A stretch of 64,000 nucleotides of DNA, taken from positions 124,001 through 188,000 of the forward strand of contig NZ_JASGBH010000007.1 in assembly GCF_030053395.1 (NCBI RefSeq), given 5' to 3'. Position 1 is the stretch's first letter. Every line of letters starts with the position of its first letter. The translations under genes and the position numbers were made by a program. This DNA is from Limnohabitans lacus (GTDB lineage: Bacteria > Pseudomonadota > Gammaproteobacteria > Burkholderiales > Burkholderiaceae_C). The notes beneath the pieces are model-generated. The model saw only the letters and a list, made by a program, of their open reading frames with translations. It did no database searches and was not told where the DNA came from. This document shows, one piece after another, positions 1-64,000 of the stretch.

Positions 1-38
1 ATGATGCCCAAGCCGATGATGGCCAATCGATGTGTCAT
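1..38 (-). CDS. N-terminus of a Rossmann-fold oxidoreductase (partial)
   Basis: Only the first 12 or so codons are in the window, read leftwards from an ATG at 38 behind a good AAGGAG ribosome-binding site. The peptide begins MTHRLAIIGLGIM, which has the hydrophobic strand and GxG start of a dinucleotide-binding Rossmann fold such as the Gfo/Idh/MocA or 3-hydroxyacid dehydrogenase families. It is divergent from the winged-helix gene at 122. The family is an inference from very little sequence. Confidence 0.5.
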   Translation of the reverse strand, partial: MTHRLAIIGLGI

Positions 39-121
39 GCGTTTCTCCTTTTGTAACAAGCTTAACGATTCTGCGGCCAGGTCGGTTTTGGGTTTTACAA
101 AAATTCGATAAAATCAAATTT

Positions 122-490
122 ATGGAAAAAACCAGCAGTCCTTTTGTATCTGCCTACCTGCGCTTTTTGCAGTTGGCCAGAGTCATCCAGGCCCTGCCAG
201 ACGGCATGGAGATGGACGCCAACGAGAAAGCCTTGTTGCAAGCCGTGGTTTTGCGCTGGTACGAAAACCAGCCGATGACGGTGCGCGAGGCCATCGCCTT
301 GGCTGATTTGGGATCTCCTGCCACGCTGCACAAACGCATCACCCGGCTGCGTGAAAAAGACATGCTGAGCACCTTGAACCTGGAAGGCGATCGCCGCGCC
401 AAGTTCTTGATTCCGACACAGCGGACCTTGGATTACTTCAGTCATCTGGGGCAGTCCATGCAAGTGGCACACCAAGATTTGCCTGCATGA
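122..490 (+). CDS. Winged-helix (MarR-like) transcriptional regulator, 122 aa
   Basis: The protein looks like a small winged-helix DNA-binding regulator. Residues about 35-100 contain two helices typical of a helix-turn-helix (ADLGSPATLHKRITRLREKDM) followed by the charged wing strand (LEGDRRAKFLIPT). I start it at the ATG at 122 rather than at the upstream in-frame codon at 32, because the upstream residues look like untranslated promoter sequence and an A/T-rich stretch (ATAAAAT) sits just before 122. Its stop overlaps the next gene by 4 nt (ATGA), so the two are probably co-expressed. The ligand and the regulated genes are unknown. Confidence 0.7.
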   Translation: MEKTSSPFVSAYLRFLQLARVIQALPDGMEMDANEKALLQAVVLRWYENQPMTVREAIALADLGSPATLHKRITRLREKDMLSTLNLEGDRRAKFLIPTQRTLDYFSHLGQSMQVAHQDLPA

Positions 491-1044
491 GCCCTTTGAT
501 CCAAAGAACCTTACAAAAAACAGCACTGACTCTGATCAGTGCTGTTTTGTTTGTGGGCTTCTTCAAATTCAATGACTGGATTTTCCACACCCTGGAGCAC
601 AGCAGGGGGGTGAACTGGGTGTTCTTGCCCGCGGGTTTCAGGGTGATTCTGGTGTTGGTGCTGGGCTTGCCCGGTGCGCTGGGCCTGATGCTGGGCAGCT
701 GGTTCATCGATTGGGAGGTGATTGATGGCTCCAACCCCTTGCTGGGCTTGTTGAACGGGGTGGCCGGCGGATTGACCCCTTGGGTGGTGATGAAATACCT
801 GCACAAACACCACTGGCTCAGCGAACAACTGCAAAAACTGGACCCCTTGCAATTGCTGAATTTGACGCTGATTTCTTCGGCCGCCAGCGCTGTGGCCCAC
901 CAACTGGTCTGGCTCTTGATGGATCGACCCAACATCAACGTGTGGGTGGATGTTTGGCCCATGTTTTTTGGCAACGTGACAGGCGCCTTGCTGATGCTCT
1001 ACAGCTTCAAGTTCGCCCTGGACCGACTGCGCATCAAAACCTGA
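487..1044 (+). CDS. Integral membrane protein, MASE1-like, 185 aa
   Basis: A hydrophobic protein with about five predicted membrane segments (roughly residues 12-30, 45-68, 80-100, 122-142 and 155-175). It resembles the lone membrane-sensor part of MASE1-type proteins but has no signalling domain attached. It is translationally coupled (ATGA) to the winged-helix regulator before it, so it may be controlled by, or sense for, that regulator; this is inference. It converges with hemW. Confidence 0.6.
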   Translation: MSPLIQRTLQKTALTLISAVLFVGFFKFNDWIFHTLEHSRGVNWVFLPAGFRVILVLVLGLPGALGLMLGSWFIDWEVIDGSNPLLGLLNGVAGGLTPWVVMKYLHKHHWLSEQLQKLDPLQLLNLTLISSAASAVAHQLVWLLMDRPNINVWVDVWPMFFGNVTGALLMLYSFKFALDRLRIKT

Positions 1045-1068
1045 CGCACACCGGGCCAATTGCTGGCC

Positions 1069-2280
1069 TCAATCGGCCTCGGCCAAAAACAGCGCCTGCA
1101 AATCGCTCAAAAAATCAAAGCCCCTGTCGGTCGGCCAGACCCGGTGCAGGTCTCGGCCAATCAGCCCTTGTTTTTCCGCCTCTTGCAAACCCTGCTGGAT
1201 GCTGGTCATGGCCAGGCCCGTGCGGTCTACGTAATCGGCCAGATCAAAACCACCGCGCAAACGCAAGGCGTTGAGCATGAACTCAAAGGGCAAGTCCTGG
1301 CGTGACACCTCGGTGCTTTGGGTGACGGGCTCGCCTTTCATGGCCTGCTGCATGTAGAGCGCAGGTTCACGGTAACGCACTTGCCGAAGCACTCGGTGCG
1401 CAAAACTGAGCTTGCTGTGCGCCCCGGCGCCAATGCCCAGATAGTCCCCAAACTGCCAGTAGTTCAGGTTGTGGGCGCACTGATGGCCGGGCTTGGCATA
1501 GGCCGACACTTCGTACCGCGCCAAGCCAGCCAACGCAGTCAGCTCGGTGATGCGGTCCATCATTTCGTAGGCCAGATCGTCTTCGGGCAAAGCGGGCGGG
1601 AACTTGGCGAACACCGTGTTGGGCTCGATGGTCAGGTGGTAGATCGAGATGTGCGGCGGCGCAAAGGCCAATGCAGTCTGGATGTCTTGCGTCAGGCCTT
1701 GCAACGTCTGGCCCGGCAAGGCGTACATCAGGTCCAGATTGAAGGTGTCAAACACCTGGGCCGCTTCGGTCACGGCGGCCAGGGCCTGCTCGCGGTCGTG
1801 CACCCGGCCCAGGGCCTTGAGGTGCGCATTGTCAAAACTCTGCACGCCGATCGACAAGCGGGTGATGCCCGCCTGGCGGAAAGCCTTGAAGCGGTCTTTC
1901 TCGAAGGTGCCGGGGTTGGCCTCCATGGTGATCTCGGCGTCTGGCGCCAAGCGCACACGGGCGCGAATGCCACCCACCAAACGGTCTATCGCTTCGGGCG
2001 AAAACAGGCTGGGTGTGCCACCGCCCAAAAACACGGTCTGGATGCTACGACCCCAGATCAGCGGCAGGCTTGCTTCCAGGTCGGCGAACAAGGCATCGAT
2101 GTAGGCGTCTTGTGTGGACGGCGCGTCGGCCCCGGCCCGGAATTCGTGCGAATTGAAGTCGCAATACGGGCACTTCTTGATGCACCAGGGCAGGTGCACA
2201 TACAGCGACAGGGGCGGCAAAGCGTTCAGCTGCAGCACGCCGGGGCGCATGGCGTGCACCGGGTCAAGGTGTGGACTCAT
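1069..2280 (-). CDS. hemW: Radical SAM haem chaperone HemW
   Basis: HemW is a radical-SAM protein that binds haem and delivers it to membrane haem proteins; it was formerly mis-called an oxygen-independent coproporphyrinogen oxidase. The radical-SAM cluster motif WCIKKCPYCDF (CxxxCxxC) is near residue 40, followed by FLGGGTPS and by GVQSF and HISIYHL segments typical of the family. The length of about 403 aa is normal. I start it at 2280, because that ATG overlaps the rdgB stop by 4 nt; the upstream in-frame ATG at 2301 would extend into rdgB. It is the last gene of the rph-rdgB-hemW run. Confidence 0.93.
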   Translation of the reverse strand: MSPHLDPVHAMRPGVLQLNALPPLSLYVHLPWCIKKCPYCDFNSHEFRAGADAPSTQDAYIDALFADLEASLPLIWGRSIQTVFLGGGTPSLFSPEAIDRLVGGIRARVRLAPDAEITMEANPGTFEKDRFKAFRQAGITRLSIGVQSFDNAHLKALGRVHDREQALAAVTEAAQVFDTFNLDLMYALPGQTLQGLTQDIQTALAFAPPHISIYHLTIEPNTVFAKFPPALPEDDLAYEMMDRITELTALAGLARYEVSAYAKPGHQCAHNLNYWQFGDYLGIGAGAHSKLSFAHRVLRQVRYREPALYMQQAMKGEPVTQSTEVSRQDLPFEFMLNALRLRGGFDLADYVDRTGLAMTSIQQGLQEAEKQGLIGRDLHRVWPTDRGFDFLSDLQALFLAEAD

Positions 2281-2891
2281 GCGGCGGAACCATCCAGCCA
2301 ACGCTCACGCATCAGCGCCAGCATGGCCTGTGCGGCACGGCCCCTGTGGCTGTTGGCGTTTTTGACTTCGGTGGGCAGCTCGGCAAAGGTCTTGCCAAAT
2401 TCCGGCAAGAACAACACCGGATCGAAGCCAAATCCATGGCTGCCCCGGCGCTCAGGCGCGATCTGCACCACCACCCGGCCGACGGCAATCAGGGGCTCCG
2501 GGTCGTCGGCACTGCGCACGGCCACCAAGGTGCTGACCATGGCGGCGCGGCGGTTGGTGACACCCTGCATTTGCGCCAGCAGCGCGGTGACATTGGTGTC
2601 ATCGCCTTTGGGGTAGCCAAAGCGGGTGGCGTAATACGCCGTGTCCACACCCGGCTGCCCCCCAAAAGCATCCACACACAAACCCGCGTCATCGGCCAGG
2701 GCGGGCAAGCCGCTCAGCTGCGCGGCATGGCGGGCTTTGGCCAAAGCGTTTTCAACGAAGGTCTTGAAGGGCTCTGCCGCTTCGGGGATGTTCAGCTCGG
2801 ACTGGCGCACCAGCGTCATGCCCAGCGGCACCAACAGGGTTTGCAGCTCGGCCAGTTTGCCCGCGTTGTTGGAAGCCAGAACAATTTTCAT
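2277..2891 (-). CDS. rdgB: dITP/XTP pyrophosphatase (RdgB/HAM1)
   Basis: It hydrolyses non-canonical purine triphosphates such as dITP, ITP and XTP to the monophosphates, keeping them out of DNA and RNA. The HAM1 signature is at the start (MKIVLASNNAGKLAEL), with the ADDAGLCVDAFGGQPG active-site segment near residue 65 and the SHGFGFDP motif near residue 150. At 204 aa it is full length. The start at 2891 gives the canonical N-terminus; an ATG four codons upstream is less likely. It overlaps hemW by 4 nt and follows rph. Confidence 0.95.
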   Translation of the reverse strand: MKIVLASNNAGKLAELQTLLVPLGMTLVRQSELNIPEAAEPFKTFVENALAKARHAAQLSGLPALADDAGLCVDAFGGQPGVDTAYYATRFGYPKGDDTNVTALLAQMQGVTNRRAAMVSTLVAVRSADDPEPLIAVGRVVVQIAPERRGSHGFGFDPVLFLPEFGKTFAELPTEVKNANSHRGRAAQAMLALMRERWLDGSAA

Positions 2892-2909
2892 GAAGCCACC
2901 CACCGCGCT

Positions 2910-3668
2910 TCAGGCGCTGAAAGTCAGGGTCTTGGGCTCATCGTGCGCCTGCTTTTGCAGCTGCACGAGTTGTGCAATGCCTTTTTCAGCCAGAGCCAGC
3001 ATACGGTCCATCTCGACGCGGGTGAAGGCCACGCCTTCGGCCGTGCCCTGCACTTCCACAAAGTTGCCCGCGCCGGTCATGACCACGTTCATGTCGGTGT
3101 CACAGGCCGAGTCTTCGGGGTAATCCAGGTCCAGCAAGGCGGTGCCGTTTTTCAGGCCCACCGAGATGGCAGCCACCCGGTCGATGATGGGCGACTCGCT
3201 CAGTTTGCCCGTGGCCATGAGCCAGTTGACCGCGTCTTGCGCCGCCACAAAAGCGCCCGTGATGCTGGCGGTGCGCGTGCCGCCATCGGCCTGCAGCACA
3301 TCGCAGTCGAGGTGAATGGTGCGCTCGCCCAGTTTTTTCAGGTCAAACACCGCCCGCAGCGAGCGGCCAATCAGGCGCTGAATCTCTTGAGTGCGGCCGC
3401 TTTGCTTGCCGCGTGCGGCTTCGCGGTCACCCCGGGTGTGGGTGGCGCGGGGCAGCATGCCGTATTCGGCGGTCACCCAGCCTTCGCCGCTGCCTTTTTT
3501 GTGGCCCGGCACCTTTTCTTCGACCGAGGCGGTACACAGCACGCGGGTCTGGCCAAACTCAATGAGCACCGAGCCTTCTGCGTGCACGGTGTAACCGCGG
3601 GTGATGCGCACAGCGCGCAAAGCGTCGCTTGCGCGACCGGTTCGGACGTAAGAGACGGTGGTGTTCAT
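2910..3668 (-). CDS. rph: Ribonuclease PH
   Basis: A phosphorolytic 3'-5' exoribonuclease that trims tRNA 3' ends. The RNase PH fold is clear throughout, with [27 protein letters not shown] near the N-terminus, the [17 protein letters not shown] active-site block and [14 protein letters not shown] in the middle. At 252 aa it is slightly longer than the usual 238-245. I chose the ATG at 3668 because the 49 in-frame codons upstream have no homology-like content and run into the yicC promoter region. It is divergent from yicC, as in many betaproteobacteria. Confidence 0.94.
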
Positions 3669-3829
3669 GTTGGCACTGAAAGGGGGTTGTCTGCTGAGCC
3701 CGGCCATGCGCAGGCGGGGCGGTCCCAAGAGTTTGAGATAATGCCTCGTTTCATGTTCAGCTGTCAGGCTGGGCATTTGCAGCGCATCGCGGCCAGTCTG
3801 GCTTGGCGCTGTCACAAGGAACTTGATAG

Positions 3830-4747
3830 ATGCCAGTTTACAGTATGACCGGGTACGCCAGCGTGCAGCACAGCCCGCTGGGTGCAGGCGGTGACACCCC
3901 TGCCAGCACGGCCCCGACAGCCCGGATGGGCCTGGAAATTCGATCGGTCAACAGCCGTTTTCTGGACCTGTCTTTTCGCCTGCCCGAAGAACTGCGCCAG
4001 CTCGAACCCGGCCTGCGCGAGCTGATCACCCGGCAAATCAAACGCGGCAAAGTGGAGGTGCGGGCCAGCCAGGATGCCGGTGACGGCGCGGCCTTGCAAG
4101 CCCCCAACCACCAGGCCCTGCAAAAAATCGCCGCCTTGCAAGGCAAGATTCAGGATTGGCTGCCCGATGCCCGCGCTTTGAGTGTGGCCGACGTGTTGCG
4201 CATGACCGCAGGCAGCTCTGGCCAGGCCGCACCCGACGAAGCCGCCTGGATGCAACTGGCTGCCCAAGCCGTGGACGCCCTGCGCGAAGCCCGCGCCCGC
4301 GAAGGCGCCCGCCTGACCAAGATGCTGCAAGGCCACATTGCCCAGCTGCGCAGCTTGGCCGATCTGGCCGTGCCGCTGGTGCCGCAGTTGGTGGAACAAC
4401 AGCGCCAGCGCTTTTTGGAGCGCTGGAAAGACGCCATGGCCCTGGCCGACGGCAGCCACCTGCCCGAATCTGCGCAAGACCGGGCCCTCACCGAGGCGAC
4501 CGCGTTTGCCATCCGCATCGATGTCGCCGAAGAGCTGACCCGCCTGCGCTCGCACCTGGACGAAATCAGCCGCTTGCTGGACAAGGGCGGCGACATCGGC
4601 AAGCGCCTGGACTTTTTGATCCAGGAGCTGCACCGCGAGGCCAACACCCTGGGCTCCAAATCGGCCGTGCTGGAGATGACCCGCATCTCGGTGGACATGA
4701 AGGTGCTGATCGAGCAAATGCGCGAACAAGTCCAAAACATCGAATAA
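3830..4747 (+). CDS. yicC: YicC-family endoribonuclease
   Basis: YicC/YloC proteins are RNA endonucleases linked to stress and small-RNA turnover. The diagnostic N-terminus (MTGYAS, then [22 protein letters not shown]) and the C-terminal block ([16 protein letters not shown], then [20 protein letters not shown]) are both present, in a normal-length protein of 305 aa. A 16-aa insertion (around residues 14-28, rich in Gly, Ala, Thr and Pro) separates the first strand from the second and is probably lineage-specific. gmk follows 11 nt downstream. Confidence 0.93.
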
Positions 4748-4758
4748 AGAGCCTGAAC

Positions 4759-5379
4759 ATGGATTACCCAGGAAACCTGTTTGTCGTGGCCGCCCCCAGC
4801 GGGGCTGGCAAATCCAGTCTGGTCAAGGCCTTGATGGAGCTGGATTCGCACGTGCAGCCCACTGTGTCGCACACCACCCGCGCCCCCCGAGGCCAGGAAA
4901 AGCACGGCCGCGAATACTTTTTCGCCTCGGCGCAGGAGTTCGACGCCATGGTGCTGGCCGACGCCTTTGTCGAGTGGGCCCATGTGCATGGCCAGCGCTA
5001 CGGCACCTCCAAAAAGATGATCGAAGACCGCATGGCCCAAGGGGCCGATGTGGTGCTGGAAATCGATTACCAGGGCGCCCTGCAGATCAAGAAGATGTAC
5101 GCCAACGCGGTGCTGATCTTCATCTTGCCGCCCAGCTGGGAAGAGTTGCGCTCGCGCCTGGAGCGCCGGGGCGAGGATGCGCCCGAGATCATCGAGCTGC
5201 GCCTGCAGAATGCGGCGGTGGAGATGGCACAAGCCAAAGAATTCGACTTCGTTATAATCAACGAAGTATTTGACCGTGCCCTGTTTGACCTCAAAGCGGT
5301 TGTTCACGCCCAGCGGCTCAAATACCACGTCCAGCGCCGTGCCCGGCCTGACACCTTTCAAGCCCTCAAGATGGCTTGA
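4759..5379 (+). CDS. gmk: Guanylate kinase
   Basis: It phosphorylates GMP to GDP with ATP. The P-loop [10 protein letters not shown] lies at residues 12-21, the GMP-binding segment ([19 protein letters not shown]) at about 38-57, and the [10 protein letters not shown] motif in the middle. At 206 aa it is full length. The start at 4759 places the P-loop at the expected distance from the N-terminus. It sits in the conserved yicC-gmk-rpoZ-spoT order. Confidence 0.96.
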
Positions 5380-5409
5380 ACCCCGTACAGACATTTTCAA
5401 GGAACACAC

Positions 5410-5610
5410 ATGGCCCGCATCACTGTTGAAGATTGCCTGGAACAGATCCCCAACCGCTTTCAGCTGGTTTTGGCCGCCACTTACCGCGCCCGCATGCTGA
5501 GCCAAGGCCACACGCCCCGCATCGAAAGCAAAAACAAGCCCGGCGTGACCGCCTTGCGCGAAATCGCTGCTGGCAAGGTCGGCATCGAAATGCTCAAGCG
5601 CGTGGCCTGA
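5410..5610 (+). CDS. rpoZ: RNA polymerase omega subunit
   Basis: A 66-aa protein with the RpoZ hallmarks: it starts [10 protein letters not shown], continues [16 protein letters not shown], and has [17 protein letters not shown] in the C-terminal half. Omega helps assemble the beta' subunit and takes part in binding ppGpp, which fits the adjacent (p)ppGpp synthetase gene. AAGGAACACAC before the ATG is a reasonable ribosome-binding site. Confidence 0.95.
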
Positions 5611-5644
5611 AGCACGCCCCATCCGGCCGTGGCCGGATCCCATC

Positions 5645-5668
5645 AAGCCCCAGTCATGGGGCTTTTTT
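5645..5668 (+). terminator. Rho-independent terminator after rpoZ
   Basis: The hairpin AAGCCCC-agtcat-GGGGCTT is followed by a T run, 35 nt after the rpoZ stop. A second small hairpin (ATCCGGCC-gt-GGCCGGAT) lies just before it. It would separate rpoZ from spoT. Confidence 0.8.
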
Positions 5669-5713
5669 GTGCCCGCCAGAAACACCCGCCAACGCTTGCG
5701 TTACATTGACGTC

Positions 5714-7984
5714 ATGAGCACTGCCATGCCCCCGTCCACCCCAGCAGGTCACAGCCGCCACAAGGCCGTGCCTCCTGCTGCGGCCAACGCGGCAGCGGCC
5801 AGCTTTGCGGTGCTGGAGGCCCAACTCGGTTACCTGAGCGAAGCCGAAACCGACATGGTGCGCAAAGCCTACAAATTTGCCGACGAAGCCCATTTGGGCC
5901 AGATGCGCAAAAGTGGCGAGCCCTACATCACCCACCCGATCGCGGTGGCCGGCTTGTGCACCGAATGGAAGCTGGACGCCCAGGCATTGGCAGCAGCCCT
6001 GTTGCACGATGCGATGGAAGACTGCGGCGTCACCAAGATCGAGTTGATCGAGCGCTTCGGCTCCCAGGTGGCCGAATTGGTGGACGGTCTGACCAAGTTG
6101 GACAAGCTGGAGTTCAACACCCGCGAAGAAAACCAGGCCGAGTCGTTTCGCAAGATGCTGCTGGCCATGGCCCGCGATGTGCGGGTCATCCTCATCAAGC
6201 TGGCCGACCGCACCCACAACATGCGCACCATGGGCGACATGCCGCGCAGCAAGTGGGGCCGCATCGCCTCGGAAACCCTCGAAATTTATGCCCCGATTGC
6301 GCACCGCCTGGGCCTGAACCAGATCTACCGCGAACTGCAAGACCTGGCCTTCAAGCACCTGCTGCCCTGGCGTTATGCGGTTTTGACCAAGGCGGTCTCG
6401 CGCGCACGCAACCGCCGCCGCGATTTGATTCAAAAGGTGCAGGCCGATGTCGAAGCCGTTTTTGCACAGGCCAAGATGGATGTGCGCATCAGTGGCCGCG
6501 AAAAAACCCTCTACTCCATCTACAAGAAGATGGATGAAAAGCACCTGAGCTTTGCCCAGGTGACCGACATTTACGGCTTCCGGGTCATCGTGCCTTCGGT
6601 GATTGACTGTTACACGGCCCTGGGCTGGTTGCACCAGATCTACAAGCCTGTGCCCGGCAAGTTCAAGGACCACATCGCCATTGCCAAGGTCAATGGCTAC
6701 CAGTCGCTGCACACCACCTTGGTGGGGCCATCGGGCGTGAACGTCGAGTTTCAGATGCGCACCGAGGGCATGCACCTGGTGGCCGAATCGGGCGTGGCAG
6801 CGCACTGGCTGTACAAAGAGCACGAATCGGCCAGCGCCCAGTCGGAGCGCCTGGGCACGCAGTGGCTGCAATCGCTTTTGGACATCCAGACCGAAACACG
6901 CGACGCGGCCGAGTTCTGGGACCACGTCAAAGTCGACCTGTTCCCGGATGCCGTCTATGTGTTCACCCCCAAGAGCCAGATCATGGCTTTGCCACGCGGC
7001 GCCACGGTGGTGGACTTTGCTTATGCCATCCACAGCCGGGTGGGCGACCACGCCATGGCCGCTCGCATCAACGGCGACCAGGTACCCCTGCGCACCGAGC
7101 TCAAAAACGGTGATGTGGTCGAAGTCATCACTGCGCCCGTGTCGGCCCCCAACCCAGCTTGGCTGGGCTTTGTGCGCACCGGGCGCGCCCGCTCCAAGAT
7201 CCGCCACCACCTCAAGACCATGGCGCAAACCGAATCGGTCGAGCTGGGCGAAAAACTGCTGTCCCAAGCCCTCCGCGCCGAAGGCATCGACAAGCTCCCT
7301 TCTGACGAGGAGAACGATCAGATCATTTGGGACAAATTGCTGCGCTTCACGGGCAACCGCAACCGCGCAGATTTGCTGATGGACATTGGCCTGGGCAAAC
7401 GCATCGCCAGCATTGTGGCCAAACGCCTGACCGCTTTGCTGTCCGAGCGGGGCCAAAAACCCGATGCACTGCTGATGACGCGGGAACGATTCACGGCGCA
7501 CGAATCCATCTCGCAAGGGGCCATCACCCTGGACGGCAGCGAAAACGCGTCGGTGGTCTATTCCCGTTGCTGCCGCCCACTGCCCGGTGACGACATCGTG
7601 GGCTACCTGGGCCGTGGTGAAGGCCTGGCTGTGCACACCCGCGACTGCGCCACCGCGCGCAAGCTGGAACACAAGGACAGCGAGCGCTTCATTGGTGTGG
7701 AGTGGTCGGACGAACTGAGCCGCAGCTTCGAGACTGCCATCAACGTCAGCGTGGTCAACGGCAAGGGTGTGCTGGCCCGTGTGGCGGGTGCACTGGCCGT
7801 CGCCGAGACCGACATCGTTCACGTGGACATGGGCAGCGATTCACCGCAAGACATGGCCGAGTTGAAATTTGTCATTGCGGTGCGGGATGTGGCGCATCTT
7901 GAGCAAGTGCTGCGTCACCTCAAGCGCACCCCCTCGGTGGTCCGGGCTGAGCGCCAGACCCACAAAGGCAACGCCCCCGCCTGA
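5714..7984 (+). CDS. spoT: Bifunctional (p)ppGpp synthetase/hydrolase (SpoT/Rsh)
   Basis: It makes and degrades the alarmone (p)ppGpp in the stringent response. Domains in order: HD hydrolase (about residues 55-200, with HLGQMRKSGEPYITHP and LLHDAMEDC), the synthetase (about 240-360, with TDIYGFRVIVPS and NGYQSLHTT), TGS (about 405-465) and a C-terminal ACT domain (about 660-750). The HD motif residues in HDAMED are retained, so hydrolase activity is expected. At 756 aa it is full length. I start at the ATG at 5714; another in-frame ATG lies five codons later. Confidence 0.93.
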   Translation: MSTAMPPSTPAGHSRHKAVPPAAANAAAASFAVLEAQLGYLSEAETDMVRKAYKFADEAHLGQMRKSGEPYITHPIAVAGLCTEWKLDAQALAAALLHDAMEDCGVTKIELIERFGSQVAELVDGLTKLDKLEFNTREENQAESFRKMLLAMARDVRVILIKLADRTHNMRTMGDMPRSKWGRIASETLEIYAPIAHRLGLNQIYRELQDLAFKHLLPWRYAVLTKAVSRARNRRRDLIQKVQADVEAVFAQAKMDVRISGREKTLYSIYKKMDEKHLSFAQVTDIYGFRVIVPSVIDCYTALGWLHQIYKPVPGKFKDHIAIAKVNGYQSLHTTLVGPSGVNVEFQMRTEGMHLVAESGVAAHWLYKEHESASAQSERLGTQWLQSLLDIQTETRDAAEFWDHVKVDLFPDAVYVFTPKSQIMALPRGATVVDFAYAIHSRVGDHAMAARINGDQVPLRTELKNGDVVEVITAPVSAPNPAWLGFVRTGRARSKIRHHLKTMAQTESVELGEKLLSQALRAEGIDKLPSDEENDQIIWDKLLRFTGNRNRADLLMDIGLGKRIASIVAKRLTALLSERGQKPDALLMTRERFTAHESISQGAITLDGSENASVVYSRCCRPLPGDDIVGYLGRGEGLAVHTRDCATARKLEHKDSERFIGVEWSDELSRSFETAINVSVVNGKGVLARVAGALAVAETDIVHVDMGSDSPQDMAELKFVIAVRDVAHLEQVLRHLKRTPSVVRAERQTHKGNAPA

Positions 7985-7989
7985 AAAGC

Positions 7990-8562
7990 CTAGCCTGCCA
8001 GCCCAGATCCCGCAGGGGCCGGATAGCGGACCTGCAACACCTCGATGTCCAGCACGCCTGCAGGCGTGACCAACTTGAGTTCATCGCCCTCGCGTGATTT
8101 GAGCAAGGTGCGTGCGATCGGCGAGACCCAACTGACCTGACCTTGCAAGCTGTCGGCTTCGTCGATGCCCAAAATGGTGACCGTGCGCTCGACGCCTGAG
8201 GCCTCGGCGTAGGTGACCGTGGCCCCAAAGAACACCTGATCGCTGCCATGGTGCACGGCCGGGTCCACCACTTCGGCGATTTCGAGCCGCTTGGTCAGGA
8301 AACGGATGCGCCGGTCGATCTCGCGCAAACGCTTTTTGCCGTAGAGGTAATCGCCGTTTTCTGAGCGGTCCCCGTTGCTCGCGGCCCAATGCACGATCTC
8401 GACCACCTTGGGCCGCTCGTCATCGATCAGGGTGAACAGCTCGGCGCGCAGTCGGGCGTAGCCACCTGGCGTCATGTAATTGCGTGCACCTGAAGGCAAA
8501 GCCGGCAAACCCAGCTCGTCGTCATCGTCGCCGTCGGTCTCTTTGGTGAAGGCTTTGCTCAT
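7990..8562 (-). CDS. greB: Transcription elongation factor GreB
   Basis: It stimulates RNA polymerase to cleave backtracked RNA. The N-terminal coiled coil (YMTPGGYARLRAELFTLID through LREIDRRIRFLTKRLE) and the C-terminal FKBP-like domain (FFGATVTY, then VSWVSPIARTLLKSREGDEL) are both present. It is GreB rather than GreA by its YLYGKKRLREIDRR segment and its acidic N-terminal extension (DGDDDDE). The 190-aa length is normal. It converges with spoT, leaving a 5-nt gap. Confidence 0.92.
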   Translation of the reverse strand: MSKAFTKETDGDDDDELGLPALPSGARNYMTPGGYARLRAELFTLIDDERPKVVEIVHWAASNGDRSENGDYLYGKKRLREIDRRIRFLTKRLEIAEVVDPAVHHGSDQVFFGATVTYAEASGVERTVTILGIDEADSLQGQVSWVSPIARTLLKSREGDELKLVTPAGVLDIEVLQVRYPAPAGSGLAG

Positions 8563-8590
8563 GTCCTGATGTTCAAGGGCAAAAATAGAA

Positions 8591-8618
8591 AAAGCCCACA
8601 ACTCGCGTTGTGGGCTTT
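8591..8618 (-). terminator. Displaced terminator of host tRNA-Arg
   Basis: A 12-bp stem (AAAGCCCACAAC / GTTGTGGGCTTT) with a 4-nt loop and a T run on the minus strand, immediately beyond the 3' tRNA fragment in attL. Before phage integration it would have ended the tRNA-Arg transcript; it now lies nearly 45 kb from the tRNA promoter. Confidence 0.75.
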
Positions 8619-8624
8619 TTAATT

Positions 8625-8671
8625 TTTGGTGCGGCTGGCAGGAATCGAACCCACGACCCCTTGGTTCGTAG
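8625..8671. repeat. attL (47-bp core, 3' half of tRNA-Arg)
   Basis: These 47 bp are identical to 53240-53286. They cover the 3' half of tRNA-Arg including the encoded CCA, from the anticodon loop to the discriminator end. Sequence identity stops one base outside the core on the left and after the anticodon-loop G on the right. No complete tRNA is formed here, so this is the host remnant left at attL. Confidence 0.93.
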
Positions 8672-8698
8672 TTTTGCCGTCGCTGTTAAGTTGTTGAT

Positions 8699-8950
8699 TC
8701 ATAAAGAGTCGGTGCCGTTCGTTCCAACCAATTGTGCACTGTATTGCGCTGACTTTTGAGGGCCAATCCCCCAAAATTCGCCGCTTTCAATTTGCAGATT
8801 TCTGCCAGCCTCAAACGCGGCCTTCAGGGCAGCCTCGATGCTCCAGACTGCCAGGTCGTGGAAGTCGAGGCGGTCGCTCTTTTGGGTTTGCAGGGTTTCA
8901 AGGCCCAGGTGCTTTTGGGCGATTTGTTCGAGGGTTTTTTGTGTGGTCAT
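8699..8950 (-). CDS. Small phage protein, DUF6900-like, 83 aa
   Basis: A soluble alpha-helical protein containing KSDRLDFHDLAVWSIEAALKA near its middle, a segment I recognise from small conserved phage proteins (DUF6900 type). Its function is unknown. I start it at the ATG at 8950, since the longer ORF reaches back into a terminator and the dam region. It is the last phage gene before attL and is separated from the lysis/Dam block by a terminator, so it may have its own promoter. Confidence 0.6.
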   Translation of the reverse strand: MTTQKTLEQIAQKHLGLETLQTQKSDRLDFHDLAVWSIEAALKAAFEAGRNLQIESGEFWGIGPQKSAQYSAQLVGTNGTDSL

Positions 8951-9045
8951 GGGGTTGCTCCTGTGTGGCCTCCAGTACCGCTCTGAATCGGCACGCTTGC
9001 AAGTGGTTTTGACAGTGCCCGACCAAAACGGTCTGACATGGAAAA

Positions 9046-9073
9046 AGCCCCCCACCCTTTCGGGCGGGGGGCT
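9046..9073 (-). terminator. Rho-independent terminator after phage dam
   Basis: A strong GC stem (AGCCCCCC / GGGGGGCT, extended by CCC/GGG across one mismatch) followed by TTTTT on the minus strand, 23 nt beyond the dam stop. It would end the late transcript. Confidence 0.8.
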
Positions 9074-9095
9074 ATGTGGCTACGGTGCCACCGGG

Positions 9096-9881
9096 TTAAA
9101 AGAGGCCAGCGGGCTGTGTGGCTACGTCCCAGCTGCTGATGATCAGCTCCATGCGGTCGACGCCTTGGCCGCCGCCCACTGTGTATTTGATGGGCACCTC
9201 TTCGATGTGGAAGCCTGCAAAACACTCGCGGATCTGCGGGTGGTCGTTGATGCTCAAGATGGCCTTGCCTTTGATCTCGCGCATGAGCTTGGCCATGGCG
9301 ACGTACTCTTCCCAAGGGAAGGGCACGCCGTAGCCTTCGGTCTCCCAATACGGCGGGTCAAGGTAAAACAGACTGTGCGGGCGGTCGTACCGACGCATGC
9401 ACTCCTTCCAATCCAGCCGCTCAATGTAGCAGCTGGCCAGCCGCAAATGCGCGGCGCTAAGCGACTCCTCAATGCGCAGCAAATTGACAGCGGGCGCGGT
9501 GGTGGCCGTGCCCCAGCTTTGACCTTGCACACGGCCACCAAAGGCCTGGTGCTGCAGGTAATAGAACCGGGCGGCGCGCTGAATGTCGGTCAGGGTCTCG
9601 CTGGGCGTGATCTGGGTCCACTTGAAGATCTCGCGGCTGCTGAGCGCCCATTTAAACTGGCGCACAAACTCCTCCAAGTGGTTTTGCACCACGCGGTAGA
9701 GGTTGACCAAGTCGCCGTTGATGTCGTTGATGACTTCGACCTCGGCAGGCTGACGCAAAAAGTAAAGGGCTGCGCCGCCCGCAAACACCTCGACATAGCA
9801 AGTGTGATCGGGGAAGCGGTGCAGGATGGTGTCGGCAAGACGGCGTTTGCCGCCGAGCCAGGGGATGATGGGGTTGGCCAT
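9096..9881 (-). CDS. Phage DNA adenine methyltransferase (Dam/D12 class)
   Basis: It transfers a methyl group from SAM to N6 of adenine in DNA. The SAM-binding segment is at the N-terminus (PIIPWLGGKRRLADTIL and YVEVFAGGAALYFLR) and the catalytic LDPPYWETEGYG (DPPY, group alpha) lies near residue 175. At 261 aa it is the usual length for D12-class enzymes. It has no cognate nuclease nearby, so protection of phage DNA from host restriction, or an epigenetic role, is more likely than a restriction system. Target specificity cannot be read from the sequence. Confidence 0.9.
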   Translation of the reverse strand: MANPIIPWLGGKRRLADTILHRFPDHTCYVEVFAGGAALYFLRQPAEVEVINDINGDLVNLYRVVQNHLEEFVRQFKWALSSREIFKWTQITPSETLTDIQRAARFYYLQHQAFGGRVQGQSWGTATTAPAVNLLRIEESLSAAHLRLASCYIERLDWKECMRRYDRPHSLFYLDPPYWETEGYGVPFPWEEYVAMAKLMREIKGKAILSINDHPQIRECFAGFHIEEVPIKYTVGGGQGVDRMELIISSWDVATQPAGLF

Positions 9882-10046
9882 GGTGAGGGTGTCCAGGTAG
9901 GGTTGTTACACTAGCCCCGCCTCCCGGGAGGTGGCAGGGCCTTGGCTGGCTCACAGGCGTGTTCTGTAGTTGGCGGCTGGTCAGAGGTGCTCGTAACACC
10001 GCTGGCCGGTCGCCCTGTCCTGACGCAAGGTCAGGATGGAAGGCGA

Positions 10047-10583
10047 TCAGTCGGCGGGCGTCGACCTCACGGTGTACGCGTCTGCACGGCAGCTGGCGTA
10101 GGCGGCGTTGATGTCGTCGGCTTCACGGGTGAGCTGCTGAAGTAATCCAGCAAGCTCTGCTGAAAGTAGCCCACCGGCTTCGGGGGCGTTTGTTGCACCA
10201 GCGTTGGCGGTGGCGGCAGGGCCACCTTCGGGGCCACCACCACCGCGCCCGCATGGGGTGGCGTTGGGGTCGCGCAACCGGCCAGCAGGCCCAGCAGCAA
10301 GGCGCAGGCGATCAGACAGCCGTGCAATGGTTTGGGTGTGTGTCGCATCTTTCAGCTCCTGGTTGTTTTTGGCTTCGTTGAGCGCCTGTTCGGCGGCGCG
10401 GGTTTTGTTGACCTCTTCGGCCAGTTGGGCGGCTGCATCGGCATGCAGGCGCTCGATGGCAGCGGTGTAGTCGGCCTCGGCACGGTCGTAGCCGCGTTGC
10501 TCGATGTGGCGCCCGAGCATGTACAGGCCGCCCAGCAAAGCGGCCACGGCCAGTACGCGCCACAACCATGCGCCGCCGATCAC
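10047..10583 (-). CDS. Rz: Rz-like inner-membrane spanin (i-spanin)
   Basis: A 178-aa protein with one N-terminal membrane anchor (LWRVLAVAALLGGLYMLG) followed by a long charged alpha-helix rich in Ala, Glu and Lys (about residues 30-95) and a C-terminal tail with Cys. This is the architecture of an i-spanin that spans the periplasm and helps disrupt the outer membrane in the last step of lysis. The Rz1 gene is nested inside it in another frame. Its start overlaps the amidase stop by 4 nt, completing a lysis cassette. Confidence 0.85.
   Translation of the reverse strand: MIGGAWLWRVLAVAALLGGLYMLGRHIEQRGYDRAEADYTAAIERLHADAAAQLAEEVNKTRAAEQALNEAKNNQELKDATHTQTIARLSDRLRLAAGPAGRLRDPNATPCGRGGGGPEGGPAATANAGATNAPEAGGLLSAELAGLLQQLTREADDINAAYASCRADAYTVRSTPAD
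10067..10348 (-). CDS. Rz1: Rz1-like outer-membrane spanin lipoprotein, nested in Rz
   Basis: A 93-aa protein in a different frame, wholly inside the Rz gene. It has a signal peptide ending in a lipobox (LLLGLLAGC, cleavage before Cys at about residue 25) and a very proline-rich mature part (PPPPTLVQQTPPKP), which is what o-spanin lipoproteins look like. Known Rz/Rz1 pairs of lambda are nested in the same way; the nesting together with the lipobox makes this more than a chance overlapping ORF. Confidence 0.85.
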   Translation of the reverse strand: MRHTPKPLHGCLIACALLLGLLAGCATPTPPHAGAVVVAPKVALPPPPTLVQQTPPKPVGYFQQSLLDYFSSSPVKPTTSTPPTPAAVQTRTP

Positions 10584-11110
10584 GACGCCACCTCATAAGC
10601 ACACATGGCCCCGGCAATGGCCATGGCCACGCGCTCTTTGTCCGCAAGGAAGGCGCGCAGGTCGGCAGCGTTGCTGATGAACACCATCTCCACAATCAAG
10701 CCCCCTGCTTCGATGAAGCCCAGTCGCCCACGGGCGCTTTGCGCCTGGTCGATCCAGCCGAGCTGGCCGCGCAGTTTTTGGCCCGTCTCGGCCGCAATGG
10801 CGCGGGCGATGCGTTGGGCCACGAGCTTGAGGTGCGCGGGCGCGATGACCTCTACGCCCGATGCCTGCGCGTTGACTGCGGCGTTGCAGTGCAGCTCGAC
10901 CGCCAGGTCGGTGCCGTTGATGAGCGCGATGGCGGTTTGGAGTGGCAGGTTTTCTGCGATGTTGCCGTCCATCAAAACGGTGTGGCGCATTTCGAGCAGG
11001 CGCTTGGCCACCAGGTCGCGCATGTCGAGGGCGATGGCGGCTTCGGTGTGGCCGTGAGCGCAAGCGCCGGGGTCTGCGCTGCTGTGGCCAGCGCTGATGA
11101 GGTATTTCAT
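10580..11110 (-). CDS. N-acetylmuramoyl-L-alanine amidase endolysin (Amidase_3)
   Basis: It cleaves the amide bond between MurNAc and the stem peptide. Zinc-binding and catalytic positions of Amidase_3 are visible: SAGHSSADPG at the start (His), TEAAIALDM (Glu), AVELHCNAA (His at about residue 75) and GLIVEMVFISN with the catalytic Glu near residue 140. At 176 aa it is a single catalytic domain with no cell-wall-binding repeat. There is no signal peptide, so it needs a holin. It is followed directly by Rz/Rz1. Confidence 0.9.
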   Translation of the reverse strand: MKYLISAGHSSADPGACAHGHTEAAIALDMRDLVAKRLLEMRHTVLMDGNIAENLPLQTAIALINGTDLAVELHCNAAVNAQASGVEVIAPAHLKLVAQRIARAIAAETGQKLRGQLGWIDQAQSARGRLGFIEAGGLIVEMVFISNAADLRAFLADKERVAMAIAGAMCAYEVAS

Positions 11111-11143
11111 GGGTGCTCCTTTGGAAATGTTTGGGCGTAAAAA

Positions 11144-11161
11144 AACCCGCCGGGGCGGGTT
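11144..11161 (-). terminator. Rho-independent terminator between tail and lysis genes
   Basis: The stem AACCCGCC / GGCGGGTT with a 2-nt loop and a run of T on the minus strand. It lies between the tail-fibre assembly gene and the amidase, so it would reduce lysis-gene expression from the tail transcript unless antitermination is active. Confidence 0.7.
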
Positions 11162-11185
11162 GTGTCGATGGGCACAGCTGGCCGT

Positions 11186-11629
11186 CTACAAAGCAGCCGC
11201 CGCCGTGAACAGCGCATCGAGCGCGGCAGCATCTAGCCCCAGCGCTGGGGCCAGTTGCTGAACCCAAGCGCTGTCACGCTTGACGGCGCTGGAATACTCC
11301 CATTCGATCTGCGCGGCTTGGCGCTGCGCGGGGTCGGTGATGCTGACCAAGGCCGCGTCCACGTCACTGAGCTTGCCAATGCCCAGCAAGGCCAAGCGGG
11401 CTTGGCGCATGGTGACCTCAGCCGGGATGACTGCTGGCGGGGGTGGCGGGGGCGCATAGGCGGCCACCGCGCCGTGCTCACCCGCCAAGCAGGCGGCATG
11501 GATGTTGCGGCCATGCTCTTCGGGGTCGTTGGGGCTGGCGGTGAATGGAATCCAGCCGTAGTCGGGGTGGTTGATTTCGCAGTTGATAGCCGTTTGCTCT
11601 GCGTTGGCCCACTTCATGTTTTTGATCAT
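11186..11629 (-). CDS. Tail fibre assembly-like protein, 147 aa
   Basis: The N-terminal third (residues 1-50) resembles the short domain found on fibre-assembly proteins (DYGWIPFTASPNDPEEHG). A proline run (about residues 59-68) follows, then a helical C-terminal domain (EVTMRQARLALLGIGKL, IEWEYSSAVKRDSAWVQQL) shared by many phage tail-fibre assembly or chaperone proteins. It lies directly downstream of the fibre gene, the usual place for its chaperone. Confidence 0.7.
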   Translation of the reverse strand: MIKNMKWANAEQTAINCEINHPDYGWIPFTASPNDPEEHGRNIHAACLAGEHGAVAAYAPPPPPPAVIPAEVTMRQARLALLGIGKLSDVDAALVSITDPAQRQAAQIEWEYSSAVKRDSAWVQQLAPALGLDAAALDALFTAAAAL

Positions 11630-11641
11630 TTGAAATTCCTT

Positions 11642-12790
11642 TTATGCGACGCGAAGAAAAAGGGTTGTGCGATGCTGGTCAGGCCAGCCATTGTTCCCCA
11701 CCCCAAAAAGCCCGCCCATTTCTTTCCATGATCCAGCAATACCAGCGGTGCCACCAGAGTTGACCGCTGCCGCGTTTGCCCATTGCAACCCACCAGCAGG
11801 ATAAATACCCGAGGGCTGATAAGCGGCAGACGACACGAGTGTTAAAAACGCATAAGTCCCGACGCCACCTCGCGCCGCACCCGCCGTAGCTGCAAGCACG
11901 TTCGCAGTTGTGGGTGTTGGAACAGTGACAGCACCAGTCGCACCATTGACACTGGTTACACCACCATTGCCCGCCGAATTCGCATAGTTGACCGACTGGC
12001 TGCCCATGTCGGTGATGCCATACCCCGCCACCGTTTTGGGTTTACCCGAAACACCCGACCATGGCACCGCGTCAGCCGCCCCCGCAAAGCCAACATAAAC
12101 GGGCGCATGATAGGTGTCGCCGCTGTAGCCGCGCAGTGACCAATAACCCGACTTGTCCACACCCCACGCAGTTTGCAGGTTGTATGCGTCGTCCAAGTCG
12201 CTGCGATAGAGCTTGGTGACGCCGGGTCGGGCGGCGCTGGTTTTGGTGATGCGGTTGCCCAACGCCGTGGCAGTGCTGGCCGCAAAGTTGGGGTCATTGC
12301 CCAGCGCGGCGGCCAACTCGTTGAGCGTGTCCAGCGCAGCAGGCGAGCTGTTGACCACGTTGGCCACTGCCGCGGCCACAAAGGCGGTGTTGGCCAACTG
12401 CGTGGTAGCCGTGCCCGCTGTGGCCGTGGGCGCAGTGGGCGTTCCGGTGAGCGCAGGCGATGCCAGTGGGGCCTTGGCAACGAGCGCCGCTTGCAAAGCG
12501 CCGCCCTCCTGCGCTGCGCTGGCCGTGGCCGCGTTGCCCCCCACGCTGACGCCGGGCAGGCTGACCACCTCTTCGTCAGCGGTGTTGGCATCGTTGCGGC
12601 GGTACAGACGCAAAGACCGGCCACCGCTTATGGCCGCTGTGACGCCGCTCATGATGCCCGCCACTTTGTTGACTGTGGCGGCATACCCCGCCCAGGTGGC
12701 TGCGCGCACGATGTGCGCGCGCAGCGTGTCGAGCACATTGGGCTCGGTGTCGGTCAGCACGGGCCGACTCAGATCGTTGAGATCGCTCAT
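11642..12790 (-). CDS. Tail fibre protein, 382 aa
   Basis: A low-complexity, Ala/Thr/Gly/Ser-rich protein with the repeat-like segments ALTGTPTAPTATAGTATTQ and SPAALDTLNELAAALGNDPNF that are characteristic of phage tail-fibre shafts. The C-terminal 120 residues are Gly/Ala/Asn-rich and end TTLFLRVA. It probably binds the host surface. It does not carry the DGR variable sequence: no match to the template repeat is visible in it. Confidence 0.85.
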   Translation of the reverse strand: MSDLNDLSRPVLTDTEPNVLDTLRAHIVRAATWAGYAATVNKVAGIMSGVTAAISGGRSLRLYRRNDANTADEEVVSLPGVSVGGNAATASAAQEGGALQAALVAKAPLASPALTGTPTAPTATAGTATTQLANTAFVAAAVANVVNSSPAALDTLNELAAALGNDPNFAASTATALGNRITKTSAARPGVTKLYRSDLDDAYNLQTAWGVDKSGYWSLRGYSGDTYHAPVYVGFAGAADAVPWSGVSGKPKTVAGYGITDMGSQSVNYANSAGNGGVTSVNGATGAVTVPTPTTANVLAATAGAARGGVGTYAFLTLVSSAAYQPSGIYPAGGLQWANAAAVNSGGTAGIAGSWKEMGGLFGVGNNGWPDQHRTTLFLRVA

Positions 12791-12845
12791 TCATTGCCTC
12801 CAAAAAAACAGGAACAAAACCCGGAATAAAAACCGGAATAAAAAA

Positions 12846-15800
12846 TCACACGCCGGTCATGAACAGGCTCACCGTGCCGCCCGTGCGGTTGTTGCTGGCG
12901 TCGTGCGCGAACACATACACCTTGGCGGGCAAGGTGCTGTCATCGATCACGTAATAAGGGGGGCGCGCCATGCTGTTAGCCCCCACGGGCGTGACCTGCA
13001 CTGCACGCACATCCAAAAACGGCTTGGTGCAGGTGTAGGCCGTGCCTGCCAGATCGGCAGGGTTGAGCACCAAGGTGGCCGACTCGGTGATCTCGGTCAC
13101 CTCGACCTTCACATACAGGTCATCGAGCACCACAAAGCCTTTGCCGTCGCTCACCACCGAGTACTCGACCTCGACGTGCTGGAAGTCGCTAAAACTCGCC
13201 GACTCGCCCACCAGCCAGGGCTGCCAGCTGGCGGTGCTGGCCCCCACCGATGCGCGGATGCGGATGGTGGGCGTGTAGCCCGCCACACTGCTGCTGAGCA
13301 CGGTGGGGGTGACGCGCACCACGCTGGTGGCAATGATCTTGCCGCAGTCTTTGCGCTCGACATGCTTGCCACTGGCCGGCACAGGCTGCACCAAAACGGG
13401 GTAGCCCGCACTGACCTTTTGCTGGGCAGTGGTCCAGCCGTTGTTGCTGAGCCGCTGGCCCCAGGTGCGGCCATCGTAGGCGGGCAAAATGATTTGCCCC
13501 GCAGCCCCTCCCACAATGGTGCCATTGGTCAGCTCAGTGCTTTGCCAGTCTTCGTAATACTCGGTGCTGAGCACAAAGTTGTCGGGCATTTTGATGTTCA
13601 GGTCAATCTGCCGGGCTGCACCCACGTTGCCCGCAACGTCTTCGGCCACCAAGTAGGCCACCTTGGCCCCGCTGCTGCGGTACTGCAAGATGTCAGAGCG
13701 CGAGTCTGCGCCTGCAGAGCCGTAGAGCATGGCCGCAGCCAGTGCGGTGCCTGCCTCGCCGTAGTAAATGGCGTATTTGCGAATGGGCTGGCTGGTCTTG
13801 GCGTCTTGCCAGCGCAGGGTAACCAGGTTGACTTGCGTCTCTACCGCCGTCATAACCGGCTGCGCGGGGGCTTGCACCTGCAAGGTGGCTTGCGACACAG
13901 CGCCGATGTTGCCCGCCATGTCCACATAACGGGCATACAGCGTGTAGGTGCCCGCAGCCATCCAGCCGAAAGTGGTGGTGGTGGACTTGCGCCCATCGAT
14001 GATGCTGGTGAACGCGCTGGCCCACGACAGCTCTACCCGGTCAAGCGCTTGCTGACTGGCCGCCACAGCGGGCGCTTGCCAAGACGCCTCGATGCTGCTG
14101 GTGCCAAAGCCCAGTTGCAATGCGGCAGGGGCCGATGGCGCCGACACCGAAAACGCGATGCTGGCAGCCGCGCCGCTGTTGCCTGCCAGATCGGTGTAGC
14201 GGGCGTACAGCGTGCGCGTGCCAGCCGAAAGCCAGCCCAAGTCAACGCTGGTAGCCGAGCGCGTTTCGATGATGTTAGAAAAATCAGCCCAATACGACAA
14301 CTGCACCCCGCCCAGCGGCTGCTGGTCTGCCGCCACGGCGGGTGCACCCCAGCTGGCCACTGGGCCTTGGGTACCAATGGCCACCCCCAAGCCCACCGGG
14401 GCCGATGGGCTGCGCACCACCAGCGAAGCCGACGCCGTGGGCCCCACATTGCCCGCTACATCGATGGCGCGCACAAACAACTCTTTGAGGCCCGGCGTGA
14501 CCCAAGGCAGCTGCACACTGGTGGCTTTGGTGCTTTGGATGAGGGTGGCAAAGTTGACAGACCAAGACAGCTCAACCCGATCCACCGGCTGCGCCGTGGC
14601 GGCCAGCGCGGGCATGGTCCACTTGGCCGCCAGGCCGGTGGTGTTGCTGGACAATGCCAAACCAACCACCGCCGCCGGGGCGGTGATGGTGATGGTAGCG
14701 CTGGCGGGGGTGGTACTGGTGTTGCCATACTGGTCAACATGTGCAGCCCACACCTTGAGCGGCCCCGCCAACTGCCAGCCCAGCAAATGACTGGTGGCCG
14801 ACTTGTTGGCAACCTCGGCCCCTGCTGCCCAGCTCGCACCTAAGCGCACGATGGTGCTGGCGTAATCCACATCGGGGCAGGCCGCCCAGCTAACGCGCAC
14901 GCCATTGCCTTCGATTTGAAGCCCCAGGCCCGTGACATTGGATGGTGGCAACTTGAGCATGCTGCCGGTGATGGTGTAGCTGTAGGCCTGCACTTCGGTC
15001 AGCGTTTGAGTGCCGCCGCCATAGGCGTTGAAGCTGCAAAACTTGAAGTACAGTGGCTGGCCGATCATGGCCACGTCGAGCGGGTCGCCTTTGCAAATGG
15101 CATCGTCTACCCGTACAAACTGCTGGCCACTGCCATGAGCCACCATAGGTGTGGTGTAAGCCCCTCGCACCAAGCCGCCCAGCGTGTAGGCATTGGGCGC
15201 GGTGAGTGTGGCCGTGGTGTGCGCCACAAACTCGCCACCGGCTGGCGTGCCCACCCAGCACAGGGTGTTGAGCAGCTGCGCGTCTTGCGCGGTGCCAGAC
15301 AGCATTTGCCCGCCACGCCCTGCCAGCGCCACAGGCATGCTGTTGCCGTTGCTGGCCAAAGCGGCTGTGGTGGTGCCGTAACGTGCGCCACCGCGCACGG
15401 TGCCCACTTGCTTGTAAGTTACGCCGTCTATCGACGCCCACACATTGCACCCCCCCCACAAGTCGCCAGCAGTGCCCGCTTGGCCGCTCACGGCGCACCA
15501 AACTTCAAGACCAGTGGCGGTGGCCAACTCAATAGGTGGCTCAAAAAACACCGGGGTAGCCACGTTGCCCGGGGCTGCGTTGTAGTCCGCCGAAAAGCCC
15601 GCACCGGCCTGAGTGGGGTAAAGCGTGGCGCTGGCCACGCCAAAGGGATAGTCTTCAGCCCGCAGGCTGAGCAAGCCTTCGGAGTCTTCTTCCACGCTGA
15701 TGATGCGCACGGGTGTGCGGTTTAGCCCCAGGCCTTCATCGGTCAGTGTGACCAGGTCCATGGGCTCCAGCAGCACATACCGCCAGCCCAGGCGAAACTC

Positions 15801-16943
15801 GTATTCGTTGCGCACATACAGCGAGCGCTGCAGCTGCAGTTGCGCGGCGCGGCGGGCCACAGCGGCTTCGCAGATGCCGTGCATTTTGATCGGGTCACGC
15901 GGGCGCAGGCCAAACTTTTCGATATTGGCTTGGTCTTTGGCCTCGACGATCTCGACGTTGTAGGCGTTGGCGCGGTTGAGGTATTCGACCTGCACCTGGT
16001 TGAACGCGTCTGCAGGTGTGCGGCGCAAGCACTTGACCGGGTCCTCACCCACCGAGCCAATGATGAAGTCGTCATCGGTCAGGTCATAGATGGGCGTGAG
16101 GTTGGGGGTGTAGGTGGCCCCGTTGCCGGTGATGGTTTCGTCACCGTAAGGGATGATCTTGAGCTTGCCCTCAGACCAGACGCAGGCCGAGTTGGTCATG
16201 TCGGTGATGGTCTTGAGGTGCTCACGTGCCTCAAGCTGCTGGGTAAAGGCTGGCGAGATGAACAGGCCCATGGCCCGGCAGTAATCCGAATACGTGGCCA
16301 AGCTGGCCAGACTGCCTGCAGGAAAGGCTGCACCATATTGGGTGTTGGTCAGCAAGTCTTGCACGATTGCGGATGGCTCTGCATCGACCACGCTGCCGCC
16401 AAACTGCAGCTTGGCGTCCACCTCGAAGGTGTGGTTTTCGACCTCTGCGTTGTTGGTCAGGGAAAAGTTGGCACTGTAGAGCAAGGCCGTGCTGGTGTAG
16501 CCCAAGGCCTGAGCCGGGTGGTTGGCAGTCAAGTGCGACCAGGTGGGCTGGCCGGGCATGCCGCTGGCAAAAGACAGGGCCAGTTGCTCGATGGCAGACT
16601 GGGCGGGCTGCGAACCAGACGCTGCAACGGCCTCAAACCTGTTTTTAGCTTGCCAGATGGATGTGATGCCCACCACCGGGCCCTCGCACAATGCCAGCAT
16701 GACCGCCGCCTCATACGTGTAGGTGGTGCTTTGCTGTGACACACCACCGCCCCCACCTTTGCCGCCACTGTTTGTGGTGGTTGTGGTGGCAATGGCCACA
16801 AAGTCGCCGTACCAAATGAGGTTGCCAGAAATTCGGGTGCGACCGTACACGATGGGCAAGGCCAGGCCGTAGCTGCTTTGCTGCACGCGCAGTGCGCCCA
16901 GCCTTGGTTCGCTGGTGCTGATGGTGCCGCCGCCTCCGCTCAT
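12846..16943 (-). CDS. Tail tip/host-specificity protein (J-like), 1365 aa
   Basis: The tail-tip protein that contacts the host and guides DNA delivery. The N-terminal 100 residues (RLGALRVQQSSYGLALPIVYG, later YEAAVMLALCEGPV) are typical of the siphophage J/GTA gp15 baseplate hub. The central part is beta-rich. About residues 690-1080 hold at least four tandem fibronectin-III-like repeats of about 90 residues, each with a YTDLAGNSGA-type ending. The last 250 residues have jelly-roll character. It ends 52 nt before the fibre gene and overlaps the NlpC/P60 gene by 4 nt at its start. Confidence 0.9.
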   Translation of the reverse strand: MSGGGGTISTSEPRLGALRVQQSSYGLALPIVYGRTRISGNLIWYGDFVAIATTTTTNSGGKGGGGGVSQQSTTYTYEAAVMLALCEGPVVGITSIWQAKNRFEAVAASGSQPAQSAIEQLALSFASGMPGQPTWSHLTANHPAQALGYTSTALLYSANFSLTNNAEVENHTFEVDAKLQFGGSVVDAEPSAIVQDLLTNTQYGAAFPAGSLASLATYSDYCRAMGLFISPAFTQQLEAREHLKTITDMTNSACVWSEGKLKIIPYGDETITGNGATYTPNLTPIYDLTDDDFIIGSVGEDPVKCLRRTPADAFNQVQVEYLNRANAYNVEIVEAKDQANIEKFGLRPRDPIKMHGICEAAVARRAAQLQLQRSLYVRNEYEFRLGWRYVLLEPMDLVTLTDEGLGLNRTPVRIISVEEDSEGLLSLRAEDYPFGVASATLYPTQAGAGFSADYNAAPGNVATPVFFEPPIELATATGLEVWCAVSGQAGTAGDLWGGCNVWASIDGVTYKQVGTVRGGARYGTTTAALASNGNSMPVALAGRGGQMLSGTAQDAQLLNTLCWVGTPAGGEFVAHTTATLTAPNAYTLGGLVRGAYTTPMVAHGSGQQFVRVDDAICKGDPLDVAMIGQPLYFKFCSFNAYGGGTQTLTEVQAYSYTITGSMLKLPPSNVTGLGLQIEGNGVRVSWAACPDVDYASTIVRLGASWAAGAEVANKSATSHLLGWQLAGPLKVWAAHVDQYGNTSTTPASATITITAPAAVVGLALSSNTTGLAAKWTMPALAATAQPVDRVELSWSVNFATLIQSTKATSVQLPWVTPGLKELFVRAIDVAGNVGPTASASLVVRSPSAPVGLGVAIGTQGPVASWGAPAVAADQQPLGGVQLSYWADFSNIIETRSATSVDLGWLSAGTRTLYARYTDLAGNSGAAASIAFSVSAPSAPAALQLGFGTSSIEASWQAPAVAASQQALDRVELSWASAFTSIIDGRKSTTTTFGWMAAGTYTLYARYVDMAGNIGAVSQATLQVQAPAQPVMTAVETQVNLVTLRWQDAKTSQPIRKYAIYYGEAGTALAAAMLYGSAGADSRSDILQYRSSGAKVAYLVAEDVAGNVGAARQIDLNIKMPDNFVLSTEYYEDWQSTELTNGTIVGGAAGQIILPAYDGRTWGQRLSNNGWTTAQQKVSAGYPVLVQPVPASGKHVERKDCGKIIATSVVRVTPTVLSSSVAGYTPTIRIRASVGASTASWQPWLVGESASFSDFQHVEVEYSVVSDGKGFVVLDDLYVKVEVTEITESATLVLNPADLAGTAYTCTKPFLDVRAVQVTPVGANSMARPPYYVIDDSTLPAKVYVFAHDASNNRTGGTVSLFMTGV

Positions 16944-17428
16944 GGGGTGTCTCCTGTGGGTGCAATGGGTTGAAGGGGTGCTGCGCCAATGCGCATGACT
17001 TTGTAGGGCTTGCTGGCCAAGCGGCCAACGTCAAAACGGGTAATGACCACGGCCCGCTGGTCGCGGAAAGCGTGGATGATGAAAGGCCACTCGGTCACGA
17101 TGGCCCCATGACTGAAGCACCGGCCCACCCGATAAACGATGACGTCGCCGGGCTGGGGGTCGCCCTCGGTCACGTCGGTGGCGTATTGCTGCAGCCAGCC
17201 CAAAAACCGCTCTTGGTCGTGGTGCAGCATGTGGTCTATGGGGTAAGGGCGCGGGTCAATGTGGGGGATGAGGCCCACCGACCCAAACACGCACACCAGG
17301 AGCATGGCGCAGTCAACACCCGCACCTTTGATGCTGCCTTCGTGGTGCCATGGTGTGCGCAACCAGGTGCAGGCTTCGGCCACGACTTGGCGCTGCAGAT
17401 CTGTGGCGATGGTGGGCTTGTTGGTCAT
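16940..17428 (-). CDS. Tail NlpC/P60 peptidoglycan peptidase
   Basis: A cysteine peptidase carried on the tail tip that opens peptidoglycan during DNA entry. The catalytic Cys lies in GAGVDCAMLLVCVF (about residue 40) and the His in CFSHGAIVTEWPFIIHAF (about residues 108-115). I start at the ATG at 17428, which overlaps the upstream gene stop by 4 nt; the longer ORF lies inside that gene. The 162-aa length fits GTA gp14-like proteins. Confidence 0.88.
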   Translation of the reverse strand: MTNKPTIATDLQRQVVAEACTWLRTPWHHEGSIKGAGVDCAMLLVCVFGSVGLIPHIDPRPYPIDHMLHHDQERFLGWLQQYATDVTEGDPQPGDVIVYRVGRCFSHGAIVTEWPFIIHAFRDQRAVVITRFDVGRLASKPYKVMRIGAAPLQPIAPTGDTP

Positions 17429-18291
17429 GTGGTGGTCTCTGGCACGGGCACAAATGGAAAGCCTCGAAAACGTGGCGTGTTGTTGAACTTGGCGCTGCAA
17501 GTGGCCTGCGTTTTGTCGCAGCCGGGGTAGACGCTGAAGGCATCGCCCACAGCCGGGGCGTTGGGCAGCGGCAAGGCAAACCAAAACTGGCCTGCGCTGT
17601 GCGCCTTGACGGTGCGCTGCACACCGGCATTGGCACCACTGGTGAAGGTGAGCACCCCTTGGTCAAACCAGCCAGCCGCTTGAGCCAAGCCGCTTTGCAG
17701 CCACTGGCCCGTGCCGTTGGTGCCGGTCACGGTGCCGGTGACGGTGCGTGCTGCCTTGTTGACGGCGCAACCACTGTCATACAACGTGTGCATGCACGAT
17801 GCCTGATAGATGTTGCGGGGCAGCTTGGTGTTGAGCAGCTCCAACGCGCTCTTGACATCTACAGGCATGGCCGAACGGGTGCCCGACACATCGGACACGC
17901 GACCATAAAACATGACCACCGCGCCCACAGGTGGCAGCGCCCAAGACGACAAAAACGCCTTCTGCAGCATGACCATTGCACCGTCCAGAGCACCCTGTAG
18001 CGATGCGGGGATAAAAGGCTCACCATCCAGCAAATGCCCGCTCATGCCGGGTTTGGGGCTGACGGTCATGTCGAGTTGATCGACCTCCAGCCCCACCACG
18101 GTGCGCACGGTGCCGCGCCGAATGAGCGGGCCACGGGCGCTGTAGGTGGTGCCTGCGTGGGTGATGTCAATGTCGGCGCTGGTGTAACGCAGCACGGTGC
18201 CTGTGACCAGGGTGATGGTGTACAAGTCGGCCATGATGAATTGGCTGCTGCCGTTGAGCAGTGCGATCAGTTCGGGCGTGTGGGTTTTCAT
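17425..18291 (-). CDS. DUF2163/BR0599-family tail protein
   Basis: A 288-aa baseplate protein of the GTA gp13 type. The N-terminal DUF2163 part includes YTITLVTGTVLRYTSADIDIT, and the C-terminal domain has the Cys-containing signature ASCMHTLYDSGCAV and the ending PGCDKTQATCSAKFNN, which probably hold a metal or disulfides. It lies between DUF2460 and NlpC/P60 genes, the same order as in gene transfer agents. Confidence 0.85.
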   Translation of the reverse strand: MKTHTPELIALLNGSSQFIMADLYTITLVTGTVLRYTSADIDITHAGTTYSARGPLIRRGTVRTVVGLEVDQLDMTVSPKPGMSGHLLDGEPFIPASLQGALDGAMVMLQKAFLSSWALPPVGAVVMFYGRVSDVSGTRSAMPVDVKSALELLNTKLPRNIYQASCMHTLYDSGCAVNKAARTVTGTVTGTNGTGQWLQSGLAQAAGWFDQGVLTFTSGANAGVQRTVKAHSAGQFWFALPLPNAPAVGDAFSVYPGCDKTQATCSAKFNNTPRFRGFPFVPVPETTT

Positions 18292-18320
18292 GGGGTCGTG
18301 GTCAGGGTTGACGCCCGGGC

Positions 18321-18935
18321 TTACTCGGTGTCTTTGAGGGTGATCAACTCGATCTTTTTGAGCGCCCAGAGCTGGTACAAAAAGCGATCAAAGTCGGCGC
18401 TGTCTTGCATGAAGCGGCAGCGCCAGTAGTAACTACCAGACCAGCTGAGCACAGCACCAACGGCAGGCGCACTTGCAAAAGTGACCACACCGAATTCCGC
18501 AACAGTGCAGCCGCTTGTCTGCACCACACCGTTGACCATGATCACTGGATCAGCCCCGCCATGCACGACCAGTTGGGGTGCAAGCACGGGCTCGACGTTG
18601 CCGCCATAGGCGCGCACCAGCTGGTATTGCGTTTGGCCAGACACGCCAACGCCAAACTGCTGATTGACCACGGCATTGTCTTCAGGGTCCAGATACAGGA
18701 AGCTTTCGAAGCTGCCCTTACGGGCATTGAAAAAGCCCACCATGGCCTGCAGCTCAGCCTGTGCGCCGCTGCGCAGCACCTCATAGCCAAGGCTGATTTT
18801 GTAGCGTGGGAAGCTGTAAAACGCGCCACGCAGCTCACGGCCACTGGCCGCTTTTTGAATCCCGGTGGACCACATGGGCGTTTTGACGGTGCCCCACTTG
18901 AGGCCCGGCATGGTTGGGAAGATTGCAGCAGTCAT
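18321..18935 (-). CDS. DUF2460-family distal tail protein
   Basis: A 204-aa protein with the DUF2460 features FPTMPGLKWGTVKTPMWSTGIQ at the start and RGAFYSFPRYKISLGYE, then GFFNARKGSFESFLYLDP. This family corresponds to GTA gp12/distal tail proteins that connect the tail tube to the tip. It follows the tape measure gene by 7 nt. Confidence 0.87.
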   Translation of the reverse strand: MTAAIFPTMPGLKWGTVKTPMWSTGIQKAASGRELRGAFYSFPRYKISLGYEVLRSGAQAELQAMVGFFNARKGSFESFLYLDPEDNAVVNQQFGVGVSGQTQYQLVRAYGGNVEPVLAPQLVVHGGADPVIMVNGVVQTSGCTVAEFGVVTFASAPAVGAVLSWSGSYYWRCRFMQDSADFDRFLYQLWALKKIELITLKDTE

Positions 18936-18942
18936 GACAGAG

Positions 18943-21501
18943 TTAGCCTTGCAGGCGGTAGTCGCGCTTCATGGTGGTCAACAGCTTGGCCAGGTCGCGC
19001 TTGTGAATGAAATCGCCCCCCGTGGTGTTGATGACCACGGTGCCGCCGTCGCCGCCCTGCCCGGTTGGGCCACCTTGCGCAAGCGAGTCGCGCAGGGGGT
19101 TGGCCAGGTGGGCGGGCAGCACCATCTCTTGCTCGTGCAATTGCGTGAGGGGGTTGAGGCCGCGCGGGATGTCGAAGCCGCGTGAGGCGCTGGGAATGCG
19201 GGTGGTGGTGGTGGATGTGCCGCCACCGCCGCCCTTGCTGCCCATTACCATCGACATCATTGCGGCGAAGGCTGCTGCGGCCAACACCGGGCCGATGTAA
19301 GGGATGCCCGCTTGCGACTCAGCAGCTTTGCCAGCAGCCACTGGGGCAATGGCGGCCAGCTTGGGGGCGGTTTCGCCAGCCACCAACGCAGTGGTGGTGC
19401 CTGAGGCCAGGGCCTGGTTGCTGATAGCAGCACCAGAAAGCATTTTGTACAGCGCTGATTCGCGAATGACGCGAGCGGCCACCATGGCCAAGGGCTTGCT
19501 GATCATCTCTTGCGCAAACACCGCAGTGGTACTTTTAAAGATGTTGGCAAGTCCTTCGCGCAAGGTTTGCGCGCGGGTGAGCATGCCGGTGATCGCGCTC
19601 TCGAAGGATGACTCCATCGACTTAAACATGTTCAGCTCAGGCCCCGCTTGGGTTGCGGCAATCTGGCCCTTGATGCCTTTGAGTCGCAGTTGGTGTTGCA
19701 GCTCAAGCTGTTCGATCTGCGCATCAATCTCGGCCTTTTTGATCGGGTCTTTTTGTGGGTCCACGGCCAGTAGGGCTTGCTGCAAATATTGAAGCTTGAT
19801 GGCGTGCATGCGCTCTTCAAACTGCGTTTGCTGCACCAGCAGTTGCTCTTGCGTCATCAAGCCCATCGCCAGCTTGTGTTCAGCGTCTTGGCGGTCAAAC
19901 TCGACGTCGGCCAGCGCCTTGTCGCGCTTGCGCTGAAAGCCAATGTCATCGAGCTGCTGCAGCTGCAGCACTTGCTTGCGCTTTTCTTCCAGCACCTTGC
20001 CCATGGCCGCTGCAGCTTCTTTGCTGTCGGCCCCATACATGGCCGCCGTCTTAGCGTGGGCCTGCTCGGCCAGGGTGATGCGCTCGGCGTAGTTGTTTTG
20101 GGCGGCTTGTTTGCGTTGCTCCAGGTCGGCCATCTCGACGGTGAACGACTCGGTGCGCAGGCCGCGCTCCAGGTCGCGCCATTTCTTTTCGGCGCGGGCT
20201 TTGTCTTCGGCACTCACACCCGCGCGGTTGGAGACTTCTTTCCAGTAAGCGGCTTCTTCGGCTTTGCTGTATTGGCGCAGGGTGCCTTGGGCTTGGGCTT
20301 CTTTTTCAAACAAGGCGATCTTTTTGGCCAGCTCGGCTTCGTAGATCGGCATTTGCGAGGGTTCTTTGGGTTTTGTAGGTCCGCCGTCCCATTCTTTACC
20401 GCCTTTGCCAGGGCCGCCGCCATTGCCGACTTTTACGTCCTGAGAAAAGATGCGTTTGATGTCTTCAACCGCTGTTTTGGATGCATAAGTCATACGGTTC
20501 ATGGAGCCTTGCCAGGCCGCACCCACGTTTTGCCCAATGGATTGCACGGCTTTGACGGCACCAGAAAAATCACCCGTCACGATTTTGTAAAGCGCCTCAG
20601 CAATGCCGCGAATGGGCTCGACCAAGGTGAACAAAGAAGCGCTAACGACTTCAGCAAGCTGCACCACCGCCACCTTGACCGTCAAAAAAACAGCAGTGAG
20701 GCTGCTGAATGCAATGCGCGCACCCGCAATGGCCGCAGGCATGACGGCGTTGAACATGTTCACCAGCGTGGTCATGATGGGCATGAGCGAGTCGCCAATG
20801 GCCTTCTTGATGCCCTGCATGCCAAAGCCCGCACGGTCCATGGCGCTGTCGTATTCGCCCCAGGCCTTGACGGCGTTTTCACCCACCTCAAGCCCCATCT
20901 CAACCATTGTGGCCTTGTTTTCGTCCAGCACATCTCGGTTGTAGAGCATGAGCTTGCTGGACGCGTCAATGCCGCGGCCAAACAGGGCCTGCGCGGCCAT
21001 GGTGCGGTCGGTGCCTTCTTTGTAGGTGCCCAGCACCTGGATGCCGTCAAGCACCAGGTCGTTGAGGGGGCGCAGATGGCCAGACGCATCGCGGGTGACC
21101 AAGCCCAGTTTGTTCATGACGGATTCGTTTTCCCTCAGTTGGCGGGTCATGCCCTTGGCTGCGCCCTCAAATTCCCCCGTTTGGGCCCCAATGTCCTCCA
21201 TGGCCATTTGCACGGCCTTGGCCTCGTTGGTGGTGATGCCAAGGGCGCGGCTCAGGTCCATGGCGCTTACGGTCATGGCAGCTGTATCGCGGATGCCTGC
21301 GACAAAAATGCCGCCGGACAAAACGGCCGCAATGCCAGCAAATGCCGCCTGCAAGCCCGCCAAGGGACCACCAGCCAAACCGCCCAGCGCGGCACCTACG
21401 CCACCCTGACCGGCTTTGGCCGAATCGACCAAGCGCCGCATGGATGCCTCAAACGGGTTGATGTTGGCGTCAACGCGGAAACCGGTGATGTTGTCAGTCA
21501 T
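18943..21501 (-). CDS. Tape measure protein, 852 aa
   Basis: It sets tail length and may form the DNA channel. The N-terminal 100 residues have a hydrophobic segment (LAGLQAAFAGIAAVLSGGIF) and the tail-length domain (DLSRALGITTNEAKAVQMAM). The middle has hydrophobic helices (about residues 240-310), then a long coiled-coil-like, Gln/Glu/Lys-rich region (about 370-640). The C-terminus holds RGFDIPRGLNPLTQLHEQEMVLPAHLANPL, a short ending common to tape measures of this group. It lies after the G/G-T genes, as in lambda. Confidence 0.9.
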   Translation of the reverse strand: MTDNITGFRVDANINPFEASMRRLVDSAKAGQGGVGAALGGLAGGPLAGLQAAFAGIAAVLSGGIFVAGIRDTAAMTVSAMDLSRALGITTNEAKAVQMAMEDIGAQTGEFEGAAKGMTRQLRENESVMNKLGLVTRDASGHLRPLNDLVLDGIQVLGTYKEGTDRTMAAQALFGRGIDASSKLMLYNRDVLDENKATMVEMGLEVGENAVKAWGEYDSAMDRAGFGMQGIKKAIGDSLMPIMTTLVNMFNAVMPAAIAGARIAFSSLTAVFLTVKVAVVQLAEVVSASLFTLVEPIRGIAEALYKIVTGDFSGAVKAVQSIGQNVGAAWQGSMNRMTYASKTAVEDIKRIFSQDVKVGNGGGPGKGGKEWDGGPTKPKEPSQMPIYEAELAKKIALFEKEAQAQGTLRQYSKAEEAAYWKEVSNRAGVSAEDKARAEKKWRDLERGLRTESFTVEMADLEQRKQAAQNNYAERITLAEQAHAKTAAMYGADSKEAAAAMGKVLEEKRKQVLQLQQLDDIGFQRKRDKALADVEFDRQDAEHKLAMGLMTQEQLLVQQTQFEERMHAIKLQYLQQALLAVDPQKDPIKKAEIDAQIEQLELQHQLRLKGIKGQIAATQAGPELNMFKSMESSFESAITGMLTRAQTLREGLANIFKSTTAVFAQEMISKPLAMVAARVIRESALYKMLSGAAISNQALASGTTTALVAGETAPKLAAIAPVAAGKAAESQAGIPYIGPVLAAAAFAAMMSMVMGSKGGGGGTSTTTTRIPSASRGFDIPRGLNPLTQLHEQEMVLPAHLANPLRDSLAQGGPTGQGGDGGTVVINTTGGDFIHKRDLAKLLTTMKRDYRLQG

Positions 21502-21522
21502 TGTTTTCTTCCTTCAAAGAGG

Positions 21523-21852
21523 TCAGTCGATCAAGTCCAGCATGGGGTCTGCCATGCGGCCTTCAAAGGCACGCATACCTGCCATGGCAGCGGCCATGGC
21601 AATGTCTTGCTGGGTGCTGGGTGTGGCGGATGCACTGGGCTGGGCCATGCGCGGGGTTTCGGGGCTGGCCCCGGGCTGCATGCCCAAAAAGCTGGCAATG
21701 CGGCGCAACTGCACAGCGGGGGGCGGGACTTCGTGCCACCAGTCGCACAGGGCGAAGTAGGTGGGCAGGTCGCACTCGGAGCGGACGTGTTGCCACGTCC
21801 ACCCCGTGTTGCTCACGATGTGAGCGACGATGCGGTCCCAGCGGATTCCCCC
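21523..21852 (-). CDS. Tail assembly chaperone T extension (made by -1 frameshift from the G gene)
   Basis: The frame is open from 21945 but has protein-like content only after the overlap with the G-like gene: GGIRWDRIVAHIVSNTGWTW, FALCDWWHEVPPPAVQLRRI, and a C-terminal MRAFEGRMADPMLDLID. It has no convincing start of its own. As in lambda gpG-T, I infer it is made by a -1 slip on the G5 run at 21848-21852, giving a G-T fusion of about 232 aa that recruits tape measure and tail-tube protein. It ends 21 nt before the tape measure gene. Confidence 0.7.
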   Translation of the reverse strand, partial: GGIRWDRIVAHIVSNTGWTWQHVRSECDLPTYFALCDWWHEVPPPAVQLRRIASFLGMQPGASPETPRMAQPSASATPSTQQDIAMAAAMAGMRAFEGRMADPMLDLID

Positions 21853-22220
21853 AGCTTGCCGCCCTCCCCGGCGGCGGCTTGGGCTGCTTGCTCTTGGGCA
21901 TCGGCTTCGAGCTTTTGGCGCAAGAGGCCCGATGTGTCCATGCACATTTGCAGTACGTCGATGACGTTTTCCAAGCCCACGTGCTGGGCGACTTGGGCGC
22001 GGTCAAGCTCGGGGTAGTTGCGCTGCAGGCAGGCGGTGGCAAGGTCTGTAACGAAGAACAGGTCGCGGTGCGAAAAGTTGGCACCGCTGGCAAATGCTTC
22101 GTTGATCTTGTCCAGCCGCTCGGCCATCAGTTCGAGCGTGCCCAGACTGGCCGGTGGCAGCGTGTAGGTGTTGGCCCCCAGCGTGAGGGGGATGCCCTTG
22201 ATGAGTGTGTGCATGCTCAT
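21813..22220 (-). CDS. Tail assembly chaperone (G-like), 135 aa
   Basis: A helical 135-aa protein (LPPASLGTLELMAERLDKINEAF, then LDRAQVAQHVGLENVIDVLQM) immediately after the major tail protein gene and before the tape measure. This position and size match lambda gpG and the equivalent chaperones in other siphophages. Its 3' end is Ala/Gln/Gly-rich and contains the slippery G run. Its start lies 3 nt after the major tail protein stop. Confidence 0.75.
   Translation of the reverse strand: MSMHTLIKGIPLTLGANTYTLPPASLGTLELMAERLDKINEAFASGANFSHRDLFFVTDLATACLQRNYPELDRAQVAQHVGLENVIDVLQMCMDTSGLLRQKLEADAQEQAAQAAAGEGGKLGESAGTASSLTS
21848..21852 (-). other. Putative -1 frameshift slippery site (G5 run)
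   Basis: On the coding strand the zero frame reads CTG GGG GAA. A -1 slip gives GGG GGA ATC and joins the G frame to the T frame, which is open from there to 21523. The P-site codon re-pairs perfectly; the A-site codon (GAA to GGA) has one mismatch. The mechanism is inferred from position and from the known lambda case. Confidence 0.55.
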
Positions 22221-22222
22221 GA

Positions 22223-22981
22223 TCAGTACTGGCAGATGTAGCCCACGCTGCCCGATGCGTCGGCAAAGGCCTCTGCATCAAAGTCGGTCATGGTGAAGTC
22301 GTCGTTTTTGAAGGGCAGGCCCTGCTTGCCCATCACGCAGGCATTGAGCTTCATGACCAGCTTTTTGCCCATGTATTCGTTGTAGAACAGGGCGCTGAAG
22401 GTGGGGGTGTAGCCCATCAGGTTGTTGGTGATGCCGAACAGCTTGCTTGCGGCATCGGATGCTTTGCTGTACTCGTAGCTGATCAAGATGCCTTTGCCAG
22501 TGTCTGCCGCAGCGAAGGTGTAGACGCCTGCGCTCAGGCTGTATTGGCCTGTCGCAGGGGATGTGGCCACCCGTGTCAGGGGTTTGCCGGTCAACACGTC
22601 AAGCACGCCCAGGTCGGCCACATAGGCGCCCGAGTCTGGCGGCGCGATAGTGACGGTGTAGGGGCTGCTGGCGGGCACGGCGCTGGCGAAGTCAATGACC
22701 GCCGACTTGCGCGATGCGGCGGGCTGCGAGCCGAGCAGCAGGCTGCCAAGCACACCGGCGTCAAAGTCGCCGGTCTTGGCTTTCCAGCCGATCTTGGCTT
22801 TGCCACGGGCCACAGCCACGGCAAATTGTTTTTCGCCGTGCAGGGTTTTGGTTTCGTAGTCGATGTCGACCGACACGTCTTGCAAGACGGCAACGGCAAC
22901 GGGGGTGGGCACTGCAATGGCGTTGCCAGCAGCGTCGGTGGTGGGGACGGCAATGAGTTTGCCTGCGCCAAAGAGGATCAT
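22223..22981 (-). CDS. Major tail tube protein, 252 aa
   Basis: The start gives MILFGAGKLIAVP, followed by VSVDIDYETKTLHGEKQFAVAVARGKAKIGWK, a motif series I recognise from siphophage tail-tube proteins of this group. The last third has NEYMGKKLVMKLNACVMGK and MTDFDAEAFADASG. I start at 22981, because the 15 residues upstream run into the palindromic repeat at 23028. It lies between the tail-completion genes and the chaperone pair. Confidence 0.82.
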   Translation of the reverse strand: MILFGAGKLIAVPTTDAAGNAIAVPTPVAVAVLQDVSVDIDYETKTLHGEKQFAVAVARGKAKIGWKAKTGDFDAGVLGSLLLGSQPAASRKSAVIDFASAVPASSPYTVTIAPPDSGAYVADLGVLDVLTGKPLTRVATSPATGQYSLSAGVYTFAAADTGKGILISYEYSKASDAASKLFGITNNLMGYTPTFSALFYNEYMGKKLVMKLNACVMGKQGLPFKNDDFTMTDFDAEAFADASGSVGYICQY

Positions 22982-23027
22982 GGTGGTGGCTCCGGGTGAT
23001 GGTGGGGTGAAGGGGGACGGGTGCATG

Positions 23028-23083
23028 GATACCCGCCTGCGCGGGTATGACGCTTGTTTGTCATTCCCGCGAAGGCGGGTATC
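23028..23083. repeat. REP-like palindromic repeat
   Basis: A 56-bp element with terminal inverted repeats GATACCCGCC / GGCGGGTATC and internal arms (GCGGGTATGAC / GTCATTCCCGC). It matches the CATTCCCGCGAAGGCGGG type of small dispersed palindrome common in betaproteobacterial chromosomes. It sits in the 109-nt gap between two tail genes inside the late operon, where its transcript would fold into a hairpin. Confidence 0.7.
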
Positions 23084-23090
23084 TATGTGG

Positions 23091-23561
23091 TTAAGGGCCG
23101 GTCAAAGTCAGCTCGCGCATGGCCAAGGTCAGCTCATATGTGTGGCTGGCCCAGCCAGCCGCGCCGTCTGCAGACTCTTTGCGCCAAGTGCTGCGCCGCC
23201 AACGCACGCGCAGGGCTTTGTCGCCGAGCGACGGGTCGGCCATAAGCAGTGCGTGTGCTGCAGCCCAAATGGGGCCTGCCAGCTTGCGGGCTGACACTTC
23301 TTGGCCCGCAGCGTTGATGGCGCTGCGGGTGTAGATGGCCAGGTCAATCTGCACGGTGGTGCGCAACACGCTGCGGGCTGGGTGTTGGTCGCCCAGCACG
23401 TCAGCGGCGGCATCGGTCAGTGACACGTTGATCGCGGGGGCGTCGTCGTGGGTGTAGGCCTGGGTGCGGTCTTCATAAACCGCCGTCACGCCCGTGGTGC
23501 TTGTTACGGGGGTGATGGCAGCAATGAAGGCGTCCAGTGCGTCGTCGATCAGTGTGGTCAT
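23091..23561 (-). CDS. Tail terminator/minor tail protein-like, 156 aa
   Basis: A mixed alpha/beta protein (LDAFIAAITPVTSTTGVTAVYEDR, TTVQIDLAIYTRS, ending SHTYELTLAMRELTLTGP) located between the head-tail joiner and the tail-tube gene, the place of lambda gpZ/gpU. The fold and position fit a tail-completion or terminator protein; I do not see a decisive motif. It overlaps the next upstream gene by 4 nt. Confidence 0.6.
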   Translation of the reverse strand: MTTLIDDALDAFIAAITPVTSTTGVTAVYEDRTQAYTHDDAPAINVSLTDAAADVLGDQHPARSVLRTTVQIDLAIYTRSAINAAGQEVSARKLAGPIWAAAHALLMADPSLGDKALRVRWRRSTWRKESADGAAGWASHTYELTLAMRELTLTGP

Positions 23562-23863
23562 GCGCGTTGCACCTCTAGGGCAGCACGGGTGAAGGTGCCG
23601 TCGCCTTGCTTGCGCGGGGGCTGGGTCACGCGGTAGACCGTGCCTTCGATCGTGAGCGAAGTGCCCACGGCCAGCGCGGGGGCGTCGGTCGTGGTGTATT
23701 CGATGGCGAATTGGGCGGTTTGCACCGATTCGCCAAAGATCACTTCTTCGGGCTGCACAAAGCCAACAATGAAGCCCATGTCACCCGGCACCTGTGTGCG
23801 TGTGGCACGGGTAGCGAGGCCATGGGCTTCAAAGACGGCTAAAAAGCCGTGCGGGTCAAACAT
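23558..23863 (-). CDS. Head-tail joining protein (FII-like), 101 aa
   Basis: A small beta-rich protein (MGFIVGFVQPEEVIFGESVQTAQFAIEYTT, then LTIEGTVYRVTQPPRKQGDG). The pattern of a strand, then TxEGxxYRV, near the end is shared by small siphophage connector proteins. It lies between the capsid cement protein and the tail terminator, as expected for a head completion protein. Confidence 0.65.
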   Translation of the reverse strand: MFDPHGFLAVFEAHGLATRATRTQVPGDMGFIVGFVQPEEVIFGESVQTAQFAIEYTTTDAPALAVGTSLTIEGTVYRVTQPPRKQGDGTFTRAALEVQRA

Positions 23864-23878
23864 GGCTTGACCCGCCGA

Positions 23879-24208
23879 TCAGCGCACCGCGCCGTCGAGG
23901 TAGACGGTGCCGGTGGTTGAGGCGTTGATTGCCGATTCGGTGGCGGCGCCCACCAGTGTGCCGCCGGTGACGTTGGTCATGAGTTGGGCGGCGTCGTCCC
24001 AGTAAATTTTGTCGCCCACGGCCCATACTTGCGGGCTGACTTTAGGGAGGCTGAAAACGCCTTCGAGCTTGCCCTCGACCGCTGCACCAGCTGCGGCTGC
24101 TGTGACAGCGATGGCGACCAGTGCGCCGACTTTGAATGGGGCACCCGATGCAATGGCATAAGGGGCAGTGAAGGTGAGCACGTCACCTTTTTGGATAAAG
24201 CTTTTCAT
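23879..24208 (-). CDS. DUF2190 capsid cement/decoration protein
   Basis: A 109-aa protein that begins KSFIQKGDVLTFTAPYAIASG and continues FKVGALVAIAV, then GDKIYWDDAAQLMT, the typical DUF2190 pattern. These proteins decorate and stabilise capsids. It lies just downstream of the capsid gene, separated from it by the inserted HNH gene. Confidence 0.85.
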   Translation of the reverse strand: MKSFIQKGDVLTFTAPYAIASGAPFKVGALVAIAVTAAAAGAAVEGKLEGVFSLPKVSPQVWAVGDKIYWDDAAQLMTNVTGGTLVGAATESAINASTTGTVYLDGAVR

Positions 24209-24216
24209 GATTTTTC

Positions 24217-24750
24217 CTAGAGAGTTTGAAGGTTGATGCCAGTTATGTGCTTACGGATACGCCCCTTTTTGAGGGCGTAGTAGTAAGCCGTGCTGACATT
24301 GAATTGATGGCGAATCTCGCGGCAACTTGCACCGCTGCAAATTTGTTTCCAAATCTGTATAACGGTTTCATCGCTCATGGTTGAAAGGTGCGACGTTTCG
24401 CCAAAAATCATCGTTCCGTGTTGCCACTTGTGACCAATGTTTTCACATTGACTGACATAGCCAAGGTTGCTTGGCTTGTTGTTTTTTGGATTTCCATCCA
24501 AATGGGCAACTACAGAATTTTTTGGTGGATCGCCATGGAAAGCCATGGCAACAAGACGTGAAACTGAGTGCCGTTTCTTTTGCCCATATGGGCGCAAAGT
24601 AACGTGTGAATACCCACGGTCATCAGTCCACGCCTTGAGCTTACGCACAGCAATTTTGTAGCCCCATCGGCCACGCTTGGTGCTGTACACAAACCCATTG
24701 ACATCGACGTAATAACCCGGCACGCCGGGTATCTCAGTCAGTCCATCCAA
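24217..24750 (-). CDS. HNH homing endonuclease (NUMOD4 + HNH_3)
   Basis: A free-standing homing nuclease. A NUMOD4 DNA-binding motif is at the start (EIPGVPGYYVDVNGFVYS), followed by the HNH part RLVAMAFHGDPPKNSVVAHLDGNPKNNKPSNLGYVS (about residues 80-115) and a C-terminal helix-turn-helix (SCREIRHQFNVSTAYYYALKKG). No ATG fits; I take the TTG at 24750, one base after the capsid stop. It is visibly AT-richer than its neighbours, which supports recent arrival between the capsid and cement genes. Confidence 0.8.
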   Translation of the reverse strand: MDGLTEIPGVPGYYVDVNGFVYSTKRGRWGYKIAVRKLKAWTDDRGYSHVTLRPYGQKKRHSVSRLVAMAFHGDPPKNSVVAHLDGNPKNNKPSNLGYVSQCENIGHKWQHGTMIFGETSHLSTMSDETVIQIWKQICSGASCREIRHQFNVSTAYYYALKKGRIRKHITGINLQTL

Positions 24751-24751
24751 T

Positions 24752-26983
24752 TTATTGACCCGCGTTTTTGTACAAGCCACGATGGTCGATCGCCTTGGCG
24801 GCAAACACGTGGCGGGCCTTGATCTCGACACCGTCCACCTCGAAGCCTTCGCGGCGGGTGGTGAACAGGCCGTTTTCGCCTTCCAGGTAGGCGTATTCCA
24901 CGGTGTCCACACGGTTTGGCGAGCTGGCCAGATACCACTGGTTGCCAGTCACGCGGTTGTCCACGATCACGCTCAAGGATGTGTTGAAGGCTGGGTTGAT
25001 GTCCACCGACTTGGCCGCCACAAAGTTGGAGCTGGTGTACTTGAGCGCTTCGGCTTCTTTGTCGGGGCCGACGATCAGGATCTCGGGGGCCAAGTTCAGC
25101 ACGCGACCGTTGGCACCAGTTTGCTTGCGCATGGCGGCGCGGCCTGCACCCAGGGTGACGTCGCTGATCGCGCCTGCACTGCCTGCCAAGTTTTTGTGGT
25201 TGGCGTGGAACAGGGCCACGCCGTCAGCCATGGCAGGGCTGCCGATCAGTGCGGCATAGACCAGGTCGCCTTCGAGCGCTGCAGCTTCTTCAGCGATCAT
25301 CATGGGGATGCGGCTGAAGGCAGACAGGTCGTCGTTGATCAGCGCTTCCCAGGTGATGGCGATGATCGCGCCGTACTTGCTCAGGCTGTATTTTTCAGCG
25401 GTATCGCTGAAAGTGGCCAGCTTGTATTCGCCGCCCTCGTTGATCTTCTTGAACTGGCTCATGCCCGACAGTTGCAACAGCGATTTTTCGCGGAAGTCTT
25501 TGTTGGTGGACTGCCGCGCCCAGCCGGTGAAGGTGCGGGGTGCTTGCTCGTAAGCGGCACGCAGGCTGCGGTTGACGGTGCTGGCCAAGATGGCGGGGAA
25601 GTCGCTGGTGCCCATCATGCCTGCATTGCGGCGGGCGTCGGCATCCAGGTTGAGTGCGGCCATGGCGATTTCGCGGCGGCTCAGGCCATCGGCATTGCCA
25701 CCGGCAGCGGCGATGGAGCGGCGGGCCATGTCCATCAGGTCCATGCCACGGAAGTTGCGGGCACCGGCCACGTCGATCTTGGTGCCAGCGAACTCGGTGG
25801 CGTTGGGGTTGTTGCGCAAGACCAGGGCGTCGCTCATGCGGGTGCGCAGGGTGTCTTGCTCGTCACGCACGGTGGTGACGTGCGTGGCACCGCGCACCGA
25901 CTGGGCGCGGCTGGCTTCGGCCAGTGCGTCCAGAATCTGGGCGCGGGCTTGGTCCACGGTCACGCCAGCGTCGATCAGGCGAATGGCCAGTGCGTCGGCT
26001 TCGGTGCCCAGTGTGCTGCGGGCAGCATCCACGGCGGTGCGGATGTCTGCACTGCGTTGGCGCTCAGCCTGCATGCCTGCTTGGCGGGCTGCTTCGGCTT
26101 CGACGGTGGTTGCAGCGCGGGTGGCGTTTGCAGCCGAGGTTGCTGCGGCTGCAGCTGCGATTTCTTCGGGGGTCATAGTGGTGCTTTCAAAGTTGCGGGT
26201 TGAGGAAACATCGGCTGTTGCCACCGCCGTGGTGGATTGCTGAGCTGCAGCAGGGGCTGCAGGCTGTTGTTCGGTGTTGGTGTGGGTGCGGGTGGTGACT
26301 TCGGTCATCACGCAAGGGAAGGCACGCAGTTCGCGGCCATCGGGGGCTTTGAAGTTGCCGCCCTCACTGCGCACGACTTGGCTGTCCATGTCGGCTGGGA
26401 TGGGCACCAGCGAGACCTCCATGGGGGTCCAGCGGGTAACGCGGTAGACCCACATGCCAGCGTCTTCGCTTGGGGCCACCATCTCGACGGCGTTGCGGGA
26501 ATAGCCCACCGACACGTTGCGGATGACGCCGTCTTCCAGGTCTTGCACCACGCCTTTGACGCTGTCGCGGCGGCTGAGCTGGCTTTGGCACACACCCTGC
26601 CCGTTGCGGATCTCGGGCTGGTCGCACACGCCGAGCTGGTCTTCCAGATCCCAGGCGTTGTGGGTGTTGAGCAACGGGGCCCCACGCTCTAAGCGGCTGA
26701 GGTCAATGGCTTGCTCAGAGACCTCCAGCTGCTCCAGGTAGTAGCGGCCATTGGCCCAGTCGTAGCGCTTGACGGGTGCGCCCGTGGTGAACACGATTTC
26801 AAAACGTGCGGCGGGGGCTTGTGTTGCCGCATCGCCTTCGGCCCGCGTGGCTTGGTCGGGGGGCGCATCGCGGCGCACGTTGCGCACCGCCATTTGCAAG
26901 CTGGCCAGCGGCATGTCTTGCGTGCGGGTGGTGGGGGAATCAGGCGCGCGCGGCTGCGCGCCCGGGGCATTTGCCTGGGGCAT
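24752..26983 (-). CDS. Prohead protease-major capsid protein fusion, 743 aa
   Basis: One polypeptide carries both maturation protease and capsid. Residues about 55-225 form an HK97-type prohead protease (LLNTHNAWDLEDQLGVC with the His, then RNVSVGYSRNAVEM with the Ser, then WTPMEVSLVPIPAD). Residues about 225-400 are a charged Ala/Arg/Glu scaffold-like linker with coiled-coil character, and residues 400-743 form the HK97-fold capsid (FPAILASTVNRSLRAAYEQ ... VALFHANHKNL ... TVEYAYLEGENGLFTTRREGFEVDGVEIKARHVF). Fused forms are known in phages; the protease is expected to cut itself and the delta domain out. Confidence 0.9.
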   Translation of the reverse strand: MPQANAPGAQPRAPDSPTTRTQDMPLASLQMAVRNVRRDAPPDQATRAEGDAATQAPAARFEIVFTTGAPVKRYDWANGRYYLEQLEVSEQAIDLSRLERGAPLLNTHNAWDLEDQLGVCDQPEIRNGQGVCQSQLSRRDSVKGVVQDLEDGVIRNVSVGYSRNAVEMVAPSEDAGMWVYRVTRWTPMEVSLVPIPADMDSQVVRSEGGNFKAPDGRELRAFPCVMTEVTTRTHTNTEQQPAAPAAAQQSTTAVATADVSSTRNFESTTMTPEEIAAAAAATSAANATRAATTVEAEAARQAGMQAERQRSADIRTAVDAARSTLGTEADALAIRLIDAGVTVDQARAQILDALAEASRAQSVRGATHVTTVRDEQDTLRTRMSDALVLRNNPNATEFAGTKIDVAGARNFRGMDLMDMARRSIAAAGGNADGLSRREIAMAALNLDADARRNAGMMGTSDFPAILASTVNRSLRAAYEQAPRTFTGWARQSTNKDFREKSLLQLSGMSQFKKINEGGEYKLATFSDTAEKYSLSKYGAIIAITWEALINDDLSAFSRIPMMIAEEAAALEGDLVYAALIGSPAMADGVALFHANHKNLAGSAGAISDVTLGAGRAAMRKQTGANGRVLNLAPEILIVGPDKEAEALKYTSSNFVAAKSVDINPAFNTSLSVIVDNRVTGNQWYLASSPNRVDTVEYAYLEGENGLFTTRREGFEVDGVEIKARHVFAAKAIDHRGLYKNAGQ

Positions 26984-27056
26984 AGCGGGTCCTTTGGTTG
27001 GGGGTGTTAAGTGGTGACGCTCGTGCGTCGATGAGCGCAGGGTGGTGCGGGGAGCT

Positions 27057-27347
27057 TTACTTCTTAATCCCCGCCCGAGCCATCATCAGCTCCAGCTGCA
27101 GCTCCACGCGTTTCATGGTCTCCAGCATTTCTGATCGAGTGACGGAGGCCGCAGACACGGCCTCAATTCGCGCCTTGAGCTGGGCCACGTCTTTGTCCGT
27201 CTGCTCTACCTTGCTGGTCAGCACCTGGATGGATTGGTACGTGGCAACGCCCGATGTGATGGCCCCAATGGCTAAGGCGGCAAATACAGGCGGCAATACT
27301 TTGTCGGTGAACCACGACCAGGGGTGCGGTTTTACGGGGTGCGTCAT
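27057..27347 (-). CDS. Small membrane-anchored coiled-coil protein, 96 aa
   Basis: One membrane helix (about residues 18-40, VFAALAIGAITSGVATYQS) is followed by a charged helix (SKVEQTDKDVAQLKARIEAV) that would form a coiled coil. Function not recognised. It is the last gene of a four-nt-overlapping run (28628 down to 27057) that holds several membrane proteins, so a role in the cell envelope or lysis is possible. Confidence 0.55.
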   Translation of the reverse strand: MTHPVKPHPWSWFTDKVLPPVFAALAIGAITSGVATYQSIQVLTSKVEQTDKDVAQLKARIEAVSAASVTRSEMLETMKRVELQLELMMARAGIKK

Positions 27348-27766
27348 GAGGTCCTCAGTGTCAAAAGCATTTCAGGGGTCACGCGCTCAGTGGGCACCCG
27401 GCCCGTCATGGCCAGCCAGCACCACTCAAAGCAGTACATGCGGTCATAGTCGCGAACGCGCAAACCCACAAAGGCCAGCAGGCTTACCCAGTCATACCGG
27501 GCACCCTGGTAGTGCGCAAACAACTTGAGCGCGGAGTGATGCCAATGGGCGTCACCCAGGTCGATCAAGTCCCAGTTATCGGGCGACCACTGGCCCGCCG
27601 GTAGGCTGTGCAGCCCGTGCGCCGCCGTGGCATGAAACAACTCGCCATTGATGACGATGCCGCCGTGGCAGTACTGGCTGACCAGCCTTGCCTTGATGGC
27701 CCAGCACGCCAGGCGCTGAAGCCACGTGGCATTGGTGGGGGCTGTTTTTCTGAGGGCGAGTTTCAT
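27344..27766 (-). CDS. YiiX/YebB-like permuted papain-fold protein, 140 aa
   Basis: The His in SQYCHGGIVINGELFHATAAHG (about residue 34) and the Cys in RMYCFEWCWLAMTG (about residue 118) are in the order expected for circularly permuted NlpC/P60-like (YiiX) hydrolases. YDWVSLLAFVGLRV just before the Cys is also typical. The substrate may be a lipid or a peptide crosslink. It overlaps both neighbours by 4 nt. Confidence 0.65.
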   Translation of the reverse strand: MKLALRKTAPTNATWLQRLACWAIKARLVSQYCHGGIVINGELFHATAAHGLHSLPAGQWSPDNWDLIDLGDAHWHHSALKLFAHYQGARYDWVSLLAFVGLRVRDYDRMYCFEWCWLAMTGRVPTERVTPEMLLTLRTS

Positions 27767-27963
27767 TTATCCTCCAGCGGCAGCGTGGTCACCCACCGCA
27801 GCACCGCAACCGCCATGCCCACGGCGGCAGTAAACCACCCGAAATCATCCGGCGCGAGAAATTGCTGGAACAAGCCGATGTTCGCTTCCAGCACACCCAG
27901 CACCACCAGCGCCAGGCTGAACCACATCATTTTTGAGCGCAGTGCGCCGATCAGTTTGTTCAT
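27763..27963 (-). CDS. Two-helix membrane protein, holin-like (DUF7940-like), 66 aa
   Basis: A short protein with two membrane segments (about 12-30 and 40-58), a basic N-terminus (NKLIGALRSKMMWF) and a charged end (RWVTTLPLEDK). Size, topology and location beside a papain-fold hydrolase fit a holin. The amidase at 10.6-11.1 kb lacks its own holin nearby, so this is the best holin candidate in the phage. Confidence 0.55.
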   Translation of the reverse strand: MNKLIGALRSKMMWFSLALVVLGVLEANIGLFQQFLAPDDFGWFTAAVGMAVAVLRWVTTLPLEDK

Positions 27964-27966
27964 TTG

Positions 27967-28071
27967 TCAAGCTCCATAAGAATTAGCCCACTCAGTCAGC
28001 CAAGGGCCGACTTGGGCGAGTGCGGCCACGGTGGTGGCCATGATGGCGAGGACAACAGCGGTGAGCTTCAT
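27967..28071 (-). CDS. 34-aa single-helix membrane peptide
   Basis: The reading frame is MKLTAVVLAIMATTVAALAQ, then VGPWLTEWANSYGA. Its ATG overlaps the stop of the preceding gene (ATGA) and its stop is 3 nt before the next start, so it fits tightly between two genes of an otherwise overlapping operon. It has either a signal peptide or one membrane helix. Function unknown; too small for most annotation pipelines. Confidence 0.55.
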   Translation of the reverse strand: MKLTAVVLAIMATTVAALAQVGPWLTEWANSYGA

Positions 28072-28628
28072 TGCATGACCTCCACCACGGCCTTAAGCCC
28101 TAAGTGCTCAATGGCTTGCTGCCACGGGCATGTGTAGACACGGCACGCTGCAAACAGCGCTTGCACTTGTGCCAGCGTGACGGGCGGGCTGGCCTGCGCG
28201 ATCTGGAGCGCTTGGGCCTTGATGGCTTCAAGCCGCTCGGGCGGCGTGGGTTCGTCAGACGGCGGCAGCGCGGCGATCAGCGCTTTCTCGACCTGTGCGG
28301 CCTTGGCGTTGATGGCAAGCGCCACGACTTCCTCAGGGTGGCCTGCACTGTCCACGGGTGGCATGGCAGGCGTCACCGGCTCTTGCCCCTCTACCGGCTC
28401 GGGCTGCACCCACATTTCGCTGTCGTGCGTTGGCAGCAGGTAGGCAAACTCAGGCCAGATCAATCCGGCGCTGATGTAGTGTGTGGGCGGTTTTCCGGCA
28501 GTTGGCGAGAGCATTGCCTGAAACATCCCGCCACCAGACCCGGCAGGGGCGGCGGCTTCGGCCAGTGCACGGGCCATGGGTGCAAATGCAGCGGGCACGA
28601 TGATGGTGCGGTGTGTCCAGTCCGTCAT
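28068..28628 (-). CDS. Hypothetical phage protein, 186 aa
   Basis: I do not recognise the family. The N-terminal half includes THYISAGLIWPEFAYLLPTHDSEMW, followed by an acidic Pro-rich stretch and a helical C-terminal domain (ALAINAKAAQVEKALIAALPPSDE, LAQVQALFAACRVYTCPW). It follows the spike-like gene with a 4-nt overlap and is probably a virion accessory or fibre-associated protein by position. I start at 28628, since the longer ORF lies inside the upstream gene. Confidence 0.5.
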   Translation of the reverse strand: MTDWTHRTIIVPAAFAPMARALAEAAAPAGSGGGMFQAMLSPTAGKPPTHYISAGLIWPEFAYLLPTHDSEMWVQPEPVEGQEPVTPAMPPVDSAGHPEEVVALAINAKAAQVEKALIAALPPSDEPTPPERLEAIKAQALQIAQASPPVTLAQVQALFAACRVYTCPWQQAIEHLGLKAVVEVMQ

Positions 28629-29908
28629 ACGACCCCCGTGATTTGATAGGCCTTGGCCAGTGCTTTGCGGATCTTTGCGCGGGTGGCGTCGGACTGGGCG
28701 GGGGTTATTAGAATGGCGCCGAATTGGCCCATAATGTTGTACCCATAGCCATACAAACCGACCCCAAGGCGCGTCCATGTCGAAAGATTTGCATTGCGAA
28801 CCTCCACGATGCGCGTCACCTCGTGGCCGACAGCGGCGGCGAAGACTGAATTGCTCGGAGTAGAGCCGCCCGGGACGGCCACCCCATTGACTGCATAAGT
28901 CGGTGCGCCTGCATTTGACGCCGAGCCACTGCCCCCAAGTACGCCTGCATATCTACTGGCACCGCCGGGCTGATAGATCAGCACTGCCTGTCCGTCATTT
29001 GCTGCACGTCGCATGAGCAAATACACATCAGCATTTGCAGGCATCGTTCCAGCTGCAAATGGAGCAGTCCCAAGCTCGTCATCAGCGCCGTCGAATTGAA
29101 GCATCAGCGGCGCGGCTGTGGTGTCGTAGTCAGTTGCCGTGGTGACGCGCTGGTAGCTGGTGGCGGTGAGGCCGGGCTCGATTTGAAACCTAGCAACAGA
29201 CAAGACTCCACTGCCGTCCGCTGTGTACGTCTCGCCCCCCAAGACCTTCGACGAGCACATTGCAACGTAGAGCACCATAGATGCTGCTGACGCCGTAAAG
29301 TTTGCAGATATTTTGTACTTTCCAGCCACATCGCTGACAACAGACACATTGGACATGCCCGCGCCAGCAAGCAAATGGGTGCCATTATCAAGATCAAAGT
29401 AACAATAACCATTCGTGCCAGACACTATATCCAGCATAAAGTGTCGGCTGCCAGATATGCGCTCAACTTCGCATGAAATCGAATAAACATTGCCAGACGT
29501 CACGGCAATGATTTGCAGAATTCGGTGCTGCCCATTGCCTGCCGTCTCAGAGACAACACCACCAGTCGCCACGCACCCGCTCTTACTCCATGCAGCATTC
29601 TCAAACTGCTCCGAATAAGTCAGAAAGTTCTTGCGTGCAGTCAAAATCGGGCGGGCTGTCGATGTGGTTTGCAGAGCGGGCCGCGCATTTCCAGACCTAT
29701 CTACAGCACGCCCAACAGGCTGCTCAACGGCACCGACAGCAGAAGTGCCGCCAGAGTCTTGATACAGCGTAGCCGCTCCACCCGCCAAACCTGCCCGATG
29801 GGACTCAGCATCCCACCACAGCACGGGGTTGACGCTGGCGATCTTGAACGCCGAGCGCACAGCCGTGGCCATGCTGGTCAGCGTCAGGGCTTGGGTGAGG
29901 TTACGCAT
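28625..29908 (-). CDS. Head spike/fibre-like protein with carbohydrate-binding character, 427 aa
   Basis: Residues about 85-260 form a jelly-roll-like domain (FLTYSEQFENAAWSKSGC ... YSISCEVERISGSRHFMLDI ... ARFQIEPGLTATSYQ) of the type seen in phage head-spike or carbohydrate-binding modules. The C-terminal 160 residues are Gly/Ala-rich with a lectin-like feel (LMLQFDGADDELG ... VYLLMRRAANDGQ). It lies between portal and capsid genes, not with the tail, which favours a head-associated spike. The template repeat has no match here. Confidence 0.6.
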   Translation of the reverse strand: MRNLTQALTLTSMATAVRSAFKIASVNPVLWWDAESHRAGLAGGAATLYQDSGGTSAVGAVEQPVGRAVDRSGNARPALQTTSTARPILTARKNFLTYSEQFENAAWSKSGCVATGGVVSETAGNGQHRILQIIAVTSGNVYSISCEVERISGSRHFMLDIVSGTNGYCYFDLDNGTHLLAGAGMSNVSVVSDVAGKYKISANFTASAASMVLYVAMCSSKVLGGETYTADGSGVLSVARFQIEPGLTATSYQRVTTATDYDTTAAPLMLQFDGADDELGTAPFAAGTMPANADVYLLMRRAANDGQAVLIYQPGGASRYAGVLGGSGSASNAGAPTYAVNGVAVPGGSTPSNSVFAAAVGHEVTRIVEVRNANLSTWTRLGVGLYGYGYNIMGQFGAILITPAQSDATRAKIRKALAKAYQITGVV

Positions 29909-30560
29909 ACGCAGCCACCGCGCCGCTGGTCAGAGTAATGGCCGTTACAGGGCCAGTCAGCAAAGTGCCTGCAGGCAAGGTGATGCCCGTGATAGACCCG
30001 GACGAATTCGTGCGCGTGAACACAGAAAACACGGTGTCGGTCAAACACACCACCTGCCGGGCTGCAAGGCCCGTGACAGAGCCTGTGCCTGTGATGTAGT
30101 TCACACCGCTTTCGCCGTTGGTATCTTGGCTGACCACTTTCAAGCGGCCATTGTCCAGCGCAGAAGGCAGTCGGTCGCGCACTTGCTGCTGGGTGGCTTC
30201 AAGCGCAAGGCCAGCAGCCGTGAGCTGGGCGGCGGTGAGCGCGGTGGAGCCCACCAGCGTGAGACAAGCCGAGCTGGGGGCCGACGCCAGGTCAGTCGCC
30301 ATGGTCTGGTTGCGCCAGATGGTGCTCACAGTTGTGGGCGTCGCACCGGACACGTCAATGATCTGGGTGGCCGTGATGGTGTCGCCAGCATCAGAGCCTG
30401 CAAATGCTGTCTTGCAGTAGTAGGTGCTGACGACGAGTTCGCGGTCGGGGGTGGGGCCGGAGCCAGCACCAGAATCCACAATCAATTTGCCGTCTGCTGT
30501 GGCTTTCAGATACACAAGTGAACCGGGCGCACCGTCCACTTCGGCTAAGAGTCGTTCCAT
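29901..30560 (-). CDS. Structural protein of unknown type, 219 aa
   Basis: A beta-rich, Thr/Ala/Ser-rich protein with a C-terminus full of short repeats (TGTGSVTGLAARQVV, SGSITGITLPAGTLL) that resembles fibre or spike stalks. Its stop overlaps the next gene by 8 nt. Probably a virion spike component acting with the 28625-29908 product. No specific family recognised. Confidence 0.5.
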   Translation of the reverse strand: MERLLAEVDGAPGSLVYLKATADGKLIVDSGAGSGPTPDRELVVSTYYCKTAFAGSDAGDTITATQIIDVSGATPTTVSTIWRNQTMATDLASAPSSACLTLVGSTALTAAQLTAAGLALEATQQQVRDRLPSALDNGRLKVVSQDTNGESGVNYITGTGSVTGLAARQVVCLTDTVFSVFTRTNSSGSITGITLPAGTLLTGPVTAITLTSGAVAAYA

Positions 30561-30594
30561 GGTTTTCTTTCGGTCAAGGGTTTAAAGCAGGGGC

Positions 30595-32091
30595 TCAGGC
30601 CACTGGTGGTGTTTTGAGCATCTCGGCACCCGTCAGGCCCAGCTCGCTGGTGGCTGCGTCGGTGTCGAGCACGATGTTGGCCTCGGCCAGTTTTTTCTGT
30701 TCGGCTTGGCGCTCGGCGATGTAGGCGTCGAGCGTGGTGCCTTTTTCGCGCAGCCATTCGCTCACGGTCATGCCGCCGCCACGGATGGTTTCTTTGGCGG
30801 TCATGGCGTCTTTGAGCGGGTCGACCTGTGGCTTGGCGGGCATGGTGTAGGCGTCCAGGTCTTGGTCGCCCAGTGGCACGCCTTGCAGGGCCGCTGCTTC
30901 GCGCCACCAGGTGCGGATGCGTTGCAGCACCACGGGCACCAGGCTGAGCCATTGCTCTTGCTCAATGAGGCCACGAAACTCGATCAGGCCCATGCGGTTG
31001 CTGGCGAAGTTGGCTTGGCTCATGTCGCCTGTCAGCTGCGCGTAGGTGATGCCACTGCCCACAGCCAGGGCGTGCAGCTCAAAGCGGCTGAATTCGCCAC
31101 CAGCACCGCTGGCTTGGGGGCTGTTGAAGGTGACTTGTTCGCTGGCTCCGATGCGGGCAATCAGGCCTGGGCGCATTTTCTCTACGCCGTTGGTGCTGCT
31201 TAGGCCCAGCGCTTTGTCGGGCTTTTCGCTACTGATGATGGCCATGATGCAGGCTTCCATCTTTTTGCGCACCAGCTCTGCGTCGTGCCAGTCGGCCAGG
31301 TCGCGGTAGCGCATGAGGCTGACAGCCAGCTCACTCACGCCGCGCACGGCGCTGGGCCGGTCGCGCTTGTAGTAGTGGATGATTTCGCTGGCGGGCACGC
31401 GCTTGCTGATAAAGCTGCTGGTGCGCCACCCGGTCATCTCACCGGGGTGCTCGGGGTAGATCCAATACGCCACGCAGGTGCCCAAGGCGTCAAACTCTTT
31501 GCCAAGGATGCAATAGTTGCCGTTGGCCAGTGGGCCGGTTTTGCTTTCGTCCAGGTGATCGGCTTCGAGCACTTGGATTTGCATGGGGATGGCGTAACCG
31601 TCTGTGGCTTTGCGCCACCGACGGCGGATCAGCACTTCGCCCGCGCCAAAGCGCTCGGTCACGGCCAGCTTGATGTTGGCGGCCAGGTTGCCGGTGCCGT
31701 CTGCATCGCAGGCCAGGCTGTTGCTCCAGGCGTTCCACTTTTTGGCTTCGGCCTTGTTGGCGGGCACGATGCTGATGCCGTAGCCCACCACGTTGGAGCC
31801 AAACACGCCCACGGCCCGCTTGGCGTATTCGTTGTTGAGGATGGTGTCGCGGGCGCGGTTGCGGATGCGGCTGAGGCCCTCGCCCAGCTCGGCGTTGGCG
31901 CTGCCGCCTGTGGCTGTCCAGCCGCTGGTGCGGCGGCCACTTTTGGCGGCGTCGTAGCCGCGGGCGTGCTCTAGGCCCATGCGGCTGATGGAGCGCTTGA
32001 GCGCCCAGCCAGGAAAGGCTGCAGCGATGCCACGCTCCAGCACGTTAGCAGGGGCAATGCGGTGGTCTTGCATGGCGATCAGTCCCGGCAA
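30595..32091 (-). CDS. Portal protein, lambda B-like, 498 aa
   Basis: It forms the dodecameric ring at the capsid vertex through which DNA is packaged. Family features include LSRIRNRARDTILNNEYAKRAVGVFGSNVVGYGI near residue 75, VLEADHLDESKTG near residue 185, IIHYYKRDRPSAVRGVSELA near residue 240 and ASNRMGLIEFRGLIEQEQW near residue 370. It overlaps the gpW-like joiner by 13 nt. Confidence 0.92.
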   Translation of the reverse strand: MPGLIAMQDHRIAPANVLERGIAAAFPGWALKRSISRMGLEHARGYDAAKSGRRTSGWTATGGSANAELGEGLSRIRNRARDTILNNEYAKRAVGVFGSNVVGYGISIVPANKAEAKKWNAWSNSLACDADGTGNLAANIKLAVTERFGAGEVLIRRRWRKATDGYAIPMQIQVLEADHLDESKTGPLANGNYCILGKEFDALGTCVAYWIYPEHPGEMTGWRTSSFISKRVPASEIIHYYKRDRPSAVRGVSELAVSLMRYRDLADWHDAELVRKKMEACIMAIISSEKPDKALGLSSTNGVEKMRPGLIARIGASEQVTFNSPQASGAGGEFSRFELHALAVGSGITYAQLTGDMSQANFASNRMGLIEFRGLIEQEQWLSLVPVVLQRIRTWWREAAALQGVPLGDQDLDAYTMPAKPQVDPLKDAMTAKETIRGGGMTVSEWLREKGTTLDAYIAERQAEQKKLAEANIVLDTDAATSELGLTGAEMLKTPPVA

Positions 32092-32303
32092 AATTCAGCC
32101 ACGGTGGACACGCCGCGTGCGTTGCCGCCGGTGCTGGCCAGCAAGCCGTTGGCGATCAGCTCGTCGCGCATCACGTTGCGGGCATTCATGAGCGAGGCCA
32201 TGTCCTGGTACTGGATCTCTTTGCCGTCGTAGCGCACCTTGAGGGTGCCGCTGGCGATGGCTTTCTCGATGGCTTCGAGTTGGGTTACCGTAAATCCGGC
32301 CAT
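32079..32303 (-). CDS. Head-tail joining protein gpW-like, 74 aa
   Basis: A small protein of the lambda gpW type: TVTQLEAIEKAIASGTLKVRYDGKEIQYQDMASLMNARN is the usual helix-hairpin-helix pattern. It sits between terminase and portal, exactly where gpW is found in lambda. Confidence 0.85.
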   Translation of the reverse strand: MAGFTVTQLEAIEKAIASGTLKVRYDGKEIQYQDMASLMNARNVMRDELIANGLLASTGGNARGVSTVAEFCRD

Positions 32304-32323
32304 GGTGAATTTCCTTTGGGGTG

Positions 32324-34378
32324 CTACCAGGTGTCCCTCATGTCGGGCACCCAGTCGTCTGTGTCGTCGTGCCGGGTCTGCGCGGGTGGCGCAGGGTCGG
32401 CGGGGGCCTCGCTGGTGGGCGGGGTGGTGTCGCCCTCGGGTGCAGGCGTCTGCATGTCGGGGGCGGTGTCGTTTTTGGTGTCGATGTCGGCTTGTGGGCT
32501 TTGCGTAAACATGTCGTGGACACGCGGCTCCAGCAGGCGCTCCAGTTCGTCCCAGTCCGCACCGCGGGCGGTGTGGATGGCGATGCGCGGGTGGTGCGCA
32601 GCGCAGTAGGCATAGACCCAGGTGTCAAGCGGTTCGTTGCGTTTGCCGGGCCGCTTGATCCACTTGCCGCTGTCGGCGTCATAGAACTCGCTGGCCACGC
32701 CCTCAAAGAAGGTGGCGGGCAATTCGGCGCTGTAGCGCACCATGCGGTCTGCATGCTGCTCGTGCATCAGGTCACCATCCAGCCGGGCAAACAAAGCGCT
32801 CTTGGCCGTGTCGGTGCCAACCATCCAGAGGTCCACGCCTTGCTTGTCCATCGCGCCGCTGTCGTTGCGCACGTCTTGCTTGCTGGGCCTGCCTAAGATG
32901 GGTTTGTTGGGCTGGCTGTAGCCCTTGACCACGATCACATCGTCGTGCCGGTATTTGCGGGCGTATTTGTAGGCCTCGTGCACCGTGACGCCGTCACCAG
33001 AGTCGATGGCGGTCATGCTGATCTTGAGGTCAACACCGTACGCATTGCGCACCGGCTTGCGCCGATAGGTCGTGATCACGCGCTCCCAGTCTTCTTGGCG
33101 GCTGGGGTCGCCGGGGATCTCGGTGTAGTCCACGGTGTGGCACCGCTCTCCCCTGCCCCATGCAACCAGGTGAAACGCAAAGTAACCCGCGCGCTGCACG
33201 TCCACGCCCAGCGTCAGAATCAAGTAGCCGGGCTGCACCGTGCGCAGCGGGTAGGCTTCGCCACGGGCTTGCAAGGCCGCGCTTTGCATCTGGTCTGAGT
33301 GGTCCTCGTAGGGCTCACCCAGGTGCAGGTTCACAAAGGTCTGCAGCTTGGCGGGGTCTACCTTCGCTTCCAAAAACTTGTTCGCACGCTCAGCCCAGCT
33401 AAAGCCCAAGCCCACGGGGCTGTACAGGCCGTTGATGTGGTAGCCCTTTTTGGCGCGGTCGGGATGGCGGTGCCGCCATTCGGCCAGACCGCCCATGGGT
33501 TTGTCGGCCAGCATCCAGGGCTTGTTGCGCTCCTCGATCTCGCTGCCACAGTGCTCGCACACGTACACGGCGGTGTCAGGCCAGTGGCGCTTTTTTCCGT
33601 CGTCGTCGGTGGTCTTCTTCCAGCGCAGATTTTCAAACACCAACACCTGCAGGGCTTGGCAGTGCGGGCACGGCACCCAGTACTGCGCCATGCTGCTTGA
33701 CTCGTATTCATCGGTGATCACCGACGCGCCGCGCACCTTGGGAGTGCTGGTCTTCAATATTTTGCGGCGGGGAAAGTTGGCGGTGCGCTGCTCAGCCAAC
33801 TTGACCGGCGAGCCTTCGTCTTTCAGCGATACGGGGTAGCGGTCGACTTCGTCCAGTGCCAGCTTTTTGATGGGCTTGGACGCCAGCTCAGACGGGCTGT
33901 TGGACCAGCCCAGGTAGAGCACACCGCCCGGGAAATTCTTTTCGGTGATCTTGTTGCCGCTGTCACGCTTGCGGCTGCTGGGGATCTTGGCCGAGATCCG
34001 ATCCATCGCAGTGATGGCCGGGTCCAGGCGCTGGCTCACAAAGTCTTTCACAGCCTTCTCGGTGGGCTGCACGACCATCATCGGGCCGGGGTCCTGGTCG
34101 ATGCTCTCAAAAACAAAGTTCAGCAGCACCTCAGTCTTGAGCACTTGAGAAGCGGCCATGATGACCACCTCTTGTGTGCGCGACCGTGAGCACAGTTCGT
34201 CCATGGGCTCCCGTGCATAGGGCGTGCGGCTGGTGCGCCACTGCCCGCCTTCGGGCGATGACTTGCTGGGCACTTGCCGATACTTGTCGGCCCACTCAGA
34301 AGTCCACAGCTTTTCGGGCAAGGCCCAGCCAGCGGCGGCAGCTTCAAGGATCGCGGCGTATCCGTCTTTGAGGTTCAT
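32324..34378 (-). CDS. terL: Terminase large subunit, GpA family
   Basis: The packaging motor. The ATPase part contains VVIMAASQVLKTEVLLNF (Q..KT P-loop variant) and LALDEVDRYPVSL (Walker B, DE). A zinc-ribbon-like CPHCQ ... CEHCG pair lies in the middle, and the nuclease part has LTLGVDVQRAGYFAFHLVAWG (Asp) and SMTAIDSGDGVTVHEAY. The C-terminal 60 residues are acidic and Pro-rich. I start at the ATG at 34378, because it overlaps the TerS stop by 4 nt. GpA-family enzymes cut cos sites, so cohesive-end packaging is expected. Confidence 0.93.
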   Translation of the reverse strand: MNLKDGYAAILEAAAAGWALPEKLWTSEWADKYRQVPSKSSPEGGQWRTSRTPYAREPMDELCSRSRTQEVVIMAASQVLKTEVLLNFVFESIDQDPGPMMVVQPTEKAVKDFVSQRLDPAITAMDRISAKIPSSRKRDSGNKITEKNFPGGVLYLGWSNSPSELASKPIKKLALDEVDRYPVSLKDEGSPVKLAEQRTANFPRRKILKTSTPKVRGASVITDEYESSSMAQYWVPCPHCQALQVLVFENLRWKKTTDDDGKKRHWPDTAVYVCEHCGSEIEERNKPWMLADKPMGGLAEWRHRHPDRAKKGYHINGLYSPVGLGFSWAERANKFLEAKVDPAKLQTFVNLHLGEPYEDHSDQMQSAALQARGEAYPLRTVQPGYLILTLGVDVQRAGYFAFHLVAWGRGERCHTVDYTEIPGDPSRQEDWERVITTYRRKPVRNAYGVDLKISMTAIDSGDGVTVHEAYKYARKYRHDDVIVVKGYSQPNKPILGRPSKQDVRNDSGAMDKQGVDLWMVGTDTAKSALFARLDGDLMHEQHADRMVRYSAELPATFFEGVASEFYDADSGKWIKRPGKRNEPLDTWVYAYCAAHHPRIAIHTARGADWDELERLLEPRVHDMFTQSPQADIDTKNDTAPDMQTPAPEGDTTPPTSEAPADPAPPAQTRHDDTDDWVPDMRDTW

Positions 34379-34989
34379 GGGACCACCTGCAATGAGTGGG
34401 TGCGTGCCATCTGGAGCAGCTTGTCTTGCAGCGTTTGGCACACGCGCTGGACTTCGGTTTCGATCAGGCCGTACACCTTGCCCGGGTCTTGCTCGGGCGT
34501 CACCAGCGGGGTCAGGCGATCAGGCAGCGACAACAGCTCAGACCGCGCAGCCACCATGGCGTCGTGCACAGCGCGGGTAATCGGCGCGATCTCAGCCACG
34601 GAGCCTTTCAGCTTTGCCAGCTCGATCTGCTCACGCTCAGCACGGGCCTGCTCAGTCAGCGTGCGGGCATCGAGCAAGGGGCGGTGCCCACGGCCTGACT
34701 CTGCAGCCGGGGCCGCTTCGGGCGCAGTGAATGGCAGCTCGCCTGGCAGCGACACCGCCGACCCGGTAGAGGCCTCGCCAAACACACCGGCTTGCCGTTG
34801 CCCGCCACGCAACGGGTCAGCGGTCAGCGCCATGCCCAGGCGCACCGCCTCAACATCGACCGAGCCGTCTGCGTACTTTTGGCACCGCTCAGCCCGTATG
34901 GCTTTGTGGATCGCCGTGTCGCTCACGCCCAACTGGCGAGCGCATTCCTTGACCGATACACCGATCAAGTTGCGAGCGAGACGACCCAT
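34375..34989 (-). CDS. terS: Terminase small subunit (Nu1-like), 204 aa
   Basis: The N-terminus is a helix-turn-helix (VKECARQLGVSDTAIHKAIRAER) that would bind the packaging site. The C-terminal half is helical (LLDARTLTEQARAEREQIELAKLKG) and ends with a terminase-contact segment (KVYGLIETEVQRVCQTLQDKLL). It directly precedes terL with a 4-nt overlap. Confidence 0.87.
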   Translation of the reverse strand: MGRLARNLIGVSVKECARQLGVSDTAIHKAIRAERCQKYADGSVDVEAVRLGMALTADPLRGGQRQAGVFGEASTGSAVSLPGELPFTAPEAAPAAESGRGHRPLLDARTLTEQARAEREQIELAKLKGSVAEIAPITRAVHDAMVAARSELLSLPDRLTPLVTPEQDPGKVYGLIETEVQRVCQTLQDKLLQMARTHSLQVVP

Positions 34990-35078
34990 TGTTAAAACCT
35001 ATTTCAAACCTGTAAAAAAAACCCGGGCGCACAAAGCAACCCAATGCAAACCAATTAAAAAAACCTGCAACCACCCGA

Positions 35079-35130
35079 GGGGGGAGGCCCGAATTACCCC
35101 CGGGGGGAGGGGGCCCGGGGAGGACCCGAG
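35079..35130. other. G/C homopolymer block before terS, candidate cos region
   Basis: Within the 152-nt gap between the terS gene and the 35142 gene lies a run of G and C tracts with dyad symmetry (around ACCCCCGGGGGGAGGGGG and GGCCCGGGG). In lambda-like phages the cos site lies just upstream of terS. Only position and composition support this; no known cos consensus is matched. Confidence 0.3.
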
Positions 35131-35141
35131 AAAATTTGAGG

Positions 35142-35957
35142 TCAGATCAAAGTCATTTGGACTTTGGGGATGGCGGTGCGCTTGGACTCAGCCACTGACC
35201 GCCGCAGCTCATCGGCGAAGCGATCCTTGATGACGCGCTGAGCGATGCCCGGTACGTCCAGTGTTTTGCGGTACGAAGGCTTGGTCACGAAGATGATGAT
35301 CGGCTTGATGGCTGAGCCAGCAGCGCCGAAGTCTGACTTCTGCCAGATGCCATTGGGGTGACGACCACCGTTGGGGCGACCGACGAAGTAGCTTATGCCC
35401 CGTGTGCCCGTGCGTTTGTTGCCTTTGGCCATTGAGGCCTTGCGCTTGTCGTTGATGTTGGCTCGGTAACCCTGCTGACCAAACGCTTTGAAGTAAGACA
35501 GGATCTGTACGATCTGGCCACGGCTCATGTTGCCGTAGGCGTCGAGCTTGGCCCCGCTGCCTGGTACGGCTGCAGACCCAGCGGGCAGCAGGCCCGTGCG
35601 TTGGAGCGATCGCTCAAATGATTTGAGCTTGCGTTCACCACCGTAGACCAAGGGCGACAGGTAATCTCTGCCATGAGTGCCACGGCCCATGGCGACTCTG
35701 AAGTCCACCTCGGCCAGCAGCTTGCGCTTGGTGGCAGGGTAGAGGCGAAAGCCGCGCATGGTGTAGGCCGTGGGGTTGTCGATCAGTGAGGGCAGTTGCC
35801 GTTCGATCTCTTCTTTGGCCAGCTTGGCGGTGCGGGTCAAAGCCACCGCCGTGGCGTATGGCATTTGGTCACCAGCGACACGCGCCCACTGGCTGATCGT
35901 GGCTTCCAGGTCGCTTTTGACGCTGAATGTGATCACTTGAAGACCTCCAAAAGACAA
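35142..35957 (-). CDS. Phage morphogenesis-associated hypothetical protein, 271 aa
   Basis: Basic protein with segments TAVALTRTAKLAKEEIERQLP (about residues 35-58) and MRGFRLYPATKRKLLAEVDF. This pattern resembles minor tail or virion morphogenesis proteins of the HK97-gp10/phage Mu G type, but the match is not decisive. It is the first gene of the late operon, ahead of a possible cos site and terS, so it may act in packaging or the start of assembly. Confidence 0.5.
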   Translation of the reverse strand: MSFGGLQVITFSVKSDLEATISQWARVAGDQMPYATAVALTRTAKLAKEEIERQLPSLIDNPTAYTMRGFRLYPATKRKLLAEVDFRVAMGRGTHGRDYLSPLVYGGERKLKSFERSLQRTGLLPAGSAAVPGSGAKLDAYGNMSRGQIVQILSYFKAFGQQGYRANINDKRKASMAKGNKRTGTRGISYFVGRPNGGRHPNGIWQKSDFGAAGSAIKPIIIFVTKPSYRKTLDVPGIAQRVIKDRFADELRRSVAESKRTAIPKVQMTLI

Positions 35958-35989
35958 AGCCCACCAGGGGTAAGCGGGTGGGCTTTTTT
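35956..35989. terminator. Hairpin between antiterminator candidate and late genes (tR'-like)
   Basis: The stem AAGCCCACC / GGTGGGCTT has an 11-nt loop and a T run on the plus strand, with a shorter T-rich tail on the minus strand. It lies in the 90-nt gap between the candidate antiterminator gene and the first late gene, where a Q-controlled terminator would be expected. Confidence 0.5.
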
Positions 35990-36047
35990 CTGTGCTGGGA
36001 TTTCTACCAACGTCTGAAATGTATCGAAAACGTTTTACTCCTCAAAA

Positions 36048-36389
36048 TTATTTCGTTCGGTCTTCACGACCGCGTGCGTACTCAGATTGCACCATGTGCA
36101 GACGTGTGTACAAGGTGCGCAGGCTGATACTGAGATTGCCTGCGACCTCACGTGATGTGGCCGGTGTGCAGTAGACCTGCAAGAGCAACAGTTGCTTGTC
36201 TTCGGTCAGTGTCAACACCCAGTCGTGGGTTCGGCTCAGCTCGATGTCTTTGATCGGGATGATGGCTTGGCTCACATTGCTGCGGCCTACGCTGTCCCAG
36301 CTGGCCGACATGCCCACACTGCCACGGCCATGGCCCAGCTGCACCCACTGGCCCCAGCGGCTCAGGTGTTGGTCTACCCACTGGATCAT
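36048..36389 (-). CDS. Phage antiterminator/late regulator candidate (Q-like), 113 aa
   Basis: The N-terminus (WVDQHLSRWGQWVQLGHGRGSVGMSASWDSVGR) resembles Q-type antitermination proteins, and the C-terminus has an HTH (TPATSREVAGNLSISLRTLYTRLHMVQ) as in sigma-factor region 4. Its place as the last early gene before the late block fits control of late transcription. The Q assignment is an inference from position and these two motifs. Confidence 0.55.
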   Translation of the reverse strand: MIQWVDQHLSRWGQWVQLGHGRGSVGMSASWDSVGRSNVSQAIIPIKDIELSRTHDWVLTLTEDKQLLLLQVYCTPATSREVAGNLSISLRTLYTRLHMVQSEYARGREDRTK

Positions 36390-36721
36390 GCGGCCCCCGA
36401 TGCGGCGTGGGCTTGCTCTCGCACCTGCTGCTGCACAGCATGCTCAGGCCACACAACCACAGACTGCACACCTAGCGTGACCATGAGCTGAGCCACATCA
36501 CGGGCTATTTCGGTCAGGGTGAAGGGCGTGCCCACCACATGGCCGCGCTCAAAGGCATAGAAGCAATTGGGCTGGCCCTTGATGCCGCTGCGCACCAAGG
36601 CATAAGCGCCCTTGCCCAGCGTCTGGGCGTGGGCCTGGATGCTGGAATAGGTCTCAGGCATGTGGGCCTTGATGGTGCCGATCACTGCCTCAACTTCTTC
36701 TGGGGTCTTGAGAGTGTCCAT
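36386..36721 (-). CDS. Hypothetical phage protein, 111 aa
   Basis: A soluble protein containing KAHMPETYSSIQAHAQTLGKGAYALVR and GHVVGTPFTLTEIARDVAQLMVTLG. I recognise the pattern as conserved in betaproteobacterial phages but not its function. It overlaps the Q-like gene by 4 nt. I start at 36721, because the longer ORF has a basic low-complexity N-terminus in the non-coding gap. Confidence 0.55.
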   Translation of the reverse strand: MDTLKTPEEVEAVIGTIKAHMPETYSSIQAHAQTLGKGAYALVRSGIKGQPNCFYAFERGHVVGTPFTLTEIARDVAQLMVTLGVQSVVVWPEHAVQQQVREQAHAASGAA

Positions 36722-37085
36722 CTGTCCATTACTTTCTATAGAAGGGTTGTGTGTAGGAAGGTGCGTTGCGCGAGCGCGCCTGTGCCTGTGCCTGCGCCGG
36801 TGTGCTATGCGGGTACTGTTAAAGGATCTGCCTGATTTGCTCAGGCAATGCAGCGGCTTCAACCCCCTCAAAGGGCCCTATAGCCGCCACAGCGCCCTCT
36901 ATGGAATGCGCAGGCCACCTGGACACTTGGACACTCAGGGCACAGACATCAACGCGCGCATCCATGCGCCAGTGGTCTGGCATGTGCGTCGTGCACATGG
37001 GCGTTCAGCCACCCATGCCCGCTTTGGGCATGAGTCCAGACCACAGGCGCCATTCAGCAGCGCGGTCAAGGGGTTGAGGGTTGGG
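36722..37085. other. Gene-free gap between primase and the 36386 gene
   Basis: No convincing coding frame on either strand. It contains short CTGTGC/CTGCGC repeats near 36779 and a small hairpin (CATGCCCGC ... GGGCATG) near 37015. It may hold a promoter for the 36721 gene, but I see no clear -35/-10 pair. Confidence 0.4.
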
Positions 37086-39728
37086 CTAGAAAGGTGCATC
37101 GTCCGAGAAATCCACGCCCGTGGGCGATGCGCCCGCTGACGCTGGTTTTGCTTCGACTTGGGCAGGCTGGTCAGCATCGACCGGAGGCCAGTCTTTGGGG
37201 CGCTCCCAGCCCCAGGCGCGTACGTTGTTGACCTGCTTTTTCATGTATTCCCAGCCCTGCTGGTTCATCCAGCTGCGCACTTGGCTTTCAAGGCCAGCGT
37301 TTGACTTTCCAGCGTCGACGTTCAATGCCTTTGTCAGCTGGGACAGCGTCACAAATTTGCTCAGGCAATTGATGCCCTCGCCTGGCTGGCCTGTCAATGA
37401 TTCGCGGTTCAAAACGTGCATCAGCTCTGATGTGACAGCCGTCTCGACCAAACGGGCCTCTTGCACCGGCACAAACAAGCGCTCTTCCTGCTCACGGGTA
37501 GGGATGCAGTCCTCACCCGCCATGTAGAGGGCATAGGCCTCAGCAAACAGCTGAGCGCGGTACTTTTCAAGCCACTCGATCTTGATGATTTGCTTGACCG
37601 GGATAGGCCAAAAACGCCGATTGCCCGTTCGGTCGCGCAGATAGGTGGATTCGTTCGTGGTGCCCACCAACACACATTGGCGTGGATGCTCTTCAATCAC
37701 CCGGCCATAGGCAGGCCGATACCTGTCCACCTTGGCCGTGATGAAGGCCTTGATGGCCGTGATCTCGGACTTGCCCATTTGCGACAGCTCACCCATCTCA
37801 TAGGCCCAGATGCCCTGAACTTGCTCTTGGGATTCTTTGCCTTTGCCGATCTCAAACGGTGTATCGCTGTACCAAGGGCCGCTGGCCAATGTCTCGACCA
37901 TGGTCGACTTGCGCAGACCGCCAGGGCCTTCAAGGACCGGGCAGTAGTCAAACTTGCAACCCGGCTCTATCACCCGCTTGACCATGCCCACCAGCCACTT
38001 ACGGCCCACGATGGTCAAATACTCACTCATCTCAGGCGTCAGCGTCTCGGGTGTCTCACCGATGATGTGGATCAGCCACTTGTCGATGCGGCTGATGTTG
38101 TCCCACTCCAACTTGGTGAGCCACTCTTGGATGGGGTGCCATGGGTTTTCATAGGCCACCGTCTCCATGCCCTCCATGATGGCTTGGCGACTGATGGCGG
38201 GTAGGCCATATTCTTTGCTGAGCCAGTTGCCCAGCAGCAAATCAATGCTGCCCACAATTTTGCCCTTGCGCCCATGCGGGAAAGGCCAGTCCAGCCGGGC
38301 CTCCATGGTGTTGCTGAGCAGGTTGAAGCCCAGCACACCCGCCAGCCGGTCGTCGTAGCGCAAGGCGTTGATGATGGTCTTGCGGGAAAGGTTCCATCGG
38401 TTTTTGGCCGCGTCATAAAAACAGGCCAGCCACCAAGGCATGGGCTTGCCATTGTTGGGTTCACCCTCAGCGGTGCCCTCGCCTTTTTCTGCGGCAGCAC
38501 CGGCTGATTCGCTGGCACTCGTGCCAACGGGGGGATCGATTTTTTTTGCGCCATCGGTGGCGGGCAAGGCGTAGGCCGTGCCGAAGAATTGCAACACACG
38601 GGCAAAGTCCCAGCCATCTGTGGTGATGGCGTCGGCTGCGTCCCAGCCGTCGGGCTTGATGCCTGGGCCGTCAATGGCCAGCAGCTGGGCGGTGCAAGCG
38701 TGCGCGGTCACCAGGTGATGCCCGATGCTGATCATGGCGGCCATGCCCGGCTGTTTGTGTGCGGGCTTGAAGGGCTTAGACAGCTTGAGGGCTTCGCGCT
38801 CGGGATCGTCAGCGCAGGCGTTCAGCTCTTTGACTGTTGGGTTTTCACGCTTGCTGTCGCAGTCTGGCCACAGCAGCACCGTGCAGCCCTTGAGCCACGA
38901 CCAATCGGCCTTAGCCCAAGCCTTACAGCCACCAGGCCAGCCCACCACCACGTACACACCGGGTGCACCAGCATCCAGGCAGGCTTGCAGGATATTGGCC
39001 TTTTTTTCACCCTCGACAACAATCACGGTTTGCTGACTGGTGGGCAAGCTGTAACCCGGCAGGTAAAGCGGTCGGGGGTCGTCAAAACCCTTCCAATTCC
39101 ATTTGAGCGTGCCATCCTTACTCGACTGAGTCCACACATAAGGGCAATCGTCCTTGCCACCGTCGCTTTTGAGGAAGCGCACCACGTAGCCGTGCAGATC
39201 GTTTCCGACGCGGTATTCGGCTGTGAAGACGATATCGGATGCCTTGCGGTGGTAGTGCCAGAAAGTGGCCTTGGGCGCAGTGGCTGGCACGGGGCGCACC
39301 ACACTCCAATCCTCGTCGCTGCGGGGCCGTGGCGGTGCTGGCGGGGGCGTGGGGCGCTCTATGCGCTGGTGACCTGCGTCGCGCTGCACCCCGGCCACAT
39401 CCTCCAGGCCTTCGTCACGCGCCACATGGAGCGCGGCTTTGCCCATGCTGAGGCCATGAGCAGCGGCATACAGGCTGACCAAGTCGCCGCCCTTTTCGTC
39501 GCTGGCAAAGTCGGCCCACTTGCCCGAGGTCATGTTGACTGAACAGCTTGAACCCTTGCCGCCTTGCAAGCTTCCACACACGTATTCATGGCCATTGCGC
39601 GAACCACCGGGCAGCCATGCTGGCACCAATGATTCAATGCGGTCCAGCAAGGCATCGGCCAGGTCTTTGAATTTGATCGGCGGCAGTTCATCACGCCCTG
39701 CTGGGGCGCTGGAGTTTGGTGACGTCAA
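37086..39728 (-). CDS. Primase-helicase with Toprim-like and VapE domains, 880 aa
   Basis: Replication protein. The N-terminus (about residues 1-125) is a primase-associated DNA-binding part (YVCGSLQGGKGSSCSVNMTSGKWADF). About residues 230-360 are Toprim-like (VIVVEGEKKANILQACLDAG, CTVLLWPDCDS). About residues 520-720 are a VapE/superfamily-3-like ATPase (YCPVLEGPGGLRKSTMVETLA, then IWAYEMGELSQM and QCVLVGTTNESTYLRDRTGNRRFWPI). The P-loop has Arg where Gly is usual before KS, a variant I recall in other VapE proteins. It lies in the Cro operon, so it would initiate phage replication. Confidence 0.87.
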   Translation of the reverse strand: MTSPNSSAPAGRDELPPIKFKDLADALLDRIESLVPAWLPGGSRNGHEYVCGSLQGGKGSSCSVNMTSGKWADFASDEKGGDLVSLYAAAHGLSMGKAALHVARDEGLEDVAGVQRDAGHQRIERPTPPPAPPRPRSDEDWSVVRPVPATAPKATFWHYHRKASDIVFTAEYRVGNDLHGYVVRFLKSDGGKDDCPYVWTQSSKDGTLKWNWKGFDDPRPLYLPGYSLPTSQQTVIVVEGEKKANILQACLDAGAPGVYVVVGWPGGCKAWAKADWSWLKGCTVLLWPDCDSKRENPTVKELNACADDPEREALKLSKPFKPAHKQPGMAAMISIGHHLVTAHACTAQLLAIDGPGIKPDGWDAADAITTDGWDFARVLQFFGTAYALPATDGAKKIDPPVGTSASESAGAAAEKGEGTAEGEPNNGKPMPWWLACFYDAAKNRWNLSRKTIINALRYDDRLAGVLGFNLLSNTMEARLDWPFPHGRKGKIVGSIDLLLGNWLSKEYGLPAISRQAIMEGMETVAYENPWHPIQEWLTKLEWDNISRIDKWLIHIIGETPETLTPEMSEYLTIVGRKWLVGMVKRVIEPGCKFDYCPVLEGPGGLRKSTMVETLASGPWYSDTPFEIGKGKESQEQVQGIWAYEMGELSQMGKSEITAIKAFITAKVDRYRPAYGRVIEEHPRQCVLVGTTNESTYLRDRTGNRRFWPIPVKQIIKIEWLEKYRAQLFAEAYALYMAGEDCIPTREQEERLFVPVQEARLVETAVTSELMHVLNRESLTGQPGEGINCLSKFVTLSQLTKALNVDAGKSNAGLESQVRSWMNQQGWEYMKKQVNNVRAWGWERPKDWPPVDADQPAQVEAKPASAGASPTGVDFSDDAPF

Positions 39729-39731
39729 AAC

Positions 39732-40040
39732 TTACCTCGCCCAGCTGGCCATCGCCGCACCAAGCGCCGACCCTGCCATCAGGTCAGGCCGGGCATAGAG
39801 CGCCACCTTGCGCTTGCAGCCGGGCTGGGGCACCTTGTCTGCCACCGTCAGCTCTTTGCGGGCAATGGCGCGGCAGATGGCGTTGTCGGCTTCTTTCATG
39901 GTCCAGCCCAAGCCACGCACCAGCTGGCCCATGGTGAAGCGTTCGTGGGCCGTGACCCACTGAGACAGCGCTTGGCGCTTTTGGCCTGCGGGGCGTCCGG
40001 GTTTTTTGTCGGTGGCGGTCATGGTCATGGTGCAGGTCAT
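39732..40040 (-). CDS. Small basic putative DNA-binding protein, 102 aa
   Basis: A basic N-terminus (TATDKKPGRPAGQKRQ) is followed by a winged-helix-like segment (RFTMGQLVRGLGWTMKEADNAICRAIARKELTV). It overlaps the CII-like gene by 4 nt at its start and ends 3 nt before the primase gene, so it is a genuine member of the early operon. It may help load the primase-helicase; that is inference. Confidence 0.55.
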   Translation of the reverse strand: MTCTMTMTATDKKPGRPAGQKRQALSQWVTAHERFTMGQLVRGLGWTMKEADNAICRAIARKELTVADKVPQPGCKRKVALYARPDLMAGSALGAAMASWAR

Positions 40041-40504
40041 GGGTGGTCCTCTGTGGTGGGTTTGCCCGCCTGGTTGCGGCGGGCCAGGGCTTCACGCAGG
40101 GGGCGCAGGCTGGCCATCAGTTCGCCGCACTCACGGTCAATGCGGGCCAGCTCGTTGTCGCTGATGGAGCCGTCTGCCAGATCTGTGGCGACCTCGGTGC
40201 ACAGATCGCCAAACTCACGGGCCGTGGTGGCCAGACGCACCATGCAGTCGTCGGCATCGGCGTTGAATGCGGCAGGCAGCGGCACCAGCATCTGGCCGCA
40301 GTTGAGGGCAAAGGCTTCCAGGATGCGCATATCGCCCGTGCGCAGGGTGATTTTTTCGGCATCAAGCAGGCCCAGCTTGGCAGCGCCCGTGCCATTGAGT
40401 TCGTGCGCCAAGGTGGTGGCGTTTTTACCGATGCGCGGGGCCAGGCTGGGCGCACCGCCCGGGTAGTCGTGCACCACGTTTGCGGCCACATCTCGAATAT
40501 CCAT
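40037..40504 (-). CDS. CII-like phage regulatory protein, 155 aa
   Basis: Resembles the Phage_CII (P2-type regulatory protein) family: DIRDVAANVVHDYPGGAPSLAPRIGKNATTLAHELNG includes the helix-turn-helix, and KLGLLDAEKITLRTGDMRILEAFA is typical of the following helices. In related phages the protein tips the lysis-lysogeny choice. I start at the ATG at 40504; the 128 codons upstream are another gene region. It lies second or third after cro, like lambda cII. Confidence 0.75.
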   Translation of the reverse strand: MDIRDVAANVVHDYPGGAPSLAPRIGKNATTLAHELNGTGAAKLGLLDAEKITLRTGDMRILEAFALNCGQMLVPLPAAFNADADDCMVRLATTAREFGDLCTEVATDLADGSISDNELARIDRECGELMASLRPLREALARRNQAGKPTTEDHP

Positions 40505-40517
40505 GATCACACCCCCA

Positions 40518-40724
40518 TCAAACTGTTGTGAAAGACAAAGCGGCCTGCAGCGAAGACACTGCAGCCATGAACAAAAACACCCGCCACCCCCAAACGCCAA
40601 GCAGCACAGGCCTGCCCGCCTGTGCCGAGAGTGGGCGAGTAAATTCCACCGGAGACGGCGGTGTTTGGGGATTGATGGCGGCGGGTGGGAAACTTGCAGC
40701 ACTTGGAGCAAATGCGTTGCGCAT
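40518..40724 (-). CDS. Small single-TM protein between cro and cII, 68 aa
   Basis: The ATG comes 1 nt after the Cro stop and the gene ends 13 nt before the CII-like start, so it fills the gap exactly. The N-terminal half is Pro/Ala-rich and the C-terminal half has one hydrophobic helix (GVWGWRVFLFMAAVSSLQAAL). Function unknown. Its spacing is the main evidence; an antisense frame of similar length exists on the plus strand. Confidence 0.45.
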   Translation of the reverse strand: MRNAFAPSAASFPPAAINPQTPPSPVEFTRPLSAQAGRPVLLGVWGWRVFLFMAAVSSLQAALSFTTV

Positions 40725-40725
40725 G

Positions 40726-40980
40726 TCAGGCGCCCTGCCCGTCTTGGCCGGCGGCTGGCTCGGCCAGCTCGGGCCAAACGTGGAGGAAAGTGTCTGGAAA
40801 GAGATCGCGCCGGGTCACCGCTCGCTCGGTGAACGCCTCGATAGCAGCACCGTGCACGATGGGCACCGAGCGCTTGCTGGTGACCCATTCAGAGACCACG
40901 GGAGGCTTGACCCCAAGGTGTTCGGCAAGCCGAACACGGCGACCAGCTACGGCATTGAGCCATTCAATAAATTTGTCCAT
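40726..40980 (-). CDS. Cro-like repressor (YdaS-type), 84 aa
   Basis: A compact helix-turn-helix protein (DKFIEWLNAVAGRRVRLAEHLGVKPPVVSEWVTSKRSVP) of the YdaS/Cro type. It is divergent from the CI-like gene and heads the leftward lytic operon. Its promoter has -35 TTGCAA and -10 TATGAT with a 17-bp spacer; the predicted start site falls almost on the ATG, so the message may be leaderless. Confidence 0.8.
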   Translation of the reverse strand: MDKFIEWLNAVAGRRVRLAEHLGVKPPVVSEWVTSKRSVPIVHGAAIEAFTERAVTRRDLFPDTFLHVWPELAEPAAGQDGQGA

Positions 40981-40986
40981 GCATCC

Positions 40987-41015
40987 ATCATAAGGCCAAG
41001 CCTAACAAATTGCAA
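40987..41015 (-). promoter_or_regulatory. Promoter of cro (pR-like)
   Basis: Minus-strand -35 TTGCAA (41010-41015), 17-bp spacer and -10 TATGAT (40987-40992). Operator O1 lies inside the spacer and operator O2 touches the -35, so bound repressor would block RNA polymerase. Confidence 0.75.
40991..41005. promoter_or_regulatory. Operator O1 (CI/Cro)
   Basis: TAAGGCCAAGCCTAA, an imperfect palindrome of the form TTAGGC-N3-GCCTAA, inside the cro promoter spacer. Its core AGGCCAAGCCTAA recurs exactly in operator O4. Confidence 0.7.
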
Positions 41016-41029
41016 TAGGTATTGCCTAA
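41015..41029. promoter_or_regulatory. Operator O2 (CI/Cro)
   Basis: ATAGGTATTGCCTAA, the more divergent copy of the palindrome, centred 24 bp from O1 and 13 nt before the CI start codon. Confidence 0.65.
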
Positions 41030-41042
41030 AAGGCCGCGACTC

Positions 41043-41528
41043 ATGAAAAATAAGGCAATGCTTGAAGGTAAAGAACTGGGCGCGGCCATCACATCCGCAA
41101 TGGAAAAAAAGAAGGTAGGCCCTACCGTCTTGGCCGCTGCTTTTGGCATCAAGCCGCCTTCGGTCAGCGACTGGAAGACACGCGGGTGTGTCAAAAAAAA
41201 TCACCTGCCTAAACTCATTGCCTATTTCAGCGATGTCGTAGGCCCTGAGCATTGGGGCCTGAACTCGGCTGAAAATGTGTTTGCGGTGCAGCCCAGCGCC
41301 CAACAGGAAAACCTTTCCCACAAGTTAATCCCGCCGGTCAACAATTACAAAGTAGCACTCGACACGCTTGCAGCGGGCCTAAGCGATCTGGATATGCAAG
41401 GCCGTGAACGCATCGCCCCGATGTTTGAAAGCTTCGCCAGATCGCCTGGACCTGTCTCAATTCAAGATATATTGGCCGTCCTCAGGCTCAACAGAAAAAG
41501 TGACGAAGACCTCACGCTGGCGGCGTGA
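41043..41528 (+). CDS. CI-like phage repressor without a peptidase domain, 161 aa
   Basis: The N-terminal 70 residues form a helix-turn-helix (TSAMEKKKVGPTVLAAAFGIKPPSVSDWKTRG). The rest is helical (YKVALDTLAAGLSDLDMQGRERIAPMF) with no S24/LexA Ser-Lys dyad, so RecA-stimulated self-cleavage is not expected. Its position, divergent from cro across paired operators, identifies it as the lysogeny repressor. I start at 41043, since it avoids overlapping the operators. Confidence 0.75.
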   Translation: MKNKAMLEGKELGAAITSAMEKKKVGPTVLAAAFGIKPPSVSDWKTRGCVKKNHLPKLIAYFSDVVGPEHWGLNSAENVFAVQPSAQQENLSHKLIPPVNNYKVALDTLAAGLSDLDMQGRERIAPMFESFARSPGPVSIQDILAVLRLNRKSDEDLTLAA

Positions 41529-41575
41529 AGGCAACATCTTTTTTTTGTCCTAAAAATTAACTTTTTTACTGCATT

Positions 41576-42352
41576 ATGCTAAAAATTAATATTTTATTGA
41601 TAAAATTAATTATATCAATCTCAATGACAATACACAGCAATGTTATTGCACAAGTATTCGATGCCACATGGACACAACTCCCAAAAACTTTTTCTGGTGA
41701 TTCTGTTAAAAATTTGGCGGAAAAACTTAATACAAGAAAAAATGAGTTTGAGTCCAACGCAGACTACAACGCACGTCTAGAAAAATTAGTAACACCACAT
41801 GATTATAAATATGTATTATTTTGCGAAGAAATCCCCTTTAAATTAGATTATGACGCTGACGCACAGGAATTTATATTTTCACGCAAATCATACAATGCGC
41901 ATATTGAAGTTGCAAAGACCAGTAAGGAAGGCAAACCATACACTGGAACAAATTCATTTGGGGTATCTAAAAAAATCCGAAAAATTGAAGTTCACGAATA
42001 TAATTTACATGATCAGGAGTGGCAAAACGATGCAGGGCAAGCATTTAAGTTTCCCTACCCGTCAATCCAGGCTGCTGCGTTGAAGAGTGACCTTGCCGTA
42101 GCACTAATCATCGAGCTTGCACCACACCGTCATTTTGGGAAAAGCTACAACTCTATGACGTCCCCTTTTTTTACACATAGCACATATTATTCTGAGCCGA
42201 CAATTAGCAACCCACTGGACTATATGAGCCATTCATATATTATTACAAGCAACATAAGAAATATTGTTTTATACAAAAAATCTGATCGGAAAATTCTTTT
42301 AATTACAACACCATCAAAAACTAAACAATCTTCTACATCACCGATCCAATGA
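41576..42352 (+). CDS. AT-rich exported protein of unknown function, 258 aa (moron candidate)
   Basis: The N-terminus is a Sec signal peptide (ILLIKLIISISMTIHSNVIAQ, cleavage likely after AQ). The mature protein has no motif I recognise; KTFSGDSVKNLAEKLNTRKNEFES and YNLHDQEWQNDAGQAFKFPYPS stand out. Codon use is strongly AT-rich compared with all its neighbours, which suggests recent transfer. It lies directly downstream of the CI gene on the same strand, the place of rexAB in lambda, so expression in the lysogen is plausible. Possible roles are envelope modification or exclusion; none is shown. Confidence 0.7.
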   Translation: MLKINILLIKLIISISMTIHSNVIAQVFDATWTQLPKTFSGDSVKNLAEKLNTRKNEFESNADYNARLEKLVTPHDYKYVLFCEEIPFKLDYDADAQEFIFSRKSYNAHIEVAKTSKEGKPYTGTNSFGVSKKIRKIEVHEYNLHDQEWQNDAGQAFKFPYPSIQAAALKSDLAVALIIELAPHRHFGKSYNSMTSPFFTHSTYYSEPTISNPLDYMSHSYIITSNIRNIVLYKKSDRKILLITTPSKTKQSSTSPIQ

Positions 42353-42598
42353 CACATGAATCTGCTCAGCAGCGCACACAGCCAGACTTCGCTCGGCTGC
42401 ATAACGCGCTTGACGAAGCAGCTGCAGCAGTTCGGCATGAACCGAGTCCAGGCACTGATCCGAAAATTGCGTTTGATCAGGCTCGGCTATGGCGGCAAAT
42501 TGAGCAGTTGCGCCTGGTAGCCCTAAAGCTTGAGCGTCGAGTTCAACAGTCAAACAAACGCTGATGCCGCGTGATTGTTCTGTGATTTTTAGTTTCAT
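42338..42598 (-). CDS. Hypothetical protein, 86 aa
   Basis: It begins MKLKITEQSRGISVCLTVELDAQALG and ends in an amphipathic helix (DSVHAELLQLLRQARYAAERS). It follows the 42609-43067 gene by 10 nt on the same strand, so the two probably form an operon. An opposite-strand frame (42349-42564) is also open and overlaps the exported-protein stop (ATGA); I prefer this one because of its codon use and operon position, but the choice is uncertain. Confidence 0.5.
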   Translation of the reverse strand: MKLKITEQSRGISVCLTVELDAQALGLPGATAQFAAIAEPDQTQFSDQCLDSVHAELLQLLRQARYAAERSLAVCAAEQIHVSLDR

Positions 42599-42608
42599 AA
42601 AAACTTTT

Positions 42609-43067
42609 TCAGTTAACTGCGCGCAGATCATCTTGCACAAAATTGGACCCGACCTCATTTGCAGCACAAGGATCATCTGTGACCCAACAATCTTCAACCT
42701 TCCACTGCCCAGTCTCGCGTGAAATCGTGACATTCACCGTCACATTCAGGCCATCTGTCCACTCAACCATGCCGCGCGTGCCGGTAGACAGAACGTGTTC
42801 AGGCATCAAGCTTTGCGGTGTGCTCCCCCCCTCTGGCGAAGGGGTACTGAACTGGTCGATTTGCCCGCTGAAAGAAAACGTCATGCGCTGAGACTCGGCA
42901 TCCATCTTCAGTGGTCCGAAGCGCCTGAAATACATTGGGAAAAACATCCCACTCGTAGGGCTCTCAAAAGCCACCCTGAAAACGCCTTGATCAGATGGGC
43001 CGCTGCGGTGCAGCTCAGAAGTGTTTGACTCTCCACCCACGGGTGGTTTTTTTTCGTCTGTTTGCAT
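42609..43067 (-). CDS. Hypothetical phage protein, 152 aa
   Basis: A beta-rich protein with segments TFSFSGQIDQFSTPS and GLNVTVNVTISRETGQWKVEDCWVTD. No family recognised. A good AGGAG site lies 7 nt before the ATG at 43067. It is divergent from the DGR operon, and a GC-rich inverted repeat (AACGCCCG / CGGGCGTT, 43085-43107) lies between its start and the operators, so it may share regulation with the DGR promoter. Confidence 0.6.
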   Translation of the reverse strand: MQTDEKKPPVGGESNTSELHRSGPSDQGVFRVAFESPTSGMFFPMYFRRFGPLKMDAESQRMTFSFSGQIDQFSTPSPEGGSTPQSLMPEHVLSTGTRGMVEWTDGLNVTVNVTISRETGQWKVEDCWVTDDPCAANEVGSNFVQDDLRAVN

Positions 43068-43125
43068 GTGAAAACTCCTGATTGAACGCCCGGACAGCTC
43101 GGGCGTTGAAGAATTTTCGCACAAA

Positions 43126-43140
43126 TTAGGCTTAGCCTAT
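43126..43140. promoter_or_regulatory. Operator O3 in front of the DGR operon
   Basis: TTAGGCTTAGCCTAT, a near-perfect copy of the CI/Cro palindrome. Its last base is the first base of the DGR promoter -35, the same contact O2 makes with the cro promoter. Confidence 0.7.
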
Positions 43141-43168
43141 TGACTAAACTTAGGCCAAGCCTAATAAT
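43140..43168 (+). promoter_or_regulatory. Promoter of the DGR/integrase early operon (pL-like)
   Basis: -35 TTGACT at 43140-43145 and a -10 region TAATAAT at 43162-43168 (16-17 bp spacer), 44 nt before the first DGR target gene. The spacer contains operator O4. Confidence 0.7.
43150..43164. promoter_or_regulatory. Operator O4 within the DGR promoter
   Basis: TTAGGCCAAGCCTAA, a perfect TTAGGC-N3-GCCTAA palindrome, centred 24 bp from O3. It begins 4 nt after the -35, exactly as O1 does in the cro promoter. Confidence 0.72.
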
Positions 43169-43211
43169 TCACTCCAACCCGCCACCTATCGGCGGATTTT
43201 TGGAGTGAAAC

Positions 43212-43595
43212 ATGCAAACCACCACCCTCTCTGCCCTCCCCGCTTTGGGCACACCGCTTGACGGCGGCATCTTTGTCGGCCTGGTCACCCAACCCGATGG
43301 CACCCACACCGCCGTGGCCCTGCTGCCCGACCGTGCCACCCGCCTGAACTGGCAAGCCGCCACCGACTGGGCCAGCGGGCTGAACGCCCAACTGCCCACG
43401 CGCCAGATGATGGCCGCGATCCGAGCCAACACGCAAGACCGCCCCCAGTCTGGATGGCTCTGGACCAGCGAGTCGCACGAAGAAGACGCCTCTTGCGCCT
43501 GGTATTGCTACTTCGACGACGGCGACCAGATCGGCTACCGCAAGAGCTACGAAGGCTCGGCTGTCGCCGTCCGCTTGATTCACATCACCGCTTGA
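43212..43595 (+). CDS. DGR variable protein 1 (C-type-lectin/DUF1566-like), 127 aa
   Basis: Target protein of the retroelement. The fold looks like the small C-type lectin (DUF1566) type: ALPALGTPLDGGIFVGLVTQPDG, then LNWQAATDWASGLNAQLPTRQMM and SGWLWTSESHEEDASCAW. The last 35 residues come from variable repeat 1. Residues changed relative to the template are 95, 98, 100, 102, 103, 105 and 107-110, which would form the ligand-binding surface. There is no signal peptide or membrane segment. It is the first gene after the pL-like promoter. The ligand and the site of display are unknown. Confidence 0.9.
   Translation: MQTTTLSALPALGTPLDGGIFVGLVTQPDGTHTAVALLPDRATRLNWQAATDWASGLNAQLPTRQMMAAIRANTQDRPQSGWLWTSESHEEDASCAWYCYFDDGDQIGYRKSYEGSAVAVRLIHITA
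43486..43574 (+). repeat. DGR variable repeat VR1 (89 bp)
   Basis: It differs from the template at 11 sites, all of them A in the template (7 A>G, 4 A>T); every other base is identical. The last 39 bases, from the AAG codon onwards, are unchanged and include the GC-rich end GGCTCGGCTGTCGCCGTCC that is the likely initiation-of-mutagenic-homing region. Confidence 0.95.
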
Positions 43596-43629
43596 TCCTT
43601 CAATCCTTTTTTTGACCGGAGGCACAGAC

Positions 43630-43800
43630 ATGACCTACCGCCAAGCGTTTGACCACTTGGGAAATCGCCGCAAAAACCACCGCTACGGCCCCGTGCGTCG
43701 CCACTATTTGGCCGTTTTGCGCCGCTGGCTGCTGGTGACACTGGGCATTGTGGCTTGGGCGGCATTGACCGCCGCCATCGACGCCAAGGTGCTGCCATGA
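43630..43800 (+). CDS. Small single-TM protein, 56 aa
   Basis: A basic N-terminus (RNRRKNHRYGPVRRHYLAVLRR) followed by one membrane helix (WLLVTLGIVAWAALTAAI). A strong GGAGG site precedes the ATG at 43630. It overlaps the next gene by 4 nt. Function unknown; it is expressed between DGR targets 1 and 2. Confidence 0.6.
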   Translation: MTYRQAFDHLGNRRKNHRYGPVRRHYLAVLRRWLLVTLGIVAWAALTAAIDAKVLP

Positions 43801-44117
43801 GGGCCACTGGAATGGTGTTTTTGAGCCGTGGCGGTGCACGCCTAAACAAGGACAGCAAGGGCGAGCCAACCGTGACATTGATGTGCCTTGATCGCATCGC
43901 CAACCACCAGGTGGAGTCTTGGGCCCTGTTTTGGAAGGGCCAGGACGCCGCCGACTTTTGGCAGCACAACGCCACCAAACTCCAACCCGGCACACCACTG
44001 AACGTGACGGTGGAGAACATGCGCTCACACACCGCAGGGCGCACGGTCGAGATCACAGCCCGCGTCATCGGCTGCGAACTGGCCCCCACCCCTGAAAAAA
44101 AGGCGGTCGCAGCATGA
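43797..44117 (+). CDS. Hypothetical phage protein, 106 aa
   Basis: A beta-rich protein (TVTLMCLDRIANHQVESWALFWKG, then PLNVTVENMRSHTAGRTVEITARVIGCEL) reminiscent of an OB-fold, so a nucleic-acid-binding role is possible but not shown. I start at the ATG at 43797, which overlaps the previous stop; the longer ORF lies inside that gene. Confidence 0.6.
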   Translation: MRATGMVFLSRGGARLNKDSKGEPTVTLMCLDRIANHQVESWALFWKGQDAADFWQHNATKLQPGTPLNVTVENMRSHTAGRTVEITARVIGCELAPTPEKKAVAA

Positions 44118-44440
44118 AGCCACCTAGCCGCCCCGAGTGGCTGCGGAGTCACCCTCGCTTTCGACCAGCGTGCTTTACGCCCGAAGAGTGGGAGCTTTGG
44201 CGCAAGGGTGCGATGGAGCTGGCGCTCAAACGCTATCCACCACAAAGCCCTTGCGAAGACTGCACACCAGAACACCAAGCCGCCATGGTGACCGCCAAGC
44301 GATGCGACCACCCTGATGTGGTTTTCAAAACTGATTCACACGGATTTGTCTGTGGCGTTCGGCCCAAGCCAGAAACCACCGAAACAGCGCAGCAACCCAC
44401 TCCAACAAGAAGAGGAAGGCCCCAAAAAAATGACCATTGA
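44114..44440 (+). CDS. Hypothetical Cys-containing phage protein, 108 aa
   Basis: A basic, Pro-rich protein with RFRPACFTPEEWELWRKGAMELALKRYPPQ and a cluster CEDCTPEHQ...RCDHPD that could bind zinc. The C-terminus is basic (RRGRPQKNDH), so DNA binding is possible. It overlaps both neighbours. Confidence 0.55.
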   Translation: MKPPSRPEWLRSHPRFRPACFTPEEWELWRKGAMELALKRYPPQSPCEDCTPEHQAAMVTAKRCDHPDVVFKTDSHGFVCGVRPKPETTETAQQPTPTRRGRPQKNDH

Positions 44441-44615
44441 AATCACAACCGAAGTCGCATCCATCGCACAAATTGAGGCCCGCGCCCGCGAAGCCGCACA
44501 GATGTACGACAGCTTGATCGACGCCTGCCCCTACCCCCTGCATAGCACCAGCGCACGGGTGTTTGCCCAGGCGTTTGAGCAGGCCCGCGCCGAAGCACCG
44601 CAAAGCCTCGCATGA
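44430..44615 (+). CDS. Hypothetical helical protein, 61 aa
   Basis: A small acidic helical protein (VASIAQIEARAREAAQMYDSLIDACPYPL). The ATG at 44430 overlaps the previous gene by 11 nt and the stop overlaps the next gene by 4 nt. No family recognised. Confidence 0.5.
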   Translation: MTIEITTEVASIAQIEARAREAAQMYDSLIDACPYPLHSTSARVFAQAFEQARAEAPQSLA

Positions 44616-44914
44616 CCACCACCTACGCCAACGCCGCACTGCTGCTGGTCAGCACCTTCGCCCTGGTGTTTTCGCTGGGGCTGCAAAGCCAGCTGGTGAA
44701 CAACGGCCACTTTGTGGGCGCATTCATTAACTCGTTGGCCATTGGCACCGCCAACCTGGTGCTGTTCAAGCTGGCCCCCACAGCCAGCGGCATCGAGATT
44801 GCGTGCTACCTGATCGGCGGGCCATTCGGCATCGTTTGCAGCATGACGGCGTACCGCTGGATGCGCTCTCGCCAAACCCATTTTTTCACCACCAAAGGAG
44901 GCTCCAATGCCTGA
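44612..44914 (+). CDS. Three-helix membrane protein, 100 aa
   Basis: Membrane segments are at about residues 7-26, 36-55 and 61-83, and the C-terminus is basic. It directly precedes DGR target 2 with an 8-nt overlap. It could be a membrane partner for the variable proteins or an unrelated phage inner-membrane protein; I see no family signature. Confidence 0.55.
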   Translation: MTTTYANAALLLVSTFALVFSLGLQSQLVNNGHFVGAFINSLAIGTANLVLFKLAPTASGIEIACYLIGGPFGIVCSMTAYRWMRSRQTHFFTTKGGSNA

Positions 44915-45320
44915 GACCACAAGCACCACCAAAACCATCATTTCAGTCAGCTTCGCCAACCTGCCCGCCTTGGGCGCTCCACTTGACGGCGGCATTTTTG
45001 TCGGCGTCATCACACAGCCAGACGACACGCACAGTGCCGTCACGCTGCTGCCAGACCGGGCACAAGACCTGGCTTGGCAAGCCGCCAAGGACTGGGCAGA
45101 AAGCCTGAATGCCCAGATGCCCACGCGCCCCATGGCCGCACTGATCTTTGCCAACACCCAAGACCGCCCGCAGACAGGCTGGCACTGGACCAACGAAGAG
45201 CACAAAGACCACGCCTCTTGCGCCTGGTATTGCTACTTCGACTACGGCAGCCAGATCAACTTCCACAAGAGCTACGAAGGCTCGGCTGTCGCCGTCCGCT
45301 TGATTCACATCACCGCTTGA
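44907..45320 (+). CDS. DGR variable protein 2 (C-type-lectin/DUF1566-like), 137 aa
   Basis: A close paralogue of variable protein 1: ALGAPLDGGIFVGVITQPDD, AWQAAKDWAESLNAQMPTRP and NTQDRPQTGWHWTNEEH all line up. The N-terminus is about 10 residues longer (PETTSTTKTIISVSFANLP). The 3' part is variable repeat 2. An AAAGGAGG ribosome-binding site lies just before the ATG, so it should be well translated. VP1 and VP2 also share an identical tail after the repeat (LIHITA), pointing to recent duplication. Confidence 0.9.
   Translation: MPETTSTTKTIISVSFANLPALGAPLDGGIFVGVITQPDDTHSAVTLLPDRAQDLAWQAAKDWAESLNAQMPTRPMAALIFANTQDRPQTGWHWTNEEHKDHASCAWYCYFDYGSQINFHKSYEGSAVAVRLIHITA
45211..45299 (+). repeat. 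DGR variable repeat VR2 (89 bp)
   Basis: It differs from the template at 9 sites, all template A (3 A>G, 6 A>T). Two template codons (one AAC and the CAC) are unchanged here, showing that mutagenesis is incomplete per round. The non-A bases are all identical to the template. Confidence 0.95.
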
Positions 45321-45348
45321 TCCTTCAATCCTTTAACCCGGAGAAACC

Positions 45349-45813
45349 ATGAACGCCATCACCATCCCGATCGAGGTTGAATTGACCCCGCGCAGCAAAG
45401 CCGTTATGGATGCGCTGTATCAGGCCATTGCGCCTCAATTCCAGTCGCCACCACCCGCTGCAACACCCGCCATCGAATTGCAACCAGGCGAGCACTACGC
45501 AGGCGTGGTGTTGGACACCGAAGGCAAAGTCATGCACCACCTGGTGCTGATGGCCAAAAAACCCACGAGCAAGCTCAACTGGCAAGACGCCATGGATTGG
45601 GCCACCAGCGCAGGTGGTCATCTGCCCACACGGCAAGAGCAAGCCTTGCTCTACGCCAACTGCAAACCATACCTGCAGCCCGTGTGGCACTGGTCCTGCG
45701 AGTCGCATGAAGAAGACGCCTCTTGCGCCTGGGGTTGCCTCTTCCTCAGCGGCTACCAGAACTGCAACCGCAAGAGCTACGAAGGCTCGGCTGTCGCCGT
45801 CCGCAGATTCTGA
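45349..45813 (+). CDS. DGR variable protein 3 (C-type-lectin/DUF1566-like), 154 aa
   Basis: A more distant paralogue of the other two targets. It has its own N-terminal extension (about residues 1-45, TIPIEVELTPRSKAVMDALYQAIAP), then the shared fold (YAGVVLDTEGKVMHHLVLM, LNWQDAMDWATSAGGHLPTRQEQALL, WHWSCESHEEDASCAW). The protein ends two residues after the constant VAVR, so the variable repeat reaches nearly to the stop. It has no signal peptide. It immediately precedes avd and the RT. Confidence 0.9.
   Translation: MNAITIPIEVELTPRSKAVMDALYQAIAPQFQSPPPAATPAIELQPGEHYAGVVLDTEGKVMHHLVLMAKKPTSKLNWQDAMDWATSAGGHLPTRQEQALLYANCKPYLQPVWHWSCESHEEDASCAWGCLFLSGYQNCNRKSYEGSAVAVRRF
45716..45804 (+). repeat. 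DGR variable repeat VR3 (89 bp)
   Basis: It differs from the template at 12 sites, all template A (6 A>G, 4 A>T, 2 A>C). It is the only copy with A>C changes. Identity with the template continues 4 bases past the common end (CGC then AGAT), further than in VR1 and VR2. Confidence 0.95.
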
Positions 45814-45852
45814 TTTCTTCAGTCCTTCAATCCTTTTGACTTGAGCCCCACC

Positions 45853-46215
45853 ATGGCACTGCATACCGATTTGCCCATTTACCGCACAGGCGTGCGGCTG
45901 CTGGATCTGGCCATCAAAGTCCAGGTGCAAATGCCGCGCACCGTCAAACGCGCACTGGGCGAGAAGATCACCCAGCACTGCGTGGACATGCTGGATCTGA
46001 TGGCCTTAGCCAACGCCACTCAACGCGACGTGCGCGCTGGCCACATTGACCAGCTATTGACCCGCCAGCGGGCGGTGACTGTGCTGCTGCGCGTGAGCCA
46101 CGACAGCCGATACCTGTCACCCAAGCTGTGGGCTGACTCTATCGAGTTGCTGGGCAGCATCGGCAAGCAGGCGGGTGGCTGGCTCAAGACAGCGAACAAG
46201 GCGCCTGCTGTATGA
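45853..46215 (+). CDS. avd: DGR accessory variability determinant (Avd)
   Basis: Avd is a pentameric four-helix-bundle protein that binds the RT and template RNA and is needed for mutagenic homing. The sequence fits the four-helix family: LPIYRTGVRLLDLAIKVQVQMPRTVKRALGEKI at the start, then helices LDLMALANATQRDVRAG and TRQRAVTVLLRVSHDSRYL and a basic end. I start at the ATG at 45853, giving 120 aa; a TTG at 45841 is an alternative. Its stop overlaps the RT ORF's ATG (ATGA), so RT translation may be coupled to it. Confidence 0.85.
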   Translation: MALHTDLPIYRTGVRLLDLAIKVQVQMPRTVKRALGEKITQHCVDMLDLMALANATQRDVRAGHIDQLLTRQRAVTVLLRVSHDSRYLSPKLWADSIELLGSIGKQAGGWLKTANKAPAV

Positions 46216-47576
46216 CGGTCAAGGCCCTCATACCCGTGCGCACAGTGAATCTGGTCGCGCCCCTGGCCTACAAGGCCACGGCCATGCACACCACAGAAAC
46301 GGCAGCGCACGCGCACTGCACGTCTGGTGCAGCCACCACCCTGATCGGCGCAAGCCTTCGGGGTGGCAGCGTGTCAAGCGCGATAGGTACGCCTCTTACG
46401 CCTGGAATTGCAACTTCAACAACGGCAACCAGAACAACAACCACAAGAGCTACGAAGGCTCGGCTGTCGCCGTCCGCAGATCCACACTTGTTCCACCAAC
46501 TGGTGCAAGCCTACCTCGACTGCCGCCGCACCAAGCGCAATAGCGCCAGTGCGCTGGCTTTCGAGGCGCAGGCCGAGCACAACCTGCTGCAACTGCATGA
46601 CGAACTGGCCTCTGGCACCTACCAGCCTGGGCAGTCTGTTTGCTTTGTCATCACCCACCCACGAGCCCGCGAGGTGTGGGCTGCTCAGTTTCGTGACCGC
46701 ATCGTGCACCACCTGCTTTACAACCAGATCGCGCCACGGTTTCATGCCCGATTCACAGCCGACAGCTGCGCCTGTATTCCGGGCCGTGGCACGCTGTACG
46801 CAGCCAAGCGGCTGGAGCACCAGGTGCGCAGCATCACCCGCAACTGGAGCCAGCCAGCGCATTACCTCAAATGCGACTTGGCCAACTTCTTTGTCAGCAT
46901 CGACAAGGCCGTGTTGCTGGAGCAACTGCAACGCCAAGTGACCGAGGCATGGTGGATGGAGCTGGCCACCTTGGTGCTGATGCACGACCCGCGCCACGAT
47001 GTGCGCGTGCACGGCAGCAAGGCCGAACTGGCGCTGGTGCCCGCACACAAAAGCTTGTTCAACGCGCCAGATGGCCACGGCCTGCCCATAGGCAACTTGA
47101 GCAGCCAATTCTTTGCCAATGTGCTGCTGAACGACCTAGACCAATTTGCCAAACACCAACTGCGCGCACCGCACTATGTGCGCTACGTCGATGACTTTGT
47201 GTTGCTGCACCAAAGCCCCCAATGGCTCAACGCAGCACGCCAGCGCATCGAAGCCAAGCTGACCGTCCTGCACCTGCAAATCAACCCACGTAAGACGGTG
47301 CTGCAGCCCGTGGCGCGTGGCATTGACTTTGTGGGCCAAGTCATCAAGCCATGGCAGCGCACCACTCGGCGCAAAACACTGCGCACAGCCATGGACCGAC
47401 TGACCGACATGCCAACCGAAGACCTGCACCAAGCAGGCAATAGCTACTTTGGACTACTGCGCCAAGCCACCCACAGCCACCACGACCGCGCACGACTGGC
47501 CAAGCTGCTGCTGCAGCGCGGGCACGCCGTTAAGGCCGACATGACCAAGATTTATCCACAAAGGAAAAGCGCATGA
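46212..47576 (+). CDS. DGR reverse transcriptase
   Basis: It copies the template-repeat RNA with errors at adenines. Numbered from the ATG at 46212 (454 aa), motif A has LKCDLANFFVSID with Asp222, motif B is GLPIGNLSSQFF (residues 291-301; IGxxxSQ is the DGR hallmark) and motif C is RYVDDFV with Asp327-Asp328. No maturase or other domain is attached. The template repeat lies inside the first 90 codons in this frame, where the translation is a Thr/Ala-rich string unlike an RT, so the real start may be the TTG at 46488 or the GTG at 46503, giving about 360 aa. parB follows with a 4-nt overlap. Confidence 0.93.
   Translation: MTVKALIPVRTVNLVAPLAYKATAMHTTETAAHAHCTSGAATTLIGASLRGGSVSSAIGTPLTPGIATSTTATRTTTTRATKARLSPSADPHLFHQLVQAYLDCRRTKRNSASALAFEAQAEHNLLQLHDELASGTYQPGQSVCFVITHPRAREVWAAQFRDRIVHHLLYNQIAPRFHARFTADSCACIPGRGTLYAAKRLEHQVRSITRNWSQPAHYLKCDLANFFVSIDKAVLLEQLQRQVTEAWWMELATLVLMHDPRHDVRVHGSKAELALVPAHKSLFNAPDGHGLPIGNLSSQFFANVLLNDLDQFAKHQLRAPHYVRYVDDFVLLHQSPQWLNAARQRIEAKLTVLHLQINPRKTVLQPVARGIDFVGQVIKPWQRTTRRKTLRTAMDRLTDMPTEDLHQAGNSYFGLLRQATHSHHDRARLAKLLLQRGHAVKADMTKIYPQRKSA
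46389..46477 (+). repeat. DGR template repeat (TR, 89 bp)
   Basis: The matched 89 bp has 26 adenines, 17 of which are changed in at least one variable repeat. Most are in AAC/AAT codons of the frame shared with the targets, the arrangement that lets A-mutation reach many residues but never a stop codon. It lies between avd and the RT catalytic region, as in typical DGRs. The base before it (T at 46388) already differs from the VRs (G, C, G), which sets the 5' boundary; the 3' boundary may extend 4 bases for VR3. Confidence 0.95.
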
Positions 47577-49696
47577 CCACCTTCACCCAAGCCCCCCTCG
47601 CCCTGATCGTGCCCAGCACGACCAACCCACGCAAGACCTTTGACGCGCCCAAGCTGGCCGAGCTGACCGCCAGCATCGCGGCCATGGGCGTGCACCAGCC
47701 TGTGCTGCTGCGACCCCTGCCTGCGCACCGCCTTGAGGACACGGCACGCCTGCAACCCCGGCCGGAATATGAGTTGGTGTGCGGTGAGCGCCGCTACCGT
47801 GCCAGCTTGGCTGCCAAGATGCTGACCATCCCCGCGATGGTGCGCGACCTGACCGACGACCAGGTGCTGGAGATCCAGATCGTTGAGAACTTGCAGCGTG
47901 ACGATCTAACCGAGCTGGAAGAAGCCGAAGGCTACGAAGCCTTGATGAAACACAGCAACCTGAACGCCGACCAGGTGGCCGCAAAGATCGGCAAAAGCCG
48001 CAGCTATGTGTATGGCCGCTTGAAGCTGCTCGACTTGTGCCAAGAGGCCCGCACCAGTCTGCGCGACCGCACCATCGACGCCAGCCGCGCGCTGGTGGTG
48101 GCCCGCATCCCTGACGAAAAGTTACAGATCAAGGCGATGAAGGAGATCGTGGCCGGTGATCGCTACTTCACCGGCATCAAAGAGCCCATGACCTACCGCG
48201 TGGCTTTGCAGCATGTGCAGCAAAATTACATGCTCAACCTGAGCACGGCCAAGTTCAAGATCACCGACGAAAGCCTGCTGGAAGGCGCGGGCAGCTGCAA
48301 GACCTGCACCAAGCGCACCGGCCACGACCCGGACTTGTTTGCCGACATCAAAGGTGCAGATGTGTGCACCGACCCGCCTTGCTTCCACCGCAAGGAAGAA
48401 GCCCACACCGCCCAGCTGGTGGAAGCTGCCAAGGCCAAGGGCCAGACAGTGATCACCGGCAAAGAAGCCGCCGAGCTGCGTGGCGCGGGCTACCAAGACA
48501 AGTTCACCGGCTACCGCCGCTTGGACGATGCCGCCGACAGCCCCACCGACCAGCCGCTGCGCAAGATCATCGGCGGGCTGATGAAGCAAGAAGGCATCAA
48601 GCCCGTGGCCATCGAGCACCCCAGCAAGAAAGGCACGCTGGTGGAATGCCTGCCCAACGAGGTGGCGCTGCGCTTGCTGAAGATGGCCGAGAAGCTGAGC
48701 CAAACCGAGCCCAAGGCCAGCAAGGAAGTGCAGGAGCTGGTGAGCGCCAAGAAGGCCAAGGCCGAAGAAAAAGCCAAAGGGCAGTTTGAGCAAGGCTGGC
48801 GGGACACGCTGGTGGTGGACACGTGGCGCGAACTGCAAGACAGCAGTGGGACGTTTTCAAACGACGTGCACCGCTACCTTGTTGTGCGTGCCGCCAGGAG
48901 CCTGAGCACCGACAACGCCGAGGCGATCTGCAAGGTCTTGAACTTGGGCAAAGTGTCGCCTGTCACCGCCGTGGTCGACCACGCCAAAGAAACCGAGCGA
49001 CCCGACCAACTGCACATGCTGATCATCATGCAAGAAGCCAGCAGCGCTTACGGGCACAGCTACAACGGCACGGCCAACGAAGGCTTGATGCTGATCGCTG
49101 GCAAGGTCTTTCACGACCAACTGAAGCGCGTGATCGAGGACATCAAGCTGGAAACGAAGGCCAAAGTTTGGCCCAAAGCCGACGAAAAACCGCAAAAAGC
49201 GCCCACCGCGACCGCCCCTGCTGCGCAAGCGGAGGGGGGCGGGGGGGAGGCTAAAAAATCAAAGGCTGCGCTCCGCGCACCGAAGCCGAAGCTGCGTGCC
49301 GAAGCTGCAATGCAAGGCATCGCTGCCGCGCTGCAAGACGAAGAAGCCCGGGGCGACTTCGCCCCGGGGAGTTATCTAGGCGCTGACGCGCAAGGCAACG
49401 AAGTCGGGCCTGCTTCGCGTCCCGACGAGCCCCTGCAAACGGCTGTGGATGATCAAGCGGACATGGCCCCAGGTAAGGGGGCTAAGCCAGCGGGGCAGAT
49501 CAAGCGGTCTGACGCATTGCTGGAGGATGCGGTCGAGCTGGTCAAGGCCGAGCAAGCCGTGAGCGTGCGCCTGATCAAAGCCAACCTGAGCGTGGGCACC
49601 ACACGCGCCATGAAGATCATTGACGAGTTGGAGCGTGATGGTGTGGTGTCCAAGGTGGACGGCAACGGTGCGCGGAAAGTGTTGGTGGCAGCATGA
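47573..49696 (+). CDS. ParB/Spo0J-like nucleoid-binding protein, 707 aa
   Basis: The N-terminal ParB/sulfiredoxin-like domain (VPSTTNPRKTFDAPKLAELTASIAAMGVHQPVLLR, then LVCGERRYRASLAA) is followed by a helix-turn-helix (NADQVAAKIGKSRSYVYGRLKLLDLC, about residues 130-160). A Cys-containing segment (GSCKTCTKRTG...CTDPPCF) at about 240-265 may bind metal. A long charged, Ala/Lys-rich linker (about 530-610) leads to a C-terminal winged-helix FtsK-gamma-like domain (LVKAEQAVSVRLIKANLSVGTTRAMKII). There is no ParA, so plasmid-style partition is unlikely; a role in phage replication or gene regulation fits better. Confidence 0.8.
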   Translation: MTTFTQAPLALIVPSTTNPRKTFDAPKLAELTASIAAMGVHQPVLLRPLPAHRLEDTARLQPRPEYELVCGERRYRASLAAKMLTIPAMVRDLTDDQVLEIQIVENLQRDDLTELEEAEGYEALMKHSNLNADQVAAKIGKSRSYVYGRLKLLDLCQEARTSLRDRTIDASRALVVARIPDEKLQIKAMKEIVAGDRYFTGIKEPMTYRVALQHVQQNYMLNLSTAKFKITDESLLEGAGSCKTCTKRTGHDPDLFADIKGADVCTDPPCFHRKEEAHTAQLVEAAKAKGQTVITGKEAAELRGAGYQDKFTGYRRLDDAADSPTDQPLRKIIGGLMKQEGIKPVAIEHPSKKGTLVECLPNEVALRLLKMAEKLSQTEPKASKEVQELVSAKKAKAEEKAKGQFEQGWRDTLVVDTWRELQDSSGTFSNDVHRYLVVRAARSLSTDNAEAICKVLNLGKVSPVTAVVDHAKETERPDQLHMLIIMQEASSAYGHSYNGTANEGLMLIAGKVFHDQLKRVIEDIKLETKAKVWPKADEKPQKAPTATAPAAQAEGGGGEAKKSKAALRAPKPKLRAEAAMQGIAAALQDEEARGDFAPGSYLGADAQGNEVGPASRPDEPLQTAVDDQADMAPGKGAKPAGQIKRSDALLEDAVELVKAEQAVSVRLIKANLSVGTTRAMKIIDELERDGVVSKVDGNGARKVLVAA

Positions 49697-50202
49697 GCCG
49701 CAACAAAAAACCCCGCAAAGCCTACCGCCCCAAGGCCATGACCACCGATACGCTTGGGCTGGCCCTGCACTTTGCGGCCAAGCCCACCCAGCAAGACCGC
49801 GCCGAGGTGCTGGGCCTGCTGCGCCAAGCCATCCAGGCGCTGCGCCAAGGCGTGGCCACCGAGCACGATTGGTCTGTGGCCGCTGGCAGCGTGACCGTGG
49901 CACAGGCCATCGAGCGCCAAGGCATCGTGCGCGGCCTGCATGAGCACATCGCCACCACCGATAAGGCGCTGCAGACGATCTACGACCGCGCCATGCGCAC
50001 GGGCGCGTGGTGCCGCACAGCGCTGTGGTTCAACGAAATGGATGCGCTGGCCAACTTCTTGGAGATCCACGCCTTCCAGGTCGACCAGCTGGGCCGCAAA
50101 GAAATGCTGGCCGCGATTGACGAAGCCCATAAACAAACCCTTGCCCAGGGGCATACCGCCACGCTGGTGCACAACATTGACGCAGAAAGGATGGCCGCAT
50201 GA
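49693..50202 (+). CDS. Hypothetical phage protein, 169 aa
   Basis: A helical protein with LGLALHFAAKPTQQDRAEVLGLLRQAIQALRQG and DALANFLEIHAFQVDQLGRKEMLAAID. The family recurs in phage early regions, but I do not know the function. It overlaps parB and the next gene by 4 nt each. Confidence 0.6.
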   Translation: MSRNKKPRKAYRPKAMTTDTLGLALHFAAKPTQQDRAEVLGLLRQAIQALRQGVATEHDWSVAAGSVTVAQAIERQGIVRGLHEHIATTDKALQTIYDRAMRTGAWCRTALWFNEMDALANFLEIHAFQVDQLGRKEMLAAIDEAHKQTLAQGHTATLVHNIDAERMAA

Positions 50203-50543
50203 CCACGAAACACGACCCCTACGCCAGCGAAGAAGAAACCAAAGCCCTGCTGGTGCCGGACACACGCACGGACGCAGAGCGCAAGCTGGACCAAATGATG
50301 ACCGAGCGAGGCGCTGATGAACAGGGTGCGGAACCAAGCCTGATCTTGCGCCAGATCGCGCTGGAGCTGCTGGACTCAGCGCCACCGGCTTACCCATGCG
50401 AGGTCATTCAAGCCGACTTCGGAGACAACACCGTGACGCTCCAAATGATGAACAGCAACTTCAAAGTTTCATCTGGGCTGTATCACCTGTCAAAAGCCCC
50501 CGTCACCAACCCACCAAGCCCAAAAAATCATGGAGACATTTGA
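50199..50543 (+). CDS. Hypothetical phage protein, 114 aa
   Basis: An acidic N-terminus (YASEEETKALLVPDTRTDAERKLDQMM) is followed by EVIQADFGDNTVTLQMMNSNFKVSSGLY, which looks like a small beta fold. It is coupled to its neighbours by overlaps. No function assigned. Confidence 0.55.
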   Translation: MTTKHDPYASEEETKALLVPDTRTDAERKLDQMMTERGADEQGAEPSLILRQIALELLDSAPPAYPCEVIQADFGDNTVTLQMMNSNFKVSSGLYHLSKAPVTNPPSPKNHGDI

Positions 50544-50775
50544 TGCTGTCACTCTTTTCCTCTCGGGCGTCTCGCTCGGACTCGTCATCGGCCACTGGCT
50601 CTGCAAGCGCACAGACGTGCCACTCGCATACCAGCGAGGCCGAGCAGACGGCTTCAACGAACTTTGGCCCCACGTGGTCAGATGCTGGGTCAAGGACATC
50701 CAATCTGATCGCGTCGCAAGCGCCCGAAGTGAAGCAACTGGTGGTGCTGGCAGCGACACAAAAACTGTTCACTAA
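50530..50775 (+). CDS. Small single-TM protein, 81 aa
   Basis: One membrane helix near the start (AVTLFLSGVSLGLVIGHWLC) and a cytoplasmic tail containing AYQRGRADGFNELWPHV. It overlaps the next gene heavily in another frame. Its composition looks more protein-like than the overlapping part of that frame. Confidence 0.45.
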   Translation: METFDAVTLFLSGVSLGLVIGHWLCKRTDVPLAYQRGRADGFNELWPHVVRCWVKDIQSDRVASARSEATGGAGSDTKTVH

Positions 50776-50998
50776 GAGCTATTTCGACATCTCCAATTTG
50801 CGCGAGATTGCAGAGCTGATTGACGCCCCCACCAAGGGTGGCGCATGGGCCATGTTGCAGCCGTTGCACTACGTTGACTACGCCGACATGCCGCCCATGC
50901 TGCGCGAGGCTATTCCGCACCTGGTCAACGAATGCCTGACCGCCCGAGAGCGGGCGGCTACAGACGTCTTTACCGCACTGAAAGGGGTGAGCCTGTGA
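50543..50998 (+). CDS. Hypothetical phage protein (start uncertain)
   Basis: The C-terminal 90 residues look coding (KLFTKSYFDISNLREIAELIDAPTKGG, PHLVNECLTARERAATDVFTAL). The N-terminal 60 residues overlap the TM gene and are Ser/Thr-rich like a shadow frame, so the real start may be the GTG at 50729, which would give 89 aa. The ATG at 50543 does overlap the previous stop (TGATG). Confidence 0.5.
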   Translation: MLSLFSSRASRSDSSSATGSASAQTCHSHTSEAEQTASTNFGPTWSDAGSRTSNLIASQAPEVKQLVVLAATQKLFTKSYFDISNLREIAELIDAPTKGGAWAMLQPLHYVDYADMPPMLREAIPHLVNECLTARERAATDVFTALKGVSL

Positions 50999-51246
50999 GC
51001 ACGCTAGTCAAAATCAACGTCAAGGTCGTGAACCGCACCGACTTGGCCATCCTCGTCAACGACGGCCGCCGTGAAGCGTGGGTGCCGCTCAGCCAGGTGG
51101 ACGAAGAGATCGAGGAGCCCACACCCCCGCTGGGCATCGTGGCCACCACCGCCATCGTGGTGCAAGACTGGGTGGCCACCGAGAAGGGCTTGCAGCCGAG
51201 CCAGCAGGATGACGCGACGATGGATTTGTTTGGGGGCGAGGCGTGA
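50995..51246 (+). CDS. Hypothetical phage protein, 83 aa
   Basis: The GTG at 50995 overlaps the previous stop. A beta-rich N-terminus (VKINVKVVNRTDLAILVNDG) is followed by an acidic linker and a C-terminal DDATMDLFGGEA peptide that could act as a short binding motif. Family unknown. Confidence 0.55.
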   Translation: MSTLVKINVKVVNRTDLAILVNDGRREAWVPLSQVDEEIEEPTPPLGIVATTAIVVQDWVATEKGLQPSQQDDATMDLFGGEA

Positions 51247-51746
51247 CCCACCCACCCATCCTCGACGCCTGCTGTGGCAGCCGAATGATGTGGTTTGACC
51301 GCAAAAACCCGAACGTGCTGTTTGCCGACCGACGAAGCGAGACGATCACTGTCACCGACCGCTCCCATGGAAACGCCTCGGGCACGCGCACCATCCACAT
51401 AGCGCCTGACACTTTGATGGACTTTCGCGCCATGCCCTTTCCCGATGAAACCTTCAAGCTGGTGGCGTTTGACCCGCCGCACCTAGTGCAGGCTGGCCCT
51501 AAAAGCTGGCTGGCAGCCAAGTACGGCAAGCTCAGCGACAACTGGCGCGAAGACCTGAACAAGGGCTTTGCAGAGTGCTTTCGCGTGCTGGAGCCCCATG
51601 GCGTGCTGGTCTTTAAGTGGAACGAAACTCAGGTGAAGCTGCGTGAAGTTCTGGCCCTGACACCACACCAACCACTGTTTGGCAACACCTCTGGAAAAAA
51701 AGCCGGCACCCACTGGCTTGTCTTTATGAAAGGCACCACACCATGA
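51243..51746 (+). CDS. Putative phage DNA methyltransferase (class I SAM), 167 aa
   Basis: The N-terminal SAM site (ILDACCGSRMMWFD) and a catalytic-type motif FDPPHLVQAGPKSW (DPPH, at about residue 78) resemble small N4/N6 MTase-like proteins of phages, although DPPH replaces the common DPPY. PHGVLVFKWNETQVKLREVL matches the final Rossmann strand. It may modify phage DNA together with the Dam at 9.1 kb. Confidence 0.75.
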   Translation: MTHPPILDACCGSRMMWFDRKNPNVLFADRRSETITVTDRSHGNASGTRTIHIAPDTLMDFRAMPFPDETFKLVAFDPPHLVQAGPKSWLAAKYGKLSDNWREDLNKGFAECFRVLEPHGVLVFKWNETQVKLREVLALTPHQPLFGNTSGKKAGTHWLVFMKGTTP

Positions 51747-52144
51747 CCCCCAAACGCGGCCTAACCCACGCCGAGGCCATGGCGTACGTGGGCGTGAAGC
51801 GCCGCACCTTTGACGAGGTGTGGCGTCCCAAGCTGGTGGGCATGCGTCAAGGCGCGTGCATGGTGTTTGACCGGCTGGATCTAGACCGGCTGTTTGACCA
51901 GTTCAAACAAGAGGCCGCTGGCCAGCCCGTGGCGGCCAACGATTCGACAAGCCCGGCCAGCACGGCGCACAATGGCGACCGGAACGAACGGCCCGCCATT
52001 CAAAAAGGAGAGAAATCATGGGCCAAAAAACAAGGGGCATCTACCCCGACACAAACGGGCTATGGCAGGTTGACAAGTGGAAGCGTGGCACTCGATTTCG
52101 CCAGCGCGGCCTCGCGAGCTATGACGAAGCGGAACGCTGGCTGA
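51743..52144 (+). CDS. Excisionase-like HTH protein, 133 aa
   Basis: Residues about 6-55 form a MerR/Xis-type helix-turn-helix (GLTHAEAMAYVGVKRRTFDEVW, ACMVFDRLDLDRLFDQF). The rest is low-complexity and overlaps the integrase start by 127 nt in another frame. Its position just before the integrase suits a recombination directionality factor. Confidence 0.65.
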   Translation: MTPKRGLTHAEAMAYVGVKRRTFDEVWRPKLVGMRQGACMVFDRLDLDRLFDQFKQEAAGQPVAANDSTSPASTAHNGDRNERPAIQKGEKSWAKKQGASTPTQTGYGRLTSGSVALDFASAASRAMTKRNAG

Positions 52145-53196
52145 TTGCCCAGCTGGCCGCTCAGCGCGAAGTGCTGGTGCATGGACAGCGCACCGCCGCC
52201 ACTTTCAACCAGGCTGCAGCCCATTACATCAGCCTGCACGAACAGAAGGCCTCTTTGGAGACCGAGATTTACATGCTCAAAAGCGTCATGCCCCACATCG
52301 GGCACTTGGACTTGCGCCAGGTGCACGACGGCTCGCTTGCGCCCTTCAAGGCGCAACGGCTGGTCGAGGGGCGGGCGCACAAGACCATTAATCTGGCCTT
52401 GGGCGTCGTGCGCCGCATCCTCAATCTCGCGGCCACCAGCTGGCGAGACGATGCGGGCAAGACGTGGCTTGAGCAAGCGCCCATGATCACCCTGCTGCCA
52501 CTCGTTGGGCACCAACGCGAGCCCACGCCCATCACATGGGCAGAGCAACGCGCCCTGCTGCCCAAGCTGCCCACCCACCTGGCCAACATGGCGCTGTTCA
52601 CGCTGAACACCGGCGTGCGGGACGATGTGGTGTGCAGCCTCAAGTGGGAGTGGGAGATCAAAGTGCCCGAGCTGGGGATCTCGGTGTTTGAGGTGCCCCG
52701 CCAGCATGTGAAGGGGCGCAAGAAGTCACGGGTGGTGATCTGCAACAGCGTGGCGCAATCGGTCGTGGAAGCGGTGCGTGGCCAGCACGAGGAGTTTGTT
52801 TTTGTGTACCGGCGTGAACGGGTCAAAAACCTGTCTGAAGCGCCTGCAATGCCCTACCGGCGCATCCAGACCATGAACAACACCGCGTGGCAAACAGCCC
52901 GCAAAGCCGTGGGCCTGGGCGACTTGCATGTGCACGACTTGCGCCACACCGTGGGCATGCGCCTGCGCGAAGCCGGGGTGCCCGAGAGCACGATTGCAGA
53001 CATCCTGTGGCACAGCACCAAGACCATGACCCAGCACTACAGCGTGGGCCAGATCGTGGAGCTGCACCAGGCGCTGGAAAAGGTGAAAGACGATGCAGGC
53101 CGGTGGAACAAGTCGCTGGCGATGCTGAAACGGGAGCAAGCGGGGGAATTTGCGGGGGCCACCCCCCCAAAAGTCCCCCAGCTGAAAGTGGCGTAG
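52018..53196 (+). CDS. int: Tyrosine-recombinase integrase, 392 aa
   Basis: It integrates and excises the phage at tRNA-Arg. The N-terminal arm-binding and SAM-like core domain (TFNQAAAHYISLHEQK ... NLALGVVRRILNLAAT) is followed by the catalytic domain with Arg201 (LNTGVRDDVV), Lys232 (VKGRKKSRV), His306-x-x-Arg309 (VHDLRHTVG), His332 (ILWHSTKTM) and Tyr341 (TQHYSVG). All catalytic residues are present, so it should be active. A strong AAAGGAG site precedes the ATG. Its stop is 44 nt from attR. Confidence 0.95.
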   Translation: MGQKTRGIYPDTNGLWQVDKWKRGTRFRQRGLASYDEAERWLIAQLAAQREVLVHGQRTAATFNQAAAHYISLHEQKASLETEIYMLKSVMPHIGHLDLRQVHDGSLAPFKAQRLVEGRAHKTINLALGVVRRILNLAATSWRDDAGKTWLEQAPMITLLPLVGHQREPTPITWAEQRALLPKLPTHLANMALFTLNTGVRDDVVCSLKWEWEIKVPELGISVFEVPRQHVKGRKKSRVVICNSVAQSVVEAVRGQHEEFVFVYRRERVKNLSEAPAMPYRRIQTMNNTAWQTARKAVGLGDLHVHDLRHTVGMRLREAGVPESTIADILWHSTKTMTQHYSVGQIVELHQALEKVKDDAGRWNKSLAMLKREQAGEFAGATPPKVPQLKVA

Positions 53197-53206
53197 AAAT
53201 GGAAAA

Positions 53207-53234
53207 AGCCCTAGAACATCACTGTTCTAGGGCT
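53207..53234 (-). terminator. Phage-supplied terminator for tRNA-Arg
   Basis: A perfect 12-bp stem (AGCCCTAGAACA / TGTTCTAGGGCT) with a 4-nt loop and a T run on the minus strand, 8 nt beyond the tRNA 3' end. It replaces the host terminator now stranded at 8591-8618 and would also end int transcription from the other side. Confidence 0.8.
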
Positions 53235-53239
53235 AACCA

Positions 53240-53286
53240 TTTGGTGCGGCTGGCAGGAATCGAACCCACGACCCCTTGGTTCGTAG
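53240..53286. repeat. attR (47-bp core)
   Basis: Identical to 8625-8671. Here the phage copy of the 3' half is joined to the host 5' half, so the tRNA-Arg gene is intact. Confidence 0.93.
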
Positions 53287-53318
53287 CCAAGTACTCTATC
53301 CAGCTGAGCTACAGCCGC
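53242..53318 (-). tRNA. tRNA-Arg (anticodon ACG)
   Basis: The transcript starts GCGGCTGTAGCTCAGCTGGA and ends with an encoded CCA. The anticodon stem CTTGG/CCAAG encloses the loop CTACGAA, giving anticodon ACG, which becomes ICG and reads CGU/CGC/CGA. The T arm GTGGGTTCGAATCC is normal. The gene is reconstituted by the prophage 3' half. Confidence 0.95.
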
Positions 53319-53373
53319 ATCATGCATCGAATTATAGCAAGCTTTTCAGGGCAGTTTTGGGCGGCCCCTCAAT

Positions 53374-54891
53374 TTATTGCCAGGACACGGCCGACATGTC
53401 GTTGGCAAAAATCGGCGAGCTCGACCACAGACCTTTGAGGCCTTTGCGGTACACCGCGGTGTTGGTGGCGTTGAACAGGAACACGTTGACCGCATCCTTG
53501 GCGATCATGCGCTGCATGTCGCCAAACAGCTGCGTGCGCTCTTTGGCCGCCGTGGTGGCCGCGTGTTTGGCCGCCAAGTCGCGGAAAGCCTTGCTGTCGT
53601 AACCCCAGTAGTACTGCGGGTTGGCATAAGCCATGTAGTCCAGTGGTTCAACGTGGTTGATCACCGTCAGGTCAAAGTTGCCCTTGAAGGTGCCGCCCAG
53701 CCACTGCGCCCATTCGACGTTTTCAATTTTGGCCACGATGCCCACTTTGGCCAACTGCGCAGCCAGGATCTCACCCCCCCTGCGGGCGTAAGGCGGCGGG
53801 GGCAAGGTCAGGGTCACGTTCAGCGGGGTTTGCACCCCGGCTTCCTTGAGCAGGGCCTTGGCTTTTTCGGGGTCGTAAGCGTAGGTGTTGCTCAACTCCA
53901 CATAGCCCGCATCGGTGGGCGCCATGTGGCTGCCGATGGGTTTGGCCAGCCCTTCAAACACGCCGTCGATGAAGGCTTTCTTGTCAACCGCGTGCGACAA
54001 GGCGCGGCGCACGCGCACATCGTCAAACGGCTTTTTGCGGTTGTTGATGGTCATGATGCCTTTACCGGCCGTGCTGCCCATCTCGACCACAAAGCGTTTG
54101 TCTGACTGGAATTGCTTGAGGCTTTGCGGCGACTGGAAACGCGGCATGCCGTCGATGTCGCCCGCCAGCAAGGCGGCCACCTGGGCGGCCGAGTCGTTGA
54201 TGAAACGGAAAGTGACTTTCTTCACTTTAACGGAAGCGGCATCGCGAAAGCCATCCCATTTGGACAAAGTCACCGCAGAGCCTTTGGCCCAGCTGTCGAG
54301 TTTGTAGGGGCCTGTGCCCACGGGCTTGGTGGCGGCGTTGGCGGCGCTGTCCGGGTGCAAGATCACGGCGGTGTTCTCACCCATGCGGAACAGGAAGTTG
54401 CCGTCCGGGTTGCTCAGCACCAGCACCACGGTGTGTGCGTCGGGGGTCGAGATGTGGCTGATGTTGTTGAACACCGCGCCTTTGGCTTTGTTGGTGCTCT
54501 TGGCGTCTTTGGCCCGCTCGAAGCTGAACTTGACAGCGGCAGAGTCGAATGGCGCACCATCAGAAAACTTCACGCCCCGGCGCAGCTTGAAGGTGTAGGC
54601 CTTGCCGTCGGCGTCCATTTTCCAGCTCTCGGCCAGCAAGGGGCTGATGCTGCCATCCACATTGATTTTGGTCAGGCCCTCGAGGATGTTGTAGTGCACC
54701 ACCTCGCCGATGGCGGCCGCCGGGGCCATGGTCGGGTCGAGGCTGGTGGGCTCCAGGATCATGCCCAGCGTGACGGTGTCCTTGCGCGACTGCGCTTGCG
54801 CCTGTAAAGGGGCAGCCACCCCAGTGGCGACCAACACGGCGACCGAGCTCAAAGCGAGGGTGCGGCGGGTCAAAGAAAAGACGTTTTTCAT
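53374..54891 (-). CDS. ABC transporter substrate-binding protein, family 5 (peptide/nickel)
   Basis: A periplasmic peptide- or opine-binding protein. It has a signal peptide (TRRTLALSSVAVLVATGVAAPLQAQAQ) and the family-5 core: VTLGMILEPTSLDPTMAPAA, YTFKLRRGVKFSDGAPF, SFERAKD and VRRALSHAVDKKAFIDGV. At 505 aa it is normal. It is the last gene of the importer operon, overlapping the ATPase gene by 4 nt. The ligand cannot be told from the sequence. Confidence 0.92.
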   Translation of the reverse strand: MKNVFSLTRRTLALSSVAVLVATGVAAPLQAQAQSRKDTVTLGMILEPTSLDPTMAPAAAIGEVVHYNILEGLTKINVDGSISPLLAESWKMDADGKAYTFKLRRGVKFSDGAPFDSAAVKFSFERAKDAKSTNKAKGAVFNNISHISTPDAHTVVLVLSNPDGNFLFRMGENTAVILHPDSAANAATKPVGTGPYKLDSWAKGSAVTLSKWDGFRDAASVKVKKVTFRFINDSAAQVAALLAGDIDGMPRFQSPQSLKQFQSDKRFVVEMGSTAGKGIMTINNRKKPFDDVRVRRALSHAVDKKAFIDGVFEGLAKPIGSHMAPTDAGYVELSNTYAYDPEKAKALLKEAGVQTPLNVTLTLPPPPYARRGGEILAAQLAKVGIVAKIENVEWAQWLGGTFKGNFDLTVINHVEPLDYMAYANPQYYWGYDSKAFRDLAAKHAATTAAKERTQLFGDMQRMIAKDAVNVFLFNATNTAVYRKGLKGLWSSSPIFANDMSAVSWQ

Positions 54892-55718
54892 GGGGTCTCC
54901 TGCGTCAAAAATGAAGGGGGCTGGCCCGGAATGGCGGCCAATAACTTGCGAGTGTAAGGGTGCTCGGCCTGCTTAAAAATCTGGCTTGCGGGGCCTTGTT
55001 CCACCACACGACCCGACTGCAGCACCAGCACATCGTCGCACATCAAATTCACCACCGCCAGGTCGTGGCTGACGAACAGATAACTCAGGCCGTAGCGGTC
55101 TTGCAGGTCCATCATCAAATTAAGGACTTGGGCCTGCACCGACACATCGAGCGCACTGACCGGCTCATCGGCCACGATCAAGGCAGGTCGCGTGATCAAG
55201 GCCCGGGCGATCGCAATGCGCTGGCGCTGCCCGCCCGAAAACTCATGCGGGTACTTGTCCAGATCGCCGCTGCGCAGACCGACTTCGTGCAAGGCTTGCG
55301 CGGCCCGCTCCCGCAGCTCAGCTCGGCTCAAGGCCTTGCCCGCATGCAATGACGCCAGGGGCTCGGCCACGATGCGCCACACCAGCTGCCGCGGATCGAG
55401 CGAACCATAAGGGTCCTGAAACACCATCTGAAAGCCACTGCGTGCCTGCCGCAAGTCGGCCGCGCTCAAGGCGTGCAAGTCCACGCCATTCATCAGCACC
55501 TGGCCTGCACTGGGCTGATCCAGCGCCATCACCAACCGCGCCAAAGTGGATTTGCCCGAACCCGACTCGCCCACCACGCCCAGGCTTTTGCCTGCATGCA
55601 AGGTGAAGCTCACATCCGACAAGGCCTGCAAATGCGCGGGCGCAGACCACAGCCCTGCACGGGGCAAGGCAAAGCGCCGGCTCAGATGACGCACGTCGAG
55701 CAAGGGTGCCGCGCTCAT
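54888..55718 (-). CDS. ABC transporter ATP-binding protein (DppF/OppF-like), 276 aa
   Basis: Walker A GESGSGKST (about residue 50), signature LSGGQRQRIAIA written here as FSGGQRQRIAIARAL, Walker B ALIVADEPVSALD and the H-loop SHDLAVV. The N-terminus SAAPLLDVRHLSRRFALPRAG and the C-terminal EHPYTRKLLAAIPG are typical of OppF-type subunits. I start at 55718, which overlaps the partner ATPase stop by 4 nt (ATGA); an ATG 7 codons upstream is possible. Confidence 0.92.
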   Translation of the reverse strand: MSAAPLLDVRHLSRRFALPRAGLWSAPAHLQALSDVSFTLHAGKSLGVVGESGSGKSTLARLVMALDQPSAGQVLMNGVDLHALSAADLRQARSGFQMVFQDPYGSLDPRQLVWRIVAEPLASLHAGKALSRAELRERAAQALHEVGLRSGDLDKYPHEFSGGQRQRIAIARALITRPALIVADEPVSALDVSVQAQVLNLMMDLQDRYGLSYLFVSHDLAVVNLMCDDVLVLQSGRVVEQGPASQIFKQAEHPYTRKLLAAIPGQPPSFLTQETP

Positions 55719-56704
55719 GGCTGGCTCCAACGTGGACAACGCACTTGGTGCTCGAAAGCGCTCGGCAGTGCAGGCGCCAGCCTCAGCACGTCAGGACTTG
55801 CCTTAGGACAATCGCCCACCGCCTTGGGGCAGCGGTCTGCAAAGCTGCAACCTTGGGGCAAGTCCACCAGATCGGGTACGCGGCCTGCAATAGTGGTCAA
55901 TCGGGTGCCACGCGACAGGCCCAATCGGGGCCGCGCGGCAAACAAACCCTGCGTGTAGGGGTGCGCCCGGTGTGCGAACAATTCGGGGGTGGATGCGCTT
56001 TCGACCACCGCGCCGCCGTACATGACCAACACGCGCTCGACCTGGTCTTGCATCAGGCCCAAGTCGTGGCTGATCAAGAGCAAACCCATGCCCTCTTCGC
56101 GCACCAATTGCTGGATCAGCGCCAGCACTTCTTTTTGCACCGTCACATCCAGCGCTGTGGTGGGTTCATCGGCGATCAGCAAGTCAGGTCCGCAAGCCAG
56201 CGCGATGGCGATCATCACCCTTTGCCTTTGTCCGCCGGACAACTGGTGCGGATAAGCATCCAGTCGCTCGCGGGCGCGGGGCAATTGCACGCGCTCGAGC
56301 AGCGCCAGCGCACGGGCTTTGGCCTGAGCCACACCCATGTTTTGGTGCAAGCACAAAGGCTCGGCGATCTGCTTCCAAATTGGGTGCAAAGGGTTGAGCG
56401 CCGTCATCGGCTCCTGAAAAATCATGGCCATGCGGGCACCGCGCAGCTGGCACATCTGCGGCTCGGGCATGCCCACCAGTTCGGCGTCGTTCAGGCGCAT
56501 GGAACCGCTGACCTCTGCCCGCTCGGGGAGCAGCCCCATCAGGGCCAAAGCGGTCAGCGATTTGCCACAACCGCTCTCACCGATCAGGCCGAGGGTCTGC
56601 CCCTTGGCCATGCTGAAGGACACGCCGCGCAAAGCCTGCGCCCAGCCCCGCGCCGTGGGCAAGCCCACGCGCAGGTCTTTCACATCCAATAAAGCGGCTG
56701 TCAT
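55715..56704 (-). CDS. ABC transporter ATP-binding protein (DppD/OppD-like), 329 aa
   Basis: Walker A GESGCGKSLTALALMGLLP, signature LSGGQRQRVMIAIALA, Walker B DLLIADEPTTALDVTVQ, H-loop SHDLGLM. The C-terminal Cys motif CSFADRCPKAVGDCPKA, which may hold an iron-sulfur cluster in OppD/DppD subunits, is present. I start at 56704, four nt over the permease stop; the upstream ORF lies inside dppC. Confidence 0.92.
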   Translation of the reverse strand: MTAALLDVKDLRVGLPTARGWAQALRGVSFSMAKGQTLGLIGESGCGKSLTALALMGLLPERAEVSGSMRLNDAELVGMPEPQMCQLRGARMAMIFQEPMTALNPLHPIWKQIAEPLCLHQNMGVAQAKARALALLERVQLPRARERLDAYPHQLSGGQRQRVMIAIALACGPDLLIADEPTTALDVTVQKEVLALIQQLVREEGMGLLLISHDLGLMQDQVERVLVMYGGAVVESASTPELFAHRAHPYTQGLFAARPRLGLSRGTRLTTIAGRVPDLVDLPQGCSFADRCPKAVGDCPKASPDVLRLAPALPSAFEHQVRCPRWSQP

Positions 56705-57543
56705 CGTTGTCTGGCCAATCGGGGATCGAGCAAGTCGCGCAAGCCATCGCCCATGAGGTTCAGGCCCAGCACCGCCAAAGCAATGGCCACGCCGGGGTAC
56801 ACAGCCAGCAGCGGCGCCTGGAACATTTGCGATTGCGCCTCGTTGAGCATGCGGCCCCAGCTGGCCTGTGGCGGCTGTGTGCCCAAGCCCAAATAAGACA
56901 AAGCCGCCTCGGCCAAGATGGCAATCGCAAATTGAATCGTCGCTTGCACGATGAGAACGCTCACGATGTTGGGCAGCACGTGGTCGAAGGTGATGCGCCC
57001 AGGGCCCTTGCCGGCCGCACGCGCCGCGGTGCAATAGTCGCGCGACCACACCGCTTGCGCCGCCCCGCGCGTGATGCGTGCGAACACCGGGATGTTGAAA
57101 ATACCGATCGCCACAATGCTGACCACCAAACCGGGCCCGTAAATGGCCGTCAGCATGATGGCCGAAAGCAGCGCCGGAAAGGCGAAAGTAAAGTCCGCAG
57201 CCCGCATGAGCAGTTCATCCACCCAGCCGCGCCGCGCTGCCGCCAGCAAGCCCAGCGGCACGCCCGCGCCCAAACCGATGCCCACCGCAATGAAGCCCAC
57301 CAGCAGGGAGTTCTGGCTGCCCACCAGCAACAAGGACGCGATGTCGCGGCCCAGGCTGTCGGTGCCCAGCCAATGCGCGGCACTGGGCGAGGCCAGTTTG
57401 TTCGGAATGTCGATGTCCCCCACCGGGTAAGGCGACCACAGCAGCGACAGCAATGCGCTCAAAATCAGCCAAGCCACCATGCACCCGCCCGCCACAAAGC
57501 TGGGGTGCCGCCGGGCGCGTGACCAAAAGCCTTGTTCAGCCAT
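56701..57543 (-). CDS. ABC transporter permease (DppC/OppC-like), 280 aa
   Basis: An inner-membrane permease with about six helices. The N-terminal OppC_N part (HPSFVAGGCMVAWLILSALLSLLW) and the EAA loop region (REAARAVWSRDYCTAARAAGKGP-like segment at about residue 160, then HVLPNIVSVLIVQATIQF) are present. I start at 57543, since the following residues fit the family and the ATG overlaps the dppB stop by 8 nt. Confidence 0.9.
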   Translation of the reverse strand: MAEQGFWSRARRHPSFVAGGCMVAWLILSALLSLLWSPYPVGDIDIPNKLASPSAAHWLGTDSLGRDIASLLLVGSQNSLLVGFIAVGIGLGAGVPLGLLAAARRGWVDELLMRAADFTFAFPALLSAIMLTAIYGPGLVVSIVAIGIFNIPVFARITRGAAQAVWSRDYCTAARAAGKGPGRITFDHVLPNIVSVLIVQATIQFAIAILAEAALSYLGLGTQPPQASWGRMLNEAQSQMFQAPLLAVYPGVAIALAVLGLNLMGDGLRDLLDPRLARQR

Positions 57544-58498
57544 GGGCCACCTTGAGCCGCGGATCGATCCACGCATAGAGCACGTCGATGGCGAAGTTGA
57601 TCAAGATCACCAAGGCCGACAGCAGCATGACCACGTCGCGCACCACGATCAGATCGCGGTTGGCAATGGCCTGAAAAATCAGCCGCCCGATGCCGGGCAG
57701 CACAAACACGTTCTCAATCACGATGGCGCTGGTGATCAGGTTGCCAAACTGCAAACCCATCACCGTGAGCACCGGGATCATCGCGTTGCGCAGCACATGG
57801 CCCCACAAGACCTCCCGCCGCGACAAGCCCTTGGCACGGGCCGTGCGCACAAAGTCTTCGCGCAGGGTGTCCAGCACCGCCGAGCGTGTGACGCGTGTGA
57901 GGATGGCCGTCTGCACCGCCGCCAGCGCCATGGCCGGCAAGAGCAAGGCTGCCACAGCGGGCCACACGCCACCGCCACTGTCCTCGGTCCAACCCGGAAA
58001 GCCGCCCGCACTCACCCACTGCAGGTGCACGGCAAACAGCAAGATCAGCAAGATCGCCAGCCAGAAGTTGGGAATGGCCAGCCCCAGCTGGCTGAGTGTC
58101 ATCACGCCCACATCGCCCGCCTTGTTTTGTTGAGAGGCCGCATAGATGCCCACGCCTAGCGCCACCGCCACCGTGATGGCCATGGCCATCACCGCCAAGG
58201 GCAAGGTGACCTGCATGCGCTCGGCCATCAGCTCGGCGGTGGGGGTGTCATAAGAGATGCTGAGGCCGGTTTGCCCTTGGAGCAAGCCGCCCATCCAGCG
58301 GGCATAGCGCAAGGGTGCGGGCTGGTTCAGGCCCAGTTTTTCTTCCATCGCCGCAATCGATTCAGCGGTGGCTGTCTCGCCCAAAATGACTTGCGCCGCA
58401 TTGCCCGGCAACAGCTCCAACACGGCAAACACGATGACCGAGGTGGCCACCAAGGTCAATGCAAAGCTGATCAGTCGTCTGAGAATAAATAATGGCAC
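57536..58498 (-). CDS. ABC transporter permease (DppB/OppB-like), 320 aa
   Basis: The N-terminus PLFILRRLISFALTLVATSVIVF is the classic OppB start, with EKLGLNQPAPLRYARWMGGLL and the EAA loop DTLREDFVRTARAKGLSRREVLWGHVLRNA later. No ATG is available, so the GTG at 58498 is the start. It heads the five-gene importer operon and is divergent from the P1 peptidase. Confidence 0.9.
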   Translation of the reverse strand: MPLFILRRLISFALTLVATSVIVFAVLELLPGNAAQVILGETATAESIAAMEEKLGLNQPAPLRYARWMGGLLQGQTGLSISYDTPTAELMAERMQVTLPLAVMAMAITVAVALGVGIYAASQQNKAGDVGVMTLSQLGLAIPNFWLAILLILLFAVHLQWVSAGGFPGWTEDSGGGVWPAVAALLLPAMALAAVQTAILTRVTRSAVLDTLREDFVRTARAKGLSRREVLWGHVLRNAMIPVLTVMGLQFGNLITSAIVIENVFVLPGIGRLIFQAIANRDLIVVRDVVMLLSALVILINFAIDVLYAWIDPRLKVAHG

Positions 58499-58541
58499 GC
58501 TCTCGCCTAAGATAAATGACCGCCGACAACACGAGTTCGAC

Positions 58542-59558
58542 ATGACATCGCCAAAGATTGTAAACACCGCCACCGGCTCCATCGTGGACGTGCTGGGCCT
58601 GCAAGTGGGCCATTTCACGCACAGCCAGCGCCTGACCGGCTGCTCGGTCGTGCTGGCCCCACAAGGTGCCGTGGGCGCTGTCGATGTGCGTGGCGCCGCC
58701 CCCGGCACGCGCGAGACCGATCTGCTCGATCCGTCCAACTTGGTTGAGAAGGTGCACGCCGTTTTGCTCAGCGGCGGCAGCGCCTTTGGGCTGGACGCGG
58801 CCAGCGGCGTGATGCGCTGGCTGGATGAACACGGCATCGGTTTTGAAACTGGATACGGCCGTGTGCCCATCGTGCCGGCCGCCGTGCTGTTCGACTTGCC
58901 TGTGGTGCGCCCAGGCGACCAAGCCCACATCCGACCCGATGCGGACGCCGGTTATGCCGCCTGCCAGGCCGCCTCCAACAAAACACCTGCCGCAGGCAAT
59001 GTGGGCGCAGGTGCCGGCGCCAGTGTGGGCAAACTGTTTGGCTTGAACCGCGCCATGAAAGGCGGCATTGGCAACGCCAGTGTGCGCGTGGGCCCATGGG
59101 TGGTCGGCGCTTTGGTGGCGTGCAATGCCATTGGCGATGTGCTGGACCCGGCCACCGGCCAGGTCATCGCAGGCGCCCGCACGGCAGACGGCCAAAGCCT
59201 GCTCGACACCCAAGCGGCATTGCTGCGCGGCGAGCGCAGCACACGCCCGATGCCCGGCACCAACACCACCATCGGCGTGATCGCCACCAACGCCACTTTG
59301 AACAAAGCACAAGCCAAGCGCTTGGCCGTCAGCGCCCACGACGGGCTGGCCCGGACCATACGCCCCGCCCACACCACGCTGGACGGCGACACTTTGTTTG
59401 CGCTGGCCACTGGCACCGAAACATCCGCCCCCGATTTGATGCTGCTCACCGTGATGGCCGCTGAGGCCACTGCCTTGGCCACAGTGAATGCCATCTGCCA
59501 GGCGCGGGGCATTGAAACGAATCTGGGGGTTTTGCCTTCGGCCACAGATTGGCACTAA
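58542..59558 (+). CDS. P1 (S58/DmpA) family N-terminal-nucleophile peptidase, 338 aa
   Basis: An aminopeptidase that processes itself to free a catalytic Ser. The glycine-rich substrate segment LLSGGSAFGLDAASGVMRWL is near residue 85, and the likely autoprocessing site is before the nucleophile in the GALVACNAIGD / GTNTTIGVIATNA region (about residues 190-250). The family hydrolyses D-aminoacyl or beta-aminoacyl peptides. Being divergent from a peptide importer suggests it degrades what the importer brings in; that is inference. Confidence 0.87.
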   Translation: MTSPKIVNTATGSIVDVLGLQVGHFTHSQRLTGCSVVLAPQGAVGAVDVRGAAPGTRETDLLDPSNLVEKVHAVLLSGGSAFGLDAASGVMRWLDEHGIGFETGYGRVPIVPAAVLFDLPVVRPGDQAHIRPDADAGYAACQAASNKTPAAGNVGAGAGASVGKLFGLNRAMKGGIGNASVRVGPWVVGALVACNAIGDVLDPATGQVIAGARTADGQSLLDTQAALLRGERSTRPMPGTNTTIGVIATNATLNKAQAKRLAVSAHDGLARTIRPAHTTLDGDTLFALATGTETSAPDLMLLTVMAAEATALATVNAICQARGIETNLGVLPSATDWH

Positions 59559-59727
59559 TTCGCTGAATGAACAGGTCCATGGGCACAGGAAAATTGACAC
59601 CGATGTCACAGAGCACGGCCTTGACCCTGCAAAACCGTCATGAGATCTGATCTGCTTGAGTTCTTGCGAAGATGGCATATATGCTCCAAGTCCTCAACAT
59701 GGGTATCAAACACCAGATAATCCAAGG

Positions 59728-60366
59728 ATGCTGCAATACCAAACCATCCCCGTCACACCCTTTCAGCAAAACTGCTCCTTGGTCTGGGACGACCAGACGC
59801 GTCAAGCGGCCATCATTGACCCGGGTGGCGATTTAGATGTGCTGCTGGGTGCAGTCAAGCAGCTGGGCCTCCAACTCGAACAAATCTGGATCACCCATGG
59901 CCATGTGGACCATGCTGCAGGCACAGCCGATCTGGCCGAGCAATTGCAGTTGCCCATCATCGGCCCGCACCCAGGCGACCAGTTCTGGATCGAAGGCCTC
60001 ACGCAGGCTGCGGCCATGTACGGCTTCCCACCCGCACGCGCCTTCAAGCCCACACGCTGGCTGGATGACGGCGACACCGTGACGCTGGGCAGCCACACCC
60101 TGCAAGTGCGCCACTGCCCTGGCCACACGCCTGGCCATGTGGTGTTTTACTCGCCCGAAATCCAGCGCGCTTTTGTGGGCGATGTGCTGTTTGCCGGCAG
60201 CATCGGCCGCACCGACTTCCCGCAAGGCAACCACGAAGACCTGATCAACAGCATCACACAACGTCTGTGGCCGATGGGCAATGACACGGTGTTCATTCCA
60301 GGCCACGGCCCTGAGAGCACCTTCGGGCGCGAGCGCCAATCCAACCCTTACGTGCGCGGCACTTGA
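59728..60366 (+). CDS. MBL-fold metallo-hydrolase (glyoxalase II-like), 212 aa
   Basis: The zinc-binding motif THGHVDHAAG (HxHxDH) is at about residue 54, with a second His in VRHCPGHTPGHVVFY, the Asp in AFVGDVLFAGSIGRTDFP, and the final His in IPGHGPESTFGRER. It hydrolyses a thioester such as a glutathione conjugate. The start at 59728 gives the family N-terminus (LQYQTIPVTPFQQNC); upstream in-frame codons are not family-like. Confidence 0.9.
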   Translation: MLQYQTIPVTPFQQNCSLVWDDQTRQAAIIDPGGDLDVLLGAVKQLGLQLEQIWITHGHVDHAAGTADLAEQLQLPIIGPHPGDQFWIEGLTQAAAMYGFPPARAFKPTRWLDDGDTVTLGSHTLQVRHCPGHTPGHVVFYSPEIQRAFVGDVLFAGSIGRTDFPQGNHEDLINSITQRLWPMGNDTVFIPGHGPESTFGRERQSNPYVRGT

Positions 60367-60551
60367 TGGGCCTCTATTGGCCCGCTGGTTTCCGGCTCGT
60401 AGCCGGTCATGCATGACCTCAGCCCGAAAAAGCGTACAGTCAGGCCAACCCAGCGCCTTGTGAGTTTCGTCCCCGCGCTGTCACGACTGCACTTCTGAAC
60501 GCATCAGCATTTGGCTATCTGACCAAACAGGAAAGCATCGCCGTCACAGGG

Positions 60552-61208
60552 GTGGATGACCTGATCATCCGCTCCCTGCTCGACAACAACCAATTCCACG
60601 ACCCACTGGACGAGGCGCTCAACCTGGGCATCTCATCGGCCGCCTGGCCGCTGTTTGGCTTGTTGTGGCCGTCTGGCGCGCGCATGGCCGAGCGCATGGC
60701 GCAGCGGCCCGTCACCAGCGAACGGATTTTGGAAATCGGTTGTGGACTGGCCCTGTCCAGTTTGGTGGCGCACCGGCGTGGCGCCAACGTCACCGCCAGC
60801 GATTGCCATCCTTTGACGCATGCTTTCCTCGACAAAAACACCCAGCTCAACCACTTACAGCCCATCGCCTACCGGCATGGTTTGTGGGGGATGGCGACAC
60901 GGCGCGAAGACGGCCAACCCGTCCTGACCCAAGCCCACGATGCACCCTTGACTGGGCTGTTTGACCTGATCGTGGGCAGTGACATCCTGTACGAGCGGGA
61001 CGACGAGGGCACGCTGGCCAACTTCATCGACGAACACGCGGCGACCCGCTCGGAAATTTGGGTGATCGACCCCAACCGGGGCAACCGCGCAGCCTTTCAC
61101 AAGCACATGGCGCGAGTGGGCTTTGCGATGCATGAACAGGTGCTGGCCCAAGCCGCACACGAAGGCGTGGACGCCTACAAGGGGCGCATGCTGACCTACA
61201 CCCGCTAG
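60552..61208 (+). CDS. Class I SAM methyltransferase (METTL/ETFB-lysine type), 218 aa
   Basis: It has the SAM-binding motif ERILEIGCGLALSSLVAHRRGANVTASDCHP (about residues 55-90), and a post-motif SDILYERDDEGTLANFIDEH as in lysine protein methyltransferases of the METTL20/ETFB class. No ATG is suitable; the GTG at 60552 is used, though the frame stays open upstream. The substrate is unknown. Confidence 0.75.
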   Translation: MDDLIIRSLLDNNQFHDPLDEALNLGISSAAWPLFGLLWPSGARMAERMAQRPVTSERILEIGCGLALSSLVAHRRGANVTASDCHPLTHAFLDKNTQLNHLQPIAYRHGLWGMATRREDGQPVLTQAHDAPLTGLFDLIVGSDILYERDDEGTLANFIDEHAATRSEIWVIDPNRGNRAAFHKHMARVGFAMHEQVLAQAAHEGVDAYKGRMLTYTR

Positions 61209-61218
61209 GGGTTTGCCA

Positions 61219-62022
61219 TCAGAGGCTGAAGTCGTAGCCGATCGTGATTGGCGCGTGATCCGAAAACTTCACGCCCTTGAAGATGTGCTCAGTGCGCGCC
61301 TTCTCGGCCACGGCCGGTGTGGCCAGGTGGTAGTCCAGACGCCAGCCGACATTCTTGGCGTAGGCCTGGCCCCGGTTACTCCACCAGGTGTAGCAATCGT
61401 CGGTGGTCTGGGGCTTGAGGTGCCGGTACACATCCACCACACCGCCTTCGGTGGTGAGCTTGGTCATCCAGGCGCGCTCTTCGGGCAAGAAACCGCTGTT
61501 CTTGAGGTTGCCCTTCCAGTTCTTCAGATCGGCCTCTTTGTGCGCGATGTTCACGTCGCTGCACACCACGAAATCACGCTCGGCCTTGAGGGCCATCAAA
61601 TGCGGATAGATCTTGTCCAAAAAACGGAATTTGGCTTCTTGTCGCTCGGGGCCTGACGAACCACTTGGGAAATACACACTGATGATGGACAACTTGCGGG
61701 CGGGCGTGTCAAAACGCACCTCGGCATAGCGCCCCTCGGCATCGAACTCGTCGCCGTCAAAGCCGATCACCACGTCGCTGGGCTCATGGCGGGTGTACAC
61801 CCCCACGCCCGAATAGCCCTTTTTCTGGGCAAAGTGGAAATGGCCTTTCAGACCGGCCAGCTCTTCGAACTTGCCCGCCACATCGGGCGCTTGGGCTTTG
61901 ACCTCTTGCACGCAAATACAATCGGGGTTTTCTTGCGCCAGCCAGGCTTCGACCCCTTTGGTCGTGGCCGAACGGATGCCGTTGAGGTTAAGGCTGGTGA
62001 GTTTGAACAAGGATTTCCCCAT
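61219..62022 (-). CDS. xth: Exodeoxyribonuclease III (AP endonuclease)
   Basis: It repairs abasic sites. Active-site segments in order: [16 protein letters not shown] (Asn), [10 protein letters not shown] (Glu), [21 protein letters not shown] (Asp, Asn) and [10 protein letters not shown] (Asp, His). At 267 aa it is full length. Its ATG overlaps the pyrE start on the opposite strand (CATG). Confidence 0.93.
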
Positions 62023-62725
62023 GGTGACAGAACAGGCAAGCAGCGCCAACATGCAGGCGCTCGCTCAGGAATTTGTGCAATTTGCGATCGAATCGGGTGT
62101 GTTGCGCTTTGGTGAATTCAAAACCAAAGCGGGCCGCATGAGCCCTTACTTCTTCAACGCCGGCCTGTTTGACGATGGCGCCAAGCTCAGCCGACTGGCG
62201 CAATTTTATGCAAAAGCCCTGCTGGCCAGCAGCATCGAGTTCGACATGATCTTTGGCCCCGCCTACAAAGGCATTCCGCTGGGCGCGGCCGTCGCCATCG
62301 AGCTGGCCCGCTTGGGCAAAAACGTGCCCTTTGCCTACAACCGCAAAGAAGCCAAAGACCACGGCGAAGGCGGCTCTTTGGTCGGCGCCCCCCTGCAAGG
62401 CCGCGTGCTGATCGTCGACGACGTGATGAGCGCCGGCACCGCCGCCCGCGAATCCATTGCCCTGATCAAAGCCGCTGGGGCCACACCCCACGCCATGGCC
62501 ATTGCTTTGGACCGCCAGGAAATGGCCACCGAAAAACAAGCCGATGGCTCGGTGCAAGACGTGCCCCACAGCGCCGTGCAATACGTGCGCAACACCTTAG
62601 GCATGGGCGTGTGCTGCATCGCGCAGCTGTCGGATTTGCTGGCCTACTTGTCCGCGCAAGACGGCAACGAGATGGGCCAACACCTGCCCAAAGTGCAGGC
62701 CTACCGCGACCGTTACGGGGTGTAA
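62021..62725 (+). CDS. pyrE: Orotate phosphoribosyltransferase
   Basis: It makes orotidine monophosphate from orotate and PRPP. The PRPP-binding motif [13 protein letters not shown] is at about residue 130, preceded by [17 protein letters not shown] and [17 protein letters not shown]. Either the ATG at 62021 (234 aa) or the ATG at 62051 is possible; the later one is closer to the family's usual start and length (about 224 aa). Confidence 0.93.
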
Positions 62726-63360
62726 ACACCTCTCGCCCTTGGGGGAACAGCCCGCCCCCAATGAGGCCAAGCCTGCGCAAAGGCTGACAGGGCCCCGTCA
62801 CAACGGCACCGAGTCGCAACTCGAAGCTTGGGTGCACGACCCTCCCCCCCGATTCAACCCTGCGGTCACAAGATGCGCAGCGGCCATCTTGCGCCTTCTG
62901 CGAACTGACTGATATCTGGCGATGTCTGACCGAGAGCCAAGCCTCTTGCCAGCGGTAGCAAGTCACGTCCTCAATTTCTGGTTACTTCACGCGCGATTGG
63001 CTTTTTCAAAGCGCCGATGCGTTTTTTTACAAGGCATTGAAGCCCTCAAACACCATGACTCGACAACTTGGGCCCTCGAAGTGCGCCCACCAGCTTGAAG
63101 CAGCGGAATCCTCATTTAACTAAATTAATTAATTTGCAAATTATATATTTTGTTTATTAAACACAAGATATCTGTTTTTTGAAAATGTTGAAAATATTAA
63201 TTTAATTACGAAGAGATACAAAATTTTAAAAGTGACGACTTTTTGAATAAAAAAACGATGTCTTCCGTGGATAATTGATCCAAAAAATACTTACTAAGTA
63301 TGAATTGTTTTTTATACAAGTTAACCAGCAGGCATTCAACAAGTCAAAACGGAGATCTCC
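62726..63360. other. Intergenic region, AT-rich in its right half
   Basis: I see no gene on either strand. From about 63110 the composition becomes strongly AT-rich with runs of AATTAATT, suggesting foreign DNA upstream of the small exported-protein gene. GGAGATCTCC just before 63361 acts as its ribosome-binding site and is a perfect 10-bp palindrome. Confidence 0.6.
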
Positions 63361-63620
63361 ATGAAACAGTTGAGCAAAAGCTTACGAAGCATTAAACGAC
63401 TGAGTCGAATGGGATGCATAACCCTGTCGTTGATGTTGATCGGTTCTGCAATTGCACAAGGCATTCCAGGCACCAGTTTTTCACGGCAAAGCACGGTCGG
63501 GGAAACCTATAACCTCAAAAACACCCAAATCGCAGCCGATCAAAGTCGGATCATTTTTTACAGACCGACCCATGCTAGGACAGGTGAAACATCAACCATC
63601 TACATTGTTGGTTTATTTTC
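63361..63620 (+). pseudogene. Exported DUF2846-like protein, truncated by an IS21-type insertion
   Basis: It has an N-terminal signal peptide (MGCITLSLMLIGSAIAQG) and then ADQSRIIFYRPTHARTGETSTIYIVG, which resembles the start of a DUF2846 domain. At about 63605-63620 the sequence changes character; the frame continues only to 63693, through what looks like the left end of an insertion element. The gene is probably inactive. Confidence 0.6.
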
Positions 63621-64000
63621 AAAATTGAGCCATTTCCCCCATCTTTCACGACAGAGTTTGAGCCACGTTCAACATATCCTGCTAATTTTTTAGGCAGGGT
63701 GTGCAGGAGTGATCAACGTGGGAACACTTAGCAAATTGCGCCGTCTGGTACTACGTGAAGGCGTATCAGTTCGTGAAGCAGCCCAGAGGGTTGGAATTGC
63801 CCGCAACACAGCTTCGCGCTGGCTCGCTTTAGGCGATATGGTTGAGCCTCGCTATCGAAGAAGAGTGCCCTCTACTTCGATCTTGGAGCCTTATAAAGAG
63901 CAACTTGTGCTGTGGCTTAAAGCAGATGTACATCGCAATAAGCGAGATCGCAGAACGACTAAGCAAATCTTTGAAGGTATTCGCGAACTTGGATACGGAG
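63606..64000 (+). mobile_element. Left end of an IS21-family insertion sequence (partial)
   Basis: A non-coding left end of about 110 nt precedes a transposase gene that runs off the window. I place the element's left end at a TG dinucleotide near 63606-63609; the exact base cannot be fixed without the other end. Confidence 0.6.
63718..64000 (+). CDS. istA: IS21-family transposase IstA (5' part)
   Basis: It starts with the GTG at 63718 behind AGGAG. The N-terminus is an HTH (GVSVREAAQRVGIARNTASRWL), followed by EPYKEQLVLWLKADVHRNKRDRRTTKQIFEGIRELGYG, the typical IstA run-in to the DDE domain. The catalytic residues and IstB lie beyond the window. Confidence 0.85.
   Translation, partial: MGTLSKLRRLVLREGVSVREAAQRVGIARNTASRWLALGDMVEPRYRRRVPSTSILEPYKEQLVLWLKADVHRNKRDRRTTKQIFEGIRELGYG

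Follow-up and report, generated by a model that had tools for sequence, protein, structure and literature searches.

At positions 43212-47576 of the 64,000-nucleotide stretch of Limnohabitans lacus DNA analysed here (the window), a first-pass annotation had placed a complete diversity-generating retroelement (DGR) with three C-type-lectin-like target genes, one template repeat (TR), one Avd and one reverse transcriptase (RT). The coordinates proved correct, and the locus raises the question of how its template RNA is laid out and used, and which kind of protein it diversifies. The cassette lies in an apparently complete 44.7-kb prophage (8625-53286) that is bounded at both ends by a 47-bp direct repeat at tRNA-Arg (8625-8671 and 53240-53286) and has integrase, terminase, portal, head, tape measure, tail, and lysis genes. 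Our preferred reading, which we regard as very probable from sequence comparison, is that this is a complete prophage DGR in which RT and Avd act early in the phage cycle, copying TR RNA with its adenines misread and rewriting the ends of three small genes for lectin-fold proteins.

The 89-bp TR (46389-46477) has three variable repeats (VRs), all on the same forward strand – VR1 at 43486-43574, VR2 at 45211-45299, and VR3 at 45716-45804 – which differ from it at 11, 9, and 12 positions, respectively. All 32 mismatches fall at TR adenines, and the 63 non-A positions are unchanged in each VR. Distinct variable sites number 17, every one of them among the 26 adenines of the 89 TR bases, with a chance probability of 4e-12 assuming site independence. 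The segment 46444-46477 is an invariant IMH-like end, and its six TR adenines (46445-46456) are the same in all three VRs. Across the whole genome, matches to TR at E < 0.05 comprise only these four copies, TR and the three VRs. VR1 and VR2 are not wholly independent rewrites, because they have six substitutions in common and an identical 3′ flank.

The avd gene (45853-46215, forward strand, 120 aa) matches PF22296 (bAvd) above its cut-off (E = 5e-11) and phrog_3206 (E = 2e-21), and reaches 42.5 bits (E = 6e-11) with NCBIfam NF033474, short of that model's cut-off of 80. Avd is common among DGRs, but not universal. The RT reading frame (46212-47576, forward strand, 454 codons) starts at an ATG that overlaps the avd stop (ATGA), contains the motifs IGNLSSQ and YVDD, and matches phrog_1423 with an E-value of 4e-110; it gives the one match to the Pfam RT model in the whole genome, and among proteins of solved structure the closest in sequence is 8ub7, whose sequence is that of BPP-1 Brt. 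Whereas the first-pass annotation had named grouping with retrons or group II introns as the result that would refute a DGR, the RT sits in a single branch (support 97/98) together with BPP-1 Brt and 29 of 30 DGR-labelled rows – the thirtieth, DGRout_L018, being an ORF without RT motifs that was not counted – and 7 group II and 5 retron RTs lie outside it.

Directly 5′ of TR is a structured RNA, RT-15 (RF03018; 46199-46390, forward strand), which ends at the TR start and is matched over its full length with 166.3 bits (E = 3e-41), above the gathering cut-off of 82 bits. An alignment of 59 of the 76 stretches collected has two-sided compensatory change at 33 of 49 consensus pairs. RT-15 adjoins TR in 14 of 36 Rfam-scanned loci as well as in the window, and falls under the Rfam cut-off in loci such as L042 and L107 (52% RT identity) and in more distant DGRs. 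Its end lies -8 to +3 nt from the TR start in 11 loci, window included, over which the TR-to-RT spacing ranges from 97 to 144; because the first distance is nearly constant and the second variable, the position of RT-15 is tied to TR, not to RT. The Rfam entry gives the name RT-15 RNA and the type Gene; sRNA, with no DGR label, and the family was presumably named after nearby RTs. The open literature searched gave no link between RT-15 and DGRs, and an earlier one may exist in the RT-15 source paper or in the paper on BPP-1 RNA structure. We consider it likely, from these positions, that RT-15 belongs with DGR templates, which would provide a role for an Rfam family that hitherto had only a name.

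The layout is the mirror of that of phage BPP-1 (mtd, avd, TR, brt; NC_005357), whose RT is 30% identical to the one described here. The order avd-TR-RT and the VR at the 3′ end of the target are the same, but in BPP-1 the TR lies directly 3′ of avd and is followed by a 144-nt spacer with the Rfam family Phage_DGR, and then by brt. BPP-1 is the phage in which the DGR mechanism was established; its variation is A-specific, and its 3′ spacer RNA recruits RT-Avd and primes cDNA (PMC12875486). A search for Phage_DGR (RF03022) at 43000-48000, at E-values up to 0.5, gave no match, although BPP-1 itself matches, and the structured TR-RT spacer of a BPP-1-type DGR appears to be absent here. A duplex scan of RT-15 against the TR end, run with no control, gave scattered sites of which none was consistent, and such pairing was set aside as a clue to priming.

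The RT frame extends through both RT-15 and the template, with codons 1-59 in RT-15, about 60-89 in TR, and the RT domain beginning near codon 93. In all 32 loci with RTs at least 69% identical – a set that includes the window and some duplicates – the ATGA start is in frame and the frame is open across RT-15 and TR; at RT identities of at least 66%, avd and RT overlap in 37 of 41 loci, with eleven leader lengths (264-300) that are all multiples of 3. Over 27 sequences there are no stops in frame 0, compared with 104 in frame 1 and 36 in frame 2. Leader and TR together have no stops, whereas site-independent shuffles, which treat sequences regardless of relatedness, average 10 (0 of 500 reach zero); the leader alone also has none, against a mean of 2.3, and since 31 of 500 shuffles do the same, the signal comes mostly from TR. 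Values of dN/dS are 0.82 for the leader, 0.285 for RT, and, for TR, 1.34 when read in the RT frame but 0.34 when read in that of the VRs (L102, which is too short, was left out), and a structural model of the RT (mean pLDDT 57), which served only to show that the leader lacks confident structure, has mean pLDDT values of 24-35 across the first nine blocks of ten. By these codon statistics, the leader frame is kept open without amino-acid constraint. Synonymous change does not drop just 3′ of TR.

Given that TR lies within the RT frame, the template is likely to be translated. An ATG before TR with a frame open across it is present in 31 of the 31 loci with RT identity of at least 69% in which TR was found, in 25 of 44 at 55-69% (37 open), in 11 of 14 at 47-55% (12 open), and in 3 of 13 below 47% (6 open), and at identities under 66% ATGA overlaps frequently fall out of frame (for example in L016, L079, L085, L087, L094, and L101). 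Template read-through is, on these counts, lineage-bound. Relatives commonly have a GTG codon shortly inside the RT domain, which could be a later start codon.

BPP-1 has a GC-rich 8-bp hairpin 3′ of its VR, and a hairpin of this type (GC-rich, 7-10 bp, 4-34 bp 3′ of the VR) is absent here: the longest perfect stem in the 60 bases 3′ of each VR is 4 bp, and 7 bp is reached in 2 of 58 close-relative flanks. Each VR is followed on the forward strand by a 12-nt motif, CTTCAATCCTTT, at 43598-43609 (VR1), 45323-45334 (VR2), and 45825-45836 (VR3). Counted in the same sequences from which it was derived, the motif is present with up to two mismatches in 55 of 58 distinct VR flanks, in none of 31 TR flanks, and in 0.7% of shuffles; at up to one mismatch it occurs within the window only 3′ of the three VRs.

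Regulation of the cassette may be linked to the repressor region of the prophage. A Cro/repressor-like gene (40726-40980, reverse strand; phrog_35 transcriptional repressor, E = 6e-12) is divergent from a probable prophage repressor gene (41043-41528, forward strand), which matches phrog_8008 DNA-binding weakly (E = 7e-4) and gave no match in a Pfam search. Between them (40991-41029) are two candidate repressor operators that resemble TTAGGCNNAGCCTA with one and two mismatches. Two perfect copies of this motif (43126-43139 and 43150-43163) lie at a promoter-like element of the DGR operon (43126-43168, forward strand; TTGACT-17-AATAAT at 43140-43168), and every match with up to one mismatch is at one of the two promoters, the motif having been derived from these same sequences. 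An earlier pattern with four free middle bases gave 26 matches against a mean of 17 by chance, a weak excess. We predict that 43140-43168 is the repressor-controlled promoter of the DGR operon. The next operon gene after RT is ParB-like with a C-terminal FtsK gamma domain (47573-49696, forward strand), matched at varying positions in 33 of 120 related loci (with limited flanks), and the operon ends with a tyrosine integrase gene (52018-53196, forward strand; PF00589, phrog_1). The window also contains a methyltransferase gene.

The targets, all on the forward strand, are small. Target 1 (43212-43595, 127 aa) consists entirely of a C-type-lectin-like domain, and its AlphaFold2 model (pLDDT 86) has as its top PDB match 8q4e, the Legionella Lcl C-terminal domain (E = 0.003, probability 1.00, TM 0.60). 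Target 2 (44907-45320, 137 aa) is 72% identical to target 1 and matches Lcl_C weakly; target 3 (45349-45813, 154 aa), which relatives keep, matches Lcl_C under the Pfam cut-off (E = 0.001), such that the fold is assigned by model and PDB match for target 1 and by alignment only for targets 2 and 3. The VR is at the C-terminal end of a protein predicted to have the C-type lectin fold; the annotated location at the gene end stands in this sense, except that the VR stops 6-18 bases before the stop codon. None of the three proteins has a strongly hydrophobic stretch or an evident signal peptide, and their genes neighbour the repressor, ParB-like, and methyltransferase genes, with the tail block elsewhere at 11-24 kb, in agreement with the initial view of small targets in an early-type operon apart from the tail genes. 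A genome-wide repeat search found no VRs in the tail-fibre genes. Between targets 1 and 2 lie five small ORFs, which are matched in at most 3 of 120 loci (flanks limited), and a conserved membrane partner within the cassette was rejected on this count. An anti-defence role for the targets would be speculation, to which the neighbouring genes alone point; PADLOC returned nothing for target 1, the sole target submitted.

The same cassette occurs in other phages. Burkholderia phage Magia (MT701587) has the order avd, RT-15, TR, RT, an RT with 60% identity along 98% of the frame (including the leader), and small lectin-fold targets in its early region, of which one is encoded by the gene that comes first after the repressor on the repressor's strand; unlike in the window, its avd stop has no ATGA overlap. 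Our scan finds three VRs in Magia, and its announcement lists genes 47 and 57 as the two targets (PMC7883833). Small early-region lectin targets are thus already annotated in this phage. Pseudomonas phages Haboob and Cruim01 and Shewanella phage QDWS share the cassette order with RT-15 at TR – the Cruim01 record itself has an RT-15 feature – and have RTs 59-61% identical to that of the window; Haboob has an RT-frame stop between avd and TR, and its first start codon is inside TR. The QDWS neighbourhood includes a methylase and a host nuclease inhibitor.

Nor is the number of targets, stressed as unusual in the first-pass annotation, the new point: 10 of 99 loci (window included, from two partly overlapping collections with 8 identical pairs) have three targets and 71 have two, and DGRs with three and four VRs were listed by DiGReF in 2012 (PMC3521204). 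DiGReF group 3 is given as one of several layouts, and the sections consulted contain no test of frame conservation (PMC3521204). What is less ordinary relative to known DGRs is RT-15 5′ of TR, a TR within the RT frame, a 12-nt motif in place of a hairpin, and candidate operators at the operon promoter.

Close relatives differ in the way expected of A-directed variation. Over comparisons spanning about 2.55 kb, loci L055 (identical to L057) and L056 have 15 differences, all in VRs and 14 at TR adenines, with 0 in 2368 positions elsewhere; Haboob (L006) and L097 have 41, of which 39 are in VRs and 38 at TR adenines, with 2 in 2340 elsewhere. Pooled, the two closest pairs have 54 of 56 differences in VRs and 52 at TR adenines. 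The DGRs of these relatives are, judging from such differences, active, and that of the prophage is a candidate for activity.

We envisage that the transcript starts at the promoter 43140-43168 and is kept low by the prophage repressor and, since the operon promoter would be under this control, that diversification follows infection or induction. Ribosomes ending avd would restart at the overlapping ATG and pass RT-15 and TR into RT, and one RNA would therefore serve as message or as template. RT-15, on the 5′ side of the template where the BPP-1 fold is in the 3′ spacer, would probably be where RT and Avd are loaded, and likely also the stop that sets the cDNA end, and the IMH-like end with the downstream CTTCAATCCTTT likely marks targets. 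Because a signal peptide is not evident and the genes are outside the virion block, the targets would be early intracellular binding proteins and not tail adhesins. We tentatively propose, at somewhat less than an even chance, that DGR template RNAs include a second class, the mirror of that of BPP-1, with RT-15 as its 5′ domain. In this class, RT and Avd would be loaded 5′ of the template; translation, reading the template as the first part of RT, would compete with templating for the same RNA; a linear 12-nt motif would stand in for the target hairpin; and the repressor would time the system so that small intracellular proteins, and not tail adhesins, are diversified in early infection.

Other explanations bear on separate parts of this proposal. 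All three lectins might be adhesins of the virion, expressed early or incorporated into it although their genes lie far off, in which case the cassette would shift host range as in BPP-1. This seems unlikely, but is the alternative we take most seriously: the BPP-1 target is a tail protein, most viral targets in clades 1, 4, and 6 carry tail-protein annotations (PMC8144416), and some distant RT relatives have targets of tail-fibre size (503-676 aa). However, the proteins here are 127-154 aa, lack strong hydrophobicity, and are encoded away from the tail block, whose fibre genes are free of VRs. An ordinary BPP-1-type DGR, with the loading and priming RNA hidden in the first RT codons and RT-15 no more than a leader of the mRNA that adjusts translation of RT, would suit the kinship with Brt, the function of the BPP-1 spacer, and the overlap of RT-15 with the avd stop and RT start; we consider it improbable, as Phage_DGR was not found, the first RT codons evolve as the rest of the gene does (pS 0.41-0.49), and RT-15 keeps its distance to TR and not to RT.

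The possibility of a decaying element, with relic VRs and a cassette dead in this prophage, would draw on the substitutions and flank shared by VR1 and VR2, such as duplication or conversion would leave, but every frame is open, YVDD is intact, no non-A position has drifted, and close relatives vary in the manner of an active DGR, so that we give it very little credence. We practically dismiss the idea that there is no DGR and that a retron, defence RT, or group II intron RT lies beside a gene family: such RTs are matched only weakly in PADLOC and NCBIfam, the latter giving 96.7 bits against a cut-off of 300 for group II (whose motif is QGG..SP, not IGNLSSQ) and 47.5 against 235 for St85, the retron RT type scored individually, and the tree, the motif, and the A-only TR/VR pattern all place the RT among DGRs.

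On our preferred reading of a functional prophage DGR, a lineage with many members among proteobacterial phages and prophages appears to be spacer-free and to have its conserved fold 5′ of TR instead, which in the closest members lies inside a frame that is apparently translated. If so, cDNA priming and stop, and the sharing of one RNA by translation and templating, could be tested by comparing the two layouts. A DGR acting on small early proteins would also widen phage hypermutation beyond host attachment.

The cassette at 43212-47576 comprises three target genes, avd and a reverse transcriptase (RT) gene. A four-repeat alignment places the template repeat (TR) at 46389-46477 and the variable repeats of targets 1-3 (VR1-VR3) at 43486-43574, 45211-45299 and 45716-45804. 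The VRs differ from TR at 11, 9 and 12 positions, respectively, with 32/32 of these mismatches at TR adenines and no change at any of the 63 non-A TR positions in any of the three VRs. The 17 distinct variable sites span 46398-46443, with AAC or AAT forming the majority of variable codons in the target frame; the 34 bases at 46444-46477, including six adenines, are the same in all four copies. Searching the whole 3.15-Mb genome with TR returns just these four copies below E 0.05, and the Pfam model finds one RT gene. The first-pass annotation had described a complete diversity-generating retroelement (DGR), and this is borne out by the three targets, avd, the RT and the adenine-specific mismatches. 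The cassette is a true DGR and extends a lineage of which named phages already carry members.

The protein products agree with this assignment. Avd matches both bAvd and the PHROG for Avd of DGRs, and the solved structure nearest to the RT by sequence is 8ub7 (E 5e-35; the next is at 1e-8), whose sequence is identical to Brt, the RT of the model DGR of Bordetella phage BPP-1. A phylogeny had been proposed as a check against retron or group II affinity, and in a 42-row tree (one mis-picked row left out of the count) the window RT clusters with DGR RTs, that of BPP-1 among them, and is separate from seven group II and five retron RTs. The targets are 127, 137 and 154 aa long, and the predicted model of target 1 (pLDDT 86) consists of one C-type-lectin-like domain with the Legionella Lcl C-terminal domain as best match. 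A strongly hydrophobic stretch is absent from all three (top 19-residue mean 1.33).

Relatives of the RT were collected from genomes (27 loci), viral contigs (80), unnamed relatives and phage records, and their repeats were detected with a scan allowing TR adenines to vary. Among 99 loci with RTs at least 47% identical to that of the window, which is included, 71 have two targets, ten have three, eight have one, and none was found in ten, with flanks being limited and some contigs stopping near the RT. Median target length, from mechanical ORF starts, is 146 aa where RT identity is at least 69%, 175 at 55-69% and 185 at 47-55%. Four sister loci at 47-49% (L110, L125, L127 and L130) each have a single target found, of 503-676 aa and thus of tail-fibre size, and the target class seems to have changed within the lineage. 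In two contigs of one MAG (L033 and L034) the best avd match ends ~1.3 kb upstream of the RT and the adenine-tolerant scan finds no VR; these are possibly rearranged or decayed DGRs.

The DGR lies within a prophage at 8625-53286, bounded by a 47-bp repeat at tRNA-Arg, with one DNA-methyltransferase-like gene beside attL (9096-9881) and a second at 51243-51746. Terminase, portal, head, tape-measure, tail and lysis genes occupy the minus strand up to ~34 kb. The DGR sits on the plus strand, with the repressor to one side and the integrase to the other, and is followed by a ParB-like gene and the second methyltransferase. The earlier description of the targets as small and away from the tail genes holds. 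The ParB-like protein, encoded directly downstream of the RT (47573-49696), has an added C-terminal FtsK gamma domain; relatives occur in 33/120 related loci, and the best hits shown mostly place them immediately after the RT. Between the repressor and the DGR operon is a 258-aa ORF (41576-42352) with a hydrophobic N-terminus, around which promoter-like matches cluster; it matches no family of PHROGs, PADLOC or NCBIfam, and looks like a cargo gene. No family match was found for a minus-strand ORF in front of the DGR promoter (42609-43124).

Just upstream of target 1 is a promoter-like site, TTGACT-17-AATAAT, the top-scoring plus-strand site in 40000-53400, and it overlaps two perfect copies of a candidate operator motif, TTAGGCNNAGCCTA. 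The intergenic region of the two divergent regulator genes holds two less exact copies, and at no more than one mismatch the window matches are confined to these two regions; further sites appear at two mismatches, giving 13 in total on both strands against a mean of 1.9 in shuffles. From the candidate operators at both promoters, together with the promoter-like site, we infer that the DGR operon is probably a repressor-controlled early operon, comparable to lambda's left operon. In Burkholderia phage Magia the next gene on the repressor's strand is likewise a lectin target.

Three tested features of the layout around TR set the cassette apart from the BPP-1 model – a 5′ fold, a template within the RT frame, and the absence of the target hairpin – and the cassette therefore counts as a variant of DGR. 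The BPP-1 VR is followed by a GC-rich hairpin, which phage DGRs are reported to conserve (PMC3240598). A perfect-stem scan recovers this hairpin (8 bp, GAAA loop), but finds no stem longer than 4 bp after the three window VRs. Stems of at least 7 bp are present in 2/58 close-relative flanks, 14/79 at 55-69% RT identity and 16/19 at 47-55%, the split VRs of one locus (L104) being entered twice. A motif downstream of the VRs, CTTCAATCCTTT, is present with at most two mismatches in 55/58 close flanks, compared with 0/31 TR flanks and 0.7% of shuffled flanks; in the more distant groups it is found in 17/79 and 7/31 VR flanks. The motif may act in translation of the next gene, although its distribution suggests to us a replacement cis-acting target signal.

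The 5′ fold is a match to the structured RNA RT-15 (Rfam RF03018) at 46199-46390, scoring 166 bits against a cut-off of 82; no other Rfam family is found in 43000-48000 up to E 0.5. Three scans of relatives recover RT-15 in 7/8, 5/18 and 2/10 loci, the misses being L039 (whose sequence begins ~70 bases before the RT), BPP-1 and otherwise mostly distant DGRs, and with stricter filters it is found across 369 genomes of the class in this genome only. Measured in 11 loci, the RT-15 end falls between -8 and +3 nt relative to the TR start, with TR-to-RT distances of 97 to 144, and 33/49 predicted pairs have two-sided pair-keeping changes (59 sequences). BPP-1 has the mirror layout, with TR directly after avd and a 144-nt TR-brt gap that matches Rfam Phage_DGR. 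The BPP-1 spacer is described as recruiting RT and Avd and priming cDNA synthesis, with a motif in the end of avd acting as the stop (PMC12875486).

The RT frame starts at ATG 46212, overlapping the avd stop, and continues across RT-15 and TR. This ATGA overlap is in frame and open in 32/32 loci with RT identity of at least 69% (window and some duplicates included) and is present in 37/41 at 66% or above, where the leader – the RT-frame codons between avd stop and TR – has eleven lengths, all multiples of 3; below 66% the overlap is frequently out of frame. Over 27 distinct sequences there are no stops in frame 0, 104 in frame 1 and 36 in frame 2. Per-column shuffles, which treat alignment columns independently and ignore the relatedness of sequences, give ~10 stops for leader plus TR, and none of the 500 is stop-free; shuffling just the leader yields 2.3 stops on average, and 31/500 have none. 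The leader has pN of 0.206 and pS of 0.242, and is thus without amino-acid constraint, and TR is constrained in the VR frame (dN/dS 0.34) but not in the RT frame (1.34), with the RT itself normally constrained (0.285). Coding-type evolution begins just after TR, where synonymous change is not reduced. An open frame without amino-acid constraint is most simply read as ribosomes traversing leader and template, in which case openness alone would matter. An open frame with an ATG before TR occurs in 31/31 loci at 69% or above, 25/44 at 55-69%, 11/14 at 47-55% and 3/13 below, and TR read-through is not universal across related DGRs. At one locus (L077, ~6368-6994) TR is 329-433 bases before the RT, compared to the usual ~100, and no stop interrupts the frame between the RT and the ATG that overlaps avd. 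TRs overlapping the RT ORF have been published as DiGReF group 3 (PMC3521204), and most TRs are described as lying between genes (PMC8144416).

Activity can be assessed in nine pairs of relatives that are >93% identical, ungapped over ~2.55 kb and not identical; eight further pairs are fully identical, and so uninformative. Of the two closest pairs, L055 (identical to L057) and L056 have 15 differences, all in VRs and 14 facing TR adenines, with 0/2368 elsewhere. Between Pseudomonas phage Haboob (L006) and L097 there are 41 differences, 39 in VRs, of which 38 face TR adenines, with 2/2340 elsewhere. The other pairs likewise have an excess in VRs, on a higher background: 29/87 differences are in VRs for L096/L099, 18/116 for L119/L127, 20/140 for L030/L070, 22/168 for L111/L118, and 24/174 for both L086/L049 and L037/L049. 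As judged from these sequence comparisons, the lineage to which the window DGR belongs is active, and the window prophage itself may be so too.
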